From a virus: 45,942 bases of DNA. Position 1 is the stretch's first letter; every line of letters begins with the position of its first letter. Position numbers and translations under genes: made by a program. The DNA is taken from IMG/VR virus record IMGVR_UViG_3300031784_000057, positions 1-45,942 of that record; one strand, given 5' to 3'. Positions 1-45,942 of the stretch are shown one piece after another. Below the pieces are notes generated by a model, which was not told the origin of the DNA, made no database searches, and saw only the letters and a program-made list of their open reading frames with translations.

Positions 1-564
1 AGCACCTGCTGCATCAACTACGTGACCGTTAGCCTTTGACTTCTTAACTACACCATCAAATGCCTTGTAAAGCTGGTCTGATGAAAGTGCTGTGTCTCCG
101 TTAAGAACCACATCTTCAATATCATTACCTGCCTGTGTTGCCATCAAACGTGCAATGTGATCTTCAAGATCTGCACCTTCAATGTTGTCTTCTAGGGACT
201 CTGTTGAGAGTTCCCAATCAAGACGGAGCTTCTTAGTTGTTAGAGAAATCTTTGAGAATGTTACTCCTGAATTTGCGCTATTTGCATCGTCACCTTCAGT
301 AGCAATCTTCATCAGCTTCTCACCAACTGACATACGATCAATCTCAGTAGTATCTGCTCTCATGCGAACTGTACGGGCGACCTTACCAATTACGGTAGCG
401 TCGAACATATAGTCCAGGAATCTTGCAGATTGTTCTGGGTTTAGAAGACCGCCGTTTCCGTTTTCGGATGCACGATGTACGCCAGTTCCGCCAGTTGCGG
501 AAGCGAATGTACCTGTAGCAGTTGTACCTGCTGCAATGGTCTTTTCTAATGTTTCGTTGCTCAT
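1..564 (-). CDS. Major capsid protein, HK97-like fold (C-terminus outside window)
   Basis: These are the first 188 codons of a gene that continues beyond base 1. The start at 564 follows an AAGGTAGGTG-type ribosome-binding site. The N-terminus is a flexible Thr/Gly/Ala stretch. It is followed by LLNPEQSARFLDYMFDATV and then by segments rich in beta strand, including KKLRLDWELSTESLED and a helix with GNDIEDVVLNGD. This layout is typical of actinophage and PBSX-like HK97-fold capsid subunits that assemble into the icosahedral head. The gene lies directly after the protease/scaffold gene and the portal, the usual head-gene order. The family is inferred from motif style and context; the C-terminal part was not seen. 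Confidence 0.85.
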   Translation of the reverse strand, partial: MSNETLEKTIAAGTTATGTFASATGGTGVHRASENGNGGLLNPEQSARFLDYMFDATVIGKVARTVRMRADTTEIDRMSVGEKLMKIATEGDDANSANSGVTFSKISLTTKKLRLDWELSTESLEDNIEGADLEDHIARLMATQAGNDIEDVVLNGDTALSSDQLYKAFDGVVKKSKANGHVVDAAGA

Positions 565-587
565 TTATTTTTCACCTACCTTTTTTA

Positions 588-1895
588 TTATCGAATTAAG
601 TCTGATACGGAACCGAGGAAAGAACCGTTCCACTTTGATTTTTGTATTGCTACTTCCTGTGACCCGCCGAGGTCATAGGACTTCTTAATTGCAGTCTCAG
701 ATTCGACTGCATCAATGCGCTTTTCTACGCCATTAAACGCATTTGTAATATCTGCCACGGCCTTTGATAGGGCGGCAGTCTGTTCTGTTAACTCGTTAGC
801 TTTGTCCTCAAAAGACTTTGTAAGAGCTGCTACTGTTTCTTTAACTACAGCAACATCTTCTGCATTTGTCTTTGTTGTCTTGCTAAGAGTTTCTGCGAAA
901 AACTCCTTAAGTTCGCCAAGCATCTTTGCAAAATCAGGTTCATCAACCTCAACTTCTGATACGTCGGCTGCTTTTTCCAGAGTTTCGGCAGGAGCGTCTA
1001 CAGTTGCTTCTGCTGGTGCTGCCTCTGCAGCTGGTGCTTCTGCGACTGGTGTTTCTTCTACTGCTGCAACAGTCTCTTCAACTGCTGGAGCTTCTTCGTG
1101 ATGTGACACTTCATTACCTCCTTCTGCGTTTGCCTGTTTTGCAATTGTTGTATCAGGCAACGTCAATCTTGACTTCTTAAATGAAGCAAGAATCTTATCT
1201 ATTTCTTTTGCTTTATTAACATCGTTTGATTCAACCCAACCGATTAATTCTGCATCCTTACCACTTACTGGTGAAACAAAAGAAGATTCTGTTGACATAA
1301 AAACAGAATCGCTTTCTTCACAATAAAAAATATTCTCTAACTTTGTTTCTGCTGCAATACCTTTAAACATAAGCTGACCATTCATTTTCTGAATAGATAA
1401 GATGTTGCATAGTTCATTTGCAGGAGAATCAACAACAGACAGCTCAATCAAAGCATAGTCTTTAATGAATCTTACTGTTTGTCCTGTTGCCTTATTAACT
1501 TCGTTTTCTTGTTCAATAATTTTTCCGCCAATTGAAAAACCAGCAAGAGTTCCATCAAGAATCTTTTCCCAAGTATCTTGTGCACCCTTTGAAATGTAAG
1601 CATCAACATAAACTCCGTTATGGAATTCACCTGTTCTAGCGTTATAGAATGTTTCTGGCTTGAATGAAACCATCTTGCCTACAGCATTTGATCCATGCAT
1701 TTCACGAATGTTTCCACGGAAGTTTTCAAATGCTTTTAATGAAGCTTCTGCTGTTACTAAATCGCCTGTCTGATCAATGTTATCTAAGGTTGCAAAACCT
1801 GAAACTGTTCTCTTTTCACGATTGACTTTAGTAAAAGGAACGGATAAACTAATGGCGTCGCCATTAGAAGACCAGTAAGATTTTTCAATATTCAT
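588..1895 (-). CDS. XkdF-like prohead serine protease fused to a scaffold-like tail
   Basis: 435 residues. Residues 1-190 match the XkdF-like phage protease pattern: a beta-rich start, then REMHGSNAVGKMVSF and GTLAGFSIGG. H67 and S121 are the likely catalytic His and Ser. Residues about 265-310 are an Ala/Glu/Pro/Val-rich linker. Residues about 320-415 look like a coiled coil, as in a scaffold delta domain. The role would be to scaffold capsid assembly and then cleave head proteins and itself. It sits between portal and capsid genes. No good Shine-Dalgarno sequence precedes the ATG. A separate scaffold gene is not seen, so the fusion probably supplies both activities. Confidence 0.85.
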   Translation of the reverse strand: MNIEKSYWSSNGDAISLSVPFTKVNREKRTVSGFATLDNIDQTGDLVTAEASLKAFENFRGNIREMHGSNAVGKMVSFKPETFYNARTGEFHNGVYVDAYISKGAQDTWEKILDGTLAGFSIGGKIIEQENEVNKATGQTVRFIKDYALIELSVVDSPANELCNILSIQKMNGQLMFKGIAAETKLENIFYCEESDSVFMSTESSFVSPVSGKDAELIGWVESNDVNKAKEIDKILASFKKSRLTLPDTTIAKQANAEGGNEVSHHEEAPAVEETVAAVEETPVAEAPAAEAAPAEATVDAPAETLEKAADVSEVEVDEPDFAKMLGELKEFFAETLSKTTKTNAEDVAVVKETVAALTKSFEDKANELTEQTAALSKAVADITNAFNGVEKRIDAVESETAIKKSYDLGGSQEVAIQKSKWNGSFLGSVSDLIR

Positions 1896-1929
1896 ATGCT
1901 TAATTTTATTACGCTATATATCAAAAGGC

Positions 1930-1948
1930 AAATAACTAGTTGCCTAAT
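1930..1948 (-). terminator. Weak hairpin between portal and protease genes
   Basis: On the minus strand, arms AGGCAA and TTGCCT enclose an 8-base loop and are followed by a short T run. It lies just after the portal stop. It may attenuate or process the head-gene transcript. The stem is short, so a strong terminator is unlikely. Confidence 0.35.
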
Positions 1949-1950
1949 AA

Positions 1951-3528
1951 TTATGGAGTTACTCTTCCCTCGCCTTTTGGATTTCTAGCCTCCCCAGAAA
2001 TATCTGGTGAATTTGAAGACCTTTCTTGAGTTCTAGTTCTGGTGTTGCCAGCCTGTGCTCTCTGCTCAGCCGCCTGTTGAGGTTTTAATACAACAACCTC
2101 ATCTCCACCCTCTAAAGGAACCATGCCTTTTCTAATTCTAATCTCGTTAGGGGTAACTACCTGCATTCTTAAATACCTCTCATCAATCTTTGACTGAGTA
2201 TCTTCGTCTGTTAATGTTAGTTCATTTAATTTAATAGCTAGGGCATCTGTCATTTCAGCAACCAATTTATTAATTTTCTTTTCTAAAATATCTTGGGCTG
2301 GTCGGCAAACCTGCTCCTTAAACATCTTATCTGAATCTCTTGCTGAAGCTAAATTAACTCCTTCTGGCAAACCAATTTTACTAATAGGGGTTCTGTGGGC
2401 TAGAAGGATCTCGTCTCTATTCATTTTGCGATAGTTATTGAATGAGGAGTCTTGTGCATCTGCCTCTACTGGCTCCATCTTAAACTCTACCTTTGAGTCT
2501 GGTGAGTCAGCTGGTAGTGGAATATATAGGGACCTATGGTTCTTTCCCTTTAATCCAACCTGGAAAAACTCAAGAAGCTTTCTTTCAGATTCTGCTGATA
2601 GCTTTGCTCCCTTAACAGTTACAATATATCTTGGGACTGCTTTATTTTCAAAATAATCAAGGTTGTACTTACCAGCAAATTCATTTCCAGCCATAGCATT
2701 AATTGCAGCTACAATATCTGGGATTCCATAATAATTGTTTGTTGGCGTGTATTTCTTTATATGAATAATCTCATTTGGTCTATCTTCTTGACCTGCGATT
2801 GGATTAGGCATTTCTGTGTCGCCAAAGTTTCTAAAGAATACAGCCTTACCATAAAGTAGTTGAACAAATCCATCACGAAGTCTACGAACACGCATTGTCT
2901 TTGCTGGAATATGTCCGATATATCCAATCTTTCCTGAGGTTGTTCTTCCTACTTCTAGGTACCCGTTTCCAGTGGCTTCAACATCTGTATAAACCTTAAT
3001 AAGTGTTTCAACAAATGTTTCCTCTTCATTACAATTTTCAAGCCATGCATCAAGATCTTGTCTTAATCTATTAAGCTTTCTTCTGGCTCTTTCTAACTGA
3101 GCGTCGCTATTAATCTCATCTAAAGTTTCTTTTGCTTTTCTTGTTTCTACAAAGTCATAACCTAGCCCTACAATATTAGCAACCTTTGCATTGATTGCTG
3201 CGTAGTTATAGGGAGATATTTCATATACCTTTGAAAGATAATCTAAATTAAATGGTGGCTCAATAAGATCAAATAAAGCATAACCAGTAATTGCTTGAGC
3301 TAACAAGTTCTGCTGTGTTTGCGCTCCATCTAATCCCGTAAAACGTTTCTGCAGATCTCTAGTCATTTTTCTTTTAAATGCTGGACTCAGTCCGTGAATC
3401 TTTTTTAAGTCTTCTCCCTGCATCTTAAATTCATCTGTTGTCTTTTCAATTGATACAGATGCAAATCTAGACAGGTCTGATGCTGTTGTTATTTGTACTG
3501 AGTTATCTTCTTCTTCAATAAAGTCCAT
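1951..3528 (-). CDS. Portal protein (PBSX/SPP1-like)
   Basis: 525 residues, a usual length for a portal. Recognisable blocks include LIEPPFNLDYLSKVYEISP followed by NYAAINAKVANIVGLGYDF near residues 90-125. Others are GNGYLEVGRTTSGKIGYIGH, IIHIKKYTPTNNYYGIPDI and LLAHRTPISKIGLPEG. It would form the dodecameric ring at the capsid vertex through which DNA is packaged. The Arg/Ser/Pro-rich C-terminus is probably disordered. Its ATG overlaps the preceding stop as TAATG, so translation is probably coupled. The protease and capsid genes follow. No terminase gene lies upstream, which is unusual. Confidence 0.88.
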   Translation of the reverse strand: MDFIEEEDNSVQITTASDLSRFASVSIEKTTDEFKMQGEDLKKIHGLSPAFKRKMTRDLQKRFTGLDGAQTQQNLLAQAITGYALFDLIEPPFNLDYLSKVYEISPYNYAAINAKVANIVGLGYDFVETRKAKETLDEINSDAQLERARRKLNRLRQDLDAWLENCNEEETFVETLIKVYTDVEATGNGYLEVGRTTSGKIGYIGHIPAKTMRVRRLRDGFVQLLYGKAVFFRNFGDTEMPNPIAGQEDRPNEIIHIKKYTPTNNYYGIPDIVAAINAMAGNEFAGKYNLDYFENKAVPRYIVTVKGAKLSAESERKLLEFFQVGLKGKNHRSLYIPLPADSPDSKVEFKMEPVEADAQDSSFNNYRKMNRDEILLAHRTPISKIGLPEGVNLASARDSDKMFKEQVCRPAQDILEKKINKLVAEMTDALAIKLNELTLTDEDTQSKIDERYLRMQVVTPNEIRIRKGMVPLEGGDEVVVLKPQQAAEQRAQAGNTRTRTQERSSNSPDISGEARNPKGEGRVTP

Positions 3529-3887
3529 TATGGTCTTCCGCCTTTCAAAGCCTTCATCTCATCTTTATAATTTCCAATATCATAAGGATCTGGAACGAGT
3601 CCCCATTCTAGTCTTTGCTTTTGGTGTTCAAATTCTTCGTCATCGATTTTTCTGCGTCCTGAAAGAAATTTAGGCCCGCCTTCATATATACCGTATGAGC
3701 GAACTTCTCTAGCCAAAGCATCGATTCTGGATCTATTGCCTTTTTTTGACGTGATCGAGAGAAAATTCCCATCATCATCTCCAATCCATCGTCCGTCTGG
3801 CATTTCCCACACATATATACCTAATGTGGTTTCCTCAACAACTGACTGACTTAATCTTTTAATGTCCATAGGATTATATTTTACCAT
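3528..3887 (-). CDS. Hypothetical 119-residue protein preceding portal
   Basis: No family recognised. The sequence starts MVKYNPMDIKRLSQSV. It has WEMPDGRWIGDDDGNF, a basic patch (KKGNRSRIDALAREVR), then EFEHQKQRLEWG near the end. It is translationally coupled to the portal through a 1-base TAATG overlap, so a role in head assembly or portal folding is possible but only inferred from position. The ATG lies 8 bases after a TATACT box on the minus strand, so the mRNA may be leaderless. A second Met seven codons in is an alternative start. Confidence 0.75.
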   Translation of the reverse strand: MVKYNPMDIKRLSQSVVEETTLGIYVWEMPDGRWIGDDDGNFLSITSKKGNRSRIDALAREVRSYGIYEGGPKFLSGRRKIDDEEFEHQKQRLEWGLVPDPYDIGNYKDEMKALKGGRP

Positions 3888-3894
3888 TCTTTAT

Positions 3895-3929
3895 AGTATA
3901 TGTCCAGATTTGTCAACGTTTATGACAAA
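3895..3929 (-). promoter_or_regulatory. Promoter with palindromic operator ahead of the head-gene operon
   Basis: A perfect palindrome TTTGTCA-N7-TGACAAA spans 3909-3929. Its inner half contains the minus-strand hexamer TTGACA (3916 to 3911). A TATACT box (3900 to 3895) follows after 10 bp, and an overlapping TATAAA box (3895 to 3890) after 15 bp. It sits between the LamG gene and the gene before the portal, so it could start a separate head-gene transcript. The palindrome overlapping the -35 suggests a repressor or activator site. Confidence 0.5.
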
Positions 3930-5663
3930 TTAGATAGTTTGAATAACAACCCAGTCATTATTGTAATATTGTGGGGCTAATTCTGTCACGGTTATGGCTG
4001 GTTCTTGAATTACAGTGGAAGGCTTGCCAGTATAGCAATTATAGTGTTCTGTAACCAAGGCCTGGGTTAGCTCTTTTGTATAGATTGCTATATTTTTGTA
4101 TAAATTCTCATTTATAGAGCTATTGTTAAATGTAATTGAAGTGTCTATAGTGTTATTAAATACAATAACAATATGGTGTGGCTGCCCATCCACTAGCCAG
4201 GAGCTAATATTAGTTGCGGATGTTCTGTCAACACCGTTTACATATATTTTATTAATATTTAGCTTAGAGATAACTCCAGAACCATTCCAAGAGTATCCTG
4301 TAGAAGTTGCTGAAACTAGACCAAATTGGCCAGTACCATATGGGGTATAAAACATTTCTAGGCTTTTTACATCTGTTTCTGTAGTCAAGGTAAATGGAGA
4401 TACTGATCTAATGCCATTTGAATAGTTTCTTGAAAGAATAGGATAGTCTAAAGACCCTAAAGAATACTCAGAAGAAGAATGGATTCTGTCTCCAAAATTA
4501 TCTGCGTAATAGTCTTTGTTATTATAGAAGCTTACTGCAAAGAATGATAGTCTTGGATTAAATTTAGATACGTCTGTTGTGCCCATAGTAATCTCTACAT
4601 ACACTTTTCCAGAATTGCTGAATGAAGATTTTTTATATTGCGGCAAAGCTTCTCCATTTGTGCAATATTGCCAGTCCACACCATCTGCGCTTGACCTTAC
4701 AGATATACCTAAATCACTTCTCCACTCAATCTTAGAAGAAGACAGCCCTATTTCTGTAGGTATTGTAAATGAGTCTATGTATGTAAATGTTTTTGCAGTT
4801 GATGTGCCATCATTATAAAATGTAATATAAGAATTACTAATATCATAATAAACGTTTGTATCATCAGAAACATCTGACCATAGCCTGTTTTTTGGATAAG
4901 AGTATACAAATTGTGGTCTTATTTTCATATCATTTAAACTAAACAGTGTGCCACCGTCTGGGTATACAATTTGAATTGGGCTTTTTGATATGTTACCCTC
5001 AACATAATGTTTTTTAATTGATTCTTGTGATATCTGGTATCTATATATTGCTGGGGCATCGGCAATAAAGGAATCTTGAGAAAGTGTTGTTGGGCCTATT
5101 GCAAATAAGCTACTAGTGTTTGTAAACTTAAAATCTACCAATGGCTTTGTTCCAACCATAATACCATCAATATACAAAGAAAGAGAGGCTGGAGTATACA
5201 CGCCAACAATATGCATAGCTTTTTTTGAATAAACAATAGGGTAGGCTATTTCATTAGAGCTTGCAGAAACACGAAAAACTATATTGTTATTTTCCCAATA
5301 TAGTCCTATAAAATTTGAAGAGTCTGCGAGCAGCGGTACCGAGGATGTGCTAGATATGTAGTTTGAAGAAACCCATACTTCTAAAGAAAATGAGTTGTCT
5401 GAGGTATCTTTATTTGCTAAAGCTGAATTTACTGTGGATGCGTAATAGTTTTTGTTTACTGGCAGTGTTATATAAGATGTTGAAGTTATTTTATTTCCAG
5501 AAGATCCTCCTGGTACGATTGGAAGCATATTCCCTAATATGCCTCCAACGTATGCTCCATTATTATTACAACCAGATTTATCATATGCAATTGTGCCAGA
5601 GGTCTCGTCAAGCATCCAAAAGCCTATTGGATTATCTTTAATAACCTTTAGCTGATATGACAT
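3930..5663 (-). CDS. LamG/concanavalin-like virion adhesin
   Basis: 577 residues. The N-terminus (YQLKVIKDNPIGFWMLDETS then YDKSGCNNNGAYVGG) and the later SLEVWVSS, MHIVGVYTP and LYIDGIMVGTKPL are the usual signature of a LamG/jelly-roll carbohydrate-binding domain (about residues 5-215). A second, weaker copy lies near the C-terminus, with HHIVIVFNN and IAIYTKELTQALVTEHY (about 400-555). The middle is beta-rich. Such proteins are common as tail-fibre or head-decoration adhesins that bind surface glycans. It lies 3 bp after the 2-oxoglutarate oxygenase cluster and before the head genes. Binding specificity cannot be read from the sequence. Confidence 0.7.
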   Translation of the reverse strand: MSYQLKVIKDNPIGFWMLDETSGTIAYDKSGCNNNGAYVGGILGNMLPIVPGGSSGNKITSTSYITLPVNKNYYASTVNSALANKDTSDNSFSLEVWVSSNYISSTSSVPLLADSSNFIGLYWENNNIVFRVSASSNEIAYPIVYSKKAMHIVGVYTPASLSLYIDGIMVGTKPLVDFKFTNTSSLFAIGPTTLSQDSFIADAPAIYRYQISQESIKKHYVEGNISKSPIQIVYPDGGTLFSLNDMKIRPQFVYSYPKNRLWSDVSDDTNVYYDISNSYITFYNDGTSTAKTFTYIDSFTIPTEIGLSSSKIEWRSDLGISVRSSADGVDWQYCTNGEALPQYKKSSFSNSGKVYVEITMGTTDVSKFNPRLSFFAVSFYNNKDYYADNFGDRIHSSSEYSLGSLDYPILSRNYSNGIRSVSPFTLTTETDVKSLEMFYTPYGTGQFGLVSATSTGYSWNGSGVISKLNINKIYVNGVDRTSATNISSWLVDGQPHHIVIVFNNTIDTSITFNNSSINENLYKNIAIYTKELTQALVTEHYNCYTGKPSTVIQEPAITVTELAPQYYNNDWVVIQTI

Positions 5664-5666
5664 TTA

Positions 5667-6326
5667 CTATCCGTTAGCGTACCAGAACATAGGAATCATA
5701 ATTTTTTTACCTTGTCCTACTTCTTTTGATTCATGAATATAGTCTGATGTTGATGGGAAGAATAGGATACTTCCAGCTTCTGGCTTAATTCCTAAATCGT
5801 ATTCTGGGAAAATAATTTCTCCGCCTTCGTAATCATCGTTTACATAAACTACAGCAGAAAGCATAGTCTCATTGTCTGAGTCAGGATACATATCAAAATG
5901 AGCTCCCATTCCTACTCCAGTATTATACTTTTTAATAAAAAACGAGTCTTTTAAATATCCAATATTAACGGTGTCTGTATTAGCACAGTAATCTCTTGCT
6001 AAACTATCTAGGGCTTCCTTTAAAGACACAGCAATTGCTTTTGACTTAGAGTCATATTCAGAATATTCGTGTAGAACTTCTGTAAGGCCTGCTGGAGGAT
6101 TAAAGTTTCCTCTTCTAGACTCTCCAAAAATATCAGTCTCATCGTCACTAGATCTCCATGTTTCCCACGGACCAACCCACGAAGATTTAACACTATACTG
6201 CTCTTGGTATACGTCTAAGTCTTGAACTAACCCCTTTAATCCTGGGAGAGCATTCTTGTAATAAAGAATCTTATCTGCATATTTAATAAGACTGCTATCT
6301 GAATCTCTTTGTACTTCATCAACCAT
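5667..6326 (-). CDS. 2-oxoglutarate/Fe(II) oxygenase, prolyl-4-hydroxylase-like (copy 5)
   Basis: 219 residues. The C-terminal double-stranded beta helix carries the iron triad: H143 and D145 in GAHFDMYPDS, and H198 in DYIHESKEVG. K208 (KKIMIPMFW) is the expected 2-oxoglutarate carboxylate binder. The core YVNDDYEGGEIIFPEYDLGI is typical of the P4Hc group. The predicted reaction is hydroxylation of a prolyl or other peptidyl residue with O2 and 2-oxoglutarate. The start overlaps the preceding stop as TAATG. It is the last member, in transcription order, of a five-oxygenase array behind the FFxPP-repeat protein. Substrate is inference. Confidence 0.88.
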   Translation of the reverse strand: MVDEVQRDSDSSLIKYADKILYYKNALPGLKGLVQDLDVYQEQYSVKSSWVGPWETWRSSDDETDIFGESRRGNFNPPAGLTEVLHEYSEYDSKSKAIAVSLKEALDSLARDYCANTDTVNIGYLKDSFFIKKYNTGVGMGAHFDMYPDSDNETMLSAVVYVNDDYEGGEIIFPEYDLGIKPEAGSILFFPSTSDYIHESKEVGQGKKIMIPMFWYANG

Positions 6327-7075
6327 TATTCTTCTCCTTTTCCAATATAAATTGGAGCATTTCCAGATTCTTTATCCTTTGCCCATTGCTTATATTGCTG
6401 ATCTTGTTCTTTTCTAGTTCCAGCTAATTCTTCTGCCCAACGCTGTCTTTGCTCGTCTGTGTAAACATTTGCTGCGTCGTCCCAAAATGAACCTACTGTA
6501 TATCTTGTTTTATCTTTTACCATCGTAACTTCGTGTTCATTTCCAAACCCTCCTGCAAAGATAGCTATTAGTCCAACTTTAGGCTGAATAGAAATCTCGA
6601 AGTCTCTATAATTTAAAAGACCTCCTCCGAAGTCATCGTTTAAATACATAAACGCTGCGTATCTACTTCTTTCAAAAGCTGTGTAGTTTCCTTCATGATC
6701 TGTGTTATCTGAATGGAATTCAGCAAATGCTCCTGGAATCCACTTTTGTGCGTGATAGCTAATTTCATTCCACTTAATACCAAAAAGCTCTTCTCCAGCT
6801 TTTTTAATTCTTGATTTTAATCTTGGGAAATAATCTTCTGGCAAACCAAATTGTTCTAGGGCTTTATCTGAATCCCAAAACCCCATTGCAAAAGAATCAT
6901 AAAAAGAAATTTGATTCCATTCAAGTCTACCTGCTTCTGAAAGGTACTCTAGATATGCAATAATTTTTGTTGCTTCATCTGGAGTAATAAAATTTTCAAT
7001 AGTAAAGCAGTCGTCTTTCCAAACTTTAAGTCCAGGATACTTTACTTTTAAAGATTCTAAATTACCAACTGACAT
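6326..7075 (-). CDS. 2-oxoglutarate/Fe(II) oxygenase, prolyl-4-hydroxylase-like (copy 4)
   Basis: 249 residues from the ATG at 7075. A longer frame begins with GTG at 7087, but the AAAGGG ribosome-binding site abuts that GTG and is better spaced for the ATG. The iron ligands are H121 and D123 (FHSDNTD) and H181 (NEHEVTM), with R191 (TRYTVGSFW) for 2-oxoglutarate. FMYLNDDFGGGLLNYRDFEI is the P4Hc core. It overlaps the upstream oxygenase gene by 14 bp. It is one of five divergent paralogues, so each copy may have its own substrate or register. Confidence 0.87.
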   Translation of the reverse strand: MSVGNLESLKVKYPGLKVWKDDCFTIENFITPDEATKIIAYLEYLSEAGRLEWNQISFYDSFAMGFWDSDKALEQFGLPEDYFPRLKSRIKKAGEELFGIKWNEISYHAQKWIPGAFAEFHSDNTDHEGNYTAFERSRYAAFMYLNDDFGGGLLNYRDFEISIQPKVGLIAIFAGGFGNEHEVTMVKDKTRYTVGSFWDDAANVYTDEQRQRWAEELAGTRKEQDQQYKQWAKDKESGNAPIYIGKGEE

Positions 7076-7793
7076 GTTTTCTTTCACCCTTTAACTCTTT
7101 AATTGTCCAAAACCAAGGAGAAGTATATCTTGTACCAGATAGAACTTTATCTACACCATGAATATAGTACTTGTCTCCAGGGAAAAAATATACAGCTTTT
7201 CTTTTTGGTTTAAATGCTATCTGCTGTCTAGGGAAGTGTAACTCTCCTCCAGTATAGTCATCATTTAAATAAAATATTGTTCCTAGGTCATACCAAGGAA
7301 AATCATTTTCGGTTCCAGCATCTGGCCCCTCGTGTAGTTCTTTGTCAGCATGAGGGAACTGAAATGTGCCAACTGGCCATCTAACAATTGCTGGCTTGGT
7401 TGGTTCAGCATCAACTTGAAAGAACTCATCAATATATGGCTTAAACCTATTAATAATATTAGTAAGCATTTCTACAACTTTTGGGTCTGCCTTCATAAGA
7501 GTATTTAAAGTTGCAACTCTATTTTCCCATGGTCTATGATCATAGATGACTGTTCCATTTTCATTGTAGTGTGATTCTGTGACATCCCAAATTTTGTTTT
7601 CTCTAGCAAAATTTTCTAGGTAGTCACACTCTTCATCTGTTAGGAAATTTTCAATTTCACCAATCATAGACTTGTCTTCACCAAACCATCCAGAAGGCGT
7701 AATAGACTTTCTGGCTGTTCTAACATTCTTTCCATCCTCAAGTGCATCATAGTTTAATACGATGTCTGGATCTAAAGCGCTTTCAAATGCCAT
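7062..7793 (-). CDS. 2-oxoglutarate/Fe(II) oxygenase, prolyl-4-hydroxylase-like (copy 3)
   Basis: 243 residues. The iron triad is H148/D150 (FPHADKE) and H212 (YYIHGVDKV); R222 (TRYTSPWFW) should bind 2-oxoglutarate. IFYLNDDYTGGELHFPRQQI is the conserved core. The N-terminal half is helical with EIENFLTDEECDYLENF, a common start of P4H-like domains. It belongs to the same tightly packed array and lies between a DUF6065-like gene and two further oxygenases. Confidence 0.88.
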   Translation of the reverse strand: MAFESALDPDIVLNYDALEDGKNVRTARKSITPSGWFGEDKSMIGEIENFLTDEECDYLENFARENKIWDVTESHYNENGTVIYDHRPWENRVATLNTLMKADPKVVEMLTNIINRFKPYIDEFFQVDAEPTKPAIVRWPVGTFQFPHADKELHEGPDAGTENDFPWYDLGTIFYLNDDYTGGELHFPRQQIAFKPKRKAVYFFPGDKYYIHGVDKVLSGTRYTSPWFWTIKELKGERKHVSW

Positions 7794-7802
7794 TTTTATC
7801 TC

Positions 7803-8543
7803 CTATTCATAATTCTTTTTAACCCACGTTTTTCTTTTGTAAATCCCGCCAAACTTAACTCTATACTTTTCAACGACATTAGTATGTCTATCATACATTT
7901 GCCCATCAGTATAATGTATCATTTCTGAGCTCCAGTCTTCTCTTTTGATTGGAATTATCTGGGCAAACGGGGTTCCCTTAGGAATTAGTCCAGAAAATCC
8001 TTCTTTTAAGAAGAATGGCATCAATCCTGGCATAGGATATCTATCGCTATCAATTATACCGTTAACCGTTAAAAAAGGTAAATCGTATCTATTTAACGGG
8101 CTTACAACTAAAGCACTATATCCTTCTGGCAACTCAATACCCCAATTTGGCCACCAATGAAAATGCTTTTGGCTATATCCGTGAGGGATTGGAAATGTTG
8201 GCATGTCGCTTCTTGCCTGGCAAAACTCTTTATATTTTTGATCAATAACTACATGCGGTTCATTTTCATACTGAACAAACATTAAATCTGCTGGGGTTCT
8301 TAGAACATAGCCTGTAGAAAATATGTCTAAAAGTGCTGGGCATGCCTTAAAACCTAAAGACTTTTCTTCTTCATCATCTTTATTGTAAGATGCAATAATA
8401 GGCTCTCCGTCACCATTTAACCAATACAAAGTTGCATCTTTCCACCAATTAGGCATAAAACTTTTAGCTGGGCTAGGGAGGAGATCTTTTTGTTCTGGCT
8501 CGTTACAGTATGGTCTTGCTGATCCGAATTTAATTTTTGGCAT
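7803..8543 (-). CDS. DUF6065-related protein of unknown function
   Basis: 246 residues from the ATG at 8543. The longer frame starts with TTG at 8549, but GAAGG is spaced 9 bases from the ATG. Visible features are FMPNWWKDATLYWLNGDGE, KACPALLDIFSTGYVLRTPADLMF, a His/Trp cluster (KHFHWWPNWG) and GTPFAQIIPIKREDW. The order resembles the neighbouring DUF6065-like protein: an internal FRT/LRTP strand, then a G-x-PF-x-x-IP strand near the C-terminus. The two are probably distant paralogues with a single beta-rich fold. The function is unknown; position inside an oxygenase array suggests a linked role. Confidence 0.6.
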   Translation of the reverse strand: MPKIKFGSARPYCNEPEQKDLLPSPAKSFMPNWWKDATLYWLNGDGEPIIASYNKDDEEEKSLGFKACPALLDIFSTGYVLRTPADLMFVQYENEPHVVIDQKYKEFCQARSDMPTFPIPHGYSQKHFHWWPNWGIELPEGYSALVVSPLNRYDLPFLTVNGIIDSDRYPMPGLMPFFLKEGFSGLIPKGTPFAQIIPIKREDWSSEMIHYTDGQMYDRHTNVVEKYRVKFGGIYKRKTWVKKNYE

Positions 8544-9249
8544 TATCAATAACCTTCAATCTTATATTTTTAACTTCATGTTCTCCAAGTTTATTGCCTA
8601 AATAATCTACGCCATTTCTATAAAAATTAGTCCATTCTTTTTTTACAGCATACTCAGATACTGTTTTAATATGATCAGTATCATTATATAAATGATCATA
8701 CGGTCCTTTAGGCATATCTTTTTTATTTTTTATAATAACCTCAGAATTATTTATTTGTTTTAAAGAAATTGGAATAAGCGTAATAAATGGATGTCCTGCT
8801 GGAATTGTTATTGCTACTCCTGGCTTAGTTATTTTCCAAGCAACTGGGAATTCTGCAGTGAACCAAGATGTACTAATAACAGTTGTAAATGCTTGTGTGC
8901 CATCAATAAACATATTTGGGGTTGGCATACCAATCATACTTACATCTTCTTCTGTTCTAAATATCAACCCAGTTTTAAAACTTATTGTTCCATTTGCTCT
9001 TTCAGTATATACATACTTATTGCCAGTTAAAACTTTAACATGGTCTGGCTTAGAGTCAGATTGTCCGTCCCAAATAAAAGTAATATCTTCTGGAAAAGAC
9101 AATCCAAACCCCAAAGAGTTTGTAAGCGTTACTGGAAAACAACTGTATGCATGCCTTTCATGAGTCATCTCCATCCAGTCTCTTTTAACTGGTAGCTGTG
9201 CTATGTCTGCAGCATTTTCAGATGCTTTGTATACATCTATTTTATACAT
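8530..9249 (-). CDS. DUF6065 family protein
   Basis: 239 residues from the ATG at 9249. A TTG-initiated longer frame begins at 9273. The motifs RDWMEMTHERHAYSCFPVTL with TNSLGFGL, GLIFRTEEDVSM, VISTSWFTAEFPVAWKITKPG and GHPFITLIPISL follow the DUF6065 pattern as I know it. No biochemical role is established for the family. It overlaps both neighbours, so it is part of one coupled operon with the oxygenases. A structural or substrate-presenting function for the modification enzymes is a guess from context only. Confidence 0.65.
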   Translation of the reverse strand: MYKIDVYKASENAADIAQLPVKRDWMEMTHERHAYSCFPVTLTNSLGFGLSFPEDITFIWDGQSDSKPDHVKVLTGNKYVYTERANGTISFKTGLIFRTEEDVSMIGMPTPNMFIDGTQAFTTVISTSWFTAEFPVAWKITKPGVAITIPAGHPFITLIPISLKQINNSEVIIKNKKDMPKGPYDHLYNDTDHIKTVSEYAVKKEWTNFYRNGVDYLGNKLGEHEVKNIRLKVIDNAKN

Positions 9250-9937
9250 AGCCCTCTGTGTATCTTTTTTCAATGTCTCTATAGTCTGGAGTGTGCGGAG
9301 CCTCTAGATAGTCAAGCATAGTGACAATAGAATATTTTGTTCCAGATTTAACTGGCATCGCTGCGTGTGAGTAAATATATGATGAAGGGAAAAGGTATAG
9401 GTCTCCAGCTTTTGGCTTAAAAGTTAAACCAAGCTTGTCAAAATGAAGTTCTCCTCCCTCATAATCATCATTAATATAGCCAACAGATGAAAGAACACAA
9501 ATATAAGAATATCCGTGATCTGAGTGGACCTGGAAGTGTTGATCTTTGCCATACTTAACAAAGTTAAATGATTCCCAATAGTTTAATGGAGCAAGGCCAA
9601 ATACCTTTCTGTACTCTTCTACTGGGCCTTCTTGTGCTTTTTTAGAATCTAAATAAATAGATCTTAAGGCATCTTCTGCTGGGCCTTGTTTATTTTTGTC
9701 TACATAATTAAAATGTAACATTAGGCTATCGTCGCTATTGACCTTGACTTTAAAGTCATGTGCATCACGATATTTTAGGTCAGTGTTTGCATATCCAGTT
9801 TGAGCCTGGTTCCACTTATACTTGGAGTCACTTGTAGCAAGAGCTCCTTCTAGCCTGTTAATAAGATCTAAATTGTTAAAAACATTTCTGTATACAACAA
9901 TTCCATGATATAGATATTCTGCATTAGCTGAAAACAT
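9242..9937 (-). CDS. 2-oxoglutarate/Fe(II) oxygenase, prolyl-4-hydroxylase-like (copy 2)
   Basis: 231 residues. H138 and D140 (QVHSDHGYSYI), H191 (YSHAAMPV) and K201 (TKYSIVTMLDY) form the iron and 2-oxoglutarate sites. The core is YINDDYEGGELHFDKLGLTF. It is clearly the closest paralogue of the next upstream oxygenase: both have W-N-[DQ]-A-[EQ] near residue 45, YRDx-KDF near 60, DHGYSY and TMLDY. It is coupled to that gene by a 1-base TAATG overlap. A recent duplication is likely. Confidence 0.9.
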   Translation of the reverse strand: MFSANAEYLYHGIVVYRNVFNNLDLINRLEGALATSDSKYKWNQAQTGYANTDLKYRDAHDFKVKVNSDDSLMLHFNYVDKNKQGPAEDALRSIYLDSKKAQEGPVEEYRKVFGLAPLNYWESFNFVKYGKDQHFQVHSDHGYSYICVLSSVGYINDDYEGGELHFDKLGLTFKPKAGDLYLFPSSYIYSHAAMPVKSGTKYSIVTMLDYLEAPHTPDYRDIEKRYTEGYV

Positions 9938-10593
9938 TATTTACCTCCTAGGTATTTGTTTTTTATAAATTGCTCGTATTCATCTGTATGAGTATAGTCA
10001 TTATAATCTAACATTGTTACAAAAGAGTATTTTACACCAGATTGTACTGGCATTGCAACATGTGAAAATAAATATGTCGATGGGAATATATATAGGTCGC
10101 CCTCTTCTGGCTCAATATTTATACCCAGTTTTGGGAAATATAGACTCCCGCCCACATAATCTTTATTTGGATACCCTACCAAAGATACTGTGGAAACATA
10201 TGAATATCCATGGTCTGCATGCTCTTTAAAGTATTGGTTAGGTCCATATTTAACAACATTAATCCATTCACAAAAATCCATTTTAATATTATAAAAATTA
10301 CAATATTCTTTTACTGCTGGATCCTGTAATTCTAATATGTCTTTCCAAACTTGATCAAATACTAATGTATATTCATCTGCAGGTTGATTTTCAAATCTTC
10401 CCAATTTAAAATCTTTGCAGTCACGATAATCTTTTATAATGTCGTCATGCCCAACTTCGGCATCATTCCATTGATATTTACCGTTGCTGTCTTGAATAGC
10501 ATTTTCTACTGTGCTAATAAGATTTGGCTTTTTTGTAAATACATTACTATATTTCCAGAGGCCAGGAAAAATTTCTTGTTTTTGATAAGACAT
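9937..10593 (-). CDS. 2-oxoglutarate/Fe(II) oxygenase, prolyl-4-hydroxylase-like (copy 1)
   Basis: 218 residues. H125 and D127 (KEHADHGYSYV) and H178 (FSHVAMPVQ) are the iron ligands; K188 (VKYSFVTMLDY) should hold 2-oxoglutarate. It begins only 17 bp after the FFxPP-repeat/Hint protein ends and is the first of five oxygenases. A short TAGG ribosome-binding site precedes the ATG. The adjacency makes the proline-rich repeat protein the obvious candidate substrate, though that is inference. Related enzymes are common in cyanophages, where their role is also unsettled. Confidence 0.9.
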   Translation of the reverse strand: MSYQKQEIFPGLWKYSNVFTKKPNLISTVENAIQDSNGKYQWNDAEVGHDDIIKDYRDCKDFKLGRFENQPADEYTLVFDQVWKDILELQDPAVKEYCNFYNIKMDFCEWINVVKYGPNQYFKEHADHGYSYVSTVSLVGYPNKDYVGGSLYFPKLGINIEPEEGDLYIFPSTYLFSHVAMPVQSGVKYSFVTMLDYNDYTHTDEYEQFIKNKYLGGK

Positions 10594-10610
10594 ATGCCTA
10601 CTTTATCATT

Positions 10611-12485
10611 TTAGTTTGGATTAGTCAACATATGTGTTGGGCATCCATTATAAGCAAGCATTCCCCCAGCAATCATCATTCCATAAGGCTCTCTGTAGAA
10701 CAAAAGAACTTCTGTATCTTCTCTATGTTCCTTTAGATTAGTTATCATCTCATGAACCAGTATGCCATCTTCAAAAACAATAATATAATCTCCAACCTTA
10801 AGATCTTCTATTGTTTTAATAACATATTTATCGTGAGAGTAAGATAAGATATCTTCTTTTGGAGAAAACCTCTTCTTAGGATCTCTGTTAATAATAATAA
10901 TTTTCTCACAAGGATCTGTTACAATATTAGTAATAGTGGATTCAACTAATGTGTAATTTTCTAGCTCGTCTACGTTCCAAGCTTTTACTATAGTAGAACA
11001 CTCTTCTGTAACATCACCGACTGTACAGTTTGGATCTCCATGAGTAAGGTTATCAAAATTCAAAGTAGAAACTTTGTCTCCAACCTTTAAATCTTTTGCT
11101 TTTATATAACCAGATGGAGTTAGAATCGGAGTATTTTTATCGATACAAAATCTTGGCGGAGCAAAGAATCTTGGAGGGCCAAAGAAGAATGGCGGACCAA
11201 AGAATCGTGGTGGCCCAAAGAACGATGGCGGACCAAAGAACGATGGTGGACCAAAGAAGAATGGTGGACCAAAGAATCTTGGAGGGCCAAAGAACGATGG
11301 TGGTCCAAAGAAAAATGGCGGAGCAAAGAATGCTGGTGGGGAAAAGAATCCTGGAGGCCCGAAGAATGCTGGAGGTCCAAAGAATGCTGGAGGTCCAAAG
11401 AATCGTGGTGGCCCAAAGAAAGATGGTGGCCCAAAGAACGATGGTGGGCCAAAGAAGAATGGCGGACCAAAGAATCCTGGCGGAGCAAAGAATTGTGGTG
11501 GGCTAAAGAATGCTGGTGGAGAAAAGAAAGTCGGTGGGCTAAAGAATGCTGGTGGAGAAAAGAAAGTAGGTGGGGAGAAAAATTGTGGTGGAGCAAAGAA
11601 CCTTGGTGGAGAGAAGAATGCTGGTGGTCCAAAGAAGCTTGGTGGGCTAAAGAATGTTGTTACTGGGGATGTCTCCATAAAGTTTGAAGTACCATTAGCA
11701 TTAATAGCATAAACTTTATATCTTTGAGTAGTTCCCCCAGTTTCTGATATTGTATATGGAGAAGTAACATTTAAATATGTTGGTCCAGGCTGACTGTCTG
11801 TGTGGTCTGTGAACTTACCATCTTGTAATGGTACATTTCCAGAATTAGGAACAGTTAAGGTAATTGTATTTCCATTAATAGCCTGTACAGCAGCATTTGT
11901 TCCAATTCCAGTTCCAGTAACTGTATTTCCAACAACAATTCCAATATTATCACTTACTGTAATTGTGCTTTGTCCAGATGATCCAGAAATCTGCTTAGAA
12001 ACGGACTTTGGAAGCTGTGCAGTAGTGTCGGTAGAAACAATTGTGTATGATGTAATTGGCTTTCCACCATCTTCTAAGGGGGCAGACCAAGTAACCGTAT
12101 CTTGATCTGCTACAGTTGAAGACGCTGTTGCAAATCTAGGTGTATTAGGAACTGTTGTAGCTGTAATTTGATTAGAAGCAGCAGACGATATAGATGTACC
12201 ATTATTATTTGATGCGGTTGCTGTAAATGTGTACTGAACATTACTTTGTAAACCTTGTACAATTATAGGAGAAGATGTACCAGCACCACTAAAGTTTCCA
12301 GGTGTAGAAACTATGTTAAATGAAGTTGGTACAGAGCTAAGAGGATTTACGGTAAAGCTAATAGAAGCAGATCCATTGTTAAATGCTCTATTAGTTCCAA
12401 CATCTGTAGCTACTAAATTTTCAGGTGGTAACGGCTTTTCATAGTCGCCTACTGCTGAAGATTTTCTACCAGTTTTTTTAGCCAA
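10611..12485 (-). CDS. FN3 - (FFxPPx)28 repeat - Hint autoprocessing protein
   Basis: 624 residues with a TTG start at 12485, chosen because TAGGAG lies 6 bases upstream. Residues about 17-272 form two fibronectin-III-like domains (ENLVATDVG; VTWSAPLEDGGKPITSYTI). Residues 278-445 are 28 uninterrupted hexapeptides FF[GSA]PP[x]. Residues 447-624 form a Hint/intein-like domain: Cys447 starts CIDKNTPILTPSGYIKAKDL, a candidate block-B His is H551 (SYSHDKYV), and it ends MIAGGMLAYNGCPTH. Asn613 is followed by Gly, not Cys/Ser/Thr, so splicing is less likely than N-terminal cleavage or transesterification after the repeat. It lies between fibre genes and prolyl-hydroxylase-like genes. It is probably a virion or fibre component. 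Confidence 0.85.
   Translation of the reverse strand: MAKKTGRKSSAVGDYEKPLPPENLVATDVGTNRAFNNGSASISFTVNPLSSVPTSFNIVSTPGNFSGAGTSSPIIVQGLQSNVQYTFTATASNNNGTSISSAASNQITATTVPNTPRFATASSTVADQDTVTWSAPLEDGGKPITSYTIVSTDTTAQLPKSVSKQISGSSGQSTITVSDNIGIVVGNTVTGTGIGTNAAVQAINGNTITLTVPNSGNVPLQDGKFTDHTDSQPGPTYLNVTSPYTISETGGTTQRYKVYAINANGTSNFMETSPVTTFFSPPSFFGPPAFFSPPRFFAPPQFFSPPTFFSPPAFFSPPTFFSPPAFFSPPQFFAPPGFFGPPFFFGPPSFFGPPSFFGPPRFFGPPAFFGPPAFFGPPGFFSPPAFFAPPFFFGPPSFFGPPRFFGPPFFFGPPSFFGPPSFFGPPRFFGPPFFFGPPRFFAPPRFCIDKNTPILTPSGYIKAKDLKVGDKVSTLNFDNLTHGDPNCTVGDVTEECSTIVKAWNVDELENYTLVESTITNIVTDPCEKIIIINRDPKKRFSPKEDILSYSHDKYVIKTIEDLKVGDYIIVFEDGILVHEMITNLKEHREDTEVLLFYREPYGMMIAGGMLAYNGCPTHMLTNPN
11151..11654 (-). repeat. 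28 tandem 18-bp units encoding FFxPPx
   Basis: Exactly 504 bp = 28 x 18 bp, in frame with no interruption. Every unit encodes Phe-Phe, then Gly, Ser or Ala, then Pro-Pro and one variable residue (S, A, R, Q, T, G or F). Ser-type units cluster at the N-terminal end and Gly-type units dominate later. Third positions vary although the encoded pattern is strict, pointing to selection on the protein. Length variation by slippage is expected. Confidence 0.97.
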
Positions 12486-12494
12486 TTTTTACTC

Positions 12495-13007
12495 CTATGA
12501 AGTAAGGTCTCCAAATACTACCCAAGTATTTGCATTTCTTTTTAAAATAGTCACGATTGACCATTGGGTTCTAATCTTTAATCCAGGGGTTCCATTTAAA
12601 ACAACTCCGTTACCAGGAACTATTGTTGTCTGTCCACTGTTTGACTGCAAAACATCAATTGTAGTTCCAATTGGATATGTTAAAGCAGCTGAATCAGCTG
12701 GAATTGTTAATGTATTTGCAACAGTCATATTCATTTCAATAAGACCGTCTCTAAGATCTGCTCTATCTAAAGTATAGTTTGAAAATGTTGGGAATATGGT
12801 TGTTATCGATGGGACGCCAACTTTCGTCATTGTCCCATCTGATAACACCATTGATCCACCATGGCTAGCATCCATGGTCATAGTACCAACAACTCTGATG
12901 TTTCCACCAAGTGTTACTTGACCATTAAAGCCAGCCTCGTCTGAGACTGACAATGTCTTTGTTGCTAATTCAGCGTTATAAGGTATTCGAGCCTTATTAA
13001 TAGACAT
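12495..13007 (-). CDS. Putative virion/fibre-associated protein
   Basis: 170 residues; strong AGGAGG site before the ATG. The N-terminus (NKARIPYNAELATKTLSVSD then GQVTLGGNIRVVGTM) resembles the repeated beta-strand modules of the neighbouring fibre genes. The C-terminus (TIDVLQSNSGQTTIVPGNGV then KIRTQWSIVTILKRNANTWV and VFGDL) matches a terminal beta-barrel often seen on cyanophage-like fibre proteins, based on general style. It sits 18 bp from the 1005-residue structural protein. Probably a small fibre or accessory tip; no enzyme motif is visible. Confidence 0.6.
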   Translation of the reverse strand: MSINKARIPYNAELATKTLSVSDEAGFNGQVTLGGNIRVVGTMTMDASHGGSMVLSDGTMTKVGVPSITTIFPTFSNYTLDRADLRDGLIEMNMTVANTLTIPADSAALTYPIGTTIDVLQSNSGQTTIVPGNGVVLNGTPGLKIRTQWSIVTILKRNANTWVVFGDLTS

Positions 13008-13024
13008 TGTGTCCTCCTATTATT

Positions 13025-16000
13025 TTAAGCCTGTGCCTCAGTCCATGATAGACGAGAGAACACGGTTGCTGTTTGTGAACCTAGATTTGTTACAGTAATA
13101 TGTAGTACGTCTGGTCCATCTGGGTAAATATTCTGTGTAGTAGTAGTTCCACCACCACCAAGAATTGAGTTACCAAGATCACGCAGTGAGCTTAAATCAA
13201 CAGAGTTTGTTCCTTGAGAGAAGAATCCACCTGTTGTTTCACCGCCAGATAATGTAGCTGACTGTCCAGCATAATCTGCAATTTGTGCAAGTGATGAGTT
13301 AACTACACCAGAAGCATTACCAACTGCATTTGTCCAGTTAACACCGACGCTTGGTAAACCGTTCAAAACTGCAGATACAAGAACTGTTGGAGTACCTGTT
13401 CCAGATGCAGCTGTAATATCTAGAGCCTTTAATGTAAGCTGCATTCTATTTACAGTTTCACGAGCACCAAATGCTGCTCCAATACCATTATCTGCTGAAG
13501 GTGCGTTTCTAATTCCAAGAAGTACTCTTGTTGCACCAGCTGGCACTGATAAAGCGGTTCTCTGTCCATATGTAAAGATAAGAGACTTATCATCATCAAA
13601 TCGACCATCCATGATTACAGAAGTACCCCAGTGTGAAATTGAAGATCCAAATGTTGGATATAGCAACTCACAAATTGTTGGTGCAGTTGAACTCCATGTA
13701 AACTGAATTGGAGATGTGACTCCCATTGGAGCAAATGTAACTACTGGATTATTGTTTGCTGCTGGTCCACTAAAGGTAATTTGTGTTCCATTGATTGCAG
13801 AAATATATGTTCCGTCTGGGAAGTCTTGGCTAACAACCTGCATACCTATTTGCAAAGTATTAGCATCTGCTGGGTTTGCCAATGTTCCCTTATTTCTTCC
13901 AGCATTAATTGTTAGTCCTGCGTAGGAACCAATTCCAGCTCTTGCTCTGGTTAGACCAGTAAACGAAGTTGCTGTTTTTGCTGAGTAGTTAACGTATTCA
14001 TAATTGTTATTATCTCTAATAACAATAGTTCCGCTGGCAGGGAACTTAGATGTATCTGCTACCTGAATTGCCAAATCTGTTGACAACAATGTAGCTGTCA
14101 TGTTTGTATATGGAGGCACTGTTGTTGAGCTATATCGTCCAGGCAAGTTACCTGAGCGCATATAAGCTTCGGTATTAACGTTATTGTTTTGCATCTTGTG
14201 CAAATAAATAATGTCTCCCTTAGGTCCTCTTACACCCCAACGGATAAATCCTGCTCCGTACCATGTGTAGTCTACATAGAACATCTGCATCTTTGATAGG
14301 TCCATTGTATATTGTGATGGTCCTGTTCCGTCTGCCTTATCCATGTTAAACTGATCTTGAGGAATTCTTGTATCAACTGTCTTAGATGCAATACAGTATT
14401 GTGATGTTGCACCTCTGTATGCTGGGGTAATCTTAAGGGCTGTATCATCAATGATTCTATCTACCTTATAAGACTGTCCTCTAAGAACAATATAATCTCC
14501 AGGAATTAACTGCTTGTTAAAGTATGTTCTAAATGTTCCGTCTGTCTGGCTAACTGTGTCATCACCATTTGTTACGGTAACTCTACCAGATAGCTGGAAT
14601 GTTGAGCTTCTGCGAACTGCCCAAAGCTTTTGTCCATCATACTCAAAGAAAACACCATTTTGGTCATCAAATAAACCAAGTCTATTCTGGCAACCATACC
14701 AACTTACAATAGAAGCATAGTAATTACCAGAAGCAACTCCTGATGAAGGTGTTGTTAGTGCTGTGTACTCAAAGGAATTAAATCCAGTAATGTCGGTAAT
14801 TGTAAATGTACCGTTATATGCTGTTTCATTACACCCACCAATTGCAATTACTGTTCCTGGTTGAATGTTGTGCTTTTCTTTTGTATAAACAGTTACTGTT
14901 GTTCCATTTGAAGTAATTGAATCAATTCCAGCATAAGGCTTCATAATGGTACCTGAAGATGCCTGGATTCCCTTACCTGACTGATATCTGAAATAACGAC
15001 GTGTTTGACGAACTGCTGCTGCGTAGTTAGATCCAGAATTTGTTGAGAAAATAACTCCACCATCTGCTGGTCTATGCAAGAACACTGACTGAGGTCTTAC
15101 ATAAATTTCAATTGGTCCAGTTACGGTTCCTGTTGGAATTGCTGCTGCGAAGTATACGAATCTTGTTGGGCTTAGAATTTGTGCGACTGTAAAGTTACCA
15201 TTAGGAGCATTTGTAGTAGCTGTTGCACCAGTCACAACAATTTCATTTCCAATAGACAATCCGTGTGAAATAGTTGTTGTTACATCAATTCTAGTACCAC
15301 TGTAAGATATTACTGGAATAAAGCCAATTCTTGAACCAGAAAATCTTGATGCGGTGTAGATTGCTGTCTTGTTTGTATCTAAAATGCTTGTAATGTTGGT
15401 GTTATTTTTTGCAGCTGCGCTATAAACAAAGGTTGAAGTTCCTCCTCCGCTTTCTACAACAAAGTTTCCATTTGCTGCCTGAAGGTATGTATCCTGAACT
15501 GTAATAGCCTGTCCGTTTGCTGGACCTACACCAGATGTTAAGCTTACTGTCACATTTTGTGAACCAGTTGGGAATGTAATAGATCCAACATTTGGAACTG
15601 GTGTTGCGTTAGCATACGCAAATGGTCTATTGTTATATAGACCAAGATTTTCCCACTTAGTAATCTGAGTACCGTACTCAAAGTCAGTATCAATTAGAGA
15701 CTGTGGCTGTGTAACACGGAACTTGTTGGTTGTATCCATCAATGTTTCTGCTGGTCTGAATGTCTCATCAAACTCATCAATTGTAATTGACAGCTTATCT
15801 GTTGTAAGCATTGATGCTGTATTGTAGTTTAGTACAATTGTAGTTAATTCTGTACCATTTGCTTCAACCGCTGTATAGGTTGTAGCATTTAAGCTTGGAT
15901 CAGAGAAATTATATATGACCTGATTTTGGGTCACATTTGTAATCAAAAGCAATCTTTCTCTTGGAATTGCTTTTGGAATTGTAATTGTTCTTGTGGTCGG

Positions 16001-16042
16001 TGTAAATGTATACGCCGTTTCCATTATAACTTTTCTTGCCAT
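13025..16042 (-). CDS. Large virion structural protein (cyanophage-like)
   Basis: 1005 residues. The N-terminal part (RTITIPKAIPRERLLLITNV with QNQVIYNFSD, and TTNKFRVTQPQSLIDTDFEY with GTQITKWENLG) resembles a structural protein that I associate with T4-like cyanophages. The middle has repeated beta motifs such as ITVQDTYLQAANGNFVV and IVVTGATATTNAPNGNFTV, and YTWYGAGFIRWGVRGPKGD around residues 560-600. No catalytic motif is evident. It lies inside the fibre block, so a long baseplate or fibre-linked structural protein is the best call. Possession of this gene in a phage with PBSX-like head genes suggests exchange with marine or freshwater phages. Confidence 0.65.
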   Translation of the reverse strand: MARKVIMETAYTFTPTTRTITIPKAIPRERLLLITNVTQNQVIYNFSDPSLNATTYTAVEANGTELTTIVLNYNTASMLTTDKLSITIDEFDETFRPAETLMDTTNKFRVTQPQSLIDTDFEYGTQITKWENLGLYNNRPFAYANATPVPNVGSITFPTGSQNVTVSLTSGVGPANGQAITVQDTYLQAANGNFVVESGGGTSTFVYSAAAKNNTNITSILDTNKTAIYTASRFSGSRIGFIPVISYSGTRIDVTTTISHGLSIGNEIVVTGATATTNAPNGNFTVAQILSPTRFVYFAAAIPTGTVTGPIEIYVRPQSVFLHRPADGGVIFSTNSGSNYAAAVRQTRRYFRYQSGKGIQASSGTIMKPYAGIDSITSNGTTVTVYTKEKHNIQPGTVIAIGGCNETAYNGTFTITDITGFNSFEYTALTTPSSGVASGNYYASIVSWYGCQNRLGLFDDQNGVFFEYDGQKLWAVRRSSTFQLSGRVTVTNGDDTVSQTDGTFRTYFNKQLIPGDYIVLRGQSYKVDRIIDDTALKITPAYRGATSQYCIASKTVDTRIPQDQFNMDKADGTGPSQYTMDLSKMQMFYVDYTWYGAGFIRWGVRGPKGDIIYLHKMQNNNVNTEAYMRSGNLPGRYSSTTVPPYTNMTATLLSTDLAIQVADTSKFPASGTIVIRDNNNYEYVNYSAKTATSFTGLTRARAGIGSYAGLTINAGRNKGTLANPADANTLQIGMQVVSQDFPDGTYISAINGTQITFSGPAANNNPVVTFAPMGVTSPIQFTWSSTAPTICELLYPTFGSSISHWGTSVIMDGRFDDDKSLIFTYGQRTALSVPAGATRVLLGIRNAPSADNGIGAAFGARETVNRMQLTLKALDITAASGTGTPTVLVSAVLNGLPSVGVNWTNAVGNASGVVNSSLAQIADYAGQSATLSGGETTGGFFSQGTNSVDLSSLRDLGNSILGGGGTTTTQNIYPDGPDVLHITVTNLGSQTATVFSRLSWTEAQA

Positions 16043-16047
16043 TTACT

Positions 16048-19000
16048 TTACGCTCCTAATAATATATCTATCGGTCTGAACGGGTACTGATATTTCTCTA
16101 CAGAGTTTACAGTTGGTCCGTTCATCACTCTTCCGTCGAATACCGACCCCTTAGGAACTGGTTCGCCAAAGTTAAGGTACCCATCAGAATCTACGTAGAA
16201 TCCATCAAAAGGAATCGGTGATAACCAGTGGTTATCAGGATTTCCTAGTATTTGAATTATACCATTGATGGATATCAAAAGTCTAAGTGGGTTTGTAATC
16301 GATAAAATCTGATTATCGTATTTAGGCTGAAACCTAGACCTAGATCCATCAAATTGACTATTTATGTTATCTAAAGGAATAATATCTTGCGCCTTTGAAT
16401 CAACATATCCCTTAGTAGCAGCATGGGTGTCTGCTGTAGGGGTAGGAACCGTTACGGAACCAGTAAATGTTGGTGAAGATAGATTTGCCTTTAAATTCAG
16501 AGCAGTAGCCAACCCTGAAATCTTAGATTGATCAATTGCTGCAGATGCACTAATTTCTGTATTTGTAATTGTTCCAGAAGCAATTTTAATTGCTGTAACA
16601 GATCCGTCTGCAAGCATATTTGTAGTTATTGTTGAATTTGGCAATATAACTGTGCCAGTAAATGTTGGGCTAGCTAGGGGTGCTTTAAGACTTAAAGCAT
16701 TTGTAATTGTAGTAGCATAGCTTGAATCATTTCCAAGAGCTGCCGCCAATTCATTTAAAGTGTTAAGTGCCCCTGGTGCTCCATTAATTAAGCTAGTAAT
16801 TGCACCAGTAACGAATTCAGTTGTAGCAATTTGAGTTGTGTTTGTATTTGCTAAGGCTGTTGGGGCTGTTGGAGTTCCAGTTAACGCTGGTGAACTAATT
16901 GGAGCATATGTAGATGCCGCAATTGTTGAGCTTAGCTTGCTATTTATTTGATCTTGAATTGATGATGTTACTCCATCAAGATATCCAATTTCTGTAGAAG
17001 AAACATTTCCAATTGTTGTATTTGTTGGAAGTGTTGCGCTATCAAATATAACGGCATCTGTTGCGTTGGCCTTTGAAGCAATTGCATCTTCTAGGCCTAC
17101 TATAGAGGTAATTGCAATATCGCTACCAAGCTTATCATTTGTTACTGCACCGTTTGCAATTTTTTCAGTTGTAACAGAACCATTTGTTGGAGTTCTAGTA
17201 TCTGAAAGTCTTGCGTCATTGGTGTAAACTAAATTTGCTGTATTTGATATTCCATGAACATCTGTTGTATCTAGGTTATGAGTAGATACCGCTCCAGTTG
17301 CAAAAGTTTCTGCTGCTCCCTGAGCAGAGTTAGCTGCTGTTGTAGCAGAGTTGTCTGCATAAGTTTTTGTAGCAAGGTCTGCTGTATTTGCTATTCCGTG
17401 TACATTTGTTGTATCTAAATTATGAGTAGATATCTCTGATGTAACATAAGAATGTGTTGCAAGAACTGATGTATCTGGGATACCATGTACAGAAGTTGTA
17501 CTGTTGTTATGGTTATTAACAGATGTAGCAATTGCCTGATTTCTTGCAATAACTTCTTGACCAATTTCATAGTTAGCATGGTCTATAGCGTCATTCTTTG
17601 CATCAAGAATTTCTTGATTAAGTGTTGCGCTTAAAGATAATATTTCACCGTCTGTGTAAGTATTTGCATTTGATTCAGCTTGATTTGCAGCAGCAGACAC
17701 ATCTGAATCTGTTGCTAAAAGGGCTGTGTCGGCAATTCCGTGAACACCCATTGTGTCTAGATTATGTGAATCTATCTGGTCTGCTATTTCTCCATCAACA
17801 TATGTAAATGTTGTTAGCTGGCTTGTATCAGCTATACCATGAACGTTGGTTGTGTCTGCTTCATGTGAAGAAAGAGCCTGGGAAGATGAAAGAGCTAGGT
17901 CAACAATGTCCTGACTTAAACTTGAGTCTAGTCCAGATATTGCTGTTTGTAGGTCATCTAAATAAACTATAAGTGATGTATCTGGAATGCCGTGAATATT
18001 GGTTGTGTCTGCTCTATGTGTTTCAATAGATATATCAGAATAGTCTGTATAATCAGCAATTAGTTGTGCTTCTACGGAAGAAAGATCTGCTTGATATACA
18101 AGATTAGCTGTATCAGATATTCCGTGAACATTCTGTGTAACATTTTTGTGTGATGTAATTGCTGAAGCAACGTGTGGCTCAGATGCTATAGCATAATTGT
18201 TTGTTCCGCCATCTCCAGAATATGTCCACTTATCTAATGTTTCATTCCATAAAAGAAGTGCGTCTGGCTGATTTCCTCTTTTAACTATTAAACCATAGCT
18301 TCCAGAAGGCTCTCCTGTAGCATCGCTATTTGCAACAAAGCCATTAAGAGATAATACATCACCAGAAGAATTTATTGCGGCAACTCCATCTAAAGAGTTT
18401 CTGTCTGCAACAGGGATGTAGTCATCTACTGTGTTTGATAAATCACTAGGGGTTACGTTTATATAAGGTAAAGCAGCCCATGTTTGAACTCCGTCACCTA
18501 GTTTAAAGTTTCCAGTATCGGATTCTAGTCCTAGCTCTCCAACTCTTAATACATCAGTTCCAACCCAAGAAGATGAAATCTTAGATGTAAACTTTCCAAG
18601 ATTATTTTTATTAATACCAAATAATTCATCGCTACTTAAAACTTCTGTTTCATTGATCATGTATACCTTGCCAGTATGTAGATCAAAGTTTTCAGAAGAA
18701 GTCCAAGCATCTGTAGCATCGTACCAAGCTAAGTGCTTATCTGTGGTTCCATGAAGGAATATACCTCCGCCATCTGATGCTGCATCTGTAGGGGTAGCTG
18801 TATTTCCAAGCTCAATTAATTTATCTGTAATTGCTAAATTTTGAGAAGTAATTGTTGTAGTGGTTCCCTGTACAGTAAGGTTTCCAATAATTGTTGCATC
18901 TCCTCCAACTTGAAGGTCGTCTGCAATATGTACTGTATCTGGCAAACCAATTGTAACATTGGCACTTTCGGATCCTGAGCCAGTCACTTCAATTTCATTA

Positions 19001-20979
19001 ACTGTTCCAGAAATTGCTTGTACATAATTTCCAGTTGTATCTGCTCCCAAAGAAACGGAGTTTGGCTGGATGGTAGTAGATATCTCTACGTTACCAAGAT
19101 TTGTCATTGTTGCGGAGCCAGATACGTCTCCAGATATAGTAATGACAGGATCGTTAACATTAAAGTCTAATTTGTTATTAATATTATCAAATGTTACGTT
19201 GATTCCAGATTCAGAGTTTGACGAAATCATTCCGCCAACAATATCTGCAACTCCTTCTGTATTTAACTCTACGTTTCCATTTGTTACCACAAAATCTGTT
19301 GAGTCAAAAGATGCTATACCTTTATTTGTAGTAGAAGCATCTTCTCCAGAAATTGTTAAGGTTTTTGATACATTGTTATATTCTGTATTTATTCCTTCGC
19401 CGTCTACTACAATTCCACCAGCAATATCTTTGATAGTTTCGGCTACAATAGATACTTCTGCTGTTACTGGATCTACGTCAAAATCATTTGAATTGAATAA
19501 TGCAATTCCTGGATTTGTATCGCTGGCAAACTCTACAGATACTGTCAAGTCTTGATTATTAAAATCATAAGAAAGGTCTACACCTTCACCTGCTTTTAAC
19601 TGATCTGCTACAGCTGATTTTGTTCTTTGCTCTGTAAAGTATAAGTTTAATCCTTCTGCCAAATCATTTGTATTATGATTTGAAATGTCTGAGACCTGCC
19701 CAGTTACATTTCCTATCAGGTTAGCGTCTATTAGATTTGCTGAAAAGTTTCCGAAGGCATCTCTTTTTACTACAGTTAAAGGATCATTATCTGGTGTAGC
19801 TGAGCCTCCAACTGCATCAATTGCTCTTTGGTCTGTGAAGTATAAATTATTTATACCCTCATCAAGGTCATCTGTTGTAGAATCGGCAACACCATTTTCT
19901 GCCATAAAGCTGAATCTGTTATTTGCATCATCATAGTCAATTATAATATTTGAGTGTGTTCCAGAAGCAATTGCTTGTGCTACTGCATCTTGAGCTCTTT
20001 CTGGTGTGAAGTAATGATTGACTGTTCCTTCATTAATATTATCTGTACTATATGACGCAGATCCGCCCAAGAATATTTCATATCCGTTAATTGTTATAGA
20101 AGGATTAACTAATGCAGCATTAGGAATATTAGTTAATGTGTTAGTTGCTCCAGAAATATCCTTATTTGTTAAAGTTTGCTCTCCGTCATCAGTTACTAAT
20201 TTAGCAGTATTTGCTATACCATGAATATTGGTAGTGTCATTTTCATGTGATGCAAGATTTGTTGCAACATTTGTAAAGAATGCTGGGTCATCATTTACTG
20301 CCGCAGCAATCTCATTTAGAGTATCTAATACTCCAGGTGCTCCGTCAATTAAATTATCTACTGCTGTCTTAACAAATTGTGTTGTAGCAATTTGTGTAGT
20401 ATTTGTACCAGCAACAGCTGTAGGGGCTGTAGGTACTCCGTTTAATACTGGACTTGTAAGAGTTTTGTTTGTAAGAGTTTGAGAACCATCATCTGTTATT
20501 AGTTTTGAGGTATCAGCTATTCCATGGATATTTGTTGTATCTGCCTGATGGTTAGAAAGATTTGTAGCAACTGTAGCAAAGAAAGACGGATCGTCTCCAA
20601 TTGCTGCAGCTAATTCATTTAAAGTATTTAATAGCTCTGGTGCGCTATCTAAAACTCCAGCTACTGCAGAGTCAACATAATTTTTATTAGCAATTACAGA
20701 TGTATCTACAGATATTGTAAGTGTATTATTTGCATCATCATAAACCTTTGTAATACCATTACCAGCTGTTAATGCTTGATTAACGGCATCTTGAGAAAGC
20801 TCAGTTAATTCTGATGGAAGGACGTTTACGTATGGACGAGAAGACCAAGTTGATGTACCATCACCTATTTTTAATCTTTGGGTATCTGTTTCAATACCAA
20901 CTTCGCCAGCTCTAAGAATTGGATTATAGGAGGTCCAGTTTGTTGCTGTATCTCTTCTGAGTTGAATTCTAATTGCCAC
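16048..20979 (-). CDS. Giant tail fibre with repeated modules
   Basis: 1643 residues from the GTG at 20979, which has GGAGG upstream; in-frame TTG and ATG codons at 20997 and 20994 give longer forms. The N-terminus (RIQLRRDTATNWTSYNPILR with GEVGIETDTQRLKIGDG) is the domain found at the start of many phage fibres. A second copy lies near residues 800-850 (VLRVGELGLESDTGNFKLGD). Nine HGI[ASP][DN]T modules, three YFT-x-[EQ]-R-A modules and two PTAPTA-x-x-x-TNTTQIATT modules follow a trimeric beta pattern. The C-terminus (LRLLISINGIIQILGNPDNH then WLSPIPFDGFYVDSDGYLNF) is a likely receptor-contact domain. Confidence 0.8.
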   Translation of the reverse strand: MAIRIQLRRDTATNWTSYNPILRAGEVGIETDTQRLKIGDGTSTWSSRPYVNVLPSELTELSQDAVNQALTAGNGITKVYDDANNTLTISVDTSVIANKNYVDSAVAGVLDSAPELLNTLNELAAAIGDDPSFFATVATNLSNHQADTTNIHGIADTSKLITDDGSQTLTNKTLTSPVLNGVPTAPTAVAGTNTTQIATTQFVKTAVDNLIDGAPGVLDTLNEIAAAVNDDPAFFTNVATNLASHENDTTNIHGIANTAKLVTDDGEQTLTNKDISGATNTLTNIPNAALVNPSITINGYEIFLGGSASYSTDNINEGTVNHYFTPERAQDAVAQAIASGTHSNIIIDYDDANNRFSFMAENGVADSTTDDLDEGINNLYFTDQRAIDAVGGSATPDNDPLTVVKRDAFGNFSANLIDANLIGNVTGQVSDISNHNTNDLAEGLNLYFTEQRTKSAVADQLKAGEGVDLSYDFNNQDLTVSVEFASDTNPGIALFNSNDFDVDPVTAEVSIVAETIKDIAGGIVVDGEGINTEYNNVSKTLTISGEDASTTNKGIASFDSTDFVVTNGNVELNTEGVADIVGGMISSNSESGINVTFDNINNKLDFNVNDPVITISGDVSGSATMTNLGNVEISTTIQPNSVSLGADTTGNYVQAISGTVNEIEVTGSGSESANVTIGLPDTVHIADDLQVGGDATIIGNLTVQGTTTTITSQNLAITDKLIELGNTATPTDAASDGGGIFLHGTTDKHLAWYDATDAWTSSENFDLHTGKVYMINETEVLSSDELFGINKNNLGKFTSKISSSWVGTDVLRVGELGLESDTGNFKLGDGVQTWAALPYINVTPSDLSNTVDDYIPVADRNSLDGVAAINSSGDVLSLNGFVANSDATGEPSGSYGLIVKRGNQPDALLLWNETLDKWTYSGDGGTNNYAIASEPHVASAITSHKNVTQNVHGISDTANLVYQADLSSVEAQLIADYTDYSDISIETHRADTTNIHGIPDTSLIVYLDDLQTAISGLDSSLSQDIVDLALSSSQALSSHEADTTNVHGIADTSQLTTFTYVDGEIADQIDSHNLDTMGVHGIADTALLATDSDVSAAANQAESNANTYTDGEILSLSATLNQEILDAKNDAIDHANYEIGQEVIARNQAIATSVNNHNNSTTSVHGIPDTSVLATHSYVTSEISTHNLDTTNVHGIANTADLATKTYADNSATTAANSAQGAAETFATGAVSTHNLDTTDVHGISNTANLVYTNDARLSDTRTPTNGSVTTEKIANGAVTNDKLGSDIAITSIVGLEDAIASKANATDAVIFDSATLPTNTTIGNVSSTEIGYLDGVTSSIQDQINSKLSSTIAASTYAPISSPALTGTPTAPTALANTNTTQIATTEFVTGAITSLINGAPGALNTLNELAAALGNDSSYATTITNALSLKAPLASPTFTGTVILPNSTITTNMLADGSVTAIKIASGTITNTEISASAAIDQSKISGLATALNLKANLSSPTFTGSVTVPTPTADTHAATKGYVDSKAQDIIPLDNINSQFDGSRSRFQPKYDNQILSITNPLRLLISINGIIQILGNPDNHWLSPIPFDGFYVDSDGYLNFGEPVPKGSVFDGRVMNGPTVNSVEKYQYPFRPIDILLGA

Positions 20980-21274
20980 TTGCGCCACCTCCATCAATTG
21001 AATTATCTATAAATACTGAATTTATGTTTTGTGAATCTGCAAAGATTCTATTGTCGTCTACATAGTTTGAATATTGAACTTCTTCCACATATCCAGAACC
21101 TTCGTGACTGTGCTCCAAGATATTCTTTGGTCCCGCAACATCGTACCAAATTGTTCCGTTATAAGCCTTTATTGTTTCTTCAGCTGTATCGTAATAAATT
21201 TGACCACGAATTGGATTTACTGGAGGAGTCTCCAGAGTAGCCAATTGTATAGGGGTTAGAAATCTTTTTGCCAT
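20969..21274 (-). CDS. Small fibre-associated protein
   Basis: 101 residues. The start ([20 protein letters not shown] then PIRGQIYYDTAEETIKAYNG) is a shorter paralogue of the N-terminal module of the 492-residue fibre just upstream: both have TPPxxPxxGQIYY and NG-T-x-W. The rest is acidic and ends in Gly-rich GGGASGN. Its stop overlaps the GTG start of the giant fibre, and its own start overlaps the previous stop (TAATG), so the three are coupled. It may be an adaptor or a fibre N-terminal piece split off from a larger gene. Confidence 0.65.
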   Translation of the reverse strand: MAKRFLTPIQLATLETPPVNPIRGQIYYDTAEETIKAYNGTIWYDVAGPKNILEHSHEGSGYVEEVQYSNYVDDNRIFADSQNINSVFIDNSIDGGGASGN

Positions 21275-22752
21275 TATCCGATTATTACCACCTTAAAAGC
21301 TTGCGCTGGAGGAGGAGAAGCAAACGATACTGTTACAATATTGTCTGATGTTCTTACAACATCTGCTTCTACTGTGTCATAAGATACTGCATCATAAACT
21401 TGTACAGTTACTTCTCTGGTTCCAATATTATGGGTAATTGGCCAGTTTAGTGTCGATCCATCTCCAATTTGAGAAACAAATTTTCTTGTAAGAGCATGCT
21501 GTGGGCCATTTGCAAGTCCAATTTCCCAACGATCAGATGTTTCATTCCATGTGAACAAAGCATCTTCTTCAGAGCCTCTGTGAACAATAATACCAGCATC
21601 TACTGTTGGTGCCTGATTTTCTGGCATATCGCTGTTAAGATTAATCTTGTTATCAGAGATATTTACCTGAGTAGTGTTGATAGAGTTAATTGATCCTACA
21701 ACATTGAGGCTTCCGTCAATTTGTACGTTTCCACCGAATGTTGCATCTCCAGTAGCGTCAAATGTTCCGCCTACTGTAGCGTCTCCAGTTACTGATAAAT
21801 CATCTCCTACTGATAAATCAGCGCCTAGAGTTGTATTTCCAGTCACATTTAGTGTTGAATCAAGCTGTGCTGCTCCAGTTACATCTAATGTTGAATTTAG
21901 ATTTGTAGCACCACCAACAGTTAAAGCTGTTGAGATGTCTGCGCTTCCATTTAAATCAAGAGAGTTATTTACTGTTAACTGTCCAGCAATTGTTGCTGCG
22001 CCGTCTACATTTAATGTGCTATCTAAATCTACTGCGCCAGTTACCTTTAAAGTATTATTTACTGTTGTTGCGCCATTTAGTGTAGATGTTCCAGTTACTG
22101 TTGAATTTCCTCCAACAGAAAGATCTGATGTTCCACCAGATAGTGTTAGATCTCCAGCAATTGTAGTATTAGCATTAATTCCTACTGTACCGTTTAGTGT
22201 TGTGGCACCAGTTACTGTTACTGTAGATCCGAATGTAGCTGCGCCGTCTGAATGCAATGTATCATTAAATTCTGCATGTCCGTCTACAGTTAATGTGTTA
22301 TTTAAATTAGCTGCTCCAGTAATTTCTGCTGTTCCAGTAACATCTAGGTTTCCAGAAAGCTCTACGTTTGAAGCATTAATATTTGTAACATTTAGCTGTG
22401 ATGGTAGAGATAGAGTAGCGTCTCCATTAACTGCTTTTGTTACTGTTATTTGATTAGCAGTTCCTAGGATATCTGCTACATCATGTGTGTGGTCTGCATG
22501 TGCAACATACTGAGATGTTCCATGAGATACTGCTTGACCAAATTTAATTCGGGTAGTATAGTTACTATCTCCAAAGTCACCTGATGCTGTAAGCCATTCT
22601 GTCCCGTTCCAGAAGTATAAAAGGTTTTCAGAGTTATTATAATAAATCTGACCTGTTACTGGGCTAGATGGCGGTGTGCTTAAATTTTGAATTCGAGCAT
22701 TTAACAACTCATTTTTATTGAGGTTAATACTCGTTACGAATAATCTTGCCAT
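21274..22752 (-). CDS. Tail fibre with beta-helix repeats
   Basis: 492 residues; AAGGGAG ribosome-binding site. Residues 1-60 carry [20 protein letters not shown] and a WNG turn, an attachment-type module shared with the next gene. Residues about 120-360 are repeats of about 10 residues of the form [LTA]-x-V-x-G-x-[AT]-x-[LI]-x-[GS], for example [20 protein letters not shown], predicted to make a trimeric beta-helix stalk. The C-terminus ([20 protein letters not shown] then [12 protein letters not shown]) is a beta-sandwich typical of fibre tips. Probable receptor-binding protein. Confidence 0.8.
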
Positions 22753-22763
22753 TTACTTCTCCC

Positions 22764-23231
22764 TTAAGACAGATATGCTGTCCCTGAAAATGGTTGAGCC
22801 ATTGTCAGTGTAATTTGATTAAGACTATTATAGTCGATACCAGTTTCTAATATATCACCAGAACTAGCCTTAACAGTAACGTTTGGATTGTATCCCATGT
22901 TATGAGTAATAACTAAAGAATATACTCCAGAAACTGGACCAGTTACCTGTGCAAGCTCCCAGGAGTATGTCATTGTCATTGTGCTTAACAAATAATTTGT
23001 AGCACCTGTCCAGGAAAGATCGTTTAGCTTAGGGCCATAAAATCTTGTAGTTAGTTTGTCATAATAAAAATCGCCTTCAAGCCCTAAATTGTTTCCTGGT
23101 ATTCCCTCACCATTAAGAATGGTTCTACCTCTTGGTCCTTGTGGGCCAGGAGTAGATATAGAAACCTTATTAGGGATTTCGGTTACTTTTACGTTATAGT
23201 TAGTTTCGGTTACTTTTACTGATTCGGCCAT
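22764..23231 (-). CDS. Fibre-linked protein with short collagen-like motif
   Basis: 155 residues. After a beta N-terminus there is a brief Gly-x-Pro stretch (PGPQGPRG, about residues 29-36). Next comes LGLEGDFYYDKLTTRFYGPK, resembling the GQIYY module of neighbouring fibres. The C-terminal LVITHNMGYNPNVTVKASSG resembles the [15 protein letters not shown] end of the 492-residue fibre, so the two share a tip domain. It overlaps the upstream gene as TAATG. A short collagen-like neck with a beta tip is likely. Confidence 0.65.
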   Translation of the reverse strand: MAESVKVTETNYNVKVTEIPNKVSISTPGPQGPRGRTILNGEGIPGNNLGLEGDFYYDKLTTRFYGPKLNDLSWTGATNYLLSTMTMTYSWELAQVTGPVSGVYSLVITHNMGYNPNVTVKASSGDILETGIDYNSLNQITLTMAQPFSGTAYLS

Positions 23232-23578
23232 TAAATAGTCACGCTCCTACTCAATGTAATAAAACCTTCAAGCAGTTTAGTCTTATTTAAATTAGAATCA
23301 GTAATCATTAGATCATATTCTGATTTTGGATAAAACAGCTTGCTGGTCTGAGTAGGAGTCATTTTAATGGTTAATTTTCCATTAGGTCCATCTATAGTGA
23401 TACCGCCTGATGGTGAGGTCAATGTAAACGCTAATTTTTGGCCACCCTTTGAATCACGGACTTGCATCTTTGCAGATGAGCCAGTTAAGTTAATAGGGTT
23501 TCCACCGTTGTCTTCGTAGTCAACGGTAAATGTGAATGTGGTGTTTTGATCCACTTCAAAGTTTTTTTGTCCTGCCAT
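23231..23578 (-). CDS. Ig-like/BppU-N-like baseplate or fibre adaptor
   Basis: 115 residues, AGGAG site upstream. The pattern NTTFTFTVDYEDNGGNPINL with TGSSAKMQVRDSKGGQ, then GGITIDGPNGKLTIKMTPTQ and YDLMITDSN, matches small all-beta domains. These occur at the N-terminus of upper-baseplate (BppU-like) and fibre-adaptor proteins. It is the first gene of the fibre block in the direction of transcription, separated from the holin-like gene by a strong hairpin. No enzyme motif. Confidence 0.6.
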   Translation of the reverse strand: MAGQKNFEVDQNTTFTFTVDYEDNGGNPINLTGSSAKMQVRDSKGGQKLAFTLTSPSGGITIDGPNGKLTIKMTPTQTSKLFYPKSEYDLMITDSNLNKTKLLEGFITLSRSVTI

Positions 23579-23599
23579 TTGCTAGTATCTCCTAAAATA

Positions 23600-23637
23600 G
23601 GAAAACTCCTATGCTTATTTTAGCACAGGAGCTTTCC
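23600..23637 (-). terminator. 16-bp hairpin between holin-like and fibre genes
   Basis: Arms at 23600-23615 and 23622-23637 enclose a 6-base loop. In minus-strand RNA the stem is continuous, with two G-U pairs; in plus-strand RNA those positions are A-C mismatches, so the structure acts in the minus-strand transcript. GTTTTCCTATTTT follows it. It is a probable partial terminator or processing site reducing read-through into the fibre genes. Confidence 0.7.
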
Positions 23638-23650
23638 CAATACGTTTATA

Positions 23651-23878
23651 TTACTGCTTCTTTGTAAATCCAAAAGCTGGCTCGTTTGTATTCAAAGCCT
23701 TTAGGATTACTGGAAGTACAGCTGCGATTCCACCCTTAATCAAATCTCCTGGGTCAGTATTGCCTGTCATGTATAGAGCAATTGTGGCACCAAGAAAATG
23801 GCGACCATAGCTTGCTAACGCTGCTAGAATCTTCTCTTGCATAGTTACCTTTCCATCATTGTTTAGATCTTGTTTCAT
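23651..23878 (-). CDS. Putative holin with N-terminal EF-hand-like loop
   Basis: 75 residues. DLNNDGKVTMQE at residues 4-15 matches an EF-hand or dockerin-type calcium loop. Two hydrophobic segments follow (about residues 27-40 around FLGATIALYMTG and 48-62 around GGIAAVLPVILKAL), with a short turn and a charged C-terminus. The size and layout fit a small phage holin or membrane-associated lysis protein. The lysozyme-like gene is about 5 kb away on the other strand, so context support is modest. An alternative is a minor membrane protein. Confidence 0.5.
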   Translation of the reverse strand: MKQDLNNDGKVTMQEKILAALASYGRHFLGATIALYMTGNTDPGDLIKGGIAAVLPVILKALNTNEPAFGFTKKQ

Positions 23879-23892
23879 AAGACCTCCTTCTA

Positions 23893-23929
23893 CTGGGCAC
23901 TTTGCCCAGGAATTAGGGCATTGCCCTAA
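23893..23929 (-). terminator. Two tandem hairpins upstream of the holin-like gene
   Basis: CTGGGC-N5-GCCCAG (23893-23909) and TTAGGGC-N3-GCCCTAA (23913-23929) are perfect stems in the leader of the holin-like gene. They carry no long T run, so they may be transcript-stabilising or attenuating structures, not full terminators. Confidence 0.45.
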
Positions 23930-23947
23930 ATACTATTCTAACATATT

Positions 23948-24754
23948 TTATAGGTTTTGCCATTCTAAATGACTAGAATATGGCAAGTGTTTTTGATAAA
24001 TGTTGTATAGCCAGGAACCTTTTTCTGGCTCAGAGTCAATTAAACGCTCAGTATTGTTGCTGACAGACTTAGAGCTTTTTAGGGTGTCCCGCCAGACATG
24101 GATACCAAAAGAGTTTCTTGTTAAAAAATCACATACAAAAATTTCTTTAGCTATATATATTTTTTCAATATCACGATAATGTATTGGATAAATAACATTT
24201 GGCGGAATTAAATGCTTTCTAACAATACTATTGTTAACCTTATTAGAGATAAACATTTCAGTGAAAAGTCTCATTGCCAACATGTATGCGTCTGTAGTAG
24301 TCTTGTGATTAAACTTGTCTGTTATGGATATCATTTCATCTAAAAATAGCGAATTGCTTGGTATATAAAACAAAGAGTTGTTTAGCATAATTCTTGAAGG
24401 AAATTCGTCTGGTTTTTTAGGAGATATTGGTATAAACATCTTGTCCCATTTCCAGTCTGGAGACAAACAAATTACATCTAGGTCGGACCAGATGTAATCA
24501 TACTTTTTCATCATCTTTAATCTAAATATATCTGCAAACTGAAAGTATTCATTTTTATATATATCTTTAAAAACTTCAGATTCTGGCATAACATCGTTAG
24601 CGTCATGAATAATTGCTTCTTTTGGAAGACGATCTGCATTACTCATATCATACAGAAAAATATGGTGCTCATGACCATTATTGATAAAAGAGTTAACAGA
24701 AAGTCTTTCAAGTCTAGTCATTGGACCATACCACATAGATGCAAATTTAGCCAT
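23948..24754 (-). CDS. Glycosyltransferase with DxD motif (GT32-like sugar transferase), copy B
   Basis: 268 residues. It starts KFASMWYGPMTRLERLSVNS, with NNGHEHHIFLYDM next, then NEYFQFADIFRLKMMKKYDY and WSDLDVICLS. The DLD there is the metal- and nucleotide-sugar-binding DxD motif of Gly_transf_sug-type enzymes. SLFYIPSN and IHVWRDTLK come later. It probably transfers a sugar from a nucleotide sugar to a phage or host glycan. It is a close paralogue of the next upstream gene and lies 14 bp from it. A good GGAGG site precedes the ATG. Confidence 0.75.
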   Translation of the reverse strand: MAKFASMWYGPMTRLERLSVNSFINNGHEHHIFLYDMSNADRLPKEAIIHDANDVMPESEVFKDIYKNEYFQFADIFRLKMMKKYDYIWSDLDVICLSPDWKWDKMFIPISPKKPDEFPSRIMLNNSLFYIPSNSLFLDEMISITDKFNHKTTTDAYMLAMRLFTEMFISNKVNNSIVRKHLIPPNVIYPIHYRDIEKIYIAKEIFVCDFLTRNSFGIHVWRDTLKSSKSVSNNTERLIDSEPEKGSWLYNIYQKHLPYSSHLEWQNL

Positions 24755-24768
24755 TTATATCCTCCACG

Positions 24769-25572
24769 TTATATTGTATCCCATTCTAGCTCATTTGAAT
24801 AGGGTAGATATTTTTGATATATTTTATCTAGCCAAGAGCCATCTTCTGGCATAGATTCTATCAATGGAATACCGCTTATAGAAGACTTTTTTCTTTTTAA
24901 AGAATTTCTCCATAGATGTACCGCAAAAGACTTTTTAGTTAAAAAATTGCATAAAAATAACTTATCTTTTTTATACATATCTTCTACATCCTCATAATGA
25001 ATTGGATAAAATATATTTGATGGGTAGATATAAGACTTCATCGCCTTATAAGTATCTTGATTAGAAATAAAAAACTCTGTAAATAGGTTTGGGCCAAGAG
25101 AGTATTCGCTTTCCGCTTTTATAGGAGAGAATTCTTCTATCTTTCGTATTAACCCATCCATTATATTAGAATCTTTATCTATTAAAAATATTGAGTTATT
25201 TAGTGATTTTTTATCAGTAAGCTCATGATCTTTTTTGGGCATAGTAGGTAAAAAGCTACTTCCTAGATTTGTTTCAGAAGAAAGACAAACAGTATCTAGG
25301 TCTGCCCAAGCATATCCATATTTTTTCATCATTTTTATTCTAAAAACATCTGAAAACTGTAGGTAGTCATTTTTAAAGATATCTTTAAATATTTCTTTTT
25401 CTGGAATTATAGTATTTGCGTCATGCAGTACAACCTCTTTTGGCAACCCTTTGGCATTAATATCATCATATAAAAACAAATTATAAGTATGCCCGTTTTT
25501 GACAAAAGAGTTTATACTAAGTCTTTCTAATCTAGTCATGCTTCCATACCACATTGAAGCAAACTGAATCAT
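24769..25572 (-). CDS. Glycosyltransferase with DxD motif (GT32-like sugar transferase), copy A
   Basis: 267 residues, paralogous to the neighbouring 268-residue gene over its whole length. The shared blocks are FASMWYG-x-MTRLERLS-x-NSF, DIFKNDYLQFSDVFRIKMMK, WADLDTVCLS (DxD) and HLWRNSLK. The copies have diverged so far that different donor or acceptor sugars are plausible. Its start overlaps the ribonucleotide reductase stop (TAATG), so it is translationally coupled to that gene. It may modify virion proteins or the host surface; the sequence does not say which. Confidence 0.75.
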   Translation of the reverse strand: MIQFASMWYGSMTRLERLSINSFVKNGHTYNLFLYDDINAKGLPKEVVLHDANTIIPEKEIFKDIFKNDYLQFSDVFRIKMMKKYGYAWADLDTVCLSSETNLGSSFLPTMPKKDHELTDKKSLNNSIFLIDKDSNIMDGLIRKIEEFSPIKAESEYSLGPNLFTEFFISNQDTYKAMKSYIYPSNIFYPIHYEDVEDMYKKDKLFLCNFLTKKSFAVHLWRNSLKRKKSSISGIPLIESMPEDGSWLDKIYQKYLPYSNELEWDTI

Positions 25573-27503
25573 TATGAGCTAATATCTACTATTTCACAAT
25601 TGCCATCTGAAGTACAGGCCAGCGTTTGTGTTCCGCTGGTCCCGTCTTCTGTTTCGTAGAAAGATAAATCTTCCCAACGAATATTTGATGGCATCTTAGC
25701 TAGAAGCTCCAAGTATTCTTCTTCTGTTACTTCTTGATAAGGAGCTTGCTTATAAGAGTGGTCCGAATGAGGCAAGAATGAAATACCTGAAACTTCATCA
25801 AAGTGCTTATACACCCAAGCTCCAACTTCCATCCACTCTTCTTCTTTTACTGATACAGTAATTGATGGCTTGTGCTCACACCATGCACGTTGATAAACAA
25901 GCCATGTATTAAGATGTTCAATTGCTGTTAAATCATTTCTTGTAATTGCACCTTGTGGCGCCTTTACTGGGAATGAGAACACATAAGTGTCATTTGGCTT
26001 CATAAAGTCGTCTTCCACTGGAATTCCAACTTCCTTTAAGAATGTTGAAAGTGGATCTTTCTTGTCTCCACGAACTGTACGAATATAATACTGTGAATGC
26101 CATGCATGCATTCCTGAGCTAACCCCGACCAATTGAGACACTGTTCCAGAAGGCTTTACACACGTAATAGCTGCAGACTCAGGAATCCCAATTTTACCTG
26201 CCTCTTCTTTGTTAATCTCTCTTGCATACTCACGAAGAGAAGAAAGAGTTTCTTCAAGCTTTTTAATATTTTCTTTTCCAGAAAAAAACTTATTTCCAAA
26301 CTGACCAGTAAGAGAAACGCCAAGAAGTCTTTCTTCTTCTGTGTTGTCCTTCCAAATCTTACGAAGATACTTAAAATCAGTTAGCGTTGATTGCCAAGTC
26401 CCAAGAATTGTTGCAAGGCGTACCTTTTCTGCAACAGTTGTAGGTGTATCCTTTTCACGTAATACGACTTCTGAAAGATTACAAAACTGATAAGGACGGA
26501 GAATAATTTCCGAGCAAGGATTTGTTCCATAGTGGATTTCAGGGTCTCTACGACCATACTTAGCTGCCTGCTTTTGCGCCGCCGCCACATTATAAATGCC
26601 ACGTTCACCCGACTTCGAGTCATAAAGAGATTTCCATTCTGCTATAAACTGTTCCATCTCTGGCTTACGTGAGTAAGCAACAGAGTTATTTGAAAGTGCA
26701 CGTTGTGAGTTATTCTCCCACCAGTTACCTGCTTTTGCTTGAGCCATTTCAATATCATTGATATTTGAAAGAGAAATCATGGCTGATCTACGAACTCCTC
26801 CAACAACAACAATCTCTCCGATCTTACACATCATGTCATGTGCTTCAATTGGCTTAAATTGACGACCTGCTGCTGACTTAAACTTTGCAATAGTAAAATC
26901 AAATAAGTTAATTAGTGGTTGTGGGCCAGATGATCGTCCACCCATTGTCTTTAGACGTGCACCTGCTGGACGAAGCTTGCTTACGTCAATTGCTGGAATC
27001 TGTCCAGACCATAGCAATGCAAGAAGTTCACGATATGCCTTTGCCCAACCTTGCTTAGAATCTTCTACTGTAATTACTGTTGAAGACTTTTCAAATGATT
27101 CTGGGACGGCAGGAAGCTTATTAACATACTTATATTCAACAGAGAATCCTACACCAGTTCCACACATAAGGATATACATAGTTTCATCAAATGATCTTGG
27201 AGAATCAACTGGAACAAACGAACAGTTGTATCCAGCAACATGATCACGATCTAATGCAGCACCTGCAGTCATTACAGAACGCATTGATGGCATAACATTT
27301 CTGTCATACACAGCTTGTTTAAGATCTTCTACAACCTTATTTTCTGGAACGTATCCGATTGACTTTAGGTGAGAAAGCATAAAATCAAAATATCTATCTA
27401 CAGTCTCTCCCCATGTTTCACGACGGTTTTCGTCCTGAATCCATCTAGCGTATCTAGATAGGGCAATAAAATTCTCATAAGCATTATCAATTGTTCTTGA
27501 CAT
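25572..27503 (-). CDS. nrdJ: Class II (B12-dependent) ribonucleoside-triphosphate reductase
   Basis: 643 residues, monomeric Lactobacillus leichmannii-type. It reduces ribonucleotides to deoxyribonucleotides for phage DNA synthesis, using adenosylcobalamin. C94 (AGYNCSF) and C341 (QFCNLSE) match the active-site disulfide pair. N328-C330-E332 (NPCSEI) match the thiyl radical and proton-transfer residues; the 11-residue spacing C330-C341 equals that of C408-C419 in the model enzyme. CVKPSGTVSQLVGVSSGMH is the substrate-phosphate loop. The C-terminal shuttle pair is C630/C636 (C-x5-C), one residue wider than the usual C-x4-C. It is about 95 residues shorter than the reference (739). Confidence 0.93.
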   Translation of the reverse strand: MSRTIDNAYENFIALSRYARWIQDENRRETWGETVDRYFDFMLSHLKSIGYVPENKVVEDLKQAVYDRNVMPSMRSVMTAGAALDRDHVAGYNCSFVPVDSPRSFDETMYILMCGTGVGFSVEYKYVNKLPAVPESFEKSSTVITVEDSKQGWAKAYRELLALLWSGQIPAIDVSKLRPAGARLKTMGGRSSGPQPLINLFDFTIAKFKSAAGRQFKPIEAHDMMCKIGEIVVVGGVRRSAMISLSNINDIEMAQAKAGNWWENNSQRALSNNSVAYSRKPEMEQFIAEWKSLYDSKSGERGIYNVAAAQKQAAKYGRRDPEIHYGTNPCSEIILRPYQFCNLSEVVLREKDTPTTVAEKVRLATILGTWQSTLTDFKYLRKIWKDNTEEERLLGVSLTGQFGNKFFSGKENIKKLEETLSSLREYAREINKEEAGKIGIPESAAITCVKPSGTVSQLVGVSSGMHAWHSQYYIRTVRGDKKDPLSTFLKEVGIPVEDDFMKPNDTYVFSFPVKAPQGAITRNDLTAIEHLNTWLVYQRAWCEHKPSITVSVKEEEWMEVGAWVYKHFDEVSGISFLPHSDHSYKQAPYQEVTEEEYLELLAKMPSNIRWEDLSFYETEDGTSGTQTLACTSDGNCEIVDISS

Positions 27504-27586
27504 TGTTGGGTTTCCTCTTCTTTCCGCCTAATATAAAAATGAATGTAAGGTATATTCTACCAAACTTTATTTCAGATGAGAAGGCC

Positions 27587-28573
27587 TTAAATAAATTTAT
27601 TAAAAATATGACTAAATGAATTATTGGTCAACTGATTCCAGTTATACTCTTCATGTATTTTAGTCGACTGGGCATAATAATATCCAGAGTAAGCTTTAAA
27701 GTTTAAAGATACATCCATCATTAAATCTAGAAGATGTTTGTAATCTGGCTCTAAAACTTGGCCAGGCAAAATTGACCAAGGTGAATCTATCAACCTTGAC
27801 TTTAGAGATAAAGGACCTAAAAACTTTTTATAATGACACCACTCTTCAACACAGATTACTGGCATTCCTGTTGCTAGTGCTTGTAGTGGAATAAAACCAA
27901 ATCCTTCTCCATAGCTAGGATAAACCAATACATCATGATCATAATATATTTTTACAAGTTCATCATCTTCTACTTCATCATATATAATATTAATATTACT
28001 ATAAAGTTGATTTGGTAATCCAACTATATTTCTATCAATTGTATTATTGTAAATTCGTGTAGAATTTTCTTTCCATGCTTTAATAGTTAATTGATACTTT
28101 GGGTTATTACCAAATAGTTTTATAAAAGCTTCTACTACAAGCTGTCCAGCTTTTCTAGGAGCTGGCTCCCCGACATGAAGAAATTTTATTACTCCATCAT
28201 CTTCTCTGCGCTTTGGTTTCCAAATTGGATCAATCCCATGAGGATAAACTTTTACATTCTTTAAACCATTAGATTCAAAAACATTTGCACACCAATCAGA
28301 TGTAGTCCAAACTTCATCTACATAATTAATATTTGGCCACCATGATTCTGGTAATTGAGTAGATTCCCATGGTGTATAGCTAATCTGATATTGATTCCTA
28401 TGTAGCTTATATTGAAATGCCTGTGCAAAATTTATTTGAACTGGTGGTTTTGGATCTTGATAGTATACTGTGTGTCCTAAATCAGTTAATGATTTTGTTA
28501 TACATGAGGTTGCATATCCGTAGCCTGTCTTATTTGCCACATTAACTCTGGGCGTTGCAAAAGAAATGTCCAT
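27587..28573 (-). CDS. GT-B glycosyltransferase (GT4-like)
   Basis: 328 residues. The N-domain has NKTGYGYATSCITKSLTDLG with DxGHTVYYQD-like style, and ISYTPWESTQLPESWWPNI followed by DEVWTTSDWCANVF. The C-domain has KFLHVGEPAPRKAGQLVVEA and YPSYGEGFGFIPLQALATG, the last being the E-x7-E-like nucleotide-sugar-binding motif. It probably moves a hexose or similar sugar from a nucleotide donor. It is the first gene of the leftward cluster, next to the divergent promoter region, with AGGA before the ATG. The acceptor is unknown. Confidence 0.8.
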   Translation of the reverse strand: MDISFATPRVNVANKTGYGYATSCITKSLTDLGHTVYYQDPKPPVQINFAQAFQYKLHRNQYQISYTPWESTQLPESWWPNINYVDEVWTTSDWCANVFESNGLKNVKVYPHGIDPIWKPKRREDDGVIKFLHVGEPAPRKAGQLVVEAFIKLFGNNPKYQLTIKAWKENSTRIYNNTIDRNIVGLPNQLYSNINIIYDEVEDDELVKIYYDHDVLVYPSYGEGFGFIPLQALATGMPVICVEEWCHYKKFLGPLSLKSRLIDSPWSILPGQVLEPDYKHLLDLMMDVSLNFKAYSGYYYAQSTKIHEEYNWNQLTNNSFSHIFNKFI

Positions 28574-28593
28574 TTTTTCCTAGTCGACTGGCT

Positions 28594-28626
28594 TGACACC
28601 TACTGTCAAGTAATGTTATTATTATA
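28594..28626. promoter_or_regulatory. Divergent promoter region with TTGACA-N5-TGTCAA palindrome
   Basis: The perfect palindrome at 28594-28610 places a TTGACA -35-like hexamer on each strand. A/T-rich TATTAT and TATAGT candidates follow on the plus strand at 28620-28628, for the lysozyme gene. The minus-strand hexamer faces the glycosyltransferase gene. A repressor bound here could shut both arms. The -10 assignments are uncertain. A TAGTCGACT element (28583-28591) adjoins it. Confidence 0.5.
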
Positions 28627-28657
28627 GTTCGTTATCTCTCTAAAGGAGGAAATGCCA

Positions 28658-29221
28658 ATGGAGAATATCAAACAACGTTTGAGCGAAGTTGCTCATCACT
28701 GGGTAGTTATAGGAATGATAACATTATTTCTATTTGGTGTCCAGCCAGGACCAACTGAAACTCAAGCTCTGGTTACAAAACCAGAATTGATGAAAACAGA
28801 AAAACAACTGAAGAAAGAAACCTTAGAGAAATACAGCAATACTGTATACAAGCCTTCTGAGATGCTTACAGACAAAGAGCTTAAAGAGCTTCTGCAAGCT
28901 GTAGGCTTTGAAGGAAAAGCCCTTAAACAGGCTTGGGCTATTGCTAAGTCAGAATCTAACTCTAGACCTATGGCTTACAATGGTAACAGGAAAACTGGAG
29001 ACAGTTCCTACGGAATTTTTCAGATTAATATGTTGGGTGAACTCGGCATTGATCGTAAAGAAAAATTTGAATTAAGATCGAATGTACTTTTATTTGATCC
29101 CGTAATAAACGCAGAGATAACGTATTATATGACCAAGGGCGGAGAAGATTGGTCATCATGGTCTTCATTAAATGGAGCCCGCTATAAGGAATTTTTAACA
29201 GAATTCCCTTATCAAGGATAG
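28658..29221 (+). CDS. Lysozyme-like (SLT-type) muralytic enzyme with N-terminal anchor
   Basis: 187 residues from the ATG at 28658. AGGAGG is 8 bases upstream of it but only 2 bases from the alternative ATG at 28652. Residues about 12-35 form one hydrophobic segment (WVVIGMITLFLFGV), a signal-anchor or signal-arrest-release element. The C-terminal domain has AWAIAKSESNSRPMAYNGNR and DSSYGIFQINMLG, the standard catalytic Glu and SYGIFQIN strand of transglycosylase/lysozyme folds. Cleavage of peptidoglycan for release or DNA entry is likely. It is the first gene of the rightward cluster. Confidence 0.8.
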   Translation: MENIKQRLSEVAHHWVVIGMITLFLFGVQPGPTETQALVTKPELMKTEKQLKKETLEKYSNTVYKPSEMLTDKELKELLQAVGFEGKALKQAWAIAKSESNSRPMAYNGNRKTGDSSYGIFQINMLGELGIDRKEKFELRSNVLLFDPVINAEITYYMTKGGEDWSSWSSLNGARYKEFLTEFPYQG

Positions 29222-29230
29222 GAGTAAGTA

Positions 29231-29440
29231 ATGAAGATACAAGTGGTATCTGAATATCTTACTCTAGCGAGAGAAGGTCTTGTTCCTGGAATTGAATGTC
29301 CAATGGATCAAGGCCTTCTCTTCTGTAACCAAGATTTAGAAGACAATATATTTTTTTATTGTATTTCCTGTAATTATAAGAATTACATAGGAATTGAAGT
29401 TTATAACAATCTAGAAAAGATAGTAAATGGCAATAGGTAA
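29231..29440 (+). CDS. Small zinc-ribbon-like protein
   Basis: 69 residues with a GGAG site. C23 and C32 (ECPMDQGLLFCNQ) and C44 and C47 (YCISCNY) could form a small zinc ribbon. The pattern resembles short phage proteins placed next to modification genes, but no family was recognised. It overlaps the glycosyltransferase start by 14 bp, so the two are probably coupled. Confidence 0.65.
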   Translation: MKIQVVSEYLTLAREGLVPGIECPMDQGLLFCNQDLEDNIFFYCISCNYKNYIGIEVYNNLEKIVNGNR

Positions 29441-30587
29441 TTTAAAAGGCGACTACATACTTGATCCAGAACTAAGAAACAATTTAATTAAAGAGATTGA
29501 ATCTAAAGACTTTGTAGAAAAAGTTGGAAAATTTGGAAATTGTGGTTTTTGGATAAAAGCAAAAAACTTAAAGTACAAAACAACTGGTATGCCTGTAAGG
29601 ACTGTTACTCCTAGGCTAGTTCCGTATGAATTTGGAAAAACAGAAAAGCATTACGGAGAAAATACATTCTTCATTCAAACAACTTGTAAATACTTTCATG
29701 ACATGCTAGAGATACTGCCTCAAATTATATCTTTAAAGCAAAGTGGTGAAAACTTTAAAATAATTTTAGCTGCTGCTCAGCCAATAGATCCAGAAACTAA
29801 GAACTTTTATGGAATGAACAGAAATGATGATAAGGGCTACCAGCCTATACATTACTGGCTTGATATATTAAAGTATTTTAGACTAGATTATGAATGCATA
29901 TATGTTAAGCCTGGTGAAGAATTTTCTGCAGATAGTAGCTATCTGTTCTACTATACAGATGCTGGAGCAAAATTTGGCTTAGGATTTAATTCTGGTCCTG
30001 CCCATCAAAGAACAAGATCAAGTGTTCCATATTTAATGAAAGATTTAATTTTTGAAAACGCATATATAATATTCCCTCTTATGTATTTTACAACTTGGGT
30101 ACATGCAGATGCTTACGATGTTTTAAAAAATGCTTTACGACCCTTAATTAGCAAGGTAATTCCTGGAAGAAAAATATTTATTACACGAGACAGCAAAACG
30201 TTTGCAGATAGAAGCATAGAAAACTCAGAACGCCTCACAGCATACATGAAAAGCCAGGGATTTGAAATATTTAATCAAGAAGATTATATTTGGCAGGAAC
30301 AAATTAAAAAAATAACCTCTGCTGAGGTTGTGGTTTCTTTGGTTGGAAGCGGATTTATTAATGCTTCATTTTGTGGACCAGACACAACAATGATATCTAT
30401 TCACACAGACAAGTCACAAGACTTTTTAGTTTACGCAAATCAAGCTGGTAGAACAGATATTGATTTTAAAACTATATATTGTGATGCAGACGGAATAGAT
30501 ATAATTAATTATTTTAAAAGATCAAGAAGTAAAATTACAAGAAAGGTAATTGATGATGGAACAGAACAACCAAGAACAGAAGACTGA
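29427..30587 (+). CDS. GT61/DUF563-like glycosyltransferase
   Basis: 386 residues. QTTCKYFHDMLEILPQIISL matches the HW/FHD-x-x-x-E-x-LP block. RKIFITRDSKTFADRSIENS with ERLTAYMKSQGFEIFNQEDY matches the kinase-like R-x-x-S strand and GFE motif. EQIKKITSAEVVVSLVGSGF with INASFCGP matches the HGAGLxN-type C-terminal motif. This order is characteristic of the GT61/DUF563 group, which adds sugars such as xylose or arabinose to glycans. The acceptor is unknown. It is the fourth glycosyltransferase in the window. Confidence 0.75.
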   Translation: MAIGNLKGDYILDPELRNNLIKEIESKDFVEKVGKFGNCGFWIKAKNLKYKTTGMPVRTVTPRLVPYEFGKTEKHYGENTFFIQTTCKYFHDMLEILPQIISLKQSGENFKIILAAAQPIDPETKNFYGMNRNDDKGYQPIHYWLDILKYFRLDYECIYVKPGEEFSADSSYLFYYTDAGAKFGLGFNSGPAHQRTRSSVPYLMKDLIFENAYIIFPLMYFTTWVHADAYDVLKNALRPLISKVIPGRKIFITRDSKTFADRSIENSERLTAYMKSQGFEIFNQEDYIWQEQIKKITSAEVVVSLVGSGFINASFCGPDTTMISIHTDKSQDFLVYANQAGRTDIDFKTIYCDADGIDIINYFKRSRSKITRKVIDDGTEQPRTED

Positions 30588-30777
30588 CGATCTAGAATCA
30601 AATTTGCCTATGGTAAATTATATTATGCTCCATAGGATTTACGATCTTCTTACACTAATGGCTAATAAAATAGTGGGTAGCGAAGACGTAGAAAAAATGA
30701 TACAATATCATGAGCAGGGTTATTTATTGGGCCCTAATCCTGCATATAGCCCACAAGTAGAAGAGGATAACAAATGA
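30553..30777 (+). CDS. Small acidic protein, unknown
   Basis: 74 residues. The longest frame begins with TTG at 30550; GAAAGG points to the ATG at 30553 or 30556. The first 25 residues are Gln/Asn/Glu-rich and probably disordered, followed by a helix around MLHRIYDLLTLMANKIVG and a short Pro-rich tail. It overlaps the glycosyltransferase 3' end by 35 bp and the next gene as ATGA. No family recognised. Confidence 0.6.
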   Translation: MMEQNNQEQKTDDLESNLPMVNYIMLHRIYDLLTLMANKIVGSEDVEKMIQYHEQGYLLGPNPAYSPQVEEDNK

Positions 30778-30971
30778 CAAAAGATCAAGTTGTCATGTTA
30801 ATGGTAGAGAAGATTAATAACGATAATCGTCTTGCCGCTGTTAATATGGAAGGAGTCCAATTGGCGGAACTGGAAAAGCAGATCCTAGCCATGGAACCTC
30901 AACTAAAGCACATGTGCGCTGGAATTTATGACATTCTAGCAAGCAAGGGCGTCATTAATTTTGACGCTTAA
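30774..30971 (+). CDS. Small helical protein, unknown
   Basis: 65 residues, mostly helical (QVVMLMVEKINNDNRLAAVN then LAELEKQILAMEPQLKHMCA). ATGA overlap with the preceding gene implies coupled translation. It is the last gene before a strong terminator. No function can be assigned. Confidence 0.6.
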   Translation: MTKDQVVMLMVEKINNDNRLAAVNMEGVQLAELEKQILAMEPQLKHMCAGIYDILASKGVINFDA

Positions 30972-31020
30972 TTAGATGTACCTGTCGTAGCTTACGCTCC
31001 AGGTATGTGACGAAAGTCAC

Positions 31021-31060
31021 CACAAGACCCAATCGGATCCGCCTCTGATTGGGTTTTGTG
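31021..31060 (+). terminator. Strong intrinsic terminator
   Basis: A 14-bp stem with one G-U pair (31021-31034 with 31047-31060) encloses a 12-base loop. GGGTTTTGTG forms the U-rich 3' arm. Two smaller hairpins, including GTGAC-GAAA-GTCAC (31007-31020), precede it. It ends the lysozyme/GT61 transcript. Confidence 0.75.
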
Positions 31061-31072
31061 CTTTATAGGCGG

Positions 31073-31078
31073 TATAAT
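31073..31078 (+). promoter_or_regulatory. TATAAT -10 box immediately before a gene
   Basis: TATAAT lies 8 bases before the ATG at 31086 and just after the terminator, so the transcript may start at or next to the ATG (leaderless). No convincing -35 hexamer or N11-type box is seen upstream. Confidence 0.5.
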
Positions 31079-31085
31079 AAGAAAT

Positions 31086-31358
31086 ATGAAGTCTCGTCAT
31101 AAAATTCAAGCATTAAACTCTACTGCAGTAAATCTAGTAGTTAGAGAAAATACTGATGCAAGAAATTCTATGTCTATTCAAAATGTTTCCGATATCGGAT
31201 TTGCATATCTTGGTGCATATGGGGTAACATCTTCTGATTATGGAATAAAGCTATTTCCAGGACAGATATATACAATTGAACTTGCGTCATCAGATGATAT
31301 ATGGGCAGTCGGAGATTCTGGAGTATCTGTAGCCATATTTAATATAGATAGATCATGA
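31086..31358 (+). CDS. Small beta-rich protein, possible head decoration
   Basis: 90 residues from the ATG at 31086; the longer frame (TTG at 31056) would run through the terminator stem. Sequence: QALNSTAVNLVVRENTDARN, then SIQNVSDIGFAYLGAYGVTS and KLFPGQIYTIELASSDDIWA. This resembles small beta-sandwich proteins found in phage virions (phage-head/fibre accessory), but only in general style. No ribosome-binding site, consistent with a leaderless start. It overlaps the next gene as ATGA. Confidence 0.6.
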   Translation: MKSRHKIQALNSTAVNLVVRENTDARNSMSIQNVSDIGFAYLGAYGVTSSDYGIKLFPGQIYTIELASSDDIWAVGDSGVSVAIFNIDRS

Positions 31359-31843
31359 ACACATTAAATCCAGGACCAATACCTGCACAGCCTCCAGTTC
31401 ATTGGAGTCCTCAATTTAAAGCTACAGGATTAACATTTACTGGTACAAACTCAAACTATCCGACATATGGATCAGCATATGTAAAACAAGGATATTTAAT
31501 AACATTCTGGATACAAATAAACCTAAGCACAGTAACTAACTTTGGAACAGGACAATTACAGGTAGATTTGCCTTATCCTCCTCATGCTGGGACGATGCAG
31601 CATTTTAATGGCTGGGTTTGGTATAACCCCGTAGGTAGCCCTAATCCAGATTTAGACAATCACATAATTCTTAATGTAGATCATCAACCAGGATCTCAAA
31701 CATTGGATCTACATTGGCTTGCAGGAGATACTCCAACACCAAAGCCAGTAAGAGAGTATATATTAACTGGAGCAAGCCCTTATACTCTAACTACTGCTTC
31801 AAAGATTTACATAAACGGAACATACTTTACAGATAGGTTATAA
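31355..31843 (+). CDS. Putative virion/fibre tip protein
   Basis: 162 residues. HWSPQFKATGLTFTGTNSNY, then GSAYVKQGYLITFWIQINLS and GTGQLQVDLPYPP, is the beta-sandwich pattern seen at the C-terminus of phage fibre proteins that lack other domains. It is coupled (ATGA) to the preceding small beta-rich gene. Unlike the other fibre genes it is on the plus strand, so it may be an accessory or alternative receptor-contact protein. Confidence 0.55.
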   Translation: MNTLNPGPIPAQPPVHWSPQFKATGLTFTGTNSNYPTYGSAYVKQGYLITFWIQINLSTVTNFGTGQLQVDLPYPPHAGTMQHFNGWVWYNPVGSPNPDLDNHIILNVDHQPGSQTLDLHWLAGDTPTPKPVREYILTGASPYTLTTASKIYINGTYFTDRL

Positions 31844-31844
31844 A

Positions 31845-32039
31845 ATGACACCACATGAATTTTCAAAAATGATGAAGAGCCCATACTTTCATACAGACCA
31901 TTATCGTAATGAGTCTAAAGAGATGCAGATGCAAAAACAGATAGAGTCTTTTTTCTTAAAGTGGGCTTTGAGAGCTTCTAAGCTATTTACTTGGCCAATG
32001 GCATTGCATAGAGCTTATAGAAAAAGAAAACCCTTTTAA
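31845..32039 (+). CDS. Small basic protein, unknown
   Basis: 64 residues. Met- and His-rich N-terminus, then an amphipathic segment (FFLKWALRASKLFTWPMALH) with a basic end (RKRKPF), suggesting membrane or nucleic-acid contact. It has no clear ribosome-binding site and follows the previous stop by 1 bp. Its stop overlaps the converging HNH gene by 4 bp, and no terminator separates them. Confidence 0.5.
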   Translation: MTPHEFSKMMKSPYFHTDHYRNESKEMQMQKQIESFFLKWALRASKLFTWPMALHRAYRKRKPF

Positions 32040-32320
32040 GCTGACCTCTTAGCAGTTTTACGCATATGGGTTCTTACCCTATGACAGTTTGAACAGACAA
32101 CCTCGCATTTAGCTATCTCTTCATCAATTTTCTTTTTAGACAATGTAGGAATTAGTTCCATAACATTTTTGTGCTTTATCCCACGAACATGATCAAAGTC
32201 CATAACATAATAGGGATACTGTATCTTACAATCGGCACATGGATGGCGTTCTTTATACTCTCGTATATACTTTGCCAAATTAGCTTTTTGTTTAGCAATA
32301 GAAACCTTTTCGGTCTTCAT
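32036..32320 (-). CDS. HNH endonuclease (free-standing, small)
   Basis: 94 residues from the ATG at 32320. A longer frame reaches 32386 but would overlap the tRNA-Leu gene. The zinc pair C-A-D-C is followed by MDFDHVRGIKHKNVMELI (HNH His) and CEVVCSNCHRVRTHMRK (second zinc pair and catalytic His). This is a classic small HNH domain. It may be a homing-type nuclease tied to the tRNA cluster or a packaging-linked nuclease. It lies downstream of the tRNAs on the same strand. No strong ribosome-binding site; TACAAT lies about 8-13 bases upstream, so a separate leaderless transcript is possible. Confidence 0.85.
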   Translation of the reverse strand: MKTEKVSIAKQKANLAKYIREYKERHPCADCKIQYPYYVMDFDHVRGIKHKNVMELIPTLSKKKIDEEIAKCEVVCSNCHRVRTHMRKTAKRSA

Positions 32321-32353
32321 ACAAGATAATTGTACTATAGTAAATTTTCTATG

Positions 32354-32426
32354 TACCCCTAGTTGGATTTGAACCAACGCTGTCACGATTTTAAGTCGTG
32401 TGCCTCTACCGCTGGGCTATAAGGGC
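32354..32426 (-). tRNA. tRNA-Leu(UAA), short variable loop
   Basis: 73 nt. Acceptor GCCCTTA/TAGGGGT (two G-U pairs), D arm GCCC/AGGC, anticodon stem CACGA/TCGTG with loop CTTAAAA (anticodon UAA), variable ACAGC, T arm GTTGG-TTCAAAT-CCAAC, discriminator A, no encoded CCA. The 5-nt variable loop is odd for Leu, which normally has a long arm. It would read UUA, common in this low-GC genome. Confidence 0.88.
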
Positions 32427-32430
32427 TTAG

Positions 32431-32504
32431 TATCCACAGTTGGACTCGAACCAACGACTACCGAATTATGAGTTCGGGGCTCTAACCAACTGAGCTATGT
32501 GGAT
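32431..32504 (-). tRNA. tRNA-Met(CAU)
   Basis: 74 nt. Acceptor ATCCACA/TGTGGAT, D arm GCTC/GAGC, anticodon stem CCGAA/TTCGG with loop CTCATAA (anticodon CAU), T arm GTTGG-TTCGAGT-CCAAC, discriminator A. It lies 4 bp from the Leu tRNA and 4 bp from the Asn tRNA. CAU could also be an Ile(lysidine) tRNA; this needs an identity-element check. Confidence 0.92.
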
Positions 32505-32508
32505 TAAG

Positions 32509-32581
32509 CTGGACCACCTGGACTCGAACCAGGGACCTAGAAGTTAACAGCTTCCCGCTCTGCCGACTGAGCTATGGTCCA
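32509..32581 (-). tRNA. tRNA-Asn(GUU)
   Basis: 73 nt. Acceptor TGGACCA/TGGTCCA, D arm GCTC/GAGC, anticodon stem GGAAG/CTTCT with loop CTGTTAA (anticodon GUU), T arm CCTGG-TTCGAGT-CCAGG, discriminator G. First gene of the minus-strand tRNA run. Confidence 0.93.
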
Positions 32582-32589
32582 ATGTTTTT

Positions 32590-32618
32590 ATAATACTATT
32601 TAGTGCAATTGCCGTCAA
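32590..32618 (-). promoter_or_regulatory. Sigma70-type promoter of the tRNA cluster
   Basis: On the minus strand TTGACG (32618 to 32613), 17 bp, TATTAT (32595 to 32590). The start would be about 8 bases before tRNA-Asn. The spacing is canonical, unlike the N11 promoters of the right arm. Confidence 0.7.
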
Positions 32619-32658
32619 TAAGTGCCAAATCGAAAAAAAATTGCGGCGGCGAGAGAAG

Positions 32659-33393
32659 CTACCTATTTATAACTTGTTGATATCCTAAATTATTGTAATA
32701 TGTATTAAACCATTCATCCTTAGGATTTGCAATCTTAATCTTCTCCAGATGAAGCCTTTTGAAGATATCCCATTTCTCATCGGCTACAATAGGATTGTAC
32801 TTGAGCCAATCAGATTCATAGAAGAAATATCTAAATGCATCATAGTGAACATGCTCGCTCCACTTGCCACATTGTAGTATAGTAAAAATTGCATATATAT
32901 GTTCCAGTGGCCAGAACCAAACTACATCATGATTAGGAACTCTTTCTACAAGAGAGTGCATAGAGTCCAAAATGTCTTGGTAGTATTCATTCTCAAAGTG
33001 ATCAGATAAAATGCAATCAAAGTGCTCGTCGGTAGAGAACACATTCGCATCTTCACAAATTATGGTCATATTCTCTGGTTTTTGGTTAGAGGCCAGAAAA
33101 GCTTCAATTACCTCAGGGTTCTTCTCTACCACGGTAACGTGGCTTACAGAGGGCTTAGAAGCTACCCAAAGGGCAGATATACCAAAGCCTAGACCAGTTA
33201 TGAGCACTTTGCCATATGCTATATCATAATGGCTATATAGCTGCTTTATGGTTTCATTATTTTTATGTGCAACATTCATCCATCTTTCGCCCTCAACCCA
33301 AAGCTCAAATTCGTAACCAGTATCTCGAATCTCGAATCTATCGGTTACTCTAGGCTTAATATAAATCGGCGGGATTGTGGAGATATCAAACAT
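32659..33393 (-). CDS. SAM-dependent methyltransferase (class I fold)
   Basis: 244 residues. VLITGLGFGISALWVAS is motif I (G-x-G-x-G), VTVVEKNPEVIEAF is the acidic end of strand 2 that binds the ribose, and MTIICEDANVF plus DCILSDHFENEYYQDILDSM continue the Rossmann fold. Similar small methyltransferases resemble spermidine-synthase-like proteins, but no substrate motif is clear. A DNA-type DPPY/NPPY motif is not seen, so a nucleic acid base target is less likely. It lies downstream of the small Cys-rich gene on the same strand. Confidence 0.75.
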   Translation of the reverse strand: MFDISTIPPIYIKPRVTDRFEIRDTGYEFELWVEGERWMNVAHKNNETIKQLYSHYDIAYGKVLITGLGFGISALWVASKPSVSHVTVVEKNPEVIEAFLASNQKPENMTIICEDANVFSTDEHFDCILSDHFENEYYQDILDSMHSLVERVPNHDVVWFWPLEHIYAIFTILQCGKWSEHVHYDAFRYFFYESDWLKYNPIVADEKWDIFKRLHLEKIKIANPKDEWFNTYYNNLGYQQVINR

Positions 33394-33450
33394 ATAACCA
33401 CACTAAGTAAGATATCATACATATCCAGGCAAAGATCTGAACATAACGCT

Positions 33451-33594
33451 TTAACATCTACACTTCCCGCATTCACAATTAGAAGGACCTAGAAGATCTA
33501 TCATATTCTGGTCGACTGAACTTTCATATTGAATCTTCTCTGGTTCATCATCTGGAAAGATGAAGTTTTCGAGATTTTCTAGGAAGCCTGACAT
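33451..33594 (-). CDS. 47-residue protein with Cys-rich tail
   Basis: An AGGAGG site precedes the ATG at 33594. The sequence starts MSGFLENLENFIFPDDEPE and ends CECGKCRC, a likely metal-binding cluster (Cys at -8, -6, -3 and -1 from the end). It overlaps the 3' end of the HNH gene by 16 bp. Unknown function; a small zinc or metal protein regulating the nearby nuclease is possible. Confidence 0.7.
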   Translation of the reverse strand: MSGFLENLENFIFPDDEPEKIQYESSVDQNMIDLLGPSNCECGKCRC

Positions 33595-33914
33595 GGTTCC
33601 TCCTTTTTCATAAATGACATATGATCATTATTCTGAATAGTTTTAAGTCTATGGCAGTTTGCACATAGTGACTGAAGGTTACTTTCGTCATTATTGAAAT
33701 GATTACCGTCAATATGGTCTATATCGATCTGAGAAGGATGAACAGCTTGAAAACCACATAGTTCACATTCCTTCTTTTTTAGATAGAGTAGACCTCTTTT
33801 ACGGTTCTTTCTACATGTTGAGCATAGACGACCAAATACTTGCTTTCCATCTACCCGCCCTTTTGATTCCTGCAAATTTCCACAAATACAATTACTACGT
33901 ACAGTTCTTGGCAT
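33579..33914 (-). CDS. HNH endonuclease with extra zinc ribbon
   Basis: 111 residues. An N-terminal zinc ribbon (SNCICG and LCSTCRK) precedes the HNH core: CELCGFQAVHPSQIDIDHID then GNHFNNDESNLQSLCANCHR. Free-standing HNH nucleases of this type occur near intron or RNA genes and near terminases in actinophages. It lies just 3' of a long structured leader RNA on the same strand, so the leader may regulate it or be a remnant of a mobile element. An AGGG site precedes the ATG. Confidence 0.87.
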   Translation of the reverse strand: MPRTVRSNCICGNLQESKGRVDGKQVFGRLCSTCRKNRKRGLLYLKKKECELCGFQAVHPSQIDIDHIDGNHFNNDESNLQSLCANCHRLKTIQNNDHMSFMKKEEPCQAS

Positions 33915-34174
33915 TATTTTCCCTATAGTTATATATTATATATATTATATATATAATATTTGTTTTTTCTGGATACTTCCAGATTTTTGCAATAGAAACC
34001 CTATACCCTTTATTAGTAAAAACTAAAGGAACCCCATAAATAGCAAGTTATAAGCTCGTATTTCAATGGTTGAACTCTAGAGAGCCACTGCACGAATCTG
34101 AAAGTATATGCTACACTTCCGTCATTCCGCCTTGAAGTTTAAACCCTTGATACTATCTCCGAAAACTGTTCAAG
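33915..34174 (-). ncRNA. Structured leader / candidate ncRNA upstream of HNH gene (RNA2)
   Basis: About 260 nt run from a sigma70-like promoter to the HNH gene with no open frame. Visible hairpins on the minus strand: AAACCTTGA with TCAAGGGTTT (one bulge), ACTTC with GAAGT, TTCAA-N3-TTGAA, and CCTTTA with TAAAGG. Near the HNH gene is an AT-rich ATATAT palindromic stretch (33925-33960), with SD AGGG just after. It could be a regulatory leader, intron-like remnant or independent RNA. The sequence does not match a class I recognise. Confidence 0.45.
33967..33990 (+). terminator. Plus-oriented hairpin followed by T run
   Basis: TCTGGA-N4-TCCAGA followed by TTTTTG on the plus strand. No plus-strand gene lies directly upstream, so its value as a terminator is unclear; it may block antisense transcription into RNA2. 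Confidence 0.35.
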
Positions 34175-34180
34175 GTTTCA

Positions 34181-34210
34181 ATTGTAACATATCGGATTTT
34201 TGTCAGTCAA
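34181..34210 (-). promoter_or_regulatory. Sigma70-type promoter for RNA2/HNH
   Basis: Minus strand TTGACT (34210 to 34205), 18 bp, TACAAT (34186 to 34181). The transcript would begin near 34174 and run through RNA2 into the HNH gene. A further upstream TATAAT with a TCGACT hexamer lies in the duplicated segment near 34271-34309. Confidence 0.6.
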
Positions 34211-34270
34211 TAAAAAATAAAAACTTTTTTGATCCTAGTAGCTTAATAATATTATAGAGATATATAATAT

Positions 34271-34309
34271 ATTCTAGTCGACTATAAATTTAGATTTATA
34301 AAATGTTAA
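34271..34309. repeat. Duplicated promoter-upstream segment, copy 2
   Basis: 39 bp nearly matching 34564-34602, each with CTAGTCRACTA, TTTAGATYTAT and AAAATGTTAA blocks and few gaps. Copy 2 lies upstream of RNA2, copy 1 upstream of RNA1, 293 bp apart. Its minus-strand TCGACT is followed after 19 bp by TATAAT, so it could itself be a promoter. Confidence 0.6.
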
Positions 34310-34324
34310 AAAAATTTTTTATAC

Positions 34325-34351
34325 TAAAAAACCCTAGATTGCTCTAGGGTT
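34325..34351 (-). terminator. Intrinsic terminator of RNA1
   Basis: On the minus strand AACCCTAGA-GCAA-TCTAGGGTT, a perfect 9-bp stem, followed by TTTTTAG. It would end a transcript starting near 34538, giving about 214 nt. Confidence 0.85.
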
Positions 34352-34538
34352 ATAGTGTGTAGATGGATTGCCTTTTACCATCAAAGCCAAGTTACTGTGG
34401 ATTCTGGTTGATCCGCTTTTGAGCTTACCAAATGTTTAAGTTACTAACTTTACCCGTTAAGGCCATTTGTGCATTTCTCCCCGTTGTAACAGTAAGAGAT
34501 ATTCTGCCATACACCAGCTCTTCCGTCGAATTGCTGTT
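34325..34538 (-). ncRNA. Candidate ~214-nt noncoding RNA (RNA1)
   Basis: It has its own sigma70-like promoter and a strong terminator but no credible long reading frame; the longest starts with a fair ribosome-binding site encode only 5-13 residues. Hairpins visible: AAGTT-AGT-AACTT, GCT-CAAA-AGC, GATGG...CCATC. It shares GACGGAAG with RNA2 near the 5' part. It may act as a small regulatory RNA in infection; not a tRNA, tmRNA or known class as far as I can tell. Confidence 0.6.
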
Positions 34539-34544
34539 AAGAGT

Positions 34545-34574
34545 ATTATAGCATAATGACAATATTCTAGTCAA
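34545..34574 (-). promoter_or_regulatory. Sigma70-type promoter for RNA1
   Basis: Minus strand TTGACT (34574 to 34569), 18 bp, TATAAT (34550 to 34545). The -35 lies in the palindrome CTAGTTGACTAG. Confidence 0.75.
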
Positions 34575-34602
34575 CTAGTATTTAGATCTATGAAAATGTT
34601 AA
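34564..34602. repeat. Duplicated promoter-upstream segment, copy 1
   Basis: See 34271-34309: direct repeat of about 39 bp with a few substitutions and small indels. It carries the RNA1 -35 hexamer and an AT-rich upstream part. Confidence 0.6.
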
Positions 34603-34741
34603 TATAATTTTAATATGTATGATGCAGGATTTTAAAATGTCCGTTTTGTCCAGATAGAGCGACCATAAAAGGGCTAAATGTGATGCTAATCACACACTTA
34701 TTTTTCAAAATGTCTCGAATGTCCGTTTTTCGACTTGATAT
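34603..34741. promoter_or_regulatory. Gene-free regulatory stretch between RNA1 and right arm
   Basis: No gene seen. It holds a 12-bp direct repeat AATGTCCGTTTT (34636-34647 and 34718-34729) flanking the Crp-like palindrome at 34679-34694. The AATGTCCG copies resemble the ATGTCR boxes of the N11 promoters but have no -10 at the right distance. Confidence 0.45.
34679..34694. promoter_or_regulatory. Crp/GlxR-like palindrome 1 (perfect)
   Basis: TGTGA-TGCTAA-TCACA. Its centre lies 72.5 bp upstream of the -10 of the first right-arm promoter. Confidence 0.7.
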
Positions 34742-34764
34742 TTGTCAGTCCCCCCATGTATAGT
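34742..34764 (+). promoter_or_regulatory. N11-type promoter 1
   Basis: TTGTCA (34742-34747), 11 bp, TATAGT (34759-34764). Drives the gene at 34814. The Crp-like palindrome at 34679 lies upstream. Confidence 0.65.
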
Positions 34765-34813
34765 TATAGGTATAAGAAGTTAAGAAATACTTAACAAAAG
34801 AAAGGAGAACAAA

Positions 34814-35026
34814 ATGTTCTCACTAAGTTATAAAATTCAAAGTAAGTCTGAAAGTAATGTTTTCGGTACTTGTCTAGGTATCTTGTTCGATAGCGAACAA
34901 AAGGCTTGGTCATATCTTGACCTAGTAGAAAAGGATAACTATATCCTTGAGGCTAACTTGAAAGAGTTAGAAAACTACAAGCCTAGTAAGCGTGTAGTAA
35001 TCGCTACTACTAGAAGTTGGGAGTAA
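34814..35026 (+). CDS. Hypothetical 70-residue protein
   Basis: AAAGGAG site upstream. Mixed alpha/beta sequence (LSYKIQSKSESNVFGTCLG, then QKAWSYLDLVEKDNYILEAN), no cysteine motif beyond one Cys. First gene of the right arm, controlled by N11 promoter 1. Unknown function. Confidence 0.7.
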   Translation: MFSLSYKIQSKSESNVFGTCLGILFDSEQKAWSYLDLVEKDNYILEANLKELENYKPSKRVVIATTRSWE

Positions 35027-35031
35027 TCCTA

Positions 35032-35235
35032 ATGAATACTATTTCCGTAATTGTAGAGCCTAGCCACTCAATGGCTAGTAGTAACACTAAGTCTAATGAG
35101 GTTTTCCGCCTCGCTAATGGTAACTACATTAGCCGTAAGGCTTATGTCTATATGGTAGCCTCTGAGGGTCTTATCTCTCACCGCTACTTAACACCTAACG
35201 AAAGCCGTTGGGTATTCGAAAATCGTGTGAGGTAA
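35032..35235 (+). CDS. Hypothetical 67-residue protein
   Basis: Start moved to the ATG at 35032 (SD GGGAG); a TTG-initiated frame from 35017 is longer. The end (RYLTPNESRWVFENRVR) is basic. The stop codon lies inside the Crp-like palindrome 35226-35241. No family recognised. Confidence 0.65.
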   Translation: MNTISVIVEPSHSMASSNTKSNEVFRLANGNYISRKAYVYMVASEGLISHRYLTPNESRWVFENRVR

Positions 35236-35241
35236 TTCACA
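35226..35241. promoter_or_regulatory. Crp/GlxR-like palindrome 2 (perfect)
   Basis: TGTGA-GGTAAT-TCACA, overlapping the preceding stop codon. Centre 52.5 bp upstream of the -10 of promoter 2. Confidence 0.7.
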
Positions 35242-35268
35242 CACGACACACCCCCGCTAAGGTTGAAA

Positions 35269-35291
35269 ATGTCACCGCCTTAGTGTAGTCT
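35269..35291 (+). promoter_or_regulatory. N11-type promoter 2
   Basis: ATGTCA (35269-35274), 11 bp, TAGTCT (35286-35291), a weak -10. It precedes the gene at 35335. Confidence 0.5.
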
Positions 35292-35334
35292 TACAGACAT
35301 AACAAAATAACTACTAACGAAAGAAGAACAATAA

Positions 35335-35502
35335 ATGACAATCACTTACTCAATCTGGCAAGGCTCTCGCCTACTATCTATCGACAATGTAGCCCATGAA
35401 ATCAAGGCTATTGACCACCTAATCGACACGCTAAACGCTAGCGAATTAGGTAAGAAAGTAAAGTTTTCCGCTAATGTTCAATCTATAAAGGTAGGTAAGT
35501 AA
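35335..35502 (+). CDS. Hypothetical 55-residue protein
   Basis: Short gene with a GAAAGAAG-type site. Sequence starts MTITYSIWQGSRLLSIDNVA and has a predicted helix (HEIKAIDHLIDTLNASELG) with a basic beta C-terminus. It precedes the next gene by 2 bp. No family recognised. Confidence 0.65.
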   Translation: MTITYSIWQGSRLLSIDNVAHEIKAIDHLIDTLNASELGKKVKFSANVQSIKVGK

Positions 35503-35504
35503 TA

Positions 35505-35690
35505 ATGACTAAATGGGATACAATTCAAGCAGATGTAAGCGACATGTACGCACACCTAGCAGAAGAGGAGATGTACGAAAAAATGATGGCAGAAGAAGAA
35601 GATGTTTTCGGATTTGCTAAGGCTATACAGATTGACCACTTAACAGATGAAGAGGTTGATGAAATTTTCGACATGTTTGGAGATAAGTAA
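35505..35690 (+). CDS. Small acidic helical protein
   Basis: 61 residues, strongly acidic and helical (AHLAEEEMYEKMMAEEEDVF then IDHLTDEEVDEIFDMFGDK). Such acidic small phage proteins may mimic DNA or bind host proteins, but there is no specific motif. It ends directly at the next ATG. Confidence 0.65.
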   Translation: MTKWDTIQADVSDMYAHLAEEEMYEKMMAEEEDVFGFAKAIQIDHLTDEEVDEIFDMFGDK

Positions 35691-35837
35691 ATGGAGATTG
35701 AAATTACATGGGAATTCTTATATATAAACTCCGATTTCTTAGGGCTCTACGCTAATATCCCGCTCTATTTACTAATCGGAATTCCCGCCCTAGTTTGGGC
35801 GTGGCGCTTAGCAATGCGAGAGAAAGAAGAGATGTAA
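35691..35837 (+). CDS. Small single-span membrane protein
   Basis: 48 residues. One hydrophobic span (about residues 24-42: IPLYLLIGIPALVWAWRLAM) with acidic N-terminus and charged end (REKEEM). Its start immediately follows the preceding stop. Possible membrane anchor or superinfection-exclusion protein; inference only. Confidence 0.65.
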   Translation: MEIEITWEFLYINSDFLGLYANIPLYLLIGIPALVWAWRLAMREKEEM

Positions 35838-35882
35838 CTCACACGGATCTAGCGGCGTGTCGGCTTGACTTCAAGCTGATCC

Positions 35883-35901
35883 GCCCGCATCTTTTGCGGG
35901 C
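35883..35901 (+). terminator. GC-rich hairpin after the membrane-protein gene
   Basis: GCCCGCA-N5-TGCGGGC, a perfect 7-bp stem, nested in longer imperfect pairing (TTGACTT with AAGTCG). No T run follows. GGCGTGTCG occurs on either side (35873 and 35929) and as CGACACGCC at 37610 and 37652, a repeated element of unknown role. Confidence 0.45.
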
Positions 35902-35949
35902 TTGTCAAGTCGAATTACGGCGTGTCGCAAAAAAACCCTGAGATTTGCA

Positions 35950-35960
35950 TCACACTGTGA
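35950..35960. promoter_or_regulatory. Inverted Crp-half-site pair
   Basis: TCACA-C-TGTGA, the same half sites back to back. It lies 82 bp upstream of the -10 of promoter 3. Confidence 0.4.
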
Positions 35961-35971
35961 CGCACACCACA

Positions 35972-35987
35972 TGTGATGTGGCTCACA
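35972..35987. promoter_or_regulatory. Crp/GlxR-like palindrome 3 (perfect)
   Basis: TGTGA-TGTGGC-TCACA. Centre 57.5 bp upstream of the -10 of promoter 3; this spacing departs from the phasing of the others. Confidence 0.65.
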
Positions 35988-36019
35988 AAGTCGCAAATGT
36001 CCGATTTATACCCCTCAAA

Positions 36020-36042
36020 ATGTCAGACCCCCCTGCTAGAAT
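36020..36042 (+). promoter_or_regulatory. N11-type promoter 3
   Basis: ATGTCA (36020-36025), 11 bp, TAGAAT (36037-36042). Drives the 51-residue gene at 36079. Confidence 0.7.
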
Positions 36043-36078
36043 ACCTAGTATAAAGATTAAAAAAGAAAGGGGTCAAAA

Positions 36079-36234
36079 ATGACTCAACTAACAGAAACTC
36101 TATTCTCTACTATCGTGCATGAATACCACAATGGAGGCGTTAAGTCTTCTTATGGTTTAGATAAGGAAACTCGCCTAGAGTTGTTCCGCTACCTTATCCG
36201 TTCTAAGTCTTGCAATTGCATAAATTGCTTGTGA
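36079..36234 (+). CDS. 51-residue protein with Cys-rich tail
   Basis: SD GAAAGGGG. The C-terminus CNCINCL provides three closely placed cysteines, similar in style to the CECGKCRC end of the minus-strand gene at 33451. The stop codon lies inside Crp-like palindrome 4. Possibly a metal-binding small protein; no family known. Confidence 0.65.
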   Translation: MTQLTETLFSTIVHEYHNGGVKSSYGLDKETRLELFRYLIRSKSCNCINCL

Positions 36235-36245
36235 TGTAAATCACA
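36230..36245. promoter_or_regulatory. Crp/GlxR-like palindrome 4 (perfect)
   Basis: TGTGA-TGTAAA-TCACA, overlapping the preceding stop. Centre 61.5 bp upstream of the -10 of promoter 4. Confidence 0.7.
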
Positions 36246-36281
36246 TCAAATCCGTCTCAAAATTTGAGATTGGATTTGAAA

Positions 36282-36304
36282 ATGTCAGACCCCTAATGTA
36301 TAAT
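36282..36304 (+). promoter_or_regulatory. N11-type promoter 4
   Basis: ATGTCA (36282-36287), 11 bp, TATAAT (36299-36304). Drives the gene at 36331. Confidence 0.75.
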
Positions 36305-36330
36305 TTCAGACATAACGAAAGGAAAACTAA

Positions 36331-36534
36331 ATGTCAGCAAATGTCTATACTATCGAAAGCCTACTTGTAGGCAAAAACTACTACTCAAACACTTTGCAGG
36401 GAGAAATTATCTCAGCAGAAAAACACCCTCAACCAATTTGGTATGAAGGTTGCGAAACTTATCTTGTAGAGGTTTCACCTAATAGCGGTTATGGCACAAC
36501 CTATCGAACAGTTGCCGTAAAAAATCCCGATTAA
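36331..36534 (+). CDS. Hypothetical 67-residue protein
   Basis: GAAAGG site. Beta-rich (TIESLLVGKNYYSNTLQGEI with IISAEKHPQPIWYEG), no distinct motif. It is followed by an untranslated stretch and then the 40-residue gene. Unknown. Confidence 0.65.
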   Translation: MSANVYTIESLLVGKNYYSNTLQGEIISAEKHPQPIWYEGCETYLVEVSPNSGYGTTYRTVAVKNPD

Positions 36535-36627
36535 ATAAAATCGAAACAGGGGCAGTTTCGTGAGTGTTCTCGCCCAATGTCGTAAGTAAGAACTCACACC
36601 AAATTTTTTAACGAAAGGAAAACTTAA

Positions 36628-36750
36628 ATGGGATACATTGAAATTTTTAGACTTGATGAGCAAGGTGCGGGCTGGGTTGATTTATCTGAAGCAACACCCG
36701 CAGAAATGCTAGATTTAGAAATCGGACTATTTCAGGAAGGTGCTATCTAA
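36628..36750 (+). CDS. Hypothetical 40-residue protein
   Basis: A good GAAAGG site precedes MGYIEIFRLDEQGAGWVDLS; acidic end. Coupled to the next gene through TAATG. The sequence is too short for family assignment. Confidence 0.55.
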   Translation: MGYIEIFRLDEQGAGWVDLSEATPAEMLDLEIGLFQEGAI

Positions 36751-36863
36751 TGAACTTAGAAGAATTCAAAGCGCATGTGATCGCTCAGCGTGAAGCAAGC
36801 AAAGCGGAAGCCTTGTCAGTGCTATCTGCTACAATTTCAACAACAACAGGAAAGGAAAACTAA
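36750..36863 (+). CDS. Hypothetical 37-residue protein
   Basis: Starts MNLEEFKAHVIAQREASKAE, helical, ending TTTGKEN. Overlaps the preceding stop. Its 3' part contains N11-type promoter 5 for the next gene. A real small protein or a carrier for regulatory DNA; confidence limited by length. Confidence 0.5.
   Translation: MNLEEFKAHVIAQREASKAEALSVLSATISTTTGKEN
36813..36835 (+). promoter_or_regulatory. N11-type promoter 5 (inside a gene)
   Basis: TTGTCA (36813-36818), 11 bp, TACAAT (36830-36835), within the 37-residue gene. Probably drives the gene at 36865. Confidence 0.6.
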
Positions 36864-36864
36864 T

Positions 36865-36996
36865 ATGGGCAATATCTCAGAAATTATCGCCGTTGCATGT
36901 GATGAATGTGGCGGTGCGGGCTTCCTATTTTGGGGAGATGAAAACAATTATGATGTAGAGGCGTGTGAATGCGCCATAGAAGATTGGAATATCTAA
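36865..36996 (+). CDS. Small zinc protein with CxxCGGxGF motif
   Basis: 43 residues from the ATG at 36865 (SD GAAAGG). CDECGGAGFLFWG resembles one half of a DnaJ-type zinc knuckle, and CECA supplies the second pair. Coupled by TAATG to the next gene. A small metal-binding protein; partner unknown. Confidence 0.65.
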   Translation: MGNISEIIAVACDECGGAGFLFWGDENNYDVEACECAIEDWNI

Positions 36997-37196
36997 TGTA
37001 TAAATTAACTATTGCATATGATGGCGAAAAGGTATCAACCCACCAATTTGCAGACGCTCTAACCGCCGTTCATACTTTTGACAAATGCTCAGACTATGGA
37101 GATGCAAAAGAATACGCAACTTATAATTTGTCAGAGCCTAATGGTAAAATGCACACTAAGAACTTCTATCGAAATGGAAAGGTTACACAAAAATGA
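36996..37196 (+). CDS. Hypothetical 66-residue protein
   Basis: The start overlaps the preceding stop (TAATG); a longer in-frame start at 36969 lacks this coupling. Beta/alpha sequence (KLTIAYDGEKVSTHQFADAL then YATYNLSEPNGKMHTKNFYR). Overlaps the next gene as ATGA. Unknown. Confidence 0.65.
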   Translation: MYKLTIAYDGEKVSTHQFADALTAVHTFDKCSDYGDAKEYATYNLSEPNGKMHTKNFYRNGKVTQK

Positions 37197-37381
37197 TGAC
37201 ACGCAAGGACTATGTAGCAACCGCCGAAATTCTAAACTATGTAAGCGACAAAACTCACCCAGCAGTTTTTTCTAAAATGGTTATAGATTTTGCGGAGATG
37301 TTTGCAAAAGATAATCCACGATTTAACCCAAATCGTTTTTATGAAGCAAGCAATTACAAAATTAAAAGTTTATCAAATTAA
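37193..37381 (+). CDS. Hypothetical 62-residue protein
   Basis: Helical (KDYVATAEILNYVSDKTHPA then VIDFAEMFAKDNPRFNPNRF), ending basic. This resembles a small actinophage protein pattern in which DY-x-x-x-A-x-x is followed by a DFAxxFxxDNPxF block; I know no function. Coupled to the preceding gene. Confidence 0.65.
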   Translation: MMTRKDYVATAEILNYVSDKTHPAVFSKMVIDFAEMFAKDNPRFNPNRFYEASNYKIKSLSN

Positions 37382-37399
37382 AAAAGAAAAGGACAGAAA

Positions 37400-37546
37400 A
37401 TGAAAATACCAAATAAAGAAAGAATAAAAAAAGTTTTGGAGATTCGCCGCAGTAATGCGGCAACTCCAATTCCTTCAAAGAAAAAATATTCAAGAAAAAC
37501 TAAACATAAAAAAACCGCTGTGGGCTCACAACGATTTTGGGATTAG
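37400..37546 (+). CDS. Very basic 48-residue protein
   Basis: Lys/Arg-rich throughout (KERIKKVLEIRRSNAATPIP, KKKYSRKTKHKKT). Probably binds DNA or RNA. Its stop lies in a perfect hairpin (37542-37563). The GGACAG site upstream is moderate. Short basic proteins of this style accompany several actinophage right arms. Confidence 0.6.
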   Translation: MKIPNKERIKKVLEIRRSNAATPIPSKKKYSRKTKHKKTAVGSQRFWD

Positions 37547-37563
37547 TTGAATTTTCAACTAAT
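37542..37563. terminator. Perfect hairpin at a gene end
   Basis: ATTAGTTGAA-TT-TTCAACTAAT, a 10-bp stem containing the stop codon of the basic protein. No T run, so either a processing site or a symmetric protein-binding site. Confidence 0.45.
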
Positions 37564-37625
37564 TGCCCGCAAAAGCTGTGGGGGCAAGACCTGCTTTACG
37601 TCAAGTTACGACACGCCCCAGATTT

Positions 37626-37641
37626 TGTGAGATCAATCACA
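37626..37641. promoter_or_regulatory. Crp/GlxR-like palindrome 5 (perfect)
   Basis: TGTGA-GATCAA-TCACA with extended TTTGTGA/TCACAAA symmetry. Centre 61.5 bp upstream of the -10 of promoter 6, equal to site 4 with promoter 4. Confidence 0.75.
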
Positions 37642-37677
37642 AAATTAATTTACGACACGCCGATACTCAAATGCAAA

Positions 37678-37700
37678 ATGTCGGTGGCTTCGGCTATAAT
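37678..37700 (+). promoter_or_regulatory. N11-type promoter 6
   Basis: ATGTCG (37678-37683), 11 bp, TATAAT (37695-37700). Drives the gene at 37729. Confidence 0.75.
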
Positions 37701-37728
37701 AGCGCTATCAACAAACGAAAGGTAAAAA

Positions 37729-37980
37729 ATGATAGACACAACAAACTGGGCTAAATTCCCATTCGCAGTAGATGGCGTAGAATTCGTATCTATGCTTGAC
37801 CCTAATGGTAGCATGTATCAGCAGGCTTCAAAAGTACCTACCCAAGTATTTAATTCTATGAACGAGGGCGCTATCCGTGAGTTAATCGGAAAAGTCTCTC
37901 TCATGTCTAAATCAGAAATTCAAGACGAGCTAGACCGTGTTAATGACGGCTTCGGTCAGGCTTACCTAGCCCTAGCGTAA
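37729..37980 (+). CDS. Hypothetical 83-residue protein
   Basis: GAAAGG site. Pattern: NWAKFPFAVDGVEFVSMLDP and NEGAIRELIGKVSLMSKSEI. Mixed alpha/beta, no motif recognised. The stop is followed at once by the N11 box of the next promoter, so genes and promoters are tightly packed. Confidence 0.7.
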   Translation: MIDTTNWAKFPFAVDGVEFVSMLDPNGSMYQQASKVPTQVFNSMNEGAIRELIGKVSLMSKSEIQDELDRVNDGFGQAYLALA

Positions 37981-37981
37981 C

Positions 37982-38014
37982 TTGTCGGTGGGCTAGTGTA
38001 TAATCTAGCCCACC
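37982..38014 (+). promoter_or_regulatory. N11-type promoter 7 with palindrome around -10
   Basis: TTGTCG (37982-37987), 11 bp, TATAAT (37999-38004). GGTGGGCTAG (37987-37996) and CTAGCCCACC (38005-38014) form a perfect 10-bp palindrome whose loop holds the -10. This could be an operator or a 5' hairpin. Drives the gene at 38034. Confidence 0.75.
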
Positions 38015-38033
38015 ACACAACGAAAGGAAACAA

Positions 38034-38309
38034 ATGCTATCAACCGCTATCGAAGTATTAGACGCAACAAAAGAAAGTATTTTTGACGAGGACATAATGG
38101 GCATGGCAGGCGAACTACACACACGCCGAAATGAACTCTCAGATGAAATCTTTGCTAAATACTTATTTATGTATTCATCAGCAGTAGCCGCTAAAGTAGC
38201 AGATAGAGTTACTCAGGTATTGCTTACAAAAGAGCAACTAACAGAAATGCTAGAGGCACTAGATGAAATGGACAACCTATCCGAAACTATCTTAGAGGAG
38301 AACGAATAA
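38034..38309 (+). CDS. Hypothetical 91-residue helical protein
   Basis: GAAAGG site. Mostly helical and acidic (STAIEVLDATKESIFDEDIM; KEQLTEMLEALDEMDNLSET). Overlaps the next start (TAATG). Unknown. Confidence 0.7.
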   Translation: MLSTAIEVLDATKESIFDEDIMGMAGELHTRRNELSDEIFAKYLFMYSSAVAAKVADRVTQVLLTKEQLTEMLEALDEMDNLSETILEENE

Positions 38310-38575
38310 TGGGATACACAACAGCGCAAGACCTTGCTAACGAATTAGACTTAGAAGTAGCATTAGGTTATCACTTACAGGGTAATCATTACCCGCCCGT
38401 TCCGCTATCAATGGTCGAGCCTTGCATCGAGGCTATTGACGCTTATTGGGAAGAAGACTATAACCGAATGATCGAAATGCCTGAAGGCGTATCTTATCGA
38501 GGAAGTAACTACGCACCCGCTTCAGCCATAGTCGAACAGCACCACTTAGATGTGTGGCTACCTGAGTGTGATTAA
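38309..38575 (+). CDS. Hypothetical 88-residue protein
   Basis: GYTTAQDLANELDLEVALGY then HLQGNHYPPVPLSMVEPCIE and AIDAYWEEDYNRMIEMPEGV. Acidic, aromatic-rich. Resembles small actinophage proteins with a PPVPxxM segment, without known function. The stop lies inside Crp-like palindrome 6. Confidence 0.7.
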   Translation: MGYTTAQDLANELDLEVALGYHLQGNHYPPVPLSMVEPCIEAIDAYWEEDYNRMIEMPEGVSYRGSNYAPASAIVEQHHLDVWLPECD

Positions 38576-38582
38576 CCTCACA
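38567..38582. promoter_or_regulatory. Crp/GlxR-like palindrome 6 (perfect)
   Basis: TGTGA-TTAACC-TCACA with GTGTGA/TCACAC extension, overlapping the preceding stop. Centre 41.5 bp upstream of the -10 of promoter 8. Confidence 0.7.
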
Positions 38583-38598
38583 CTAAATAAACTAGAAA

Positions 38599-38621
38599 AT
38601 GTCGGTGGGCTAGTGTATAAT
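38599..38621 (+). promoter_or_regulatory. N11-type promoter 8
   Basis: ATGTCG (38599-38604), 11 bp, TATAAT (38616-38621). Drives the 47-residue gene at 38652. Confidence 0.75.
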
Positions 38622-38651
38622 ACTCACCAAACAACAAACGAAGGAGAAAAA

Positions 38652-38795
38652 ATGGAAATCGGACAGACATACACAACAATCAAGAGCGGTGTTACAGGCG
38701 TTATCAAGGCGGTTGATAATCACCCAAGCGGAGTTAATCGTATCTTGCTAGATGTAAATGGCAAAGAGCGTTGGACTTCTGCACCTGCTAACTAA
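38652..38795 (+). CDS. Small SH3-like beta protein
   Basis: 47 residues from the ATG at 38652 (SD GAAGGAG); a longer frame starts within the promoter region. Sequence: MEIGQTYTTIKSGVTGVIKA then VDNHPSGVNRILLDVNGKER. This looks like a small SH3-type barrel of the KOW style, but there is no firm family. Confidence 0.65.
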   Translation: MEIGQTYTTIKSGVTGVIKAVDNHPSGVNRILLDVNGKERWTSAPAN

Positions 38796-38805
38796 ATAAA
38801 CAAAC

Positions 38806-38843
38806 AGCAGGGCTCACCGCTTGTCGGTGGGCTCTGCTACAAT
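38806..38843 (+). promoter_or_regulatory. N11-type promoter 9 overlapping a terminator hairpin
   Basis: TTGTCG (38821-38826), 11 bp, TACAAT (38838-38843). A 14-bp stem with two G-U pairs (38806-38819 with 38825-38838) ends in the -10, so the hairpin terminating the previous transcript overlaps the promoter for the gene at 38876. Confidence 0.7.
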
Positions 38844-38875
38844 AACAACTCAACCAAACAAACGAAAGGCACACA

Positions 38876-39292
38876 ATGTCAAGAGCAATCACAGTAAAGG
38901 TGGCAACACCAAAGGTAATCAAGGCTTTGGAAACAAAGTTGGCAACAATCAAGAAAGACTATGCTGAGCAGGGTGCAAACGAAGCGAAGTATGAGAAGTC
39001 AAGAGAGAAGTGGCGTAAGGAAGTTCAAGATTTTGCTATTGCAAACATCAAGAAAGCAGAAAACTTCCGCACCAACTATCGCTCTTGGAACAACTCTCTC
39101 AATGTTGATTTTGATTTAATTGTAAAGGAAAGCGATTTCCCTAAAGAGCCTGAGCGTGATTTCACAATCATGCACCAGCACACATACAATGAAATTGTAG
39201 AGGACATCACAAATGCTCTCACAATTCTAAAGATGACAGATGAGGAAACAGTAAATGCTTCTACAATGAAGCAAATTGCTAAGTATCTCTAA
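38876..39292 (+). CDS. Hypothetical 138-residue protein
   Basis: GAAAGG site. The first 70 residues look like a coiled coil (TPKVIKALETKLATIKKDYA then KYEKSREKWRKEVQDFAIAN). The rest is mixed, with FTIMHQHTYNEIVEDITNAL. No enzyme motif. Unknown role; possibly an assembly or host-takeover factor. Confidence 0.7.
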   Translation: MSRAITVKVATPKVIKALETKLATIKKDYAEQGANEAKYEKSREKWRKEVQDFAIANIKKAENFRTNYRSWNNSLNVDFDLIVKESDFPKEPERDFTIMHQHTYNEIVEDITNALTILKMTDEETVNASTMKQIAKYL

Positions 39293-39302
39293 ATAATTAG
39301 CA

Positions 39303-39338
39303 GGGGGCTAGACAACCTCTAGCCCCCAATGCTATAAT
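39303..39338 (+). promoter_or_regulatory. Hairpin ending 5 nt before a TATAAT box
   Basis: GGGGGCTAG-N7-CTAGCCCCC (39303-39327), then AATGC and TATAAT (39333-39338). It lacks a clear WTGTCR box. The same layout occurs at 45598-45631. Likely a terminator for the previous gene fused to the promoter of the next. Confidence 0.6.
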
Positions 39339-39366
39339 TCCTATCCCTACTAAAGAAAGCAACAAA

Positions 39367-39579
39367 ATGAAAACTCGTTATCGTGTAGAAATCTATGATG
39401 ATGTAAAGCAAAACGATATTACTATTCCAATGAACAATAAAATTAATAGAGACAAACTTGGCGAACTAGTTCGCAACAACTTGCATAAGTTTGATGGTGA
39501 CATTCGTGCTTATCAGTATGACACAAAAACAAACAAGAAGACAGTTGCAATGTTATTGCCAATGAGTTTTTATAAGTAA
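39367..39579 (+). CDS. Hypothetical 70-residue protein
   Basis: GAAAGC-type site. Basic beta-rich sequence (KTRYRVEIYDDVKQNDITIP then NLHKFDGDIRAYQYDTKTNK). No family recognised. Confidence 0.65.
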   Translation: MKTRYRVEIYDDVKQNDITIPMNNKINRDKLGELVRNNLHKFDGDIRAYQYDTKTNKKTVAMLLPMSFYK

Positions 39580-39589
39580 GGAGAATTAA

Positions 39590-39709
39590 ATGCGGTACTA
39601 CTCAGCTTTGATGTCGACAGTAATGGGAGATGCAGAAGAACGTGCAGCTGCCCTGGAATATTTAAAAACAGTGGATCCTGAAATTTGGGATGATGTAGAA
39701 GAGGAGTAG
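39590..39709 (+). CDS. Hypothetical 39-residue protein
   Basis: SD GGAG. Sequence MRYYSALMSTVMGDAEERAA then LEYLKTVDPEIWDDVEEE; helical with an acidic end. Immediately followed by a terminator hairpin. Confidence 0.55.
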   Translation: MRYYSALMSTVMGDAEERAAALEYLKTVDPEIWDDVEEE

Positions 39710-39710
39710 G

Positions 39711-39731
39711 CCCGCAATAGCTGCGGGGTTT
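39711..39731 (+). terminator. Intrinsic terminator
   Basis: CCCGCA-N5-TGCGGG followed by GTTTTCC. A second hairpin (CCACAG..CTGTGG) follows about 5 bases later. It ends the transcript of the 39-residue gene. Confidence 0.7.
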
Positions 39732-39771
39732 TCCACAGGCTTACGACAAGCTGTGGATAATTCCTGAAATT

Positions 39772-39787
39772 TGTGAGAATGATCACA
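39772..39787. promoter_or_regulatory. Crp/GlxR-like palindrome 7 (perfect)
   Basis: TGTGA-GAATGA-TCACA. Centre 62.5 bp upstream of the -10 of promoter 10. Confidence 0.7.
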
Positions 39788-39824
39788 CGAGACAATTCGG
39801 ACAAATGACTATCTAGACTAGTAA

Positions 39825-39847
39825 ATGTCAGTCGGTTATGTTATACT
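39825..39847 (+). promoter_or_regulatory. N11-type promoter 10
   Basis: ATGTCA (39825-39830), 11 bp, TATACT (39842-39847). Drives the DUF932 gene. Confidence 0.7.
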
Positions 39848-39876
39848 CAATCCATCAATCAATCGAAAGGAAAAAC

Positions 39877-40881
39877 ATGGCTCACAATCTCGAAGTCGAA
39901 AATGGCGAAGTTGCTTTTGCTCTTCGTGGTGCCCCTGCATGGCACAATCTCGCTAACCGAATCTTCTCACAAGATGAGGAAGTTACAACCGCAACAATGC
40001 TTGAAGAAGCAAAGTTAGCAAATTGGAATGTTCGTTTATCTCCACTAACTGAGCACATTTCAGAAGAATGGAACGATGTTTCAAATGCTCAATTAGTTAT
40101 TCGTGATAATCCATTCAATGGCGGAACTGATGTTCTTGCAACTGTTGGTAAGCGTTACAAGCCTGTGCAGAATGAAGAATTGTTTGCATTCGCAGACGCT
40201 ATTCACGACGCCAATGCTGACTGCCGTTGGGAATCTGCTGGCTCTCTTAAGAAGGGCAAAGTTGTGTTCGGAACTGTAGATATTCCTCGCACAATGGTTC
40301 TTGACCCACAAGGCGCTAACGATGAGACAAAACTTTATCTTATCGTATGGACATCTCATGACGGGTCTGTTGCTGTTCAAGCAGCGGTTACACCTGTTCG
40401 TGTAGTTTGCCAAAATACTCTAAACCTTGCAATGAAAAGCGCAAAGCAATCTTTCAAGATTCGCCACACGCAATCTGTTGAAGGTCGCATTCAAGTTGCT
40501 CGTGAGACTCTTGGTCTTGCTCTTGGTTATTTCGATGAATTCGAAAAGCAAGCACAAGCACTCTACACTCAATCAATTACTGACGCTGAATTCTCAAAGT
40601 TGATTCAGACAATCTATCCTAAGCCTGAAAAGGATTCTAAGGGTGCGCTAAAGAAGTGGGAAAATAAGGTTGTTCTAATTGATGACCTTTATCATAACTC
40701 ACCAACTAACGCTAACATCAAGGGCACAAAGTGGGGTGCATTCAATGCGCTAACTGAACGCCTAGATTATTTCCGCACATCTCGTGGAAATTCAGAATCC
40801 TTAATGGCGGGTGCAAGTGGTTTTGACCCAATCTTAACCGCAGAAAAAAATAAGTTGTATCGAATGGTTGCAACTTTCTAA
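39877..40881 (+). CDS. DUF932 / phage-plasmid-like protein (TIGR03299 type)
   Basis: 334 residues from the ATG at 39877 (SD GAAAGG); a longer frame starts within the promoter. AHNLEVENGEVAFALRGAPA then WHNLANRIF is the typical start of this family. Other blocks are YKPVQNEELFAFADAIHDAN, TSHDGSVAVQAAVTPVRVVC and QNTLNLAMKSAKQSFKIRHT. Length and layout are usual. Members are widespread in plasmids and phages and are presumed nucleic-acid-associated, but no function is settled. It is the largest right-arm gene. Confidence 0.9.
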   Translation: MAHNLEVENGEVAFALRGAPAWHNLANRIFSQDEEVTTATMLEEAKLANWNVRLSPLTEHISEEWNDVSNAQLVIRDNPFNGGTDVLATVGKRYKPVQNEELFAFADAIHDANADCRWESAGSLKKGKVVFGTVDIPRTMVLDPQGANDETKLYLIVWTSHDGSVAVQAAVTPVRVVCQNTLNLAMKSAKQSFKIRHTQSVEGRIQVARETLGLALGYFDEFEKQAQALYTQSITDAEFSKLIQTIYPKPEKDSKGALKKWENKVVLIDDLYHNSPTNANIKGTKWGAFNALTERLDYFRTSRGNSESLMAGASGFDPILTAEKNKLYRMVATF

Positions 40882-40894
40882 ATAAAAAAAATCC

Positions 40895-40917
40895 TGAGCA
40901 AGATTTAAAACTGCTCA
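40895..40917 (+). terminator. Hairpin after DUF932 gene
   Basis: TGAGCA-N11-TGCTCA, a 6-bp stem, just before the tRNA-Asp. No T run; may be a processing signal. Confidence 0.35.
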
Positions 40918-40923
40918 CCATTT

Positions 40924-40997
40924 GGTTCGTTAGCTTAGTTGGATAAAGCGCTACCCTGTCACGGTAGAGATCACGGGTTCAAGTCCCGTACGAATCG
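40924..40997 (+). tRNA. tRNA-Asp(GUC)
   Basis: 74 nt. Acceptor GGTTCGT/ACGAATC (one G-U), D arm GCTT/AGCG, anticodon stem CTACC/GGTAG with loop CTGTCAC (anticodon GUC), T arm ACGGG-TTCAAGT-CCCGT, discriminator G. It stands alone on the plus strand. Confidence 0.93.
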
Positions 40998-41043
40998 CAT
41001 CTTAATATGTGAGATGGCCCCCAAAGGGTAAAGGCAGCTTGGA

Positions 41044-41059
41044 TGTGTTACGAATCACA
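41044..41059. promoter_or_regulatory. Degenerate Crp-like site
   Basis: TGTGT-TACGAA-TCACA (one mismatch). Centre 51.5 bp upstream of the -10 of promoter 11. Confidence 0.5.
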
Positions 41060-41085
41060 AATTAATTCCCTGAAAAGCTAGACAT

Positions 41086-41108
41086 TTGTCAGTGGCATCC
41101 ACTATAAT
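41086..41108 (+). promoter_or_regulatory. N11-type promoter 11 (leaderless)
   Basis: TTGTCA (41086-41091), 11 bp, TATAAT (41103-41108). The ATG at 41115 lies 7 bases after the -10, too close for a leader. Confidence 0.75.
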
Positions 41109-41114
41109 AGCGCC

Positions 41115-41738
41115 ATGTTCAAATCATATTGGTATGTATGTACAAACTGCGATGCATCTATCGAGGTGGTGTCCAAGGGAATTCATTTTCAGGACCCAAC
41201 CTGTAATTGCAATGATTCTGCAGTTGTGTGGTGTCAGACCGATGTGGTAGAATCATCCACTAACCAAACGAAAGAGGAACAAATGGAAACAACAAACACT
41301 GCTCCATACTCATATGATGCCAATACATTGGTAACATATAAGTCAATTAATAATGGCGAGGTAACTTACCCTACAATAAAGGTAAATGAATTAGAGATTC
41401 ATCTTGATTCATACCGTCGCCTGCAGGACCAGTTGGCAATTAGCAATGGACAGATTAGCAAGATTCTTGATAACTTGTCTGCCGATGGTTGGTACAACCC
41501 TAACTATGAAAAGTCTGAGGTTCTTAACGACCTATGCGAAATCCTTGGTCACGAGCCAAAGCAAACAGTTACAATTACTGCAACTGTAAATGTCGAAGTA
41601 TCTTATGATATCCCTCTAGAAGAGGTTGAAGACTTTGATGCCCGTTACTTCTTGCAAGACAATCTAACTGTAGATTCATGGCATGGAGACGTTATCATTG
41701 AGTCATTCGATGTTGAAGATGCGGATGTAAATTACTGA
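41115..41738 (+). CDS. Zinc-ribbon protein with two in-frame starts
   Basis: 207 residues if read from the ATG at 41115. Residues 1-40 hold a zinc ribbon (C9, C12, C30, C32, with C40). A second promoter (41231-41253) and a GAAAGAGG site serve an in-frame ATG at 41283 (Met57), giving a 151-residue form without the ribbon. Residues 57-207 are a mixed, acidic domain (TVTITATVNVEVSYDIPLEE). The long form would be translated from a leaderless mRNA. Overlaps the next gene as TGATG. Function unknown. Confidence 0.75.
   Translation: MFKSYWYVCTNCDASIEVVSKGIHFQDPTCNCNDSAVVWCQTDVVESSTNQTKEEQMETTNTAPYSYDANTLVTYKSINNGEVTYPTIKVNELEIHLDSYRRLQDQLAISNGQISKILDNLSADGWYNPNYEKSEVLNDLCEILGHEPKQTVTITATVNVEVSYDIPLEEVEDFDARYFLQDNLTVDSWHGDVIIESFDVEDADVNY
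41231..41253 (+). promoter_or_regulatory. N11-type promoter 12 (inside a gene)
   Basis: GTGTCA (41231-41236), 11 bp, TAGAAT (41248-41253). It lies within the zinc-ribbon part and drives the shorter in-frame protein from 41283. Confidence 0.7.
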
Positions 41739-41941
41739 TGTATTTTGAATTAACTGCTCCATCTCAGTTGGCCCTGAAAAGGGCCTTCTGGGATGCCGAG
41801 ATAACTGGACTAGACCCTCAATTAATTGGACCATTGACTTTCAATATTGGAACTGGTAGTATTGAGAAGGTAAGTCGCATTAGAGATAAGTTTAATTTAA
41901 AAGAAACTTATTTTAGCGAATATGAAACAACAGGTTACTAG
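41738..41941 (+). CDS. Hypothetical 67-residue protein
   Basis: MYFELTAPSQLALKRAFWDA then LTFNIGTGSIEKVSRIRDKF. Mixed, no motif. Coupled to the previous gene (TGATG). Followed by a GGAG site and the next gene. Confidence 0.65.
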   Translation: MYFELTAPSQLALKRAFWDAEITGLDPQLIGPLTFNIGTGSIEKVSRIRDKFNLKETYFSEYETTGY

Positions 41942-41949
41942 GAGATAAA

Positions 41950-42096
41950 ATGTCTGACTACAGAGATGGTTTTGATGACGGGTATAAGTTTGCTCGTGAG
42001 GAAATTATTGAGAAGTTACGGGAGATTGATATTCATGATATCGATACCTGGTTGCTTGACCGTCTTGCAGATATGATTGAAGGGAATAACCTATGA
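41950..42096 (+). CDS. Small acidic helical protein
   Basis: 48 residues, AGGAG site. FDDGYKFAREEIIEKLREID then IDTWLLDRLADMIEGNN, amphipathic helices. Overlaps the next start as ATGA. No family recognised. Confidence 0.65.
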   Translation: MSDYRDGFDDGYKFAREEIIEKLREIDIHDIDTWLLDRLADMIEGNNL

Positions 42097-42302
42097 CAAC
42101 GGAAGATCTAAATAGATGGATTGGCTGCGACCAATGTGGTTCCGCCCAAGCTATGTATTTAATTAAACTATTAGATGGTGAGCTAGCTTTCTGCGGGCAC
42201 CATTATAATAAAAACAAAGAGGCCCTTGACAAGAAGGCCTACGAAATTATACAATTGAATAAGGTAGAAGAAACAACACAACTAACAGAAATGGCGGAAT
42301 AA
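42093..42302 (+). CDS. DUF7455-like zinc protein
   Basis: 69 residues. CDQCGSAQAMYLIKLLDGEL then AFCGHHYNKNKEAL follows the C-x2-C ... C-G-H-H pattern of small actinobacterial DUF7455 proteins. The zinc ligands are the CDQC cysteines plus Cys and His of CGHH. Function is unknown. The family being typical of actinobacteria supports the host inference. Coupled to neighbours at both ends. Confidence 0.75.
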   Translation: MTTEDLNRWIGCDQCGSAQAMYLIKLLDGELAFCGHHYNKNKEALDKKAYEIIQLNKVEETTQLTEMAE

Positions 42303-42303
42303 A

Positions 42304-42714
42304 ATGGGTAACAGAGCAAACTTCGTATTTGTACAACCAAATGGAGAATCAATCGTTCTATATGGACACTGGGCTGGTAATCAAATGCTTGCTAATCTAG
42401 CAGAGGCTGTAGCAAAGGCACAGCCACGTTGGTCAGACCCTTCATATGCAACACGTATTGCTATCAGTCACATGATTGGCGAGACATGGTCCATGGAAAC
42501 TGGATGGGGCTTGCATGTAAATGAGATTGGCGACAACGAGCACAAGATTCCCGTAATTGATTTTACACAGCGGACGTTCAGTCTTCATCAGGAAGATGAC
42601 TTCCGAAACACGGATAACAAAGTTCGTGGAATGAGCAATGAAGCAATCTTTACACAGGACCTCGCAACGTTCTGTGAGAAGTACTCAGACTCACCTCTTC
42701 TTGCTATGGTATAA
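42304..42714 (+). CDS. Conserved actinophage-type protein, unknown
   Basis: 136 residues. RANFVFVQPNGESIVLYGHW then AGNQMLANLAEAVAKAQPRW, YATRIAISHMIGETW, TGWGLHVNEIGDNEHKIPVI. The N-terminal beta block with GHW is seen in several phage proteins of unknown role, from memory. The sequence shows no enzymatic motif. Followed by two terminator hairpins. Confidence 0.7.
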   Translation: MGNRANFVFVQPNGESIVLYGHWAGNQMLANLAEAVAKAQPRWSDPSYATRIAISHMIGETWSMETGWGLHVNEIGDNEHKIPVIDFTQRTFSLHQEDDFRNTDNKVRGMSNEAIFTQDLATFCEKYSDSPLLAMV

Positions 42715-42719
42715 TATAA

Positions 42720-42740
42720 AAGGGCCTTGCCTTGGCCCTT
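42720..42740 (+). terminator. Terminator hairpin 1
   Basis: AAGGGCC-N7-GGCCCTT followed by CTTAT. Perfect 7-bp stem just after the preceding stop. Confidence 0.6.
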
Positions 42741-42826
42741 CTTATATCAAGGTGCGGCTATTAGGTTCAAACCCAGTCGTTAAATAAAGCGGGATGTTTC
42801 CTTTCGTTTCTACCCTGCAGCCTTAT

Positions 42827-42856
42827 AGGTCCCCCTTTCGAGGGGGACCTTTTCTT
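42827..42856 (+). terminator. Terminator hairpin 2 (strong)
   Basis: AGGTCCCCCT-TTCG-AGGGGGACCT, a perfect 10-bp stem with a UUCG tetraloop, then TTTCTT. Strong intrinsic terminator. Confidence 0.88.
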
Positions 42857-42921
42857 ATGCCCGCAAAAACAGAGGGTACATTATCTCTTTTACGGAGTCA
42901 ATAGAAATTTGCCTGAAATTT

Positions 42922-42937
42922 GGTGATCTTGACCACA
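42922..42937. promoter_or_regulatory. Degenerate Crp-like site
   Basis: GGTGA-TCTTGA-CCACA, two departures from the consensus. Centre 69.5 bp upstream of the -10 of promoter 13. Confidence 0.4.
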
Positions 42938-42950
42938 AAGCTGGAAAATG

Positions 42951-42967
42951 TGGTGTGAAACACACCA
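42951..42967. promoter_or_regulatory. Palindrome TGGTGTG-AAA-CACACCA
   Basis: Perfect 7-bp arms with a 3-base centre. Centre 40 bp upstream of the -10 of promoter 13. Contains TGTGA-like half sites at shorter spacing, so a different binder is possible. Confidence 0.5.
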
Positions 42968-42981
42968 ATAATGTATTCCAT

Positions 42982-43004
42982 TTGTCGGTGGTCTGATATA
43001 TAAT
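42982..43004 (+). promoter_or_regulatory. N11-type promoter 13
   Basis: TTGTCG (42982-42987), 11 bp, TATAAT (42999-43004). Drives the gene at 43033. Confidence 0.75.
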
Positions 43005-43032
43005 TGGGTCATATCAACGAAAGGATATTAAT

Positions 43033-43806
43033 ATGCCAAACTGGGTATATAACACATTAACAATTCAAGGACCTAAGTCTGAGATTGATTATATCAAGGA
43101 TAGACTTAATCGTCCATTTACATTAGCACAAGAGACATTTGGTATGGGTGATATTTCATCTATGGGATTCCCCACCAAAATTGAACAGGTTGAATATAAT
43201 AATCCTGTCTTTGCTTTCTTCAACATTCATTCATATAAGGATGACGGCATTACTGATGAGGAATATGCCTGCCAGCCTTCACGTGGTGGTATTGATACTA
43301 ATGACCCTGATTGGTTCCGCAAGTCTGTTGAGTTTGCTAAAACTCAGAAAGATTGGTATTCATGGAACAACTCCAACTGGGGAACTAAATGGGATGTGGC
43401 TGTCCGTGATGAAGATGAATATCCAAACACAGAACTAATTGAATATAAGTCTGAGGGCGATGACAACTGGCTTGTATATAAATATGAGACTGCATGGTCT
43501 CCTGCAATTACAATTCTAACTAAACTATCTAACATGGTTCCTAACTCTCTCCTTACATTGGAGTATGAAGAAGAAACAGGCTGGGGCGGAGAATATGAGA
43601 TTGTCCGTGGTGATGTAAAAGAACTAATTAGTTATGAAACACGTTGCTATGCTTGCCAATCTTATGATTGTGTTGAGTATTGTGAGAATGACTGTGGTCA
43701 ATTCTGCTCTGAATGCAATGAGGGTTCATGGCGAGATGAAGAGGCTATGGCAGAATGTCAGACCCATATGTTATTATTGGAAACTACAGAAAAGGTGGAA
43801 GCATGA
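43033..43806 (+). CDS. YubB/Api92-like (ferredoxin-fold) protein with Cys-rich tail
   Basis: 257 residues. NWVYNTLTIQGPKSEIDYIK, then DWYSWNNSNWGTKWDVAV and YKYETAWSPAITILTKLSNM follow the YubB/DUF1281-type plasmid and phage domain (about residues 1-205): GTKWD and W-SP are the core. The C-terminal part adds a Cys-rich segment (CYACQSYDCVEYCENDCGQF then CSECNE), perhaps two zinc sites, not usual for the family. Function is unknown. Overlaps the next gene (ATGA). Confidence 0.8.
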   Translation: MPNWVYNTLTIQGPKSEIDYIKDRLNRPFTLAQETFGMGDISSMGFPTKIEQVEYNNPVFAFFNIHSYKDDGITDEEYACQPSRGGIDTNDPDWFRKSVEFAKTQKDWYSWNNSNWGTKWDVAVRDEDEYPNTELIEYKSEGDDNWLVYKYETAWSPAITILTKLSNMVPNSLLTLEYEEETGWGGEYEIVRGDVKELISYETRCYACQSYDCVEYCENDCGQFCSECNEGSWRDEEAMAECQTHMLLLETTEKVEA

Positions 43807-44033
43807 GTTTCTTAGAGAATGAAAATCAAATGGTAATAGACGCAACTTATCAAGAGATTGGAGAAATGCTAGTCGAAGACTGGGTTAATTCCAATTTAGA
43901 TGAAGGGCAACTGTATGCAGATTTTAGATTTGCAGAAATGGCAGATAACAATTACTTAAAGGGTAGGTTTAATCTATTCTATGATTTAAAACCAGGGGAC
44001 CAATACTATCTAGAATATGATGAGGAGGCATAA
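43803..44033 (+). CDS. Hypothetical 76-residue acidic protein
   Basis: Start at 43803 overlaps the preceding stop (ATGA); a longer frame from 43755 lies in the previous gene. Acidic (YQEIGEMLVEDWVNSNLDEG; YDLKPGDQYYLEYDEEA). Coupled to the next gene (TAATG). Unknown. Confidence 0.65.
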   Translation: MSFLENENQMVIDATYQEIGEMLVEDWVNSNLDEGQLYADFRFAEMADNNYLKGRFNLFYDLKPGDQYYLEYDEEA

Positions 44034-44203
44034 TGTTAGGTTATGACTTAGAGGATTTAAATATAATGATCGATTCATTAGAAGAAGTTATTCAGATTGA
44101 AGAATCTTCTCAGACCCCTTCAATTTCTGATAGAAATCTAGGCGGACTTAAAACAAGTTTATCGTTCTTACAAGGCCTATGGGCAGAAGGGTATTTTGAC
44201 TAA
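44033..44203 (+). CDS. Hypothetical 56-residue acidic protein
   Basis: MLGYDLEDLNIMIDSLEEVI, then LGGLKTSLSFLQGLWAEGYF. Helical. Coupled on both sides by TAATG overlaps. No family recognised. Confidence 0.65.
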   Translation: MLGYDLEDLNIMIDSLEEVIQIEESSQTPSISDRNLGGLKTSLSFLQGLWAEGYFD

Positions 44204-44316
44204 TGCACGAACATAAATGGGAATGCTCAGATGTACCAGGTGTATTTACCTGTACCTGCCAAGCAGCAAGATATTATGATAGATTAACTCAGAGATACGA
44301 GGTAGTAAATGTCTAA
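44203..44316 (+). CDS. Very small zinc-type protein
   Basis: 37 residues: MHEHKWECSDVPGVFTCTCQ then RLTQRYEVVNV. Two His and three Cys (C8, C17, C19) could form a metal site. Overlaps both neighbours (TAATG and an 8-base overlap with the next ATG). Confidence 0.6.
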   Translation: MHEHKWECSDVPGVFTCTCQAARYYDRLTQRYEVVNV

Positions 44317-44515
44317 TCAATTAATCGAATACATGGGACTACACCTACTTAGTTTAGAACAAGATAGGGAAAAGCTTTCTGATGAAATGGATTTATTTGA
44401 GGAGCAGGAGTCAAATGAGTTCCGTTCTCTTGATTATGAGTATAATCAATTAATTGGACAAATTGAGGCAACCCGTCATTTATTGTCAGTGGCACAAGAT
44501 ATAATGGAGGCATGA
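44309..44515 (+). CDS. Coiled-coil 68-residue protein
   Basis: Starts inside the end of the previous gene. LIEYMGLHLLSLEQDREKLS then DEMDLFEEQESNEFRSLDYE and QLIGQIEATRHLLS make one or two long helices. Its 3' end contains N11-type promoter 14. Unknown. Confidence 0.65.
   Translation: MSNQLIEYMGLHLLSLEQDREKLSDEMDLFEEQESNEFRSLDYEYNQLIGQIEATRHLLSVAQDIMEA
44483..44505 (+). promoter_or_regulatory. N11-type promoter 14 (inside a gene, leaderless)
   Basis: TTGTCA (44483-44488), 11 bp, TATAAT (44500-44505) within the coiled-coil gene. The ATG at 44512 is 7 bases after the -10, as at 41115. Confidence 0.7.
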
Positions 44516-44796
44516 TGAATACTACTACTCTTGAACCCCGCCTGCAAAAACTAATAGACCTTGGTGAAGCAGGCACAGACATTCTTCATGGTGAATTGAA
44601 GAACATGATGTATGAATGCGAGCAGGTCCTTGTGCCTCTTCTGCAGAACTCAAATGAGTTGGGCTCAGATGAGAATTACGATGACACTGTGGAGCGGCTG
44701 TACAACGAAGGCTACATGGACGCCTTGACTGCTGTATATACATTAACCTATCAACTAGCATTTGCAATCAACGAAAGGGCAAAGAAGAATGGCTGA
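44512..44796 (+). CDS. Hypothetical 94-residue protein
   Basis: Overlaps the preceding gene as ATGA; ATG codons at 44512 and 44515. TLEPRLQKLIDLGEAGTDIL then YDDTVERLYNEGYMDALTAV and TYQLAFAINERAKKNG. Helical. Coupled to the next gene by an 8-base overlap. Unknown. Confidence 0.65.
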   Translation: MMNTTTLEPRLQKLIDLGEAGTDILHGELKNMMYECEQVLVPLLQNSNELGSDENYDDTVERLYNEGYMDALTAVYTLTYQLAFAINERAKKNG

Positions 44797-45136
44797 AATG
44801 GACCTACAAGAACGCACACGTATGCTTGATGTATATCGTGACATCGAAGATATCATTGAAAAGATTAGCATACTTCCTGTCGGCCAACCCCTGGTTTGGG
44901 TATATGTTTGGGATGTGACCAGGGACCTCTACAGGGATGTTCAGGAGGGCGGATATGATGAGTACTGCGTCACAGTTGATGAGGAAGAACTCTGGAAACT
45001 GTTCTGGACACAGGCAGACAAGAACGGGTTCTCCCTTGAATACGGAACAGAGGACCTGTTTGAATCTGTACGGGACTGGATGATTGATCAGGGAATCATG
45101 GAAGAATTAGAGGAGGACGAAGATGAAGACATTTAG
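44789..45136 (+). CDS. Hypothetical 115-residue acidic protein
   Basis: ATG at 44789 with GAAAGGG upstream; a TTG frame from 44762 is longer. TRMLDVYRDIEDIIEKISIL, then YVWDVTRDLYRDVQEGGYDE, and a strongly acidic end. Resembles an acidic DNA-mimic style but without specific motif. Overlaps the next gene by 14 bp. Confidence 0.65.
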   Translation: MAEMDLQERTRMLDVYRDIEDIIEKISILPVGQPLVWVYVWDVTRDLYRDVQEGGYDEYCVTVDEEELWKLFWTQADKNGFSLEYGTEDLFESVRDWMIDQGIMEELEEDEDEDI

Positions 45137-45347
45137 AGTCTTTGGGCGGAAGTTCCAAGATTACTGGGTAGAGGTAGATGCTAAAGATGAATACCAAGCT
45201 ATAGATATAGCAAATAGCCTTGAATCTCACAAATGGAACAAAATGGACATAGACGACATTATCGAAGCAACAGATGTATATCTAAATGATGATACATCAG
45301 ATGAATATCCAAGTATGGAATCAGGGATTATTGTGGGGGGCAAATAG
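45123..45347 (+). CDS. Hypothetical 74-residue protein
   Basis: Beta-alpha start (KTFRVFGRKFQDYWVEVDAK then DEYQAIDIANSLESHKWNKM), acidic later part, ending GIIVGGK. GAGGAG precedes its ATG. No family recognised. Confidence 0.65.
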   Translation: MKTFRVFGRKFQDYWVEVDAKDEYQAIDIANSLESHKWNKMDIDDIIEATDVYLNDDTSDEYPSMESGIIVGGK

Positions 45348-45362
45348 CTTCCTTACGGGGTA

Positions 45363-45392
45363 TTGACAAAATTCCCCGAAACAATATATAAT
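45363..45392 (+). promoter_or_regulatory. Canonical sigma70 promoter
   Basis: TTGACA (45363-45368), 18 bp, TATAAT (45387-45392), within a CGGGG/CCCCG inverted repeat. Unlike the N11 family, this has standard spacing. Drives the gene at 45420. Confidence 0.8.
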
Positions 45393-45419
45393 AAAGGTGA
45401 TCAATAGAAAGGATCCAAA

Positions 45420-45584
45420 ATGACAACAACAACAAAGCGAGCATATCTAAAGTCCAAGGGAATCACAGTCGGAGCCCGTGGTCGTTTCTCTGGAGCTGCA
45501 AAGACAGCTATCCAGGAGGCAGAGAAGAGCGGAATTAATTTCATCTCTGAAGCTGCTGCACGTAAGTCATCATCAAACAACTAA
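45420..45584 (+). CDS. Lsr2-like mini DNA-binding protein
   Basis: 54 residues, SD GAAAGG. YLKSKGITVGARGRFSGAAK then TAIQEAEKSG resembles the C-terminal DNA-binding helix pair of actinobacterial Lsr2: a hydrophobic/G-x-x-V-x-x-RGR core with downstream helix. RGR is the AT-rich minor-groove-binding loop. The oligomerisation domain is absent. Could counter host silencing or condense phage DNA. Short length keeps the call tentative. Confidence 0.55.
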   Translation: MTTTTKRAYLKSKGITVGARGRFSGAAKTAIQEAEKSGINFISEAAARKSSSNN

Positions 45585-45597
45585 ATAATTATTCGGT

Positions 45598-45631
45598 GGG
45601 GCTGGCGCAAAGCCAGCCCCTCTGATATAAT
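45598..45631 (+). promoter_or_regulatory. Terminator hairpin ending 5 nt before TATAAT
   Basis: GGGGCTGGC-GCAAA-GCCAGCCCC (45598-45620), then TCTGA and TATAAT (45626-45631). Same layout as 39303-39338. Ends the mini-protein transcript and starts the next gene. Confidence 0.7.
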
Positions 45632-45648
45632 CCAAAGGGAGGCGGAAT

Positions 45649-45933
45649 ATGACAAAAGAAGAAAAACTAGCAAACGATATAGCAAACTTAGTAGAAGACC
45701 ATTGGTTCAATCCTGCCACAGTTGGACGAATTCTAGCAAATCAACCATACTACACAATCGATAGAGTTATGGAGGTCGTTGCGTGGGTTATCGAAAAGCA
45801 GGCGGGAAGACACGATGACGAATTATCCAAAAATCAACCTAGTTCAGAAGGTCTTTGGTTAGCCAAAGAACTAGATAAAGTAATAGATAGATACAAAACC
45901 AAATATGTATTTGAGAACATCAAGTTGCCTTAA
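45649..45933 (+). CDS. Hypothetical 94-residue protein
   Basis: GGGAGG site. Helical, starting EEKLANDIANLVEDHWFNPA then IDRVMEVVAWVIEKQAGRHD. No motif. Last complete gene in the window, 9 bp from its end. Confidence 0.65.
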   Translation: MTKEEKLANDIANLVEDHWFNPATVGRILANQPYYTIDRVMEVVAWVIEKQAGRHDDELSKNQPSSEGLWLAKELDKVIDRYKTKYVFENIKLP

Positions 45934-45942
45934 TTAGATATA

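Follow-up and report, generated by a model that had tools for sequence, protein, structure and literature searches.

Background

Chlorovirus PBCV-1 possesses a prolyl 4-hydroxylase, A085R. The PBCV-1 enzyme has been linked to viral proline-rich peptides (Eriksson 1999, as cited in PMC7019647 and PMC9301287); PMC7019647 reports no known virion substrate and no hydroxyproline detected in virions, and a survey states that the viral use of prolyl 4-hydroxylase "remains cryptic" (PMC9301287). 2OG-Fe(II) oxygenases of the same superfamily (phrog_61 and others) are found, several per genome, in cyanophages, where the role proposed is DNA repair or 2OG metabolism rather than fibre modification (PMC3037559). 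Outside the viruses, collagen is matured by a set of prolyl 4- and 3-hydroxylases (P4H and P3H) acting on proline-rich repeats, and the hydroxyproline-rich glycoproteins of plants and algae (extensins, mastigonemes) form extracellular filaments (PMC11015965).

The window, by which we mean the whole stretch of 45,942 nucleotides analysed here (IMG/VR record IMGVR_UViG_3300031784_000057), carries a phage repeat protein followed by an array of 2OG-Fe(II) oxygenases. Whereas PBCV-1 is a eukaryotic algal virus with a single enzyme, the modules of this type have three to eight enzymes beside a dedicated repeat protein and belong to tailed phages. The logic would be analogous to that of collagen, although the repeats are of another kind; the likeness to extensins and mastigonemes is one of analogy only, not derived from sequence, and in this phage protein no secretion signal was seen. 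We consider it likely that the locus specifies a fibre associated with the tail, together with a dedicated set of several enzymes that hydroxylate its Pro-Pro repeats. If true, this would be, as far as our literature search reaches, the first account of a cassette dedicated to hydroxylating a bacteriophage fibre protein: the module was not found described, nothing relevant to FFxPP appeared among the matches listed, and there were none for DUF6065 or FPPFFPP.

The repeat protein

The gene and its parts are as follows:

10611..12485, minus strand: aromatic-Pro-Pro repeat protein, 624 aa (FN3-FN3, 28 FFxPPx repeats, Hint-fold C-terminus)
11655..12485, minus strand: FN3-like N-terminal part, aa 1-277 (PF00041, 2.9e-5)
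11151..11654, minus strand: aa 278-445, 28 FF[GSA]PPx hexapeptides, all perfect; candidate substrate for hydroxylation
10614..11147, minus strand: catalytically degenerate C-terminal domain of Hint fold, beginning at Cys447 (AlphaFold2, PDB matches, active-site census)

The reading frame starts at a TTG codon, with AGGAG five bases before it. An earlier note on this DNA had described an FN3-like N-terminus, which is borne out by two stretches matching PF00041 (24.6 bits, the cut-off being 25); by hydropathy this part contains no transmembrane-like stretch. The same note's count of 28 perfect repeats was exact. The copies are contiguous, contain 56 prolines in all, and have Gly (16), Ser (8) or Ala (4) at the third position. 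They are encoded by 23 different 18-nt sequences, in which the Phe and Pro codons show synonymous variation only and positions 3 and 6 of the repeat vary freely; this pattern shows constraint at the protein level and not a recent product of slippage. Across the family the most frequent unit is FFxPPG, with PPG, the last residue being Gly in 553 of 1182 repeats. The protein has no run of Gly-X-Y triplets and is not collagen-like in this sense, and no solved structure matched the repeat itself. The repeat protein, DUF6065 and the FN3 N-terminus were without a match in 50,697 records of isolated phages, a search in which low-complexity filtering hides repeats.

The Hint-fold domain

The part following the repeats opens with FCIDKNTPIL, which includes Cys447, and lies below the threshold for Pfam Hint_2 (18.2 versus 28.4 bits). 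Its AlphaFold2 model (pLDDT 91.5) gave 54 PDB matches at E<=0.001, the best 50 of these 54 all being inteins, bacterial intein-like (BIL) domains or Hedgehog, so the Hint domain announced in the earlier note is confirmed as a fold. The further proposal, that this domain cleaves at Phe446/Cys447 and passes the stalk via a thioester to another molecule, is in our judgement quite doubtful. The confident fold speaks for it, as do the initial Cys, which 26 of the 31 Hint domains aligned have, including that of the window, and the C-terminal Asn in 25 of them; four domains have Ser in the first column. Unlike the autoprocessing inteins and Hedgehog proteins with which it shares the fold and the initial Cys, however, the window domain has lost the block-B histidine of the T/SxxH motif (SPKE, His replaced by Glu) and the terminal HN (YN), and is followed by Gly at +1 rather than Cys, Ser or Thr. 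The aligned column has His in 6/31 domains and the +1 residue is Cys, Ser or Thr in 1/31; Cys1, block-B His and Asn occur jointly in only two. Moreover, 33 of 122 FFxPP ORFs lack a Hint domain altogether and end in short tails, others end in Cys-rich sequence, and a subgroup of eight has a Hint-like part without the Cys. The domain is optional, replaceable and degenerate; self-processing and covalent linkage are left unsupported, and Hint-mediated processing was rejected as a general core function.

Tail genes and lineage

The surroundings of the repeat gene include the following:

12495..13007, minus strand: small tail protein upstream of the repeat gene, whose relatives in actinobacterial phages are minor tail and collagen-like proteins
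13025..16042, minus strand: virion structural protein (phrog_5838)
16048..20997, minus strand: large tail fibre protein with Mtd_N domain (PF18454, 4.8e-22)
3930..5663, minus strand: LamG-like protein, a backbone gene flanking the module (PF13385, 1.3e-10; phrog_11584)

The last of these is probably the counterpart of Jay2Jay gp50, judged by position and size. The repeat gene follows the Mtd_N fibre and the minor-tail-like genes and itself carries FN3 domains, and in one relative (L016) FFxPP repeats are fused to the fibre chaperone Peptidase_S74. This arrangement, like that of tail fibre genes in both position and domains, supports a tail location, and the repeat protein is presumably a component of the virion. 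The portal protein is 59% identical to those of Streptomyces phages, which points to a putative actinobacterial host; searches for a T4-type portal and for DNA polymerase A gave no match.

The oxygenase array

Seven genes follow the repeat gene, on one strand and either overlapping or at most 17 bp apart:

9937..10593, minus strand: 2OG-Fe(II) oxygenase, group A (prolyl 4-hydroxylase-like), directly 3' of the repeat gene (PF13640, 2.2e-9)
9242..9937, minus strand: 2OG-Fe(II) oxygenase, group A, second copy (PF13640, 1.3e-12)
8530..9273, minus strand: DUF6065 protein, the module marker, with dUTPase-like beta-clip fold (PF19541, 1.3e-35; fold search)
7803..8549, minus strand: phrog_7084 protein, a divergent DUF6065 relative (phrog_7084, 2.8e-29; alignment A1)
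7062..7793, minus strand: 2OG-Fe(II) oxygenase, group B (PF13640; nearest solved P4H and prolyl 3-hydroxylase 1)
6326..7087, minus strand: 2OG-Fe(II) oxygenase, group C (PF13640; nearest solved prolyl 3-hydroxylase 1)
5667..6326, minus strand: 2OG-Fe(II) oxygenase, accessory group (PF13640, 8.3e-11), shared in the tree with L001 only

All five oxygenases exceed the PF13640 cut-off (28.4-48.9 bits versus 27) and, as read from the sequence, retain the HxD...H iron triad and the K/R for 2-oxoglutarate, in agreement with the five intact enzymes of a coupled cluster reported earlier. The residues HxD/E..H..R/K are kept in 279 of 282 relatives and are invariant in alignments A4, A5 and A6. Group A is present in 31/31 modules, group B as one copy in 31/31 and group C in 29/31, the cluster of group A having poor support in the tree (0.075). 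By profile, the nearest solved structures are prolyl 4-hydroxylase for group A (3.2e-7), prolyl 4-hydroxylase (1e-5) and prolyl 3-hydroxylase 1 (1.6e-5) for group B, and prolyl 3-hydroxylase 1 for group C (1.6e-8); these matches are distant and partial, and PF13640 does not tell the target residue. Prolyl hydroxylase activity of the window enzymes is predicted from these profiles. For one window enzyme, the matches found with tblastn in the phage collection were all distant and partial.

The DUF6065 and phrog_7084 genes inside the cluster are absent from the earlier note. DUF6065 was considered as a further oxygenase and rejected, its model resembling dUTPases only (query TM-score about 0.38). 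In cellular genomes, DUF6065 gave two matches only.

Co-occurrence of repeats and enzymes

PF13640 was found in 50/50 FFxPP-bearing viral records (48 above the family cut-off; median 6 copies), compared with 13/45 random viral records (median 0; Fisher p = 3.7e-15). The oxygenase genes near FFxPP ORFs lie downstream on the same strand in 330 of 348 cases, at a median distance of 67 bp from the ORF to the nearest such gene. In the reverse direction, starting from DUF6065 loci with at least 3 kb of upstream DNA (n=49), all 49 had an aromatic and Pro repeat ORF: 38 were FFxPP and 11 were of other types (FPPFFPPHFPP, FFPPGFFSPP, FPYFPPFF, PNFCPAFCP) with the same FN3-type N-terminus. The carriers are many uncultured phages, mostly from lake water.

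That the association reflects shared ancestry only, one freshwater lineage carrying both genes without a functional link, is highly improbable. The modules do belong mostly to one broad phage lineage, the portal family being common to 26 of 36 records, so the counts are not independent, and there are only about 30 non-redundant modules. Within that lineage, however, among the 25 portal relatives whose upstream DNA is complete, a Pro-Pro repeat protein accompanies the oxygenase array in 3/3 genomes that have it (one as PAPPDFT x5 plus Hint) and is found in 0/22 of those that do not; the array-free genomes include relatives with portals 77-82% identical. The protein-level constraint on the repeats and the preserved active sites of the enzymes also count against mere ancestry. 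Co-occurrence, named in the earlier note as a check, was strong in each of four comparisons: forward, reverse, inside a single lineage, and against collagen and random controls. Repeat and enzymes are nearly always gained or lost jointly, which suggests that the phages chemically modify their own fibre.

Proposed substrate and mechanism

Because the co-occurrence held in all these comparisons, we infer that the oxygenases serve the repeat as their substrate. They could instead act on a different tail protein, on proteins of the host, on nucleic acid bases, or on sugars of lipopolysaccharide or teichoic type, and merely share a late operon with the repeat gene. PF13640 is functionally broad, one window oxygenase has a weak Tet_JBP match, and phage 2OG oxygenases have been read as enzymes of DNA repair or 2OG/nitrogen signalling (PMC3037559). 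This explanation is nevertheless unlikely, since portal relatives free of the repeat are also free of the array, the array stays when the repeat type changes, and arrays are missing from collagen-repeat phages.

Proline is favoured as the residue modified because the conserved enzyme groups resemble hydroxylases of the prolyl 4- and prolyl 3- types. In the repeats, Phe is almost as invariant as Pro and occurs in every repeat type seen, and the repeat type of L317 has mostly a single Pro; the target could therefore be Phe or some other residue. In some modules (L048) the repeat gene is separated from the array by genes for a sulfotransferase and an Asp/Asn beta-hydroxylase, and the latter enzyme would suit a reading in which mainly Phe is modified, by beta- or ring hydroxylation, or a residue in the FN3 or C-terminal part, with Pro being only structural. 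We regard this as very unlikely, given that all three conserved groups have prolyl 3- and 4-hydroxylases as their closest solved relatives and that Pro-Pro pairs are kept in nearly all repeat types; Pro is presumably the residue modified.

Under the preferred reading, in which a tail-associated fibre is encoded along with the enzymes that modify it, the repeat protein would be made late with the tail fibres and would consist of an FN3 base, an FFxPP rod and a variable C-terminal cap, the Hint domain serving mainly as a folded cap derived from an intein-like fold and not as an obligatory autoprotease. Its Pro-Pro pairs would be hydroxylated inside the infected cell by the co-translated oxygenases, group A and probably B acting as prolyl 4-hydroxylase-like and group C (possibly B) as prolyl 3-hydroxylase-like enzymes. 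An accessory function, such as presenting the substrate, is probable for DUF6065 and phrog_7084. The product would be a stiff, polar polyproline-type stalk extending from the virion, possibly also glycosylated or sulfated. Evenly balanced, in our estimation, is the broader proposition of a widespread, undescribed system in which an aromatic-Pro-Pro virion stalk with interchangeable repeats and caps is matured by a cytoplasmic P4H/P3H relay and a DUF6065 factor, as a counterpart of collagen and extensin maturation.

Aquatic phages commonly carry genes for 2OG oxygenases and prolyl 4-hydroxylases, so far without explanation. The module offers a likely target for the prolyl hydroxylases of phages, a specific, repetitive and easily recognised candidate substrate, which together with three conserved enzymes makes the question directly testable; it is also a possible source of compact prolyl hydroxylases expressible in bacteria.

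Collagen-like phage proteins

In one phage (L326) a collagen of 180 triplets lies close to a 2OG gene and has 77 Pro at Y and only 2 at X. In four phages the collagen has Pro exclusively at X, and three of these phages are portal relatives without the array. From these a general rule, by which Pro at Y goes with an oxygenase, was suspected. It did not survive a dedicated scan, in which PF13640 was present in 10/49 records with Y-Pro collagen, 16/49 with X-Pro collagen and 13/45 random ones: collagen-bearing phages have PF13640 at background rates only.

Repeat protein of the window

Re-reading of the entire ORF 10611-12485 (-) bears out the anatomy described in the earlier note: FN3 sequence at the N-terminus is followed by an unbroken run of 28 FF[GSA]PPx units (aa 278-445), and Cys447 opens the C-terminal part. 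Since 23 of the 28 copies differ in DNA and the Phe and Pro codons change only synonymously, while positions 3 and 6 vary freely, the repeats are not a fresh tandem expansion. Five PF13640 genes with intact HxD...H...K/R sites, as the note had also stated, lie downstream on the same strand. Neighboring genes of this module overlap or are separated by no more than 17 bp. Among the oxygenase genes sit two that the earlier note overlooked, DUF6065 and phrog_7084, its divergent relative.

Searching the viral collection with a degenerate DNA pattern that encodes three FFxPP units in a row gave at least 120 matches. Among the matches listed, 96 different arrays are encoded, ranging from 4 to 35 units and together comprising 1182; 95 percent of units have A, S or G at position 3, and G is the commonest residue at position 6. 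The repeats are followed by a Hint domain, a Hint-like domain without Cys, Cys-rich peptides, or short tails (FGSRFIRSY, FK). In a single case (L016:9634-10284 (-)) a Peptidase_S74 intramolecular chaperone is fused to the repeats, which is direct evidence that FFxPP repeats can form part of a tail fiber. In L008, L020, L038, L080, L106, and L114 the Hint domain gives way to Cys-rich tails, for example CSFNCPYGTYCDNGKCIG, possibly disulfide-linked or binding tips. The otherwise typical FN3 protein of L317:5648-6508 (+), near oxygenases, carries the variant repeat PNFCPAFCPAFCP, with Cys and mostly single rather than paired Pro.

The Hint domain of the window gives a confident structure model matching inteins and Hedgehog; it has Glu for the block-B His, YN for the final HN, and Gly at +1. 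Only 2 of 31 Hint domains have both Cys1 and Asn together with a block-B His in the aligned column; in the domains of L096 and L007 a His lies one column beyond. Because of these degenerate active-site residues, and because Hint-less members are common, the self-processing previously proposed is unlikely to be obligatory.

Association of repeats with oxygenases

The pairing of FFxPP repeats with oxygenases recurs beyond the window, in metagenomic, partly redundant loci mostly from one broad lineage. PF13640 was present in all 50 FFxPP records examined (48 above the family cut-off), at 1 to 15 copies per record (median 6), versus 13 of 45 random viral records picked by a neutral 14-mer, with 1 to 3 copies and a median of 0 across all 45 (Fisher p = 3.7e-15). 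Near repeat genes, 330/348 oxygenases lie downstream on the same strand, the nearest at a median of 67 bp. The reverse search, from DUF6065, covered 49 new loci with at least 3 kb upstream, a few contigs being shared with the forward set. FFxPP ORFs were found in 38; the other 11 encode, at the same position, a protein that shares the FN3-type N-terminus and carries a different aromatic and proline repeat, mostly FPPFFPPHFPP, with FFPPGFFSPP, FPYFPPFF, and PNFCPAFCP in single cases. All have 2 to 8 oxygenases.

In phages that have collagen-like repeats, PF13640 stays at background rates, whether Pro is at Y (10/49) or only at X (16/49); the array is thus tied to aromatic and proline repeats, not to repeats generally. 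Very long collagens accompany a 2OG oxygenase in L326, a 230 kb viral record (180 triplets, Pro 77 Y vs 2 X), and in L431 (600 triplets, Pro 368 Y vs 0 X). As a general rule this pairing was ruled out by a wider scan.

Portal relatives

The window portal (1951-3528) shares 59 percent identity with that of Streptomyces phages of the Stanwilliamsviridae. In phage Jay2Jay the gene order is glycosyltransferase, ribonucleotide reductase, HNH, LysM, gp50, gp51, and portal; the window has this frame, and its block of tail-fiber, repeat, and oxygenase genes lies between the reductase and gp50-gp51-portal positions. Of 25 related-portal loci with at least 9 kb upstream, three carry oxygenase arrays, the window's near-identical twin among them, and each of the three encodes a Pro-Pro repeat protein (PAPPDFT x5 plus a Hint domain in L395). 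The other 22 have neither, one possessing a single oxygenase (joint presence, p = 4e-4, twin counted). Repeat and array are thus gained and lost jointly, for which shared ancestry alone is an insufficient explanation.

Portal relatives L416 (1128-2699; PF04820, 6e-107), L398, and L407, which lack the module, have a tryptophan halogenase at its site, together with collagen GPT repeats. In L416 a phrog_7084/DUF6065-like gene (2704-3402) follows immediately; DUF6065-type proteins may partner several oxidative tailoring enzymes. The portal matches of G022 (C1:1507-2946), G041, and G048 show in-frame TGA/TAA/TAG in search output, which may reflect open match ends or recoding.

Enzyme groups and proposed function

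Thirty non-redundant modules and the window (31 in all) share three oxygenase groups. Group A (31/31; clade support poor, 0.075) is first after the repeat gene, group B is single copy in 31/31, and group C occurs in 29/31; the order repeat-A-(A)-DUF6065-(phrog_7084)-B-C is common to FFxPP and FPP types. Against solved structures, the profile of group A matches prolyl 4-hydroxylase (3.2e-7), that of group B prolyl 4-hydroxylase (1e-5) and prolyl 3-hydroxylase 1 (1.6e-5), and that of group C prolyl 3-hydroxylase 1 (1.6e-8); group B matches to two designed proteins are probably spurious. By analogy, P4H-like and P3H-like enzymes adjoining Pro-Pro pairs may parallel collagen, in which 3-Hyp comes before 4-Hyp.

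Phage 2OG oxygenases have been interpreted as acting in DNA repair or in 2OG signalling (PMC3037559), or structurally annotated as EGLN3-like with no substrate given (PMC12774648). Viral use of prolyl 4-hydroxylase was termed cryptic in one survey (PMC9301287), and PBCV-1 possesses an active enzyme whose role is unknown (PMC7019647). No description of FFxPP proteins, FPPFFPP proteins, or DUF6065 was found in the literature, a weak kind of evidence as most subscription journals lay outside the search.

We consider it fairly probable that a Pro-Pro stalk is hydroxylated by dedicated oxygenases. The module's anatomy, the linkage of repeat and array, the active sites, and the setting among tail genes are established here, whereas the substrate, the modified residue, the place on the virion, and the benefit are inferred. 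The phage would make a tail-associated stalk, presumably carried on the virion, and a private enzyme set would act on the repeat as its putative substrate, hydroxylating the Pro-Pro pairs inside the cell before lysis, presumably to the benefit of the phage. Sulfotransferase and Asp/Asn hydroxylase, in some modules, and three glycosyltransferases of the window might decorate it further:

24769-25572 (-), glycosyltransferase, Gb3_synth type
27587-28573 (-), glycosyltransferase, group 1
29427-30587 (+), glycosyltransferase, GT61

Their targets could be hydroxylated residues or the host surface. In L048:3803-5072 (-), genes for a sulfotransferase and an Asp/Asn beta-hydroxylase lie between the repeat gene and the array, and ORFs of L060 resemble them. 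In L022, an example of the modules whose Hint-like domain lacks Cys, two genes separate repeat gene and array (6107-7205 (-)), one weakly GNAT-like and the other unknown.
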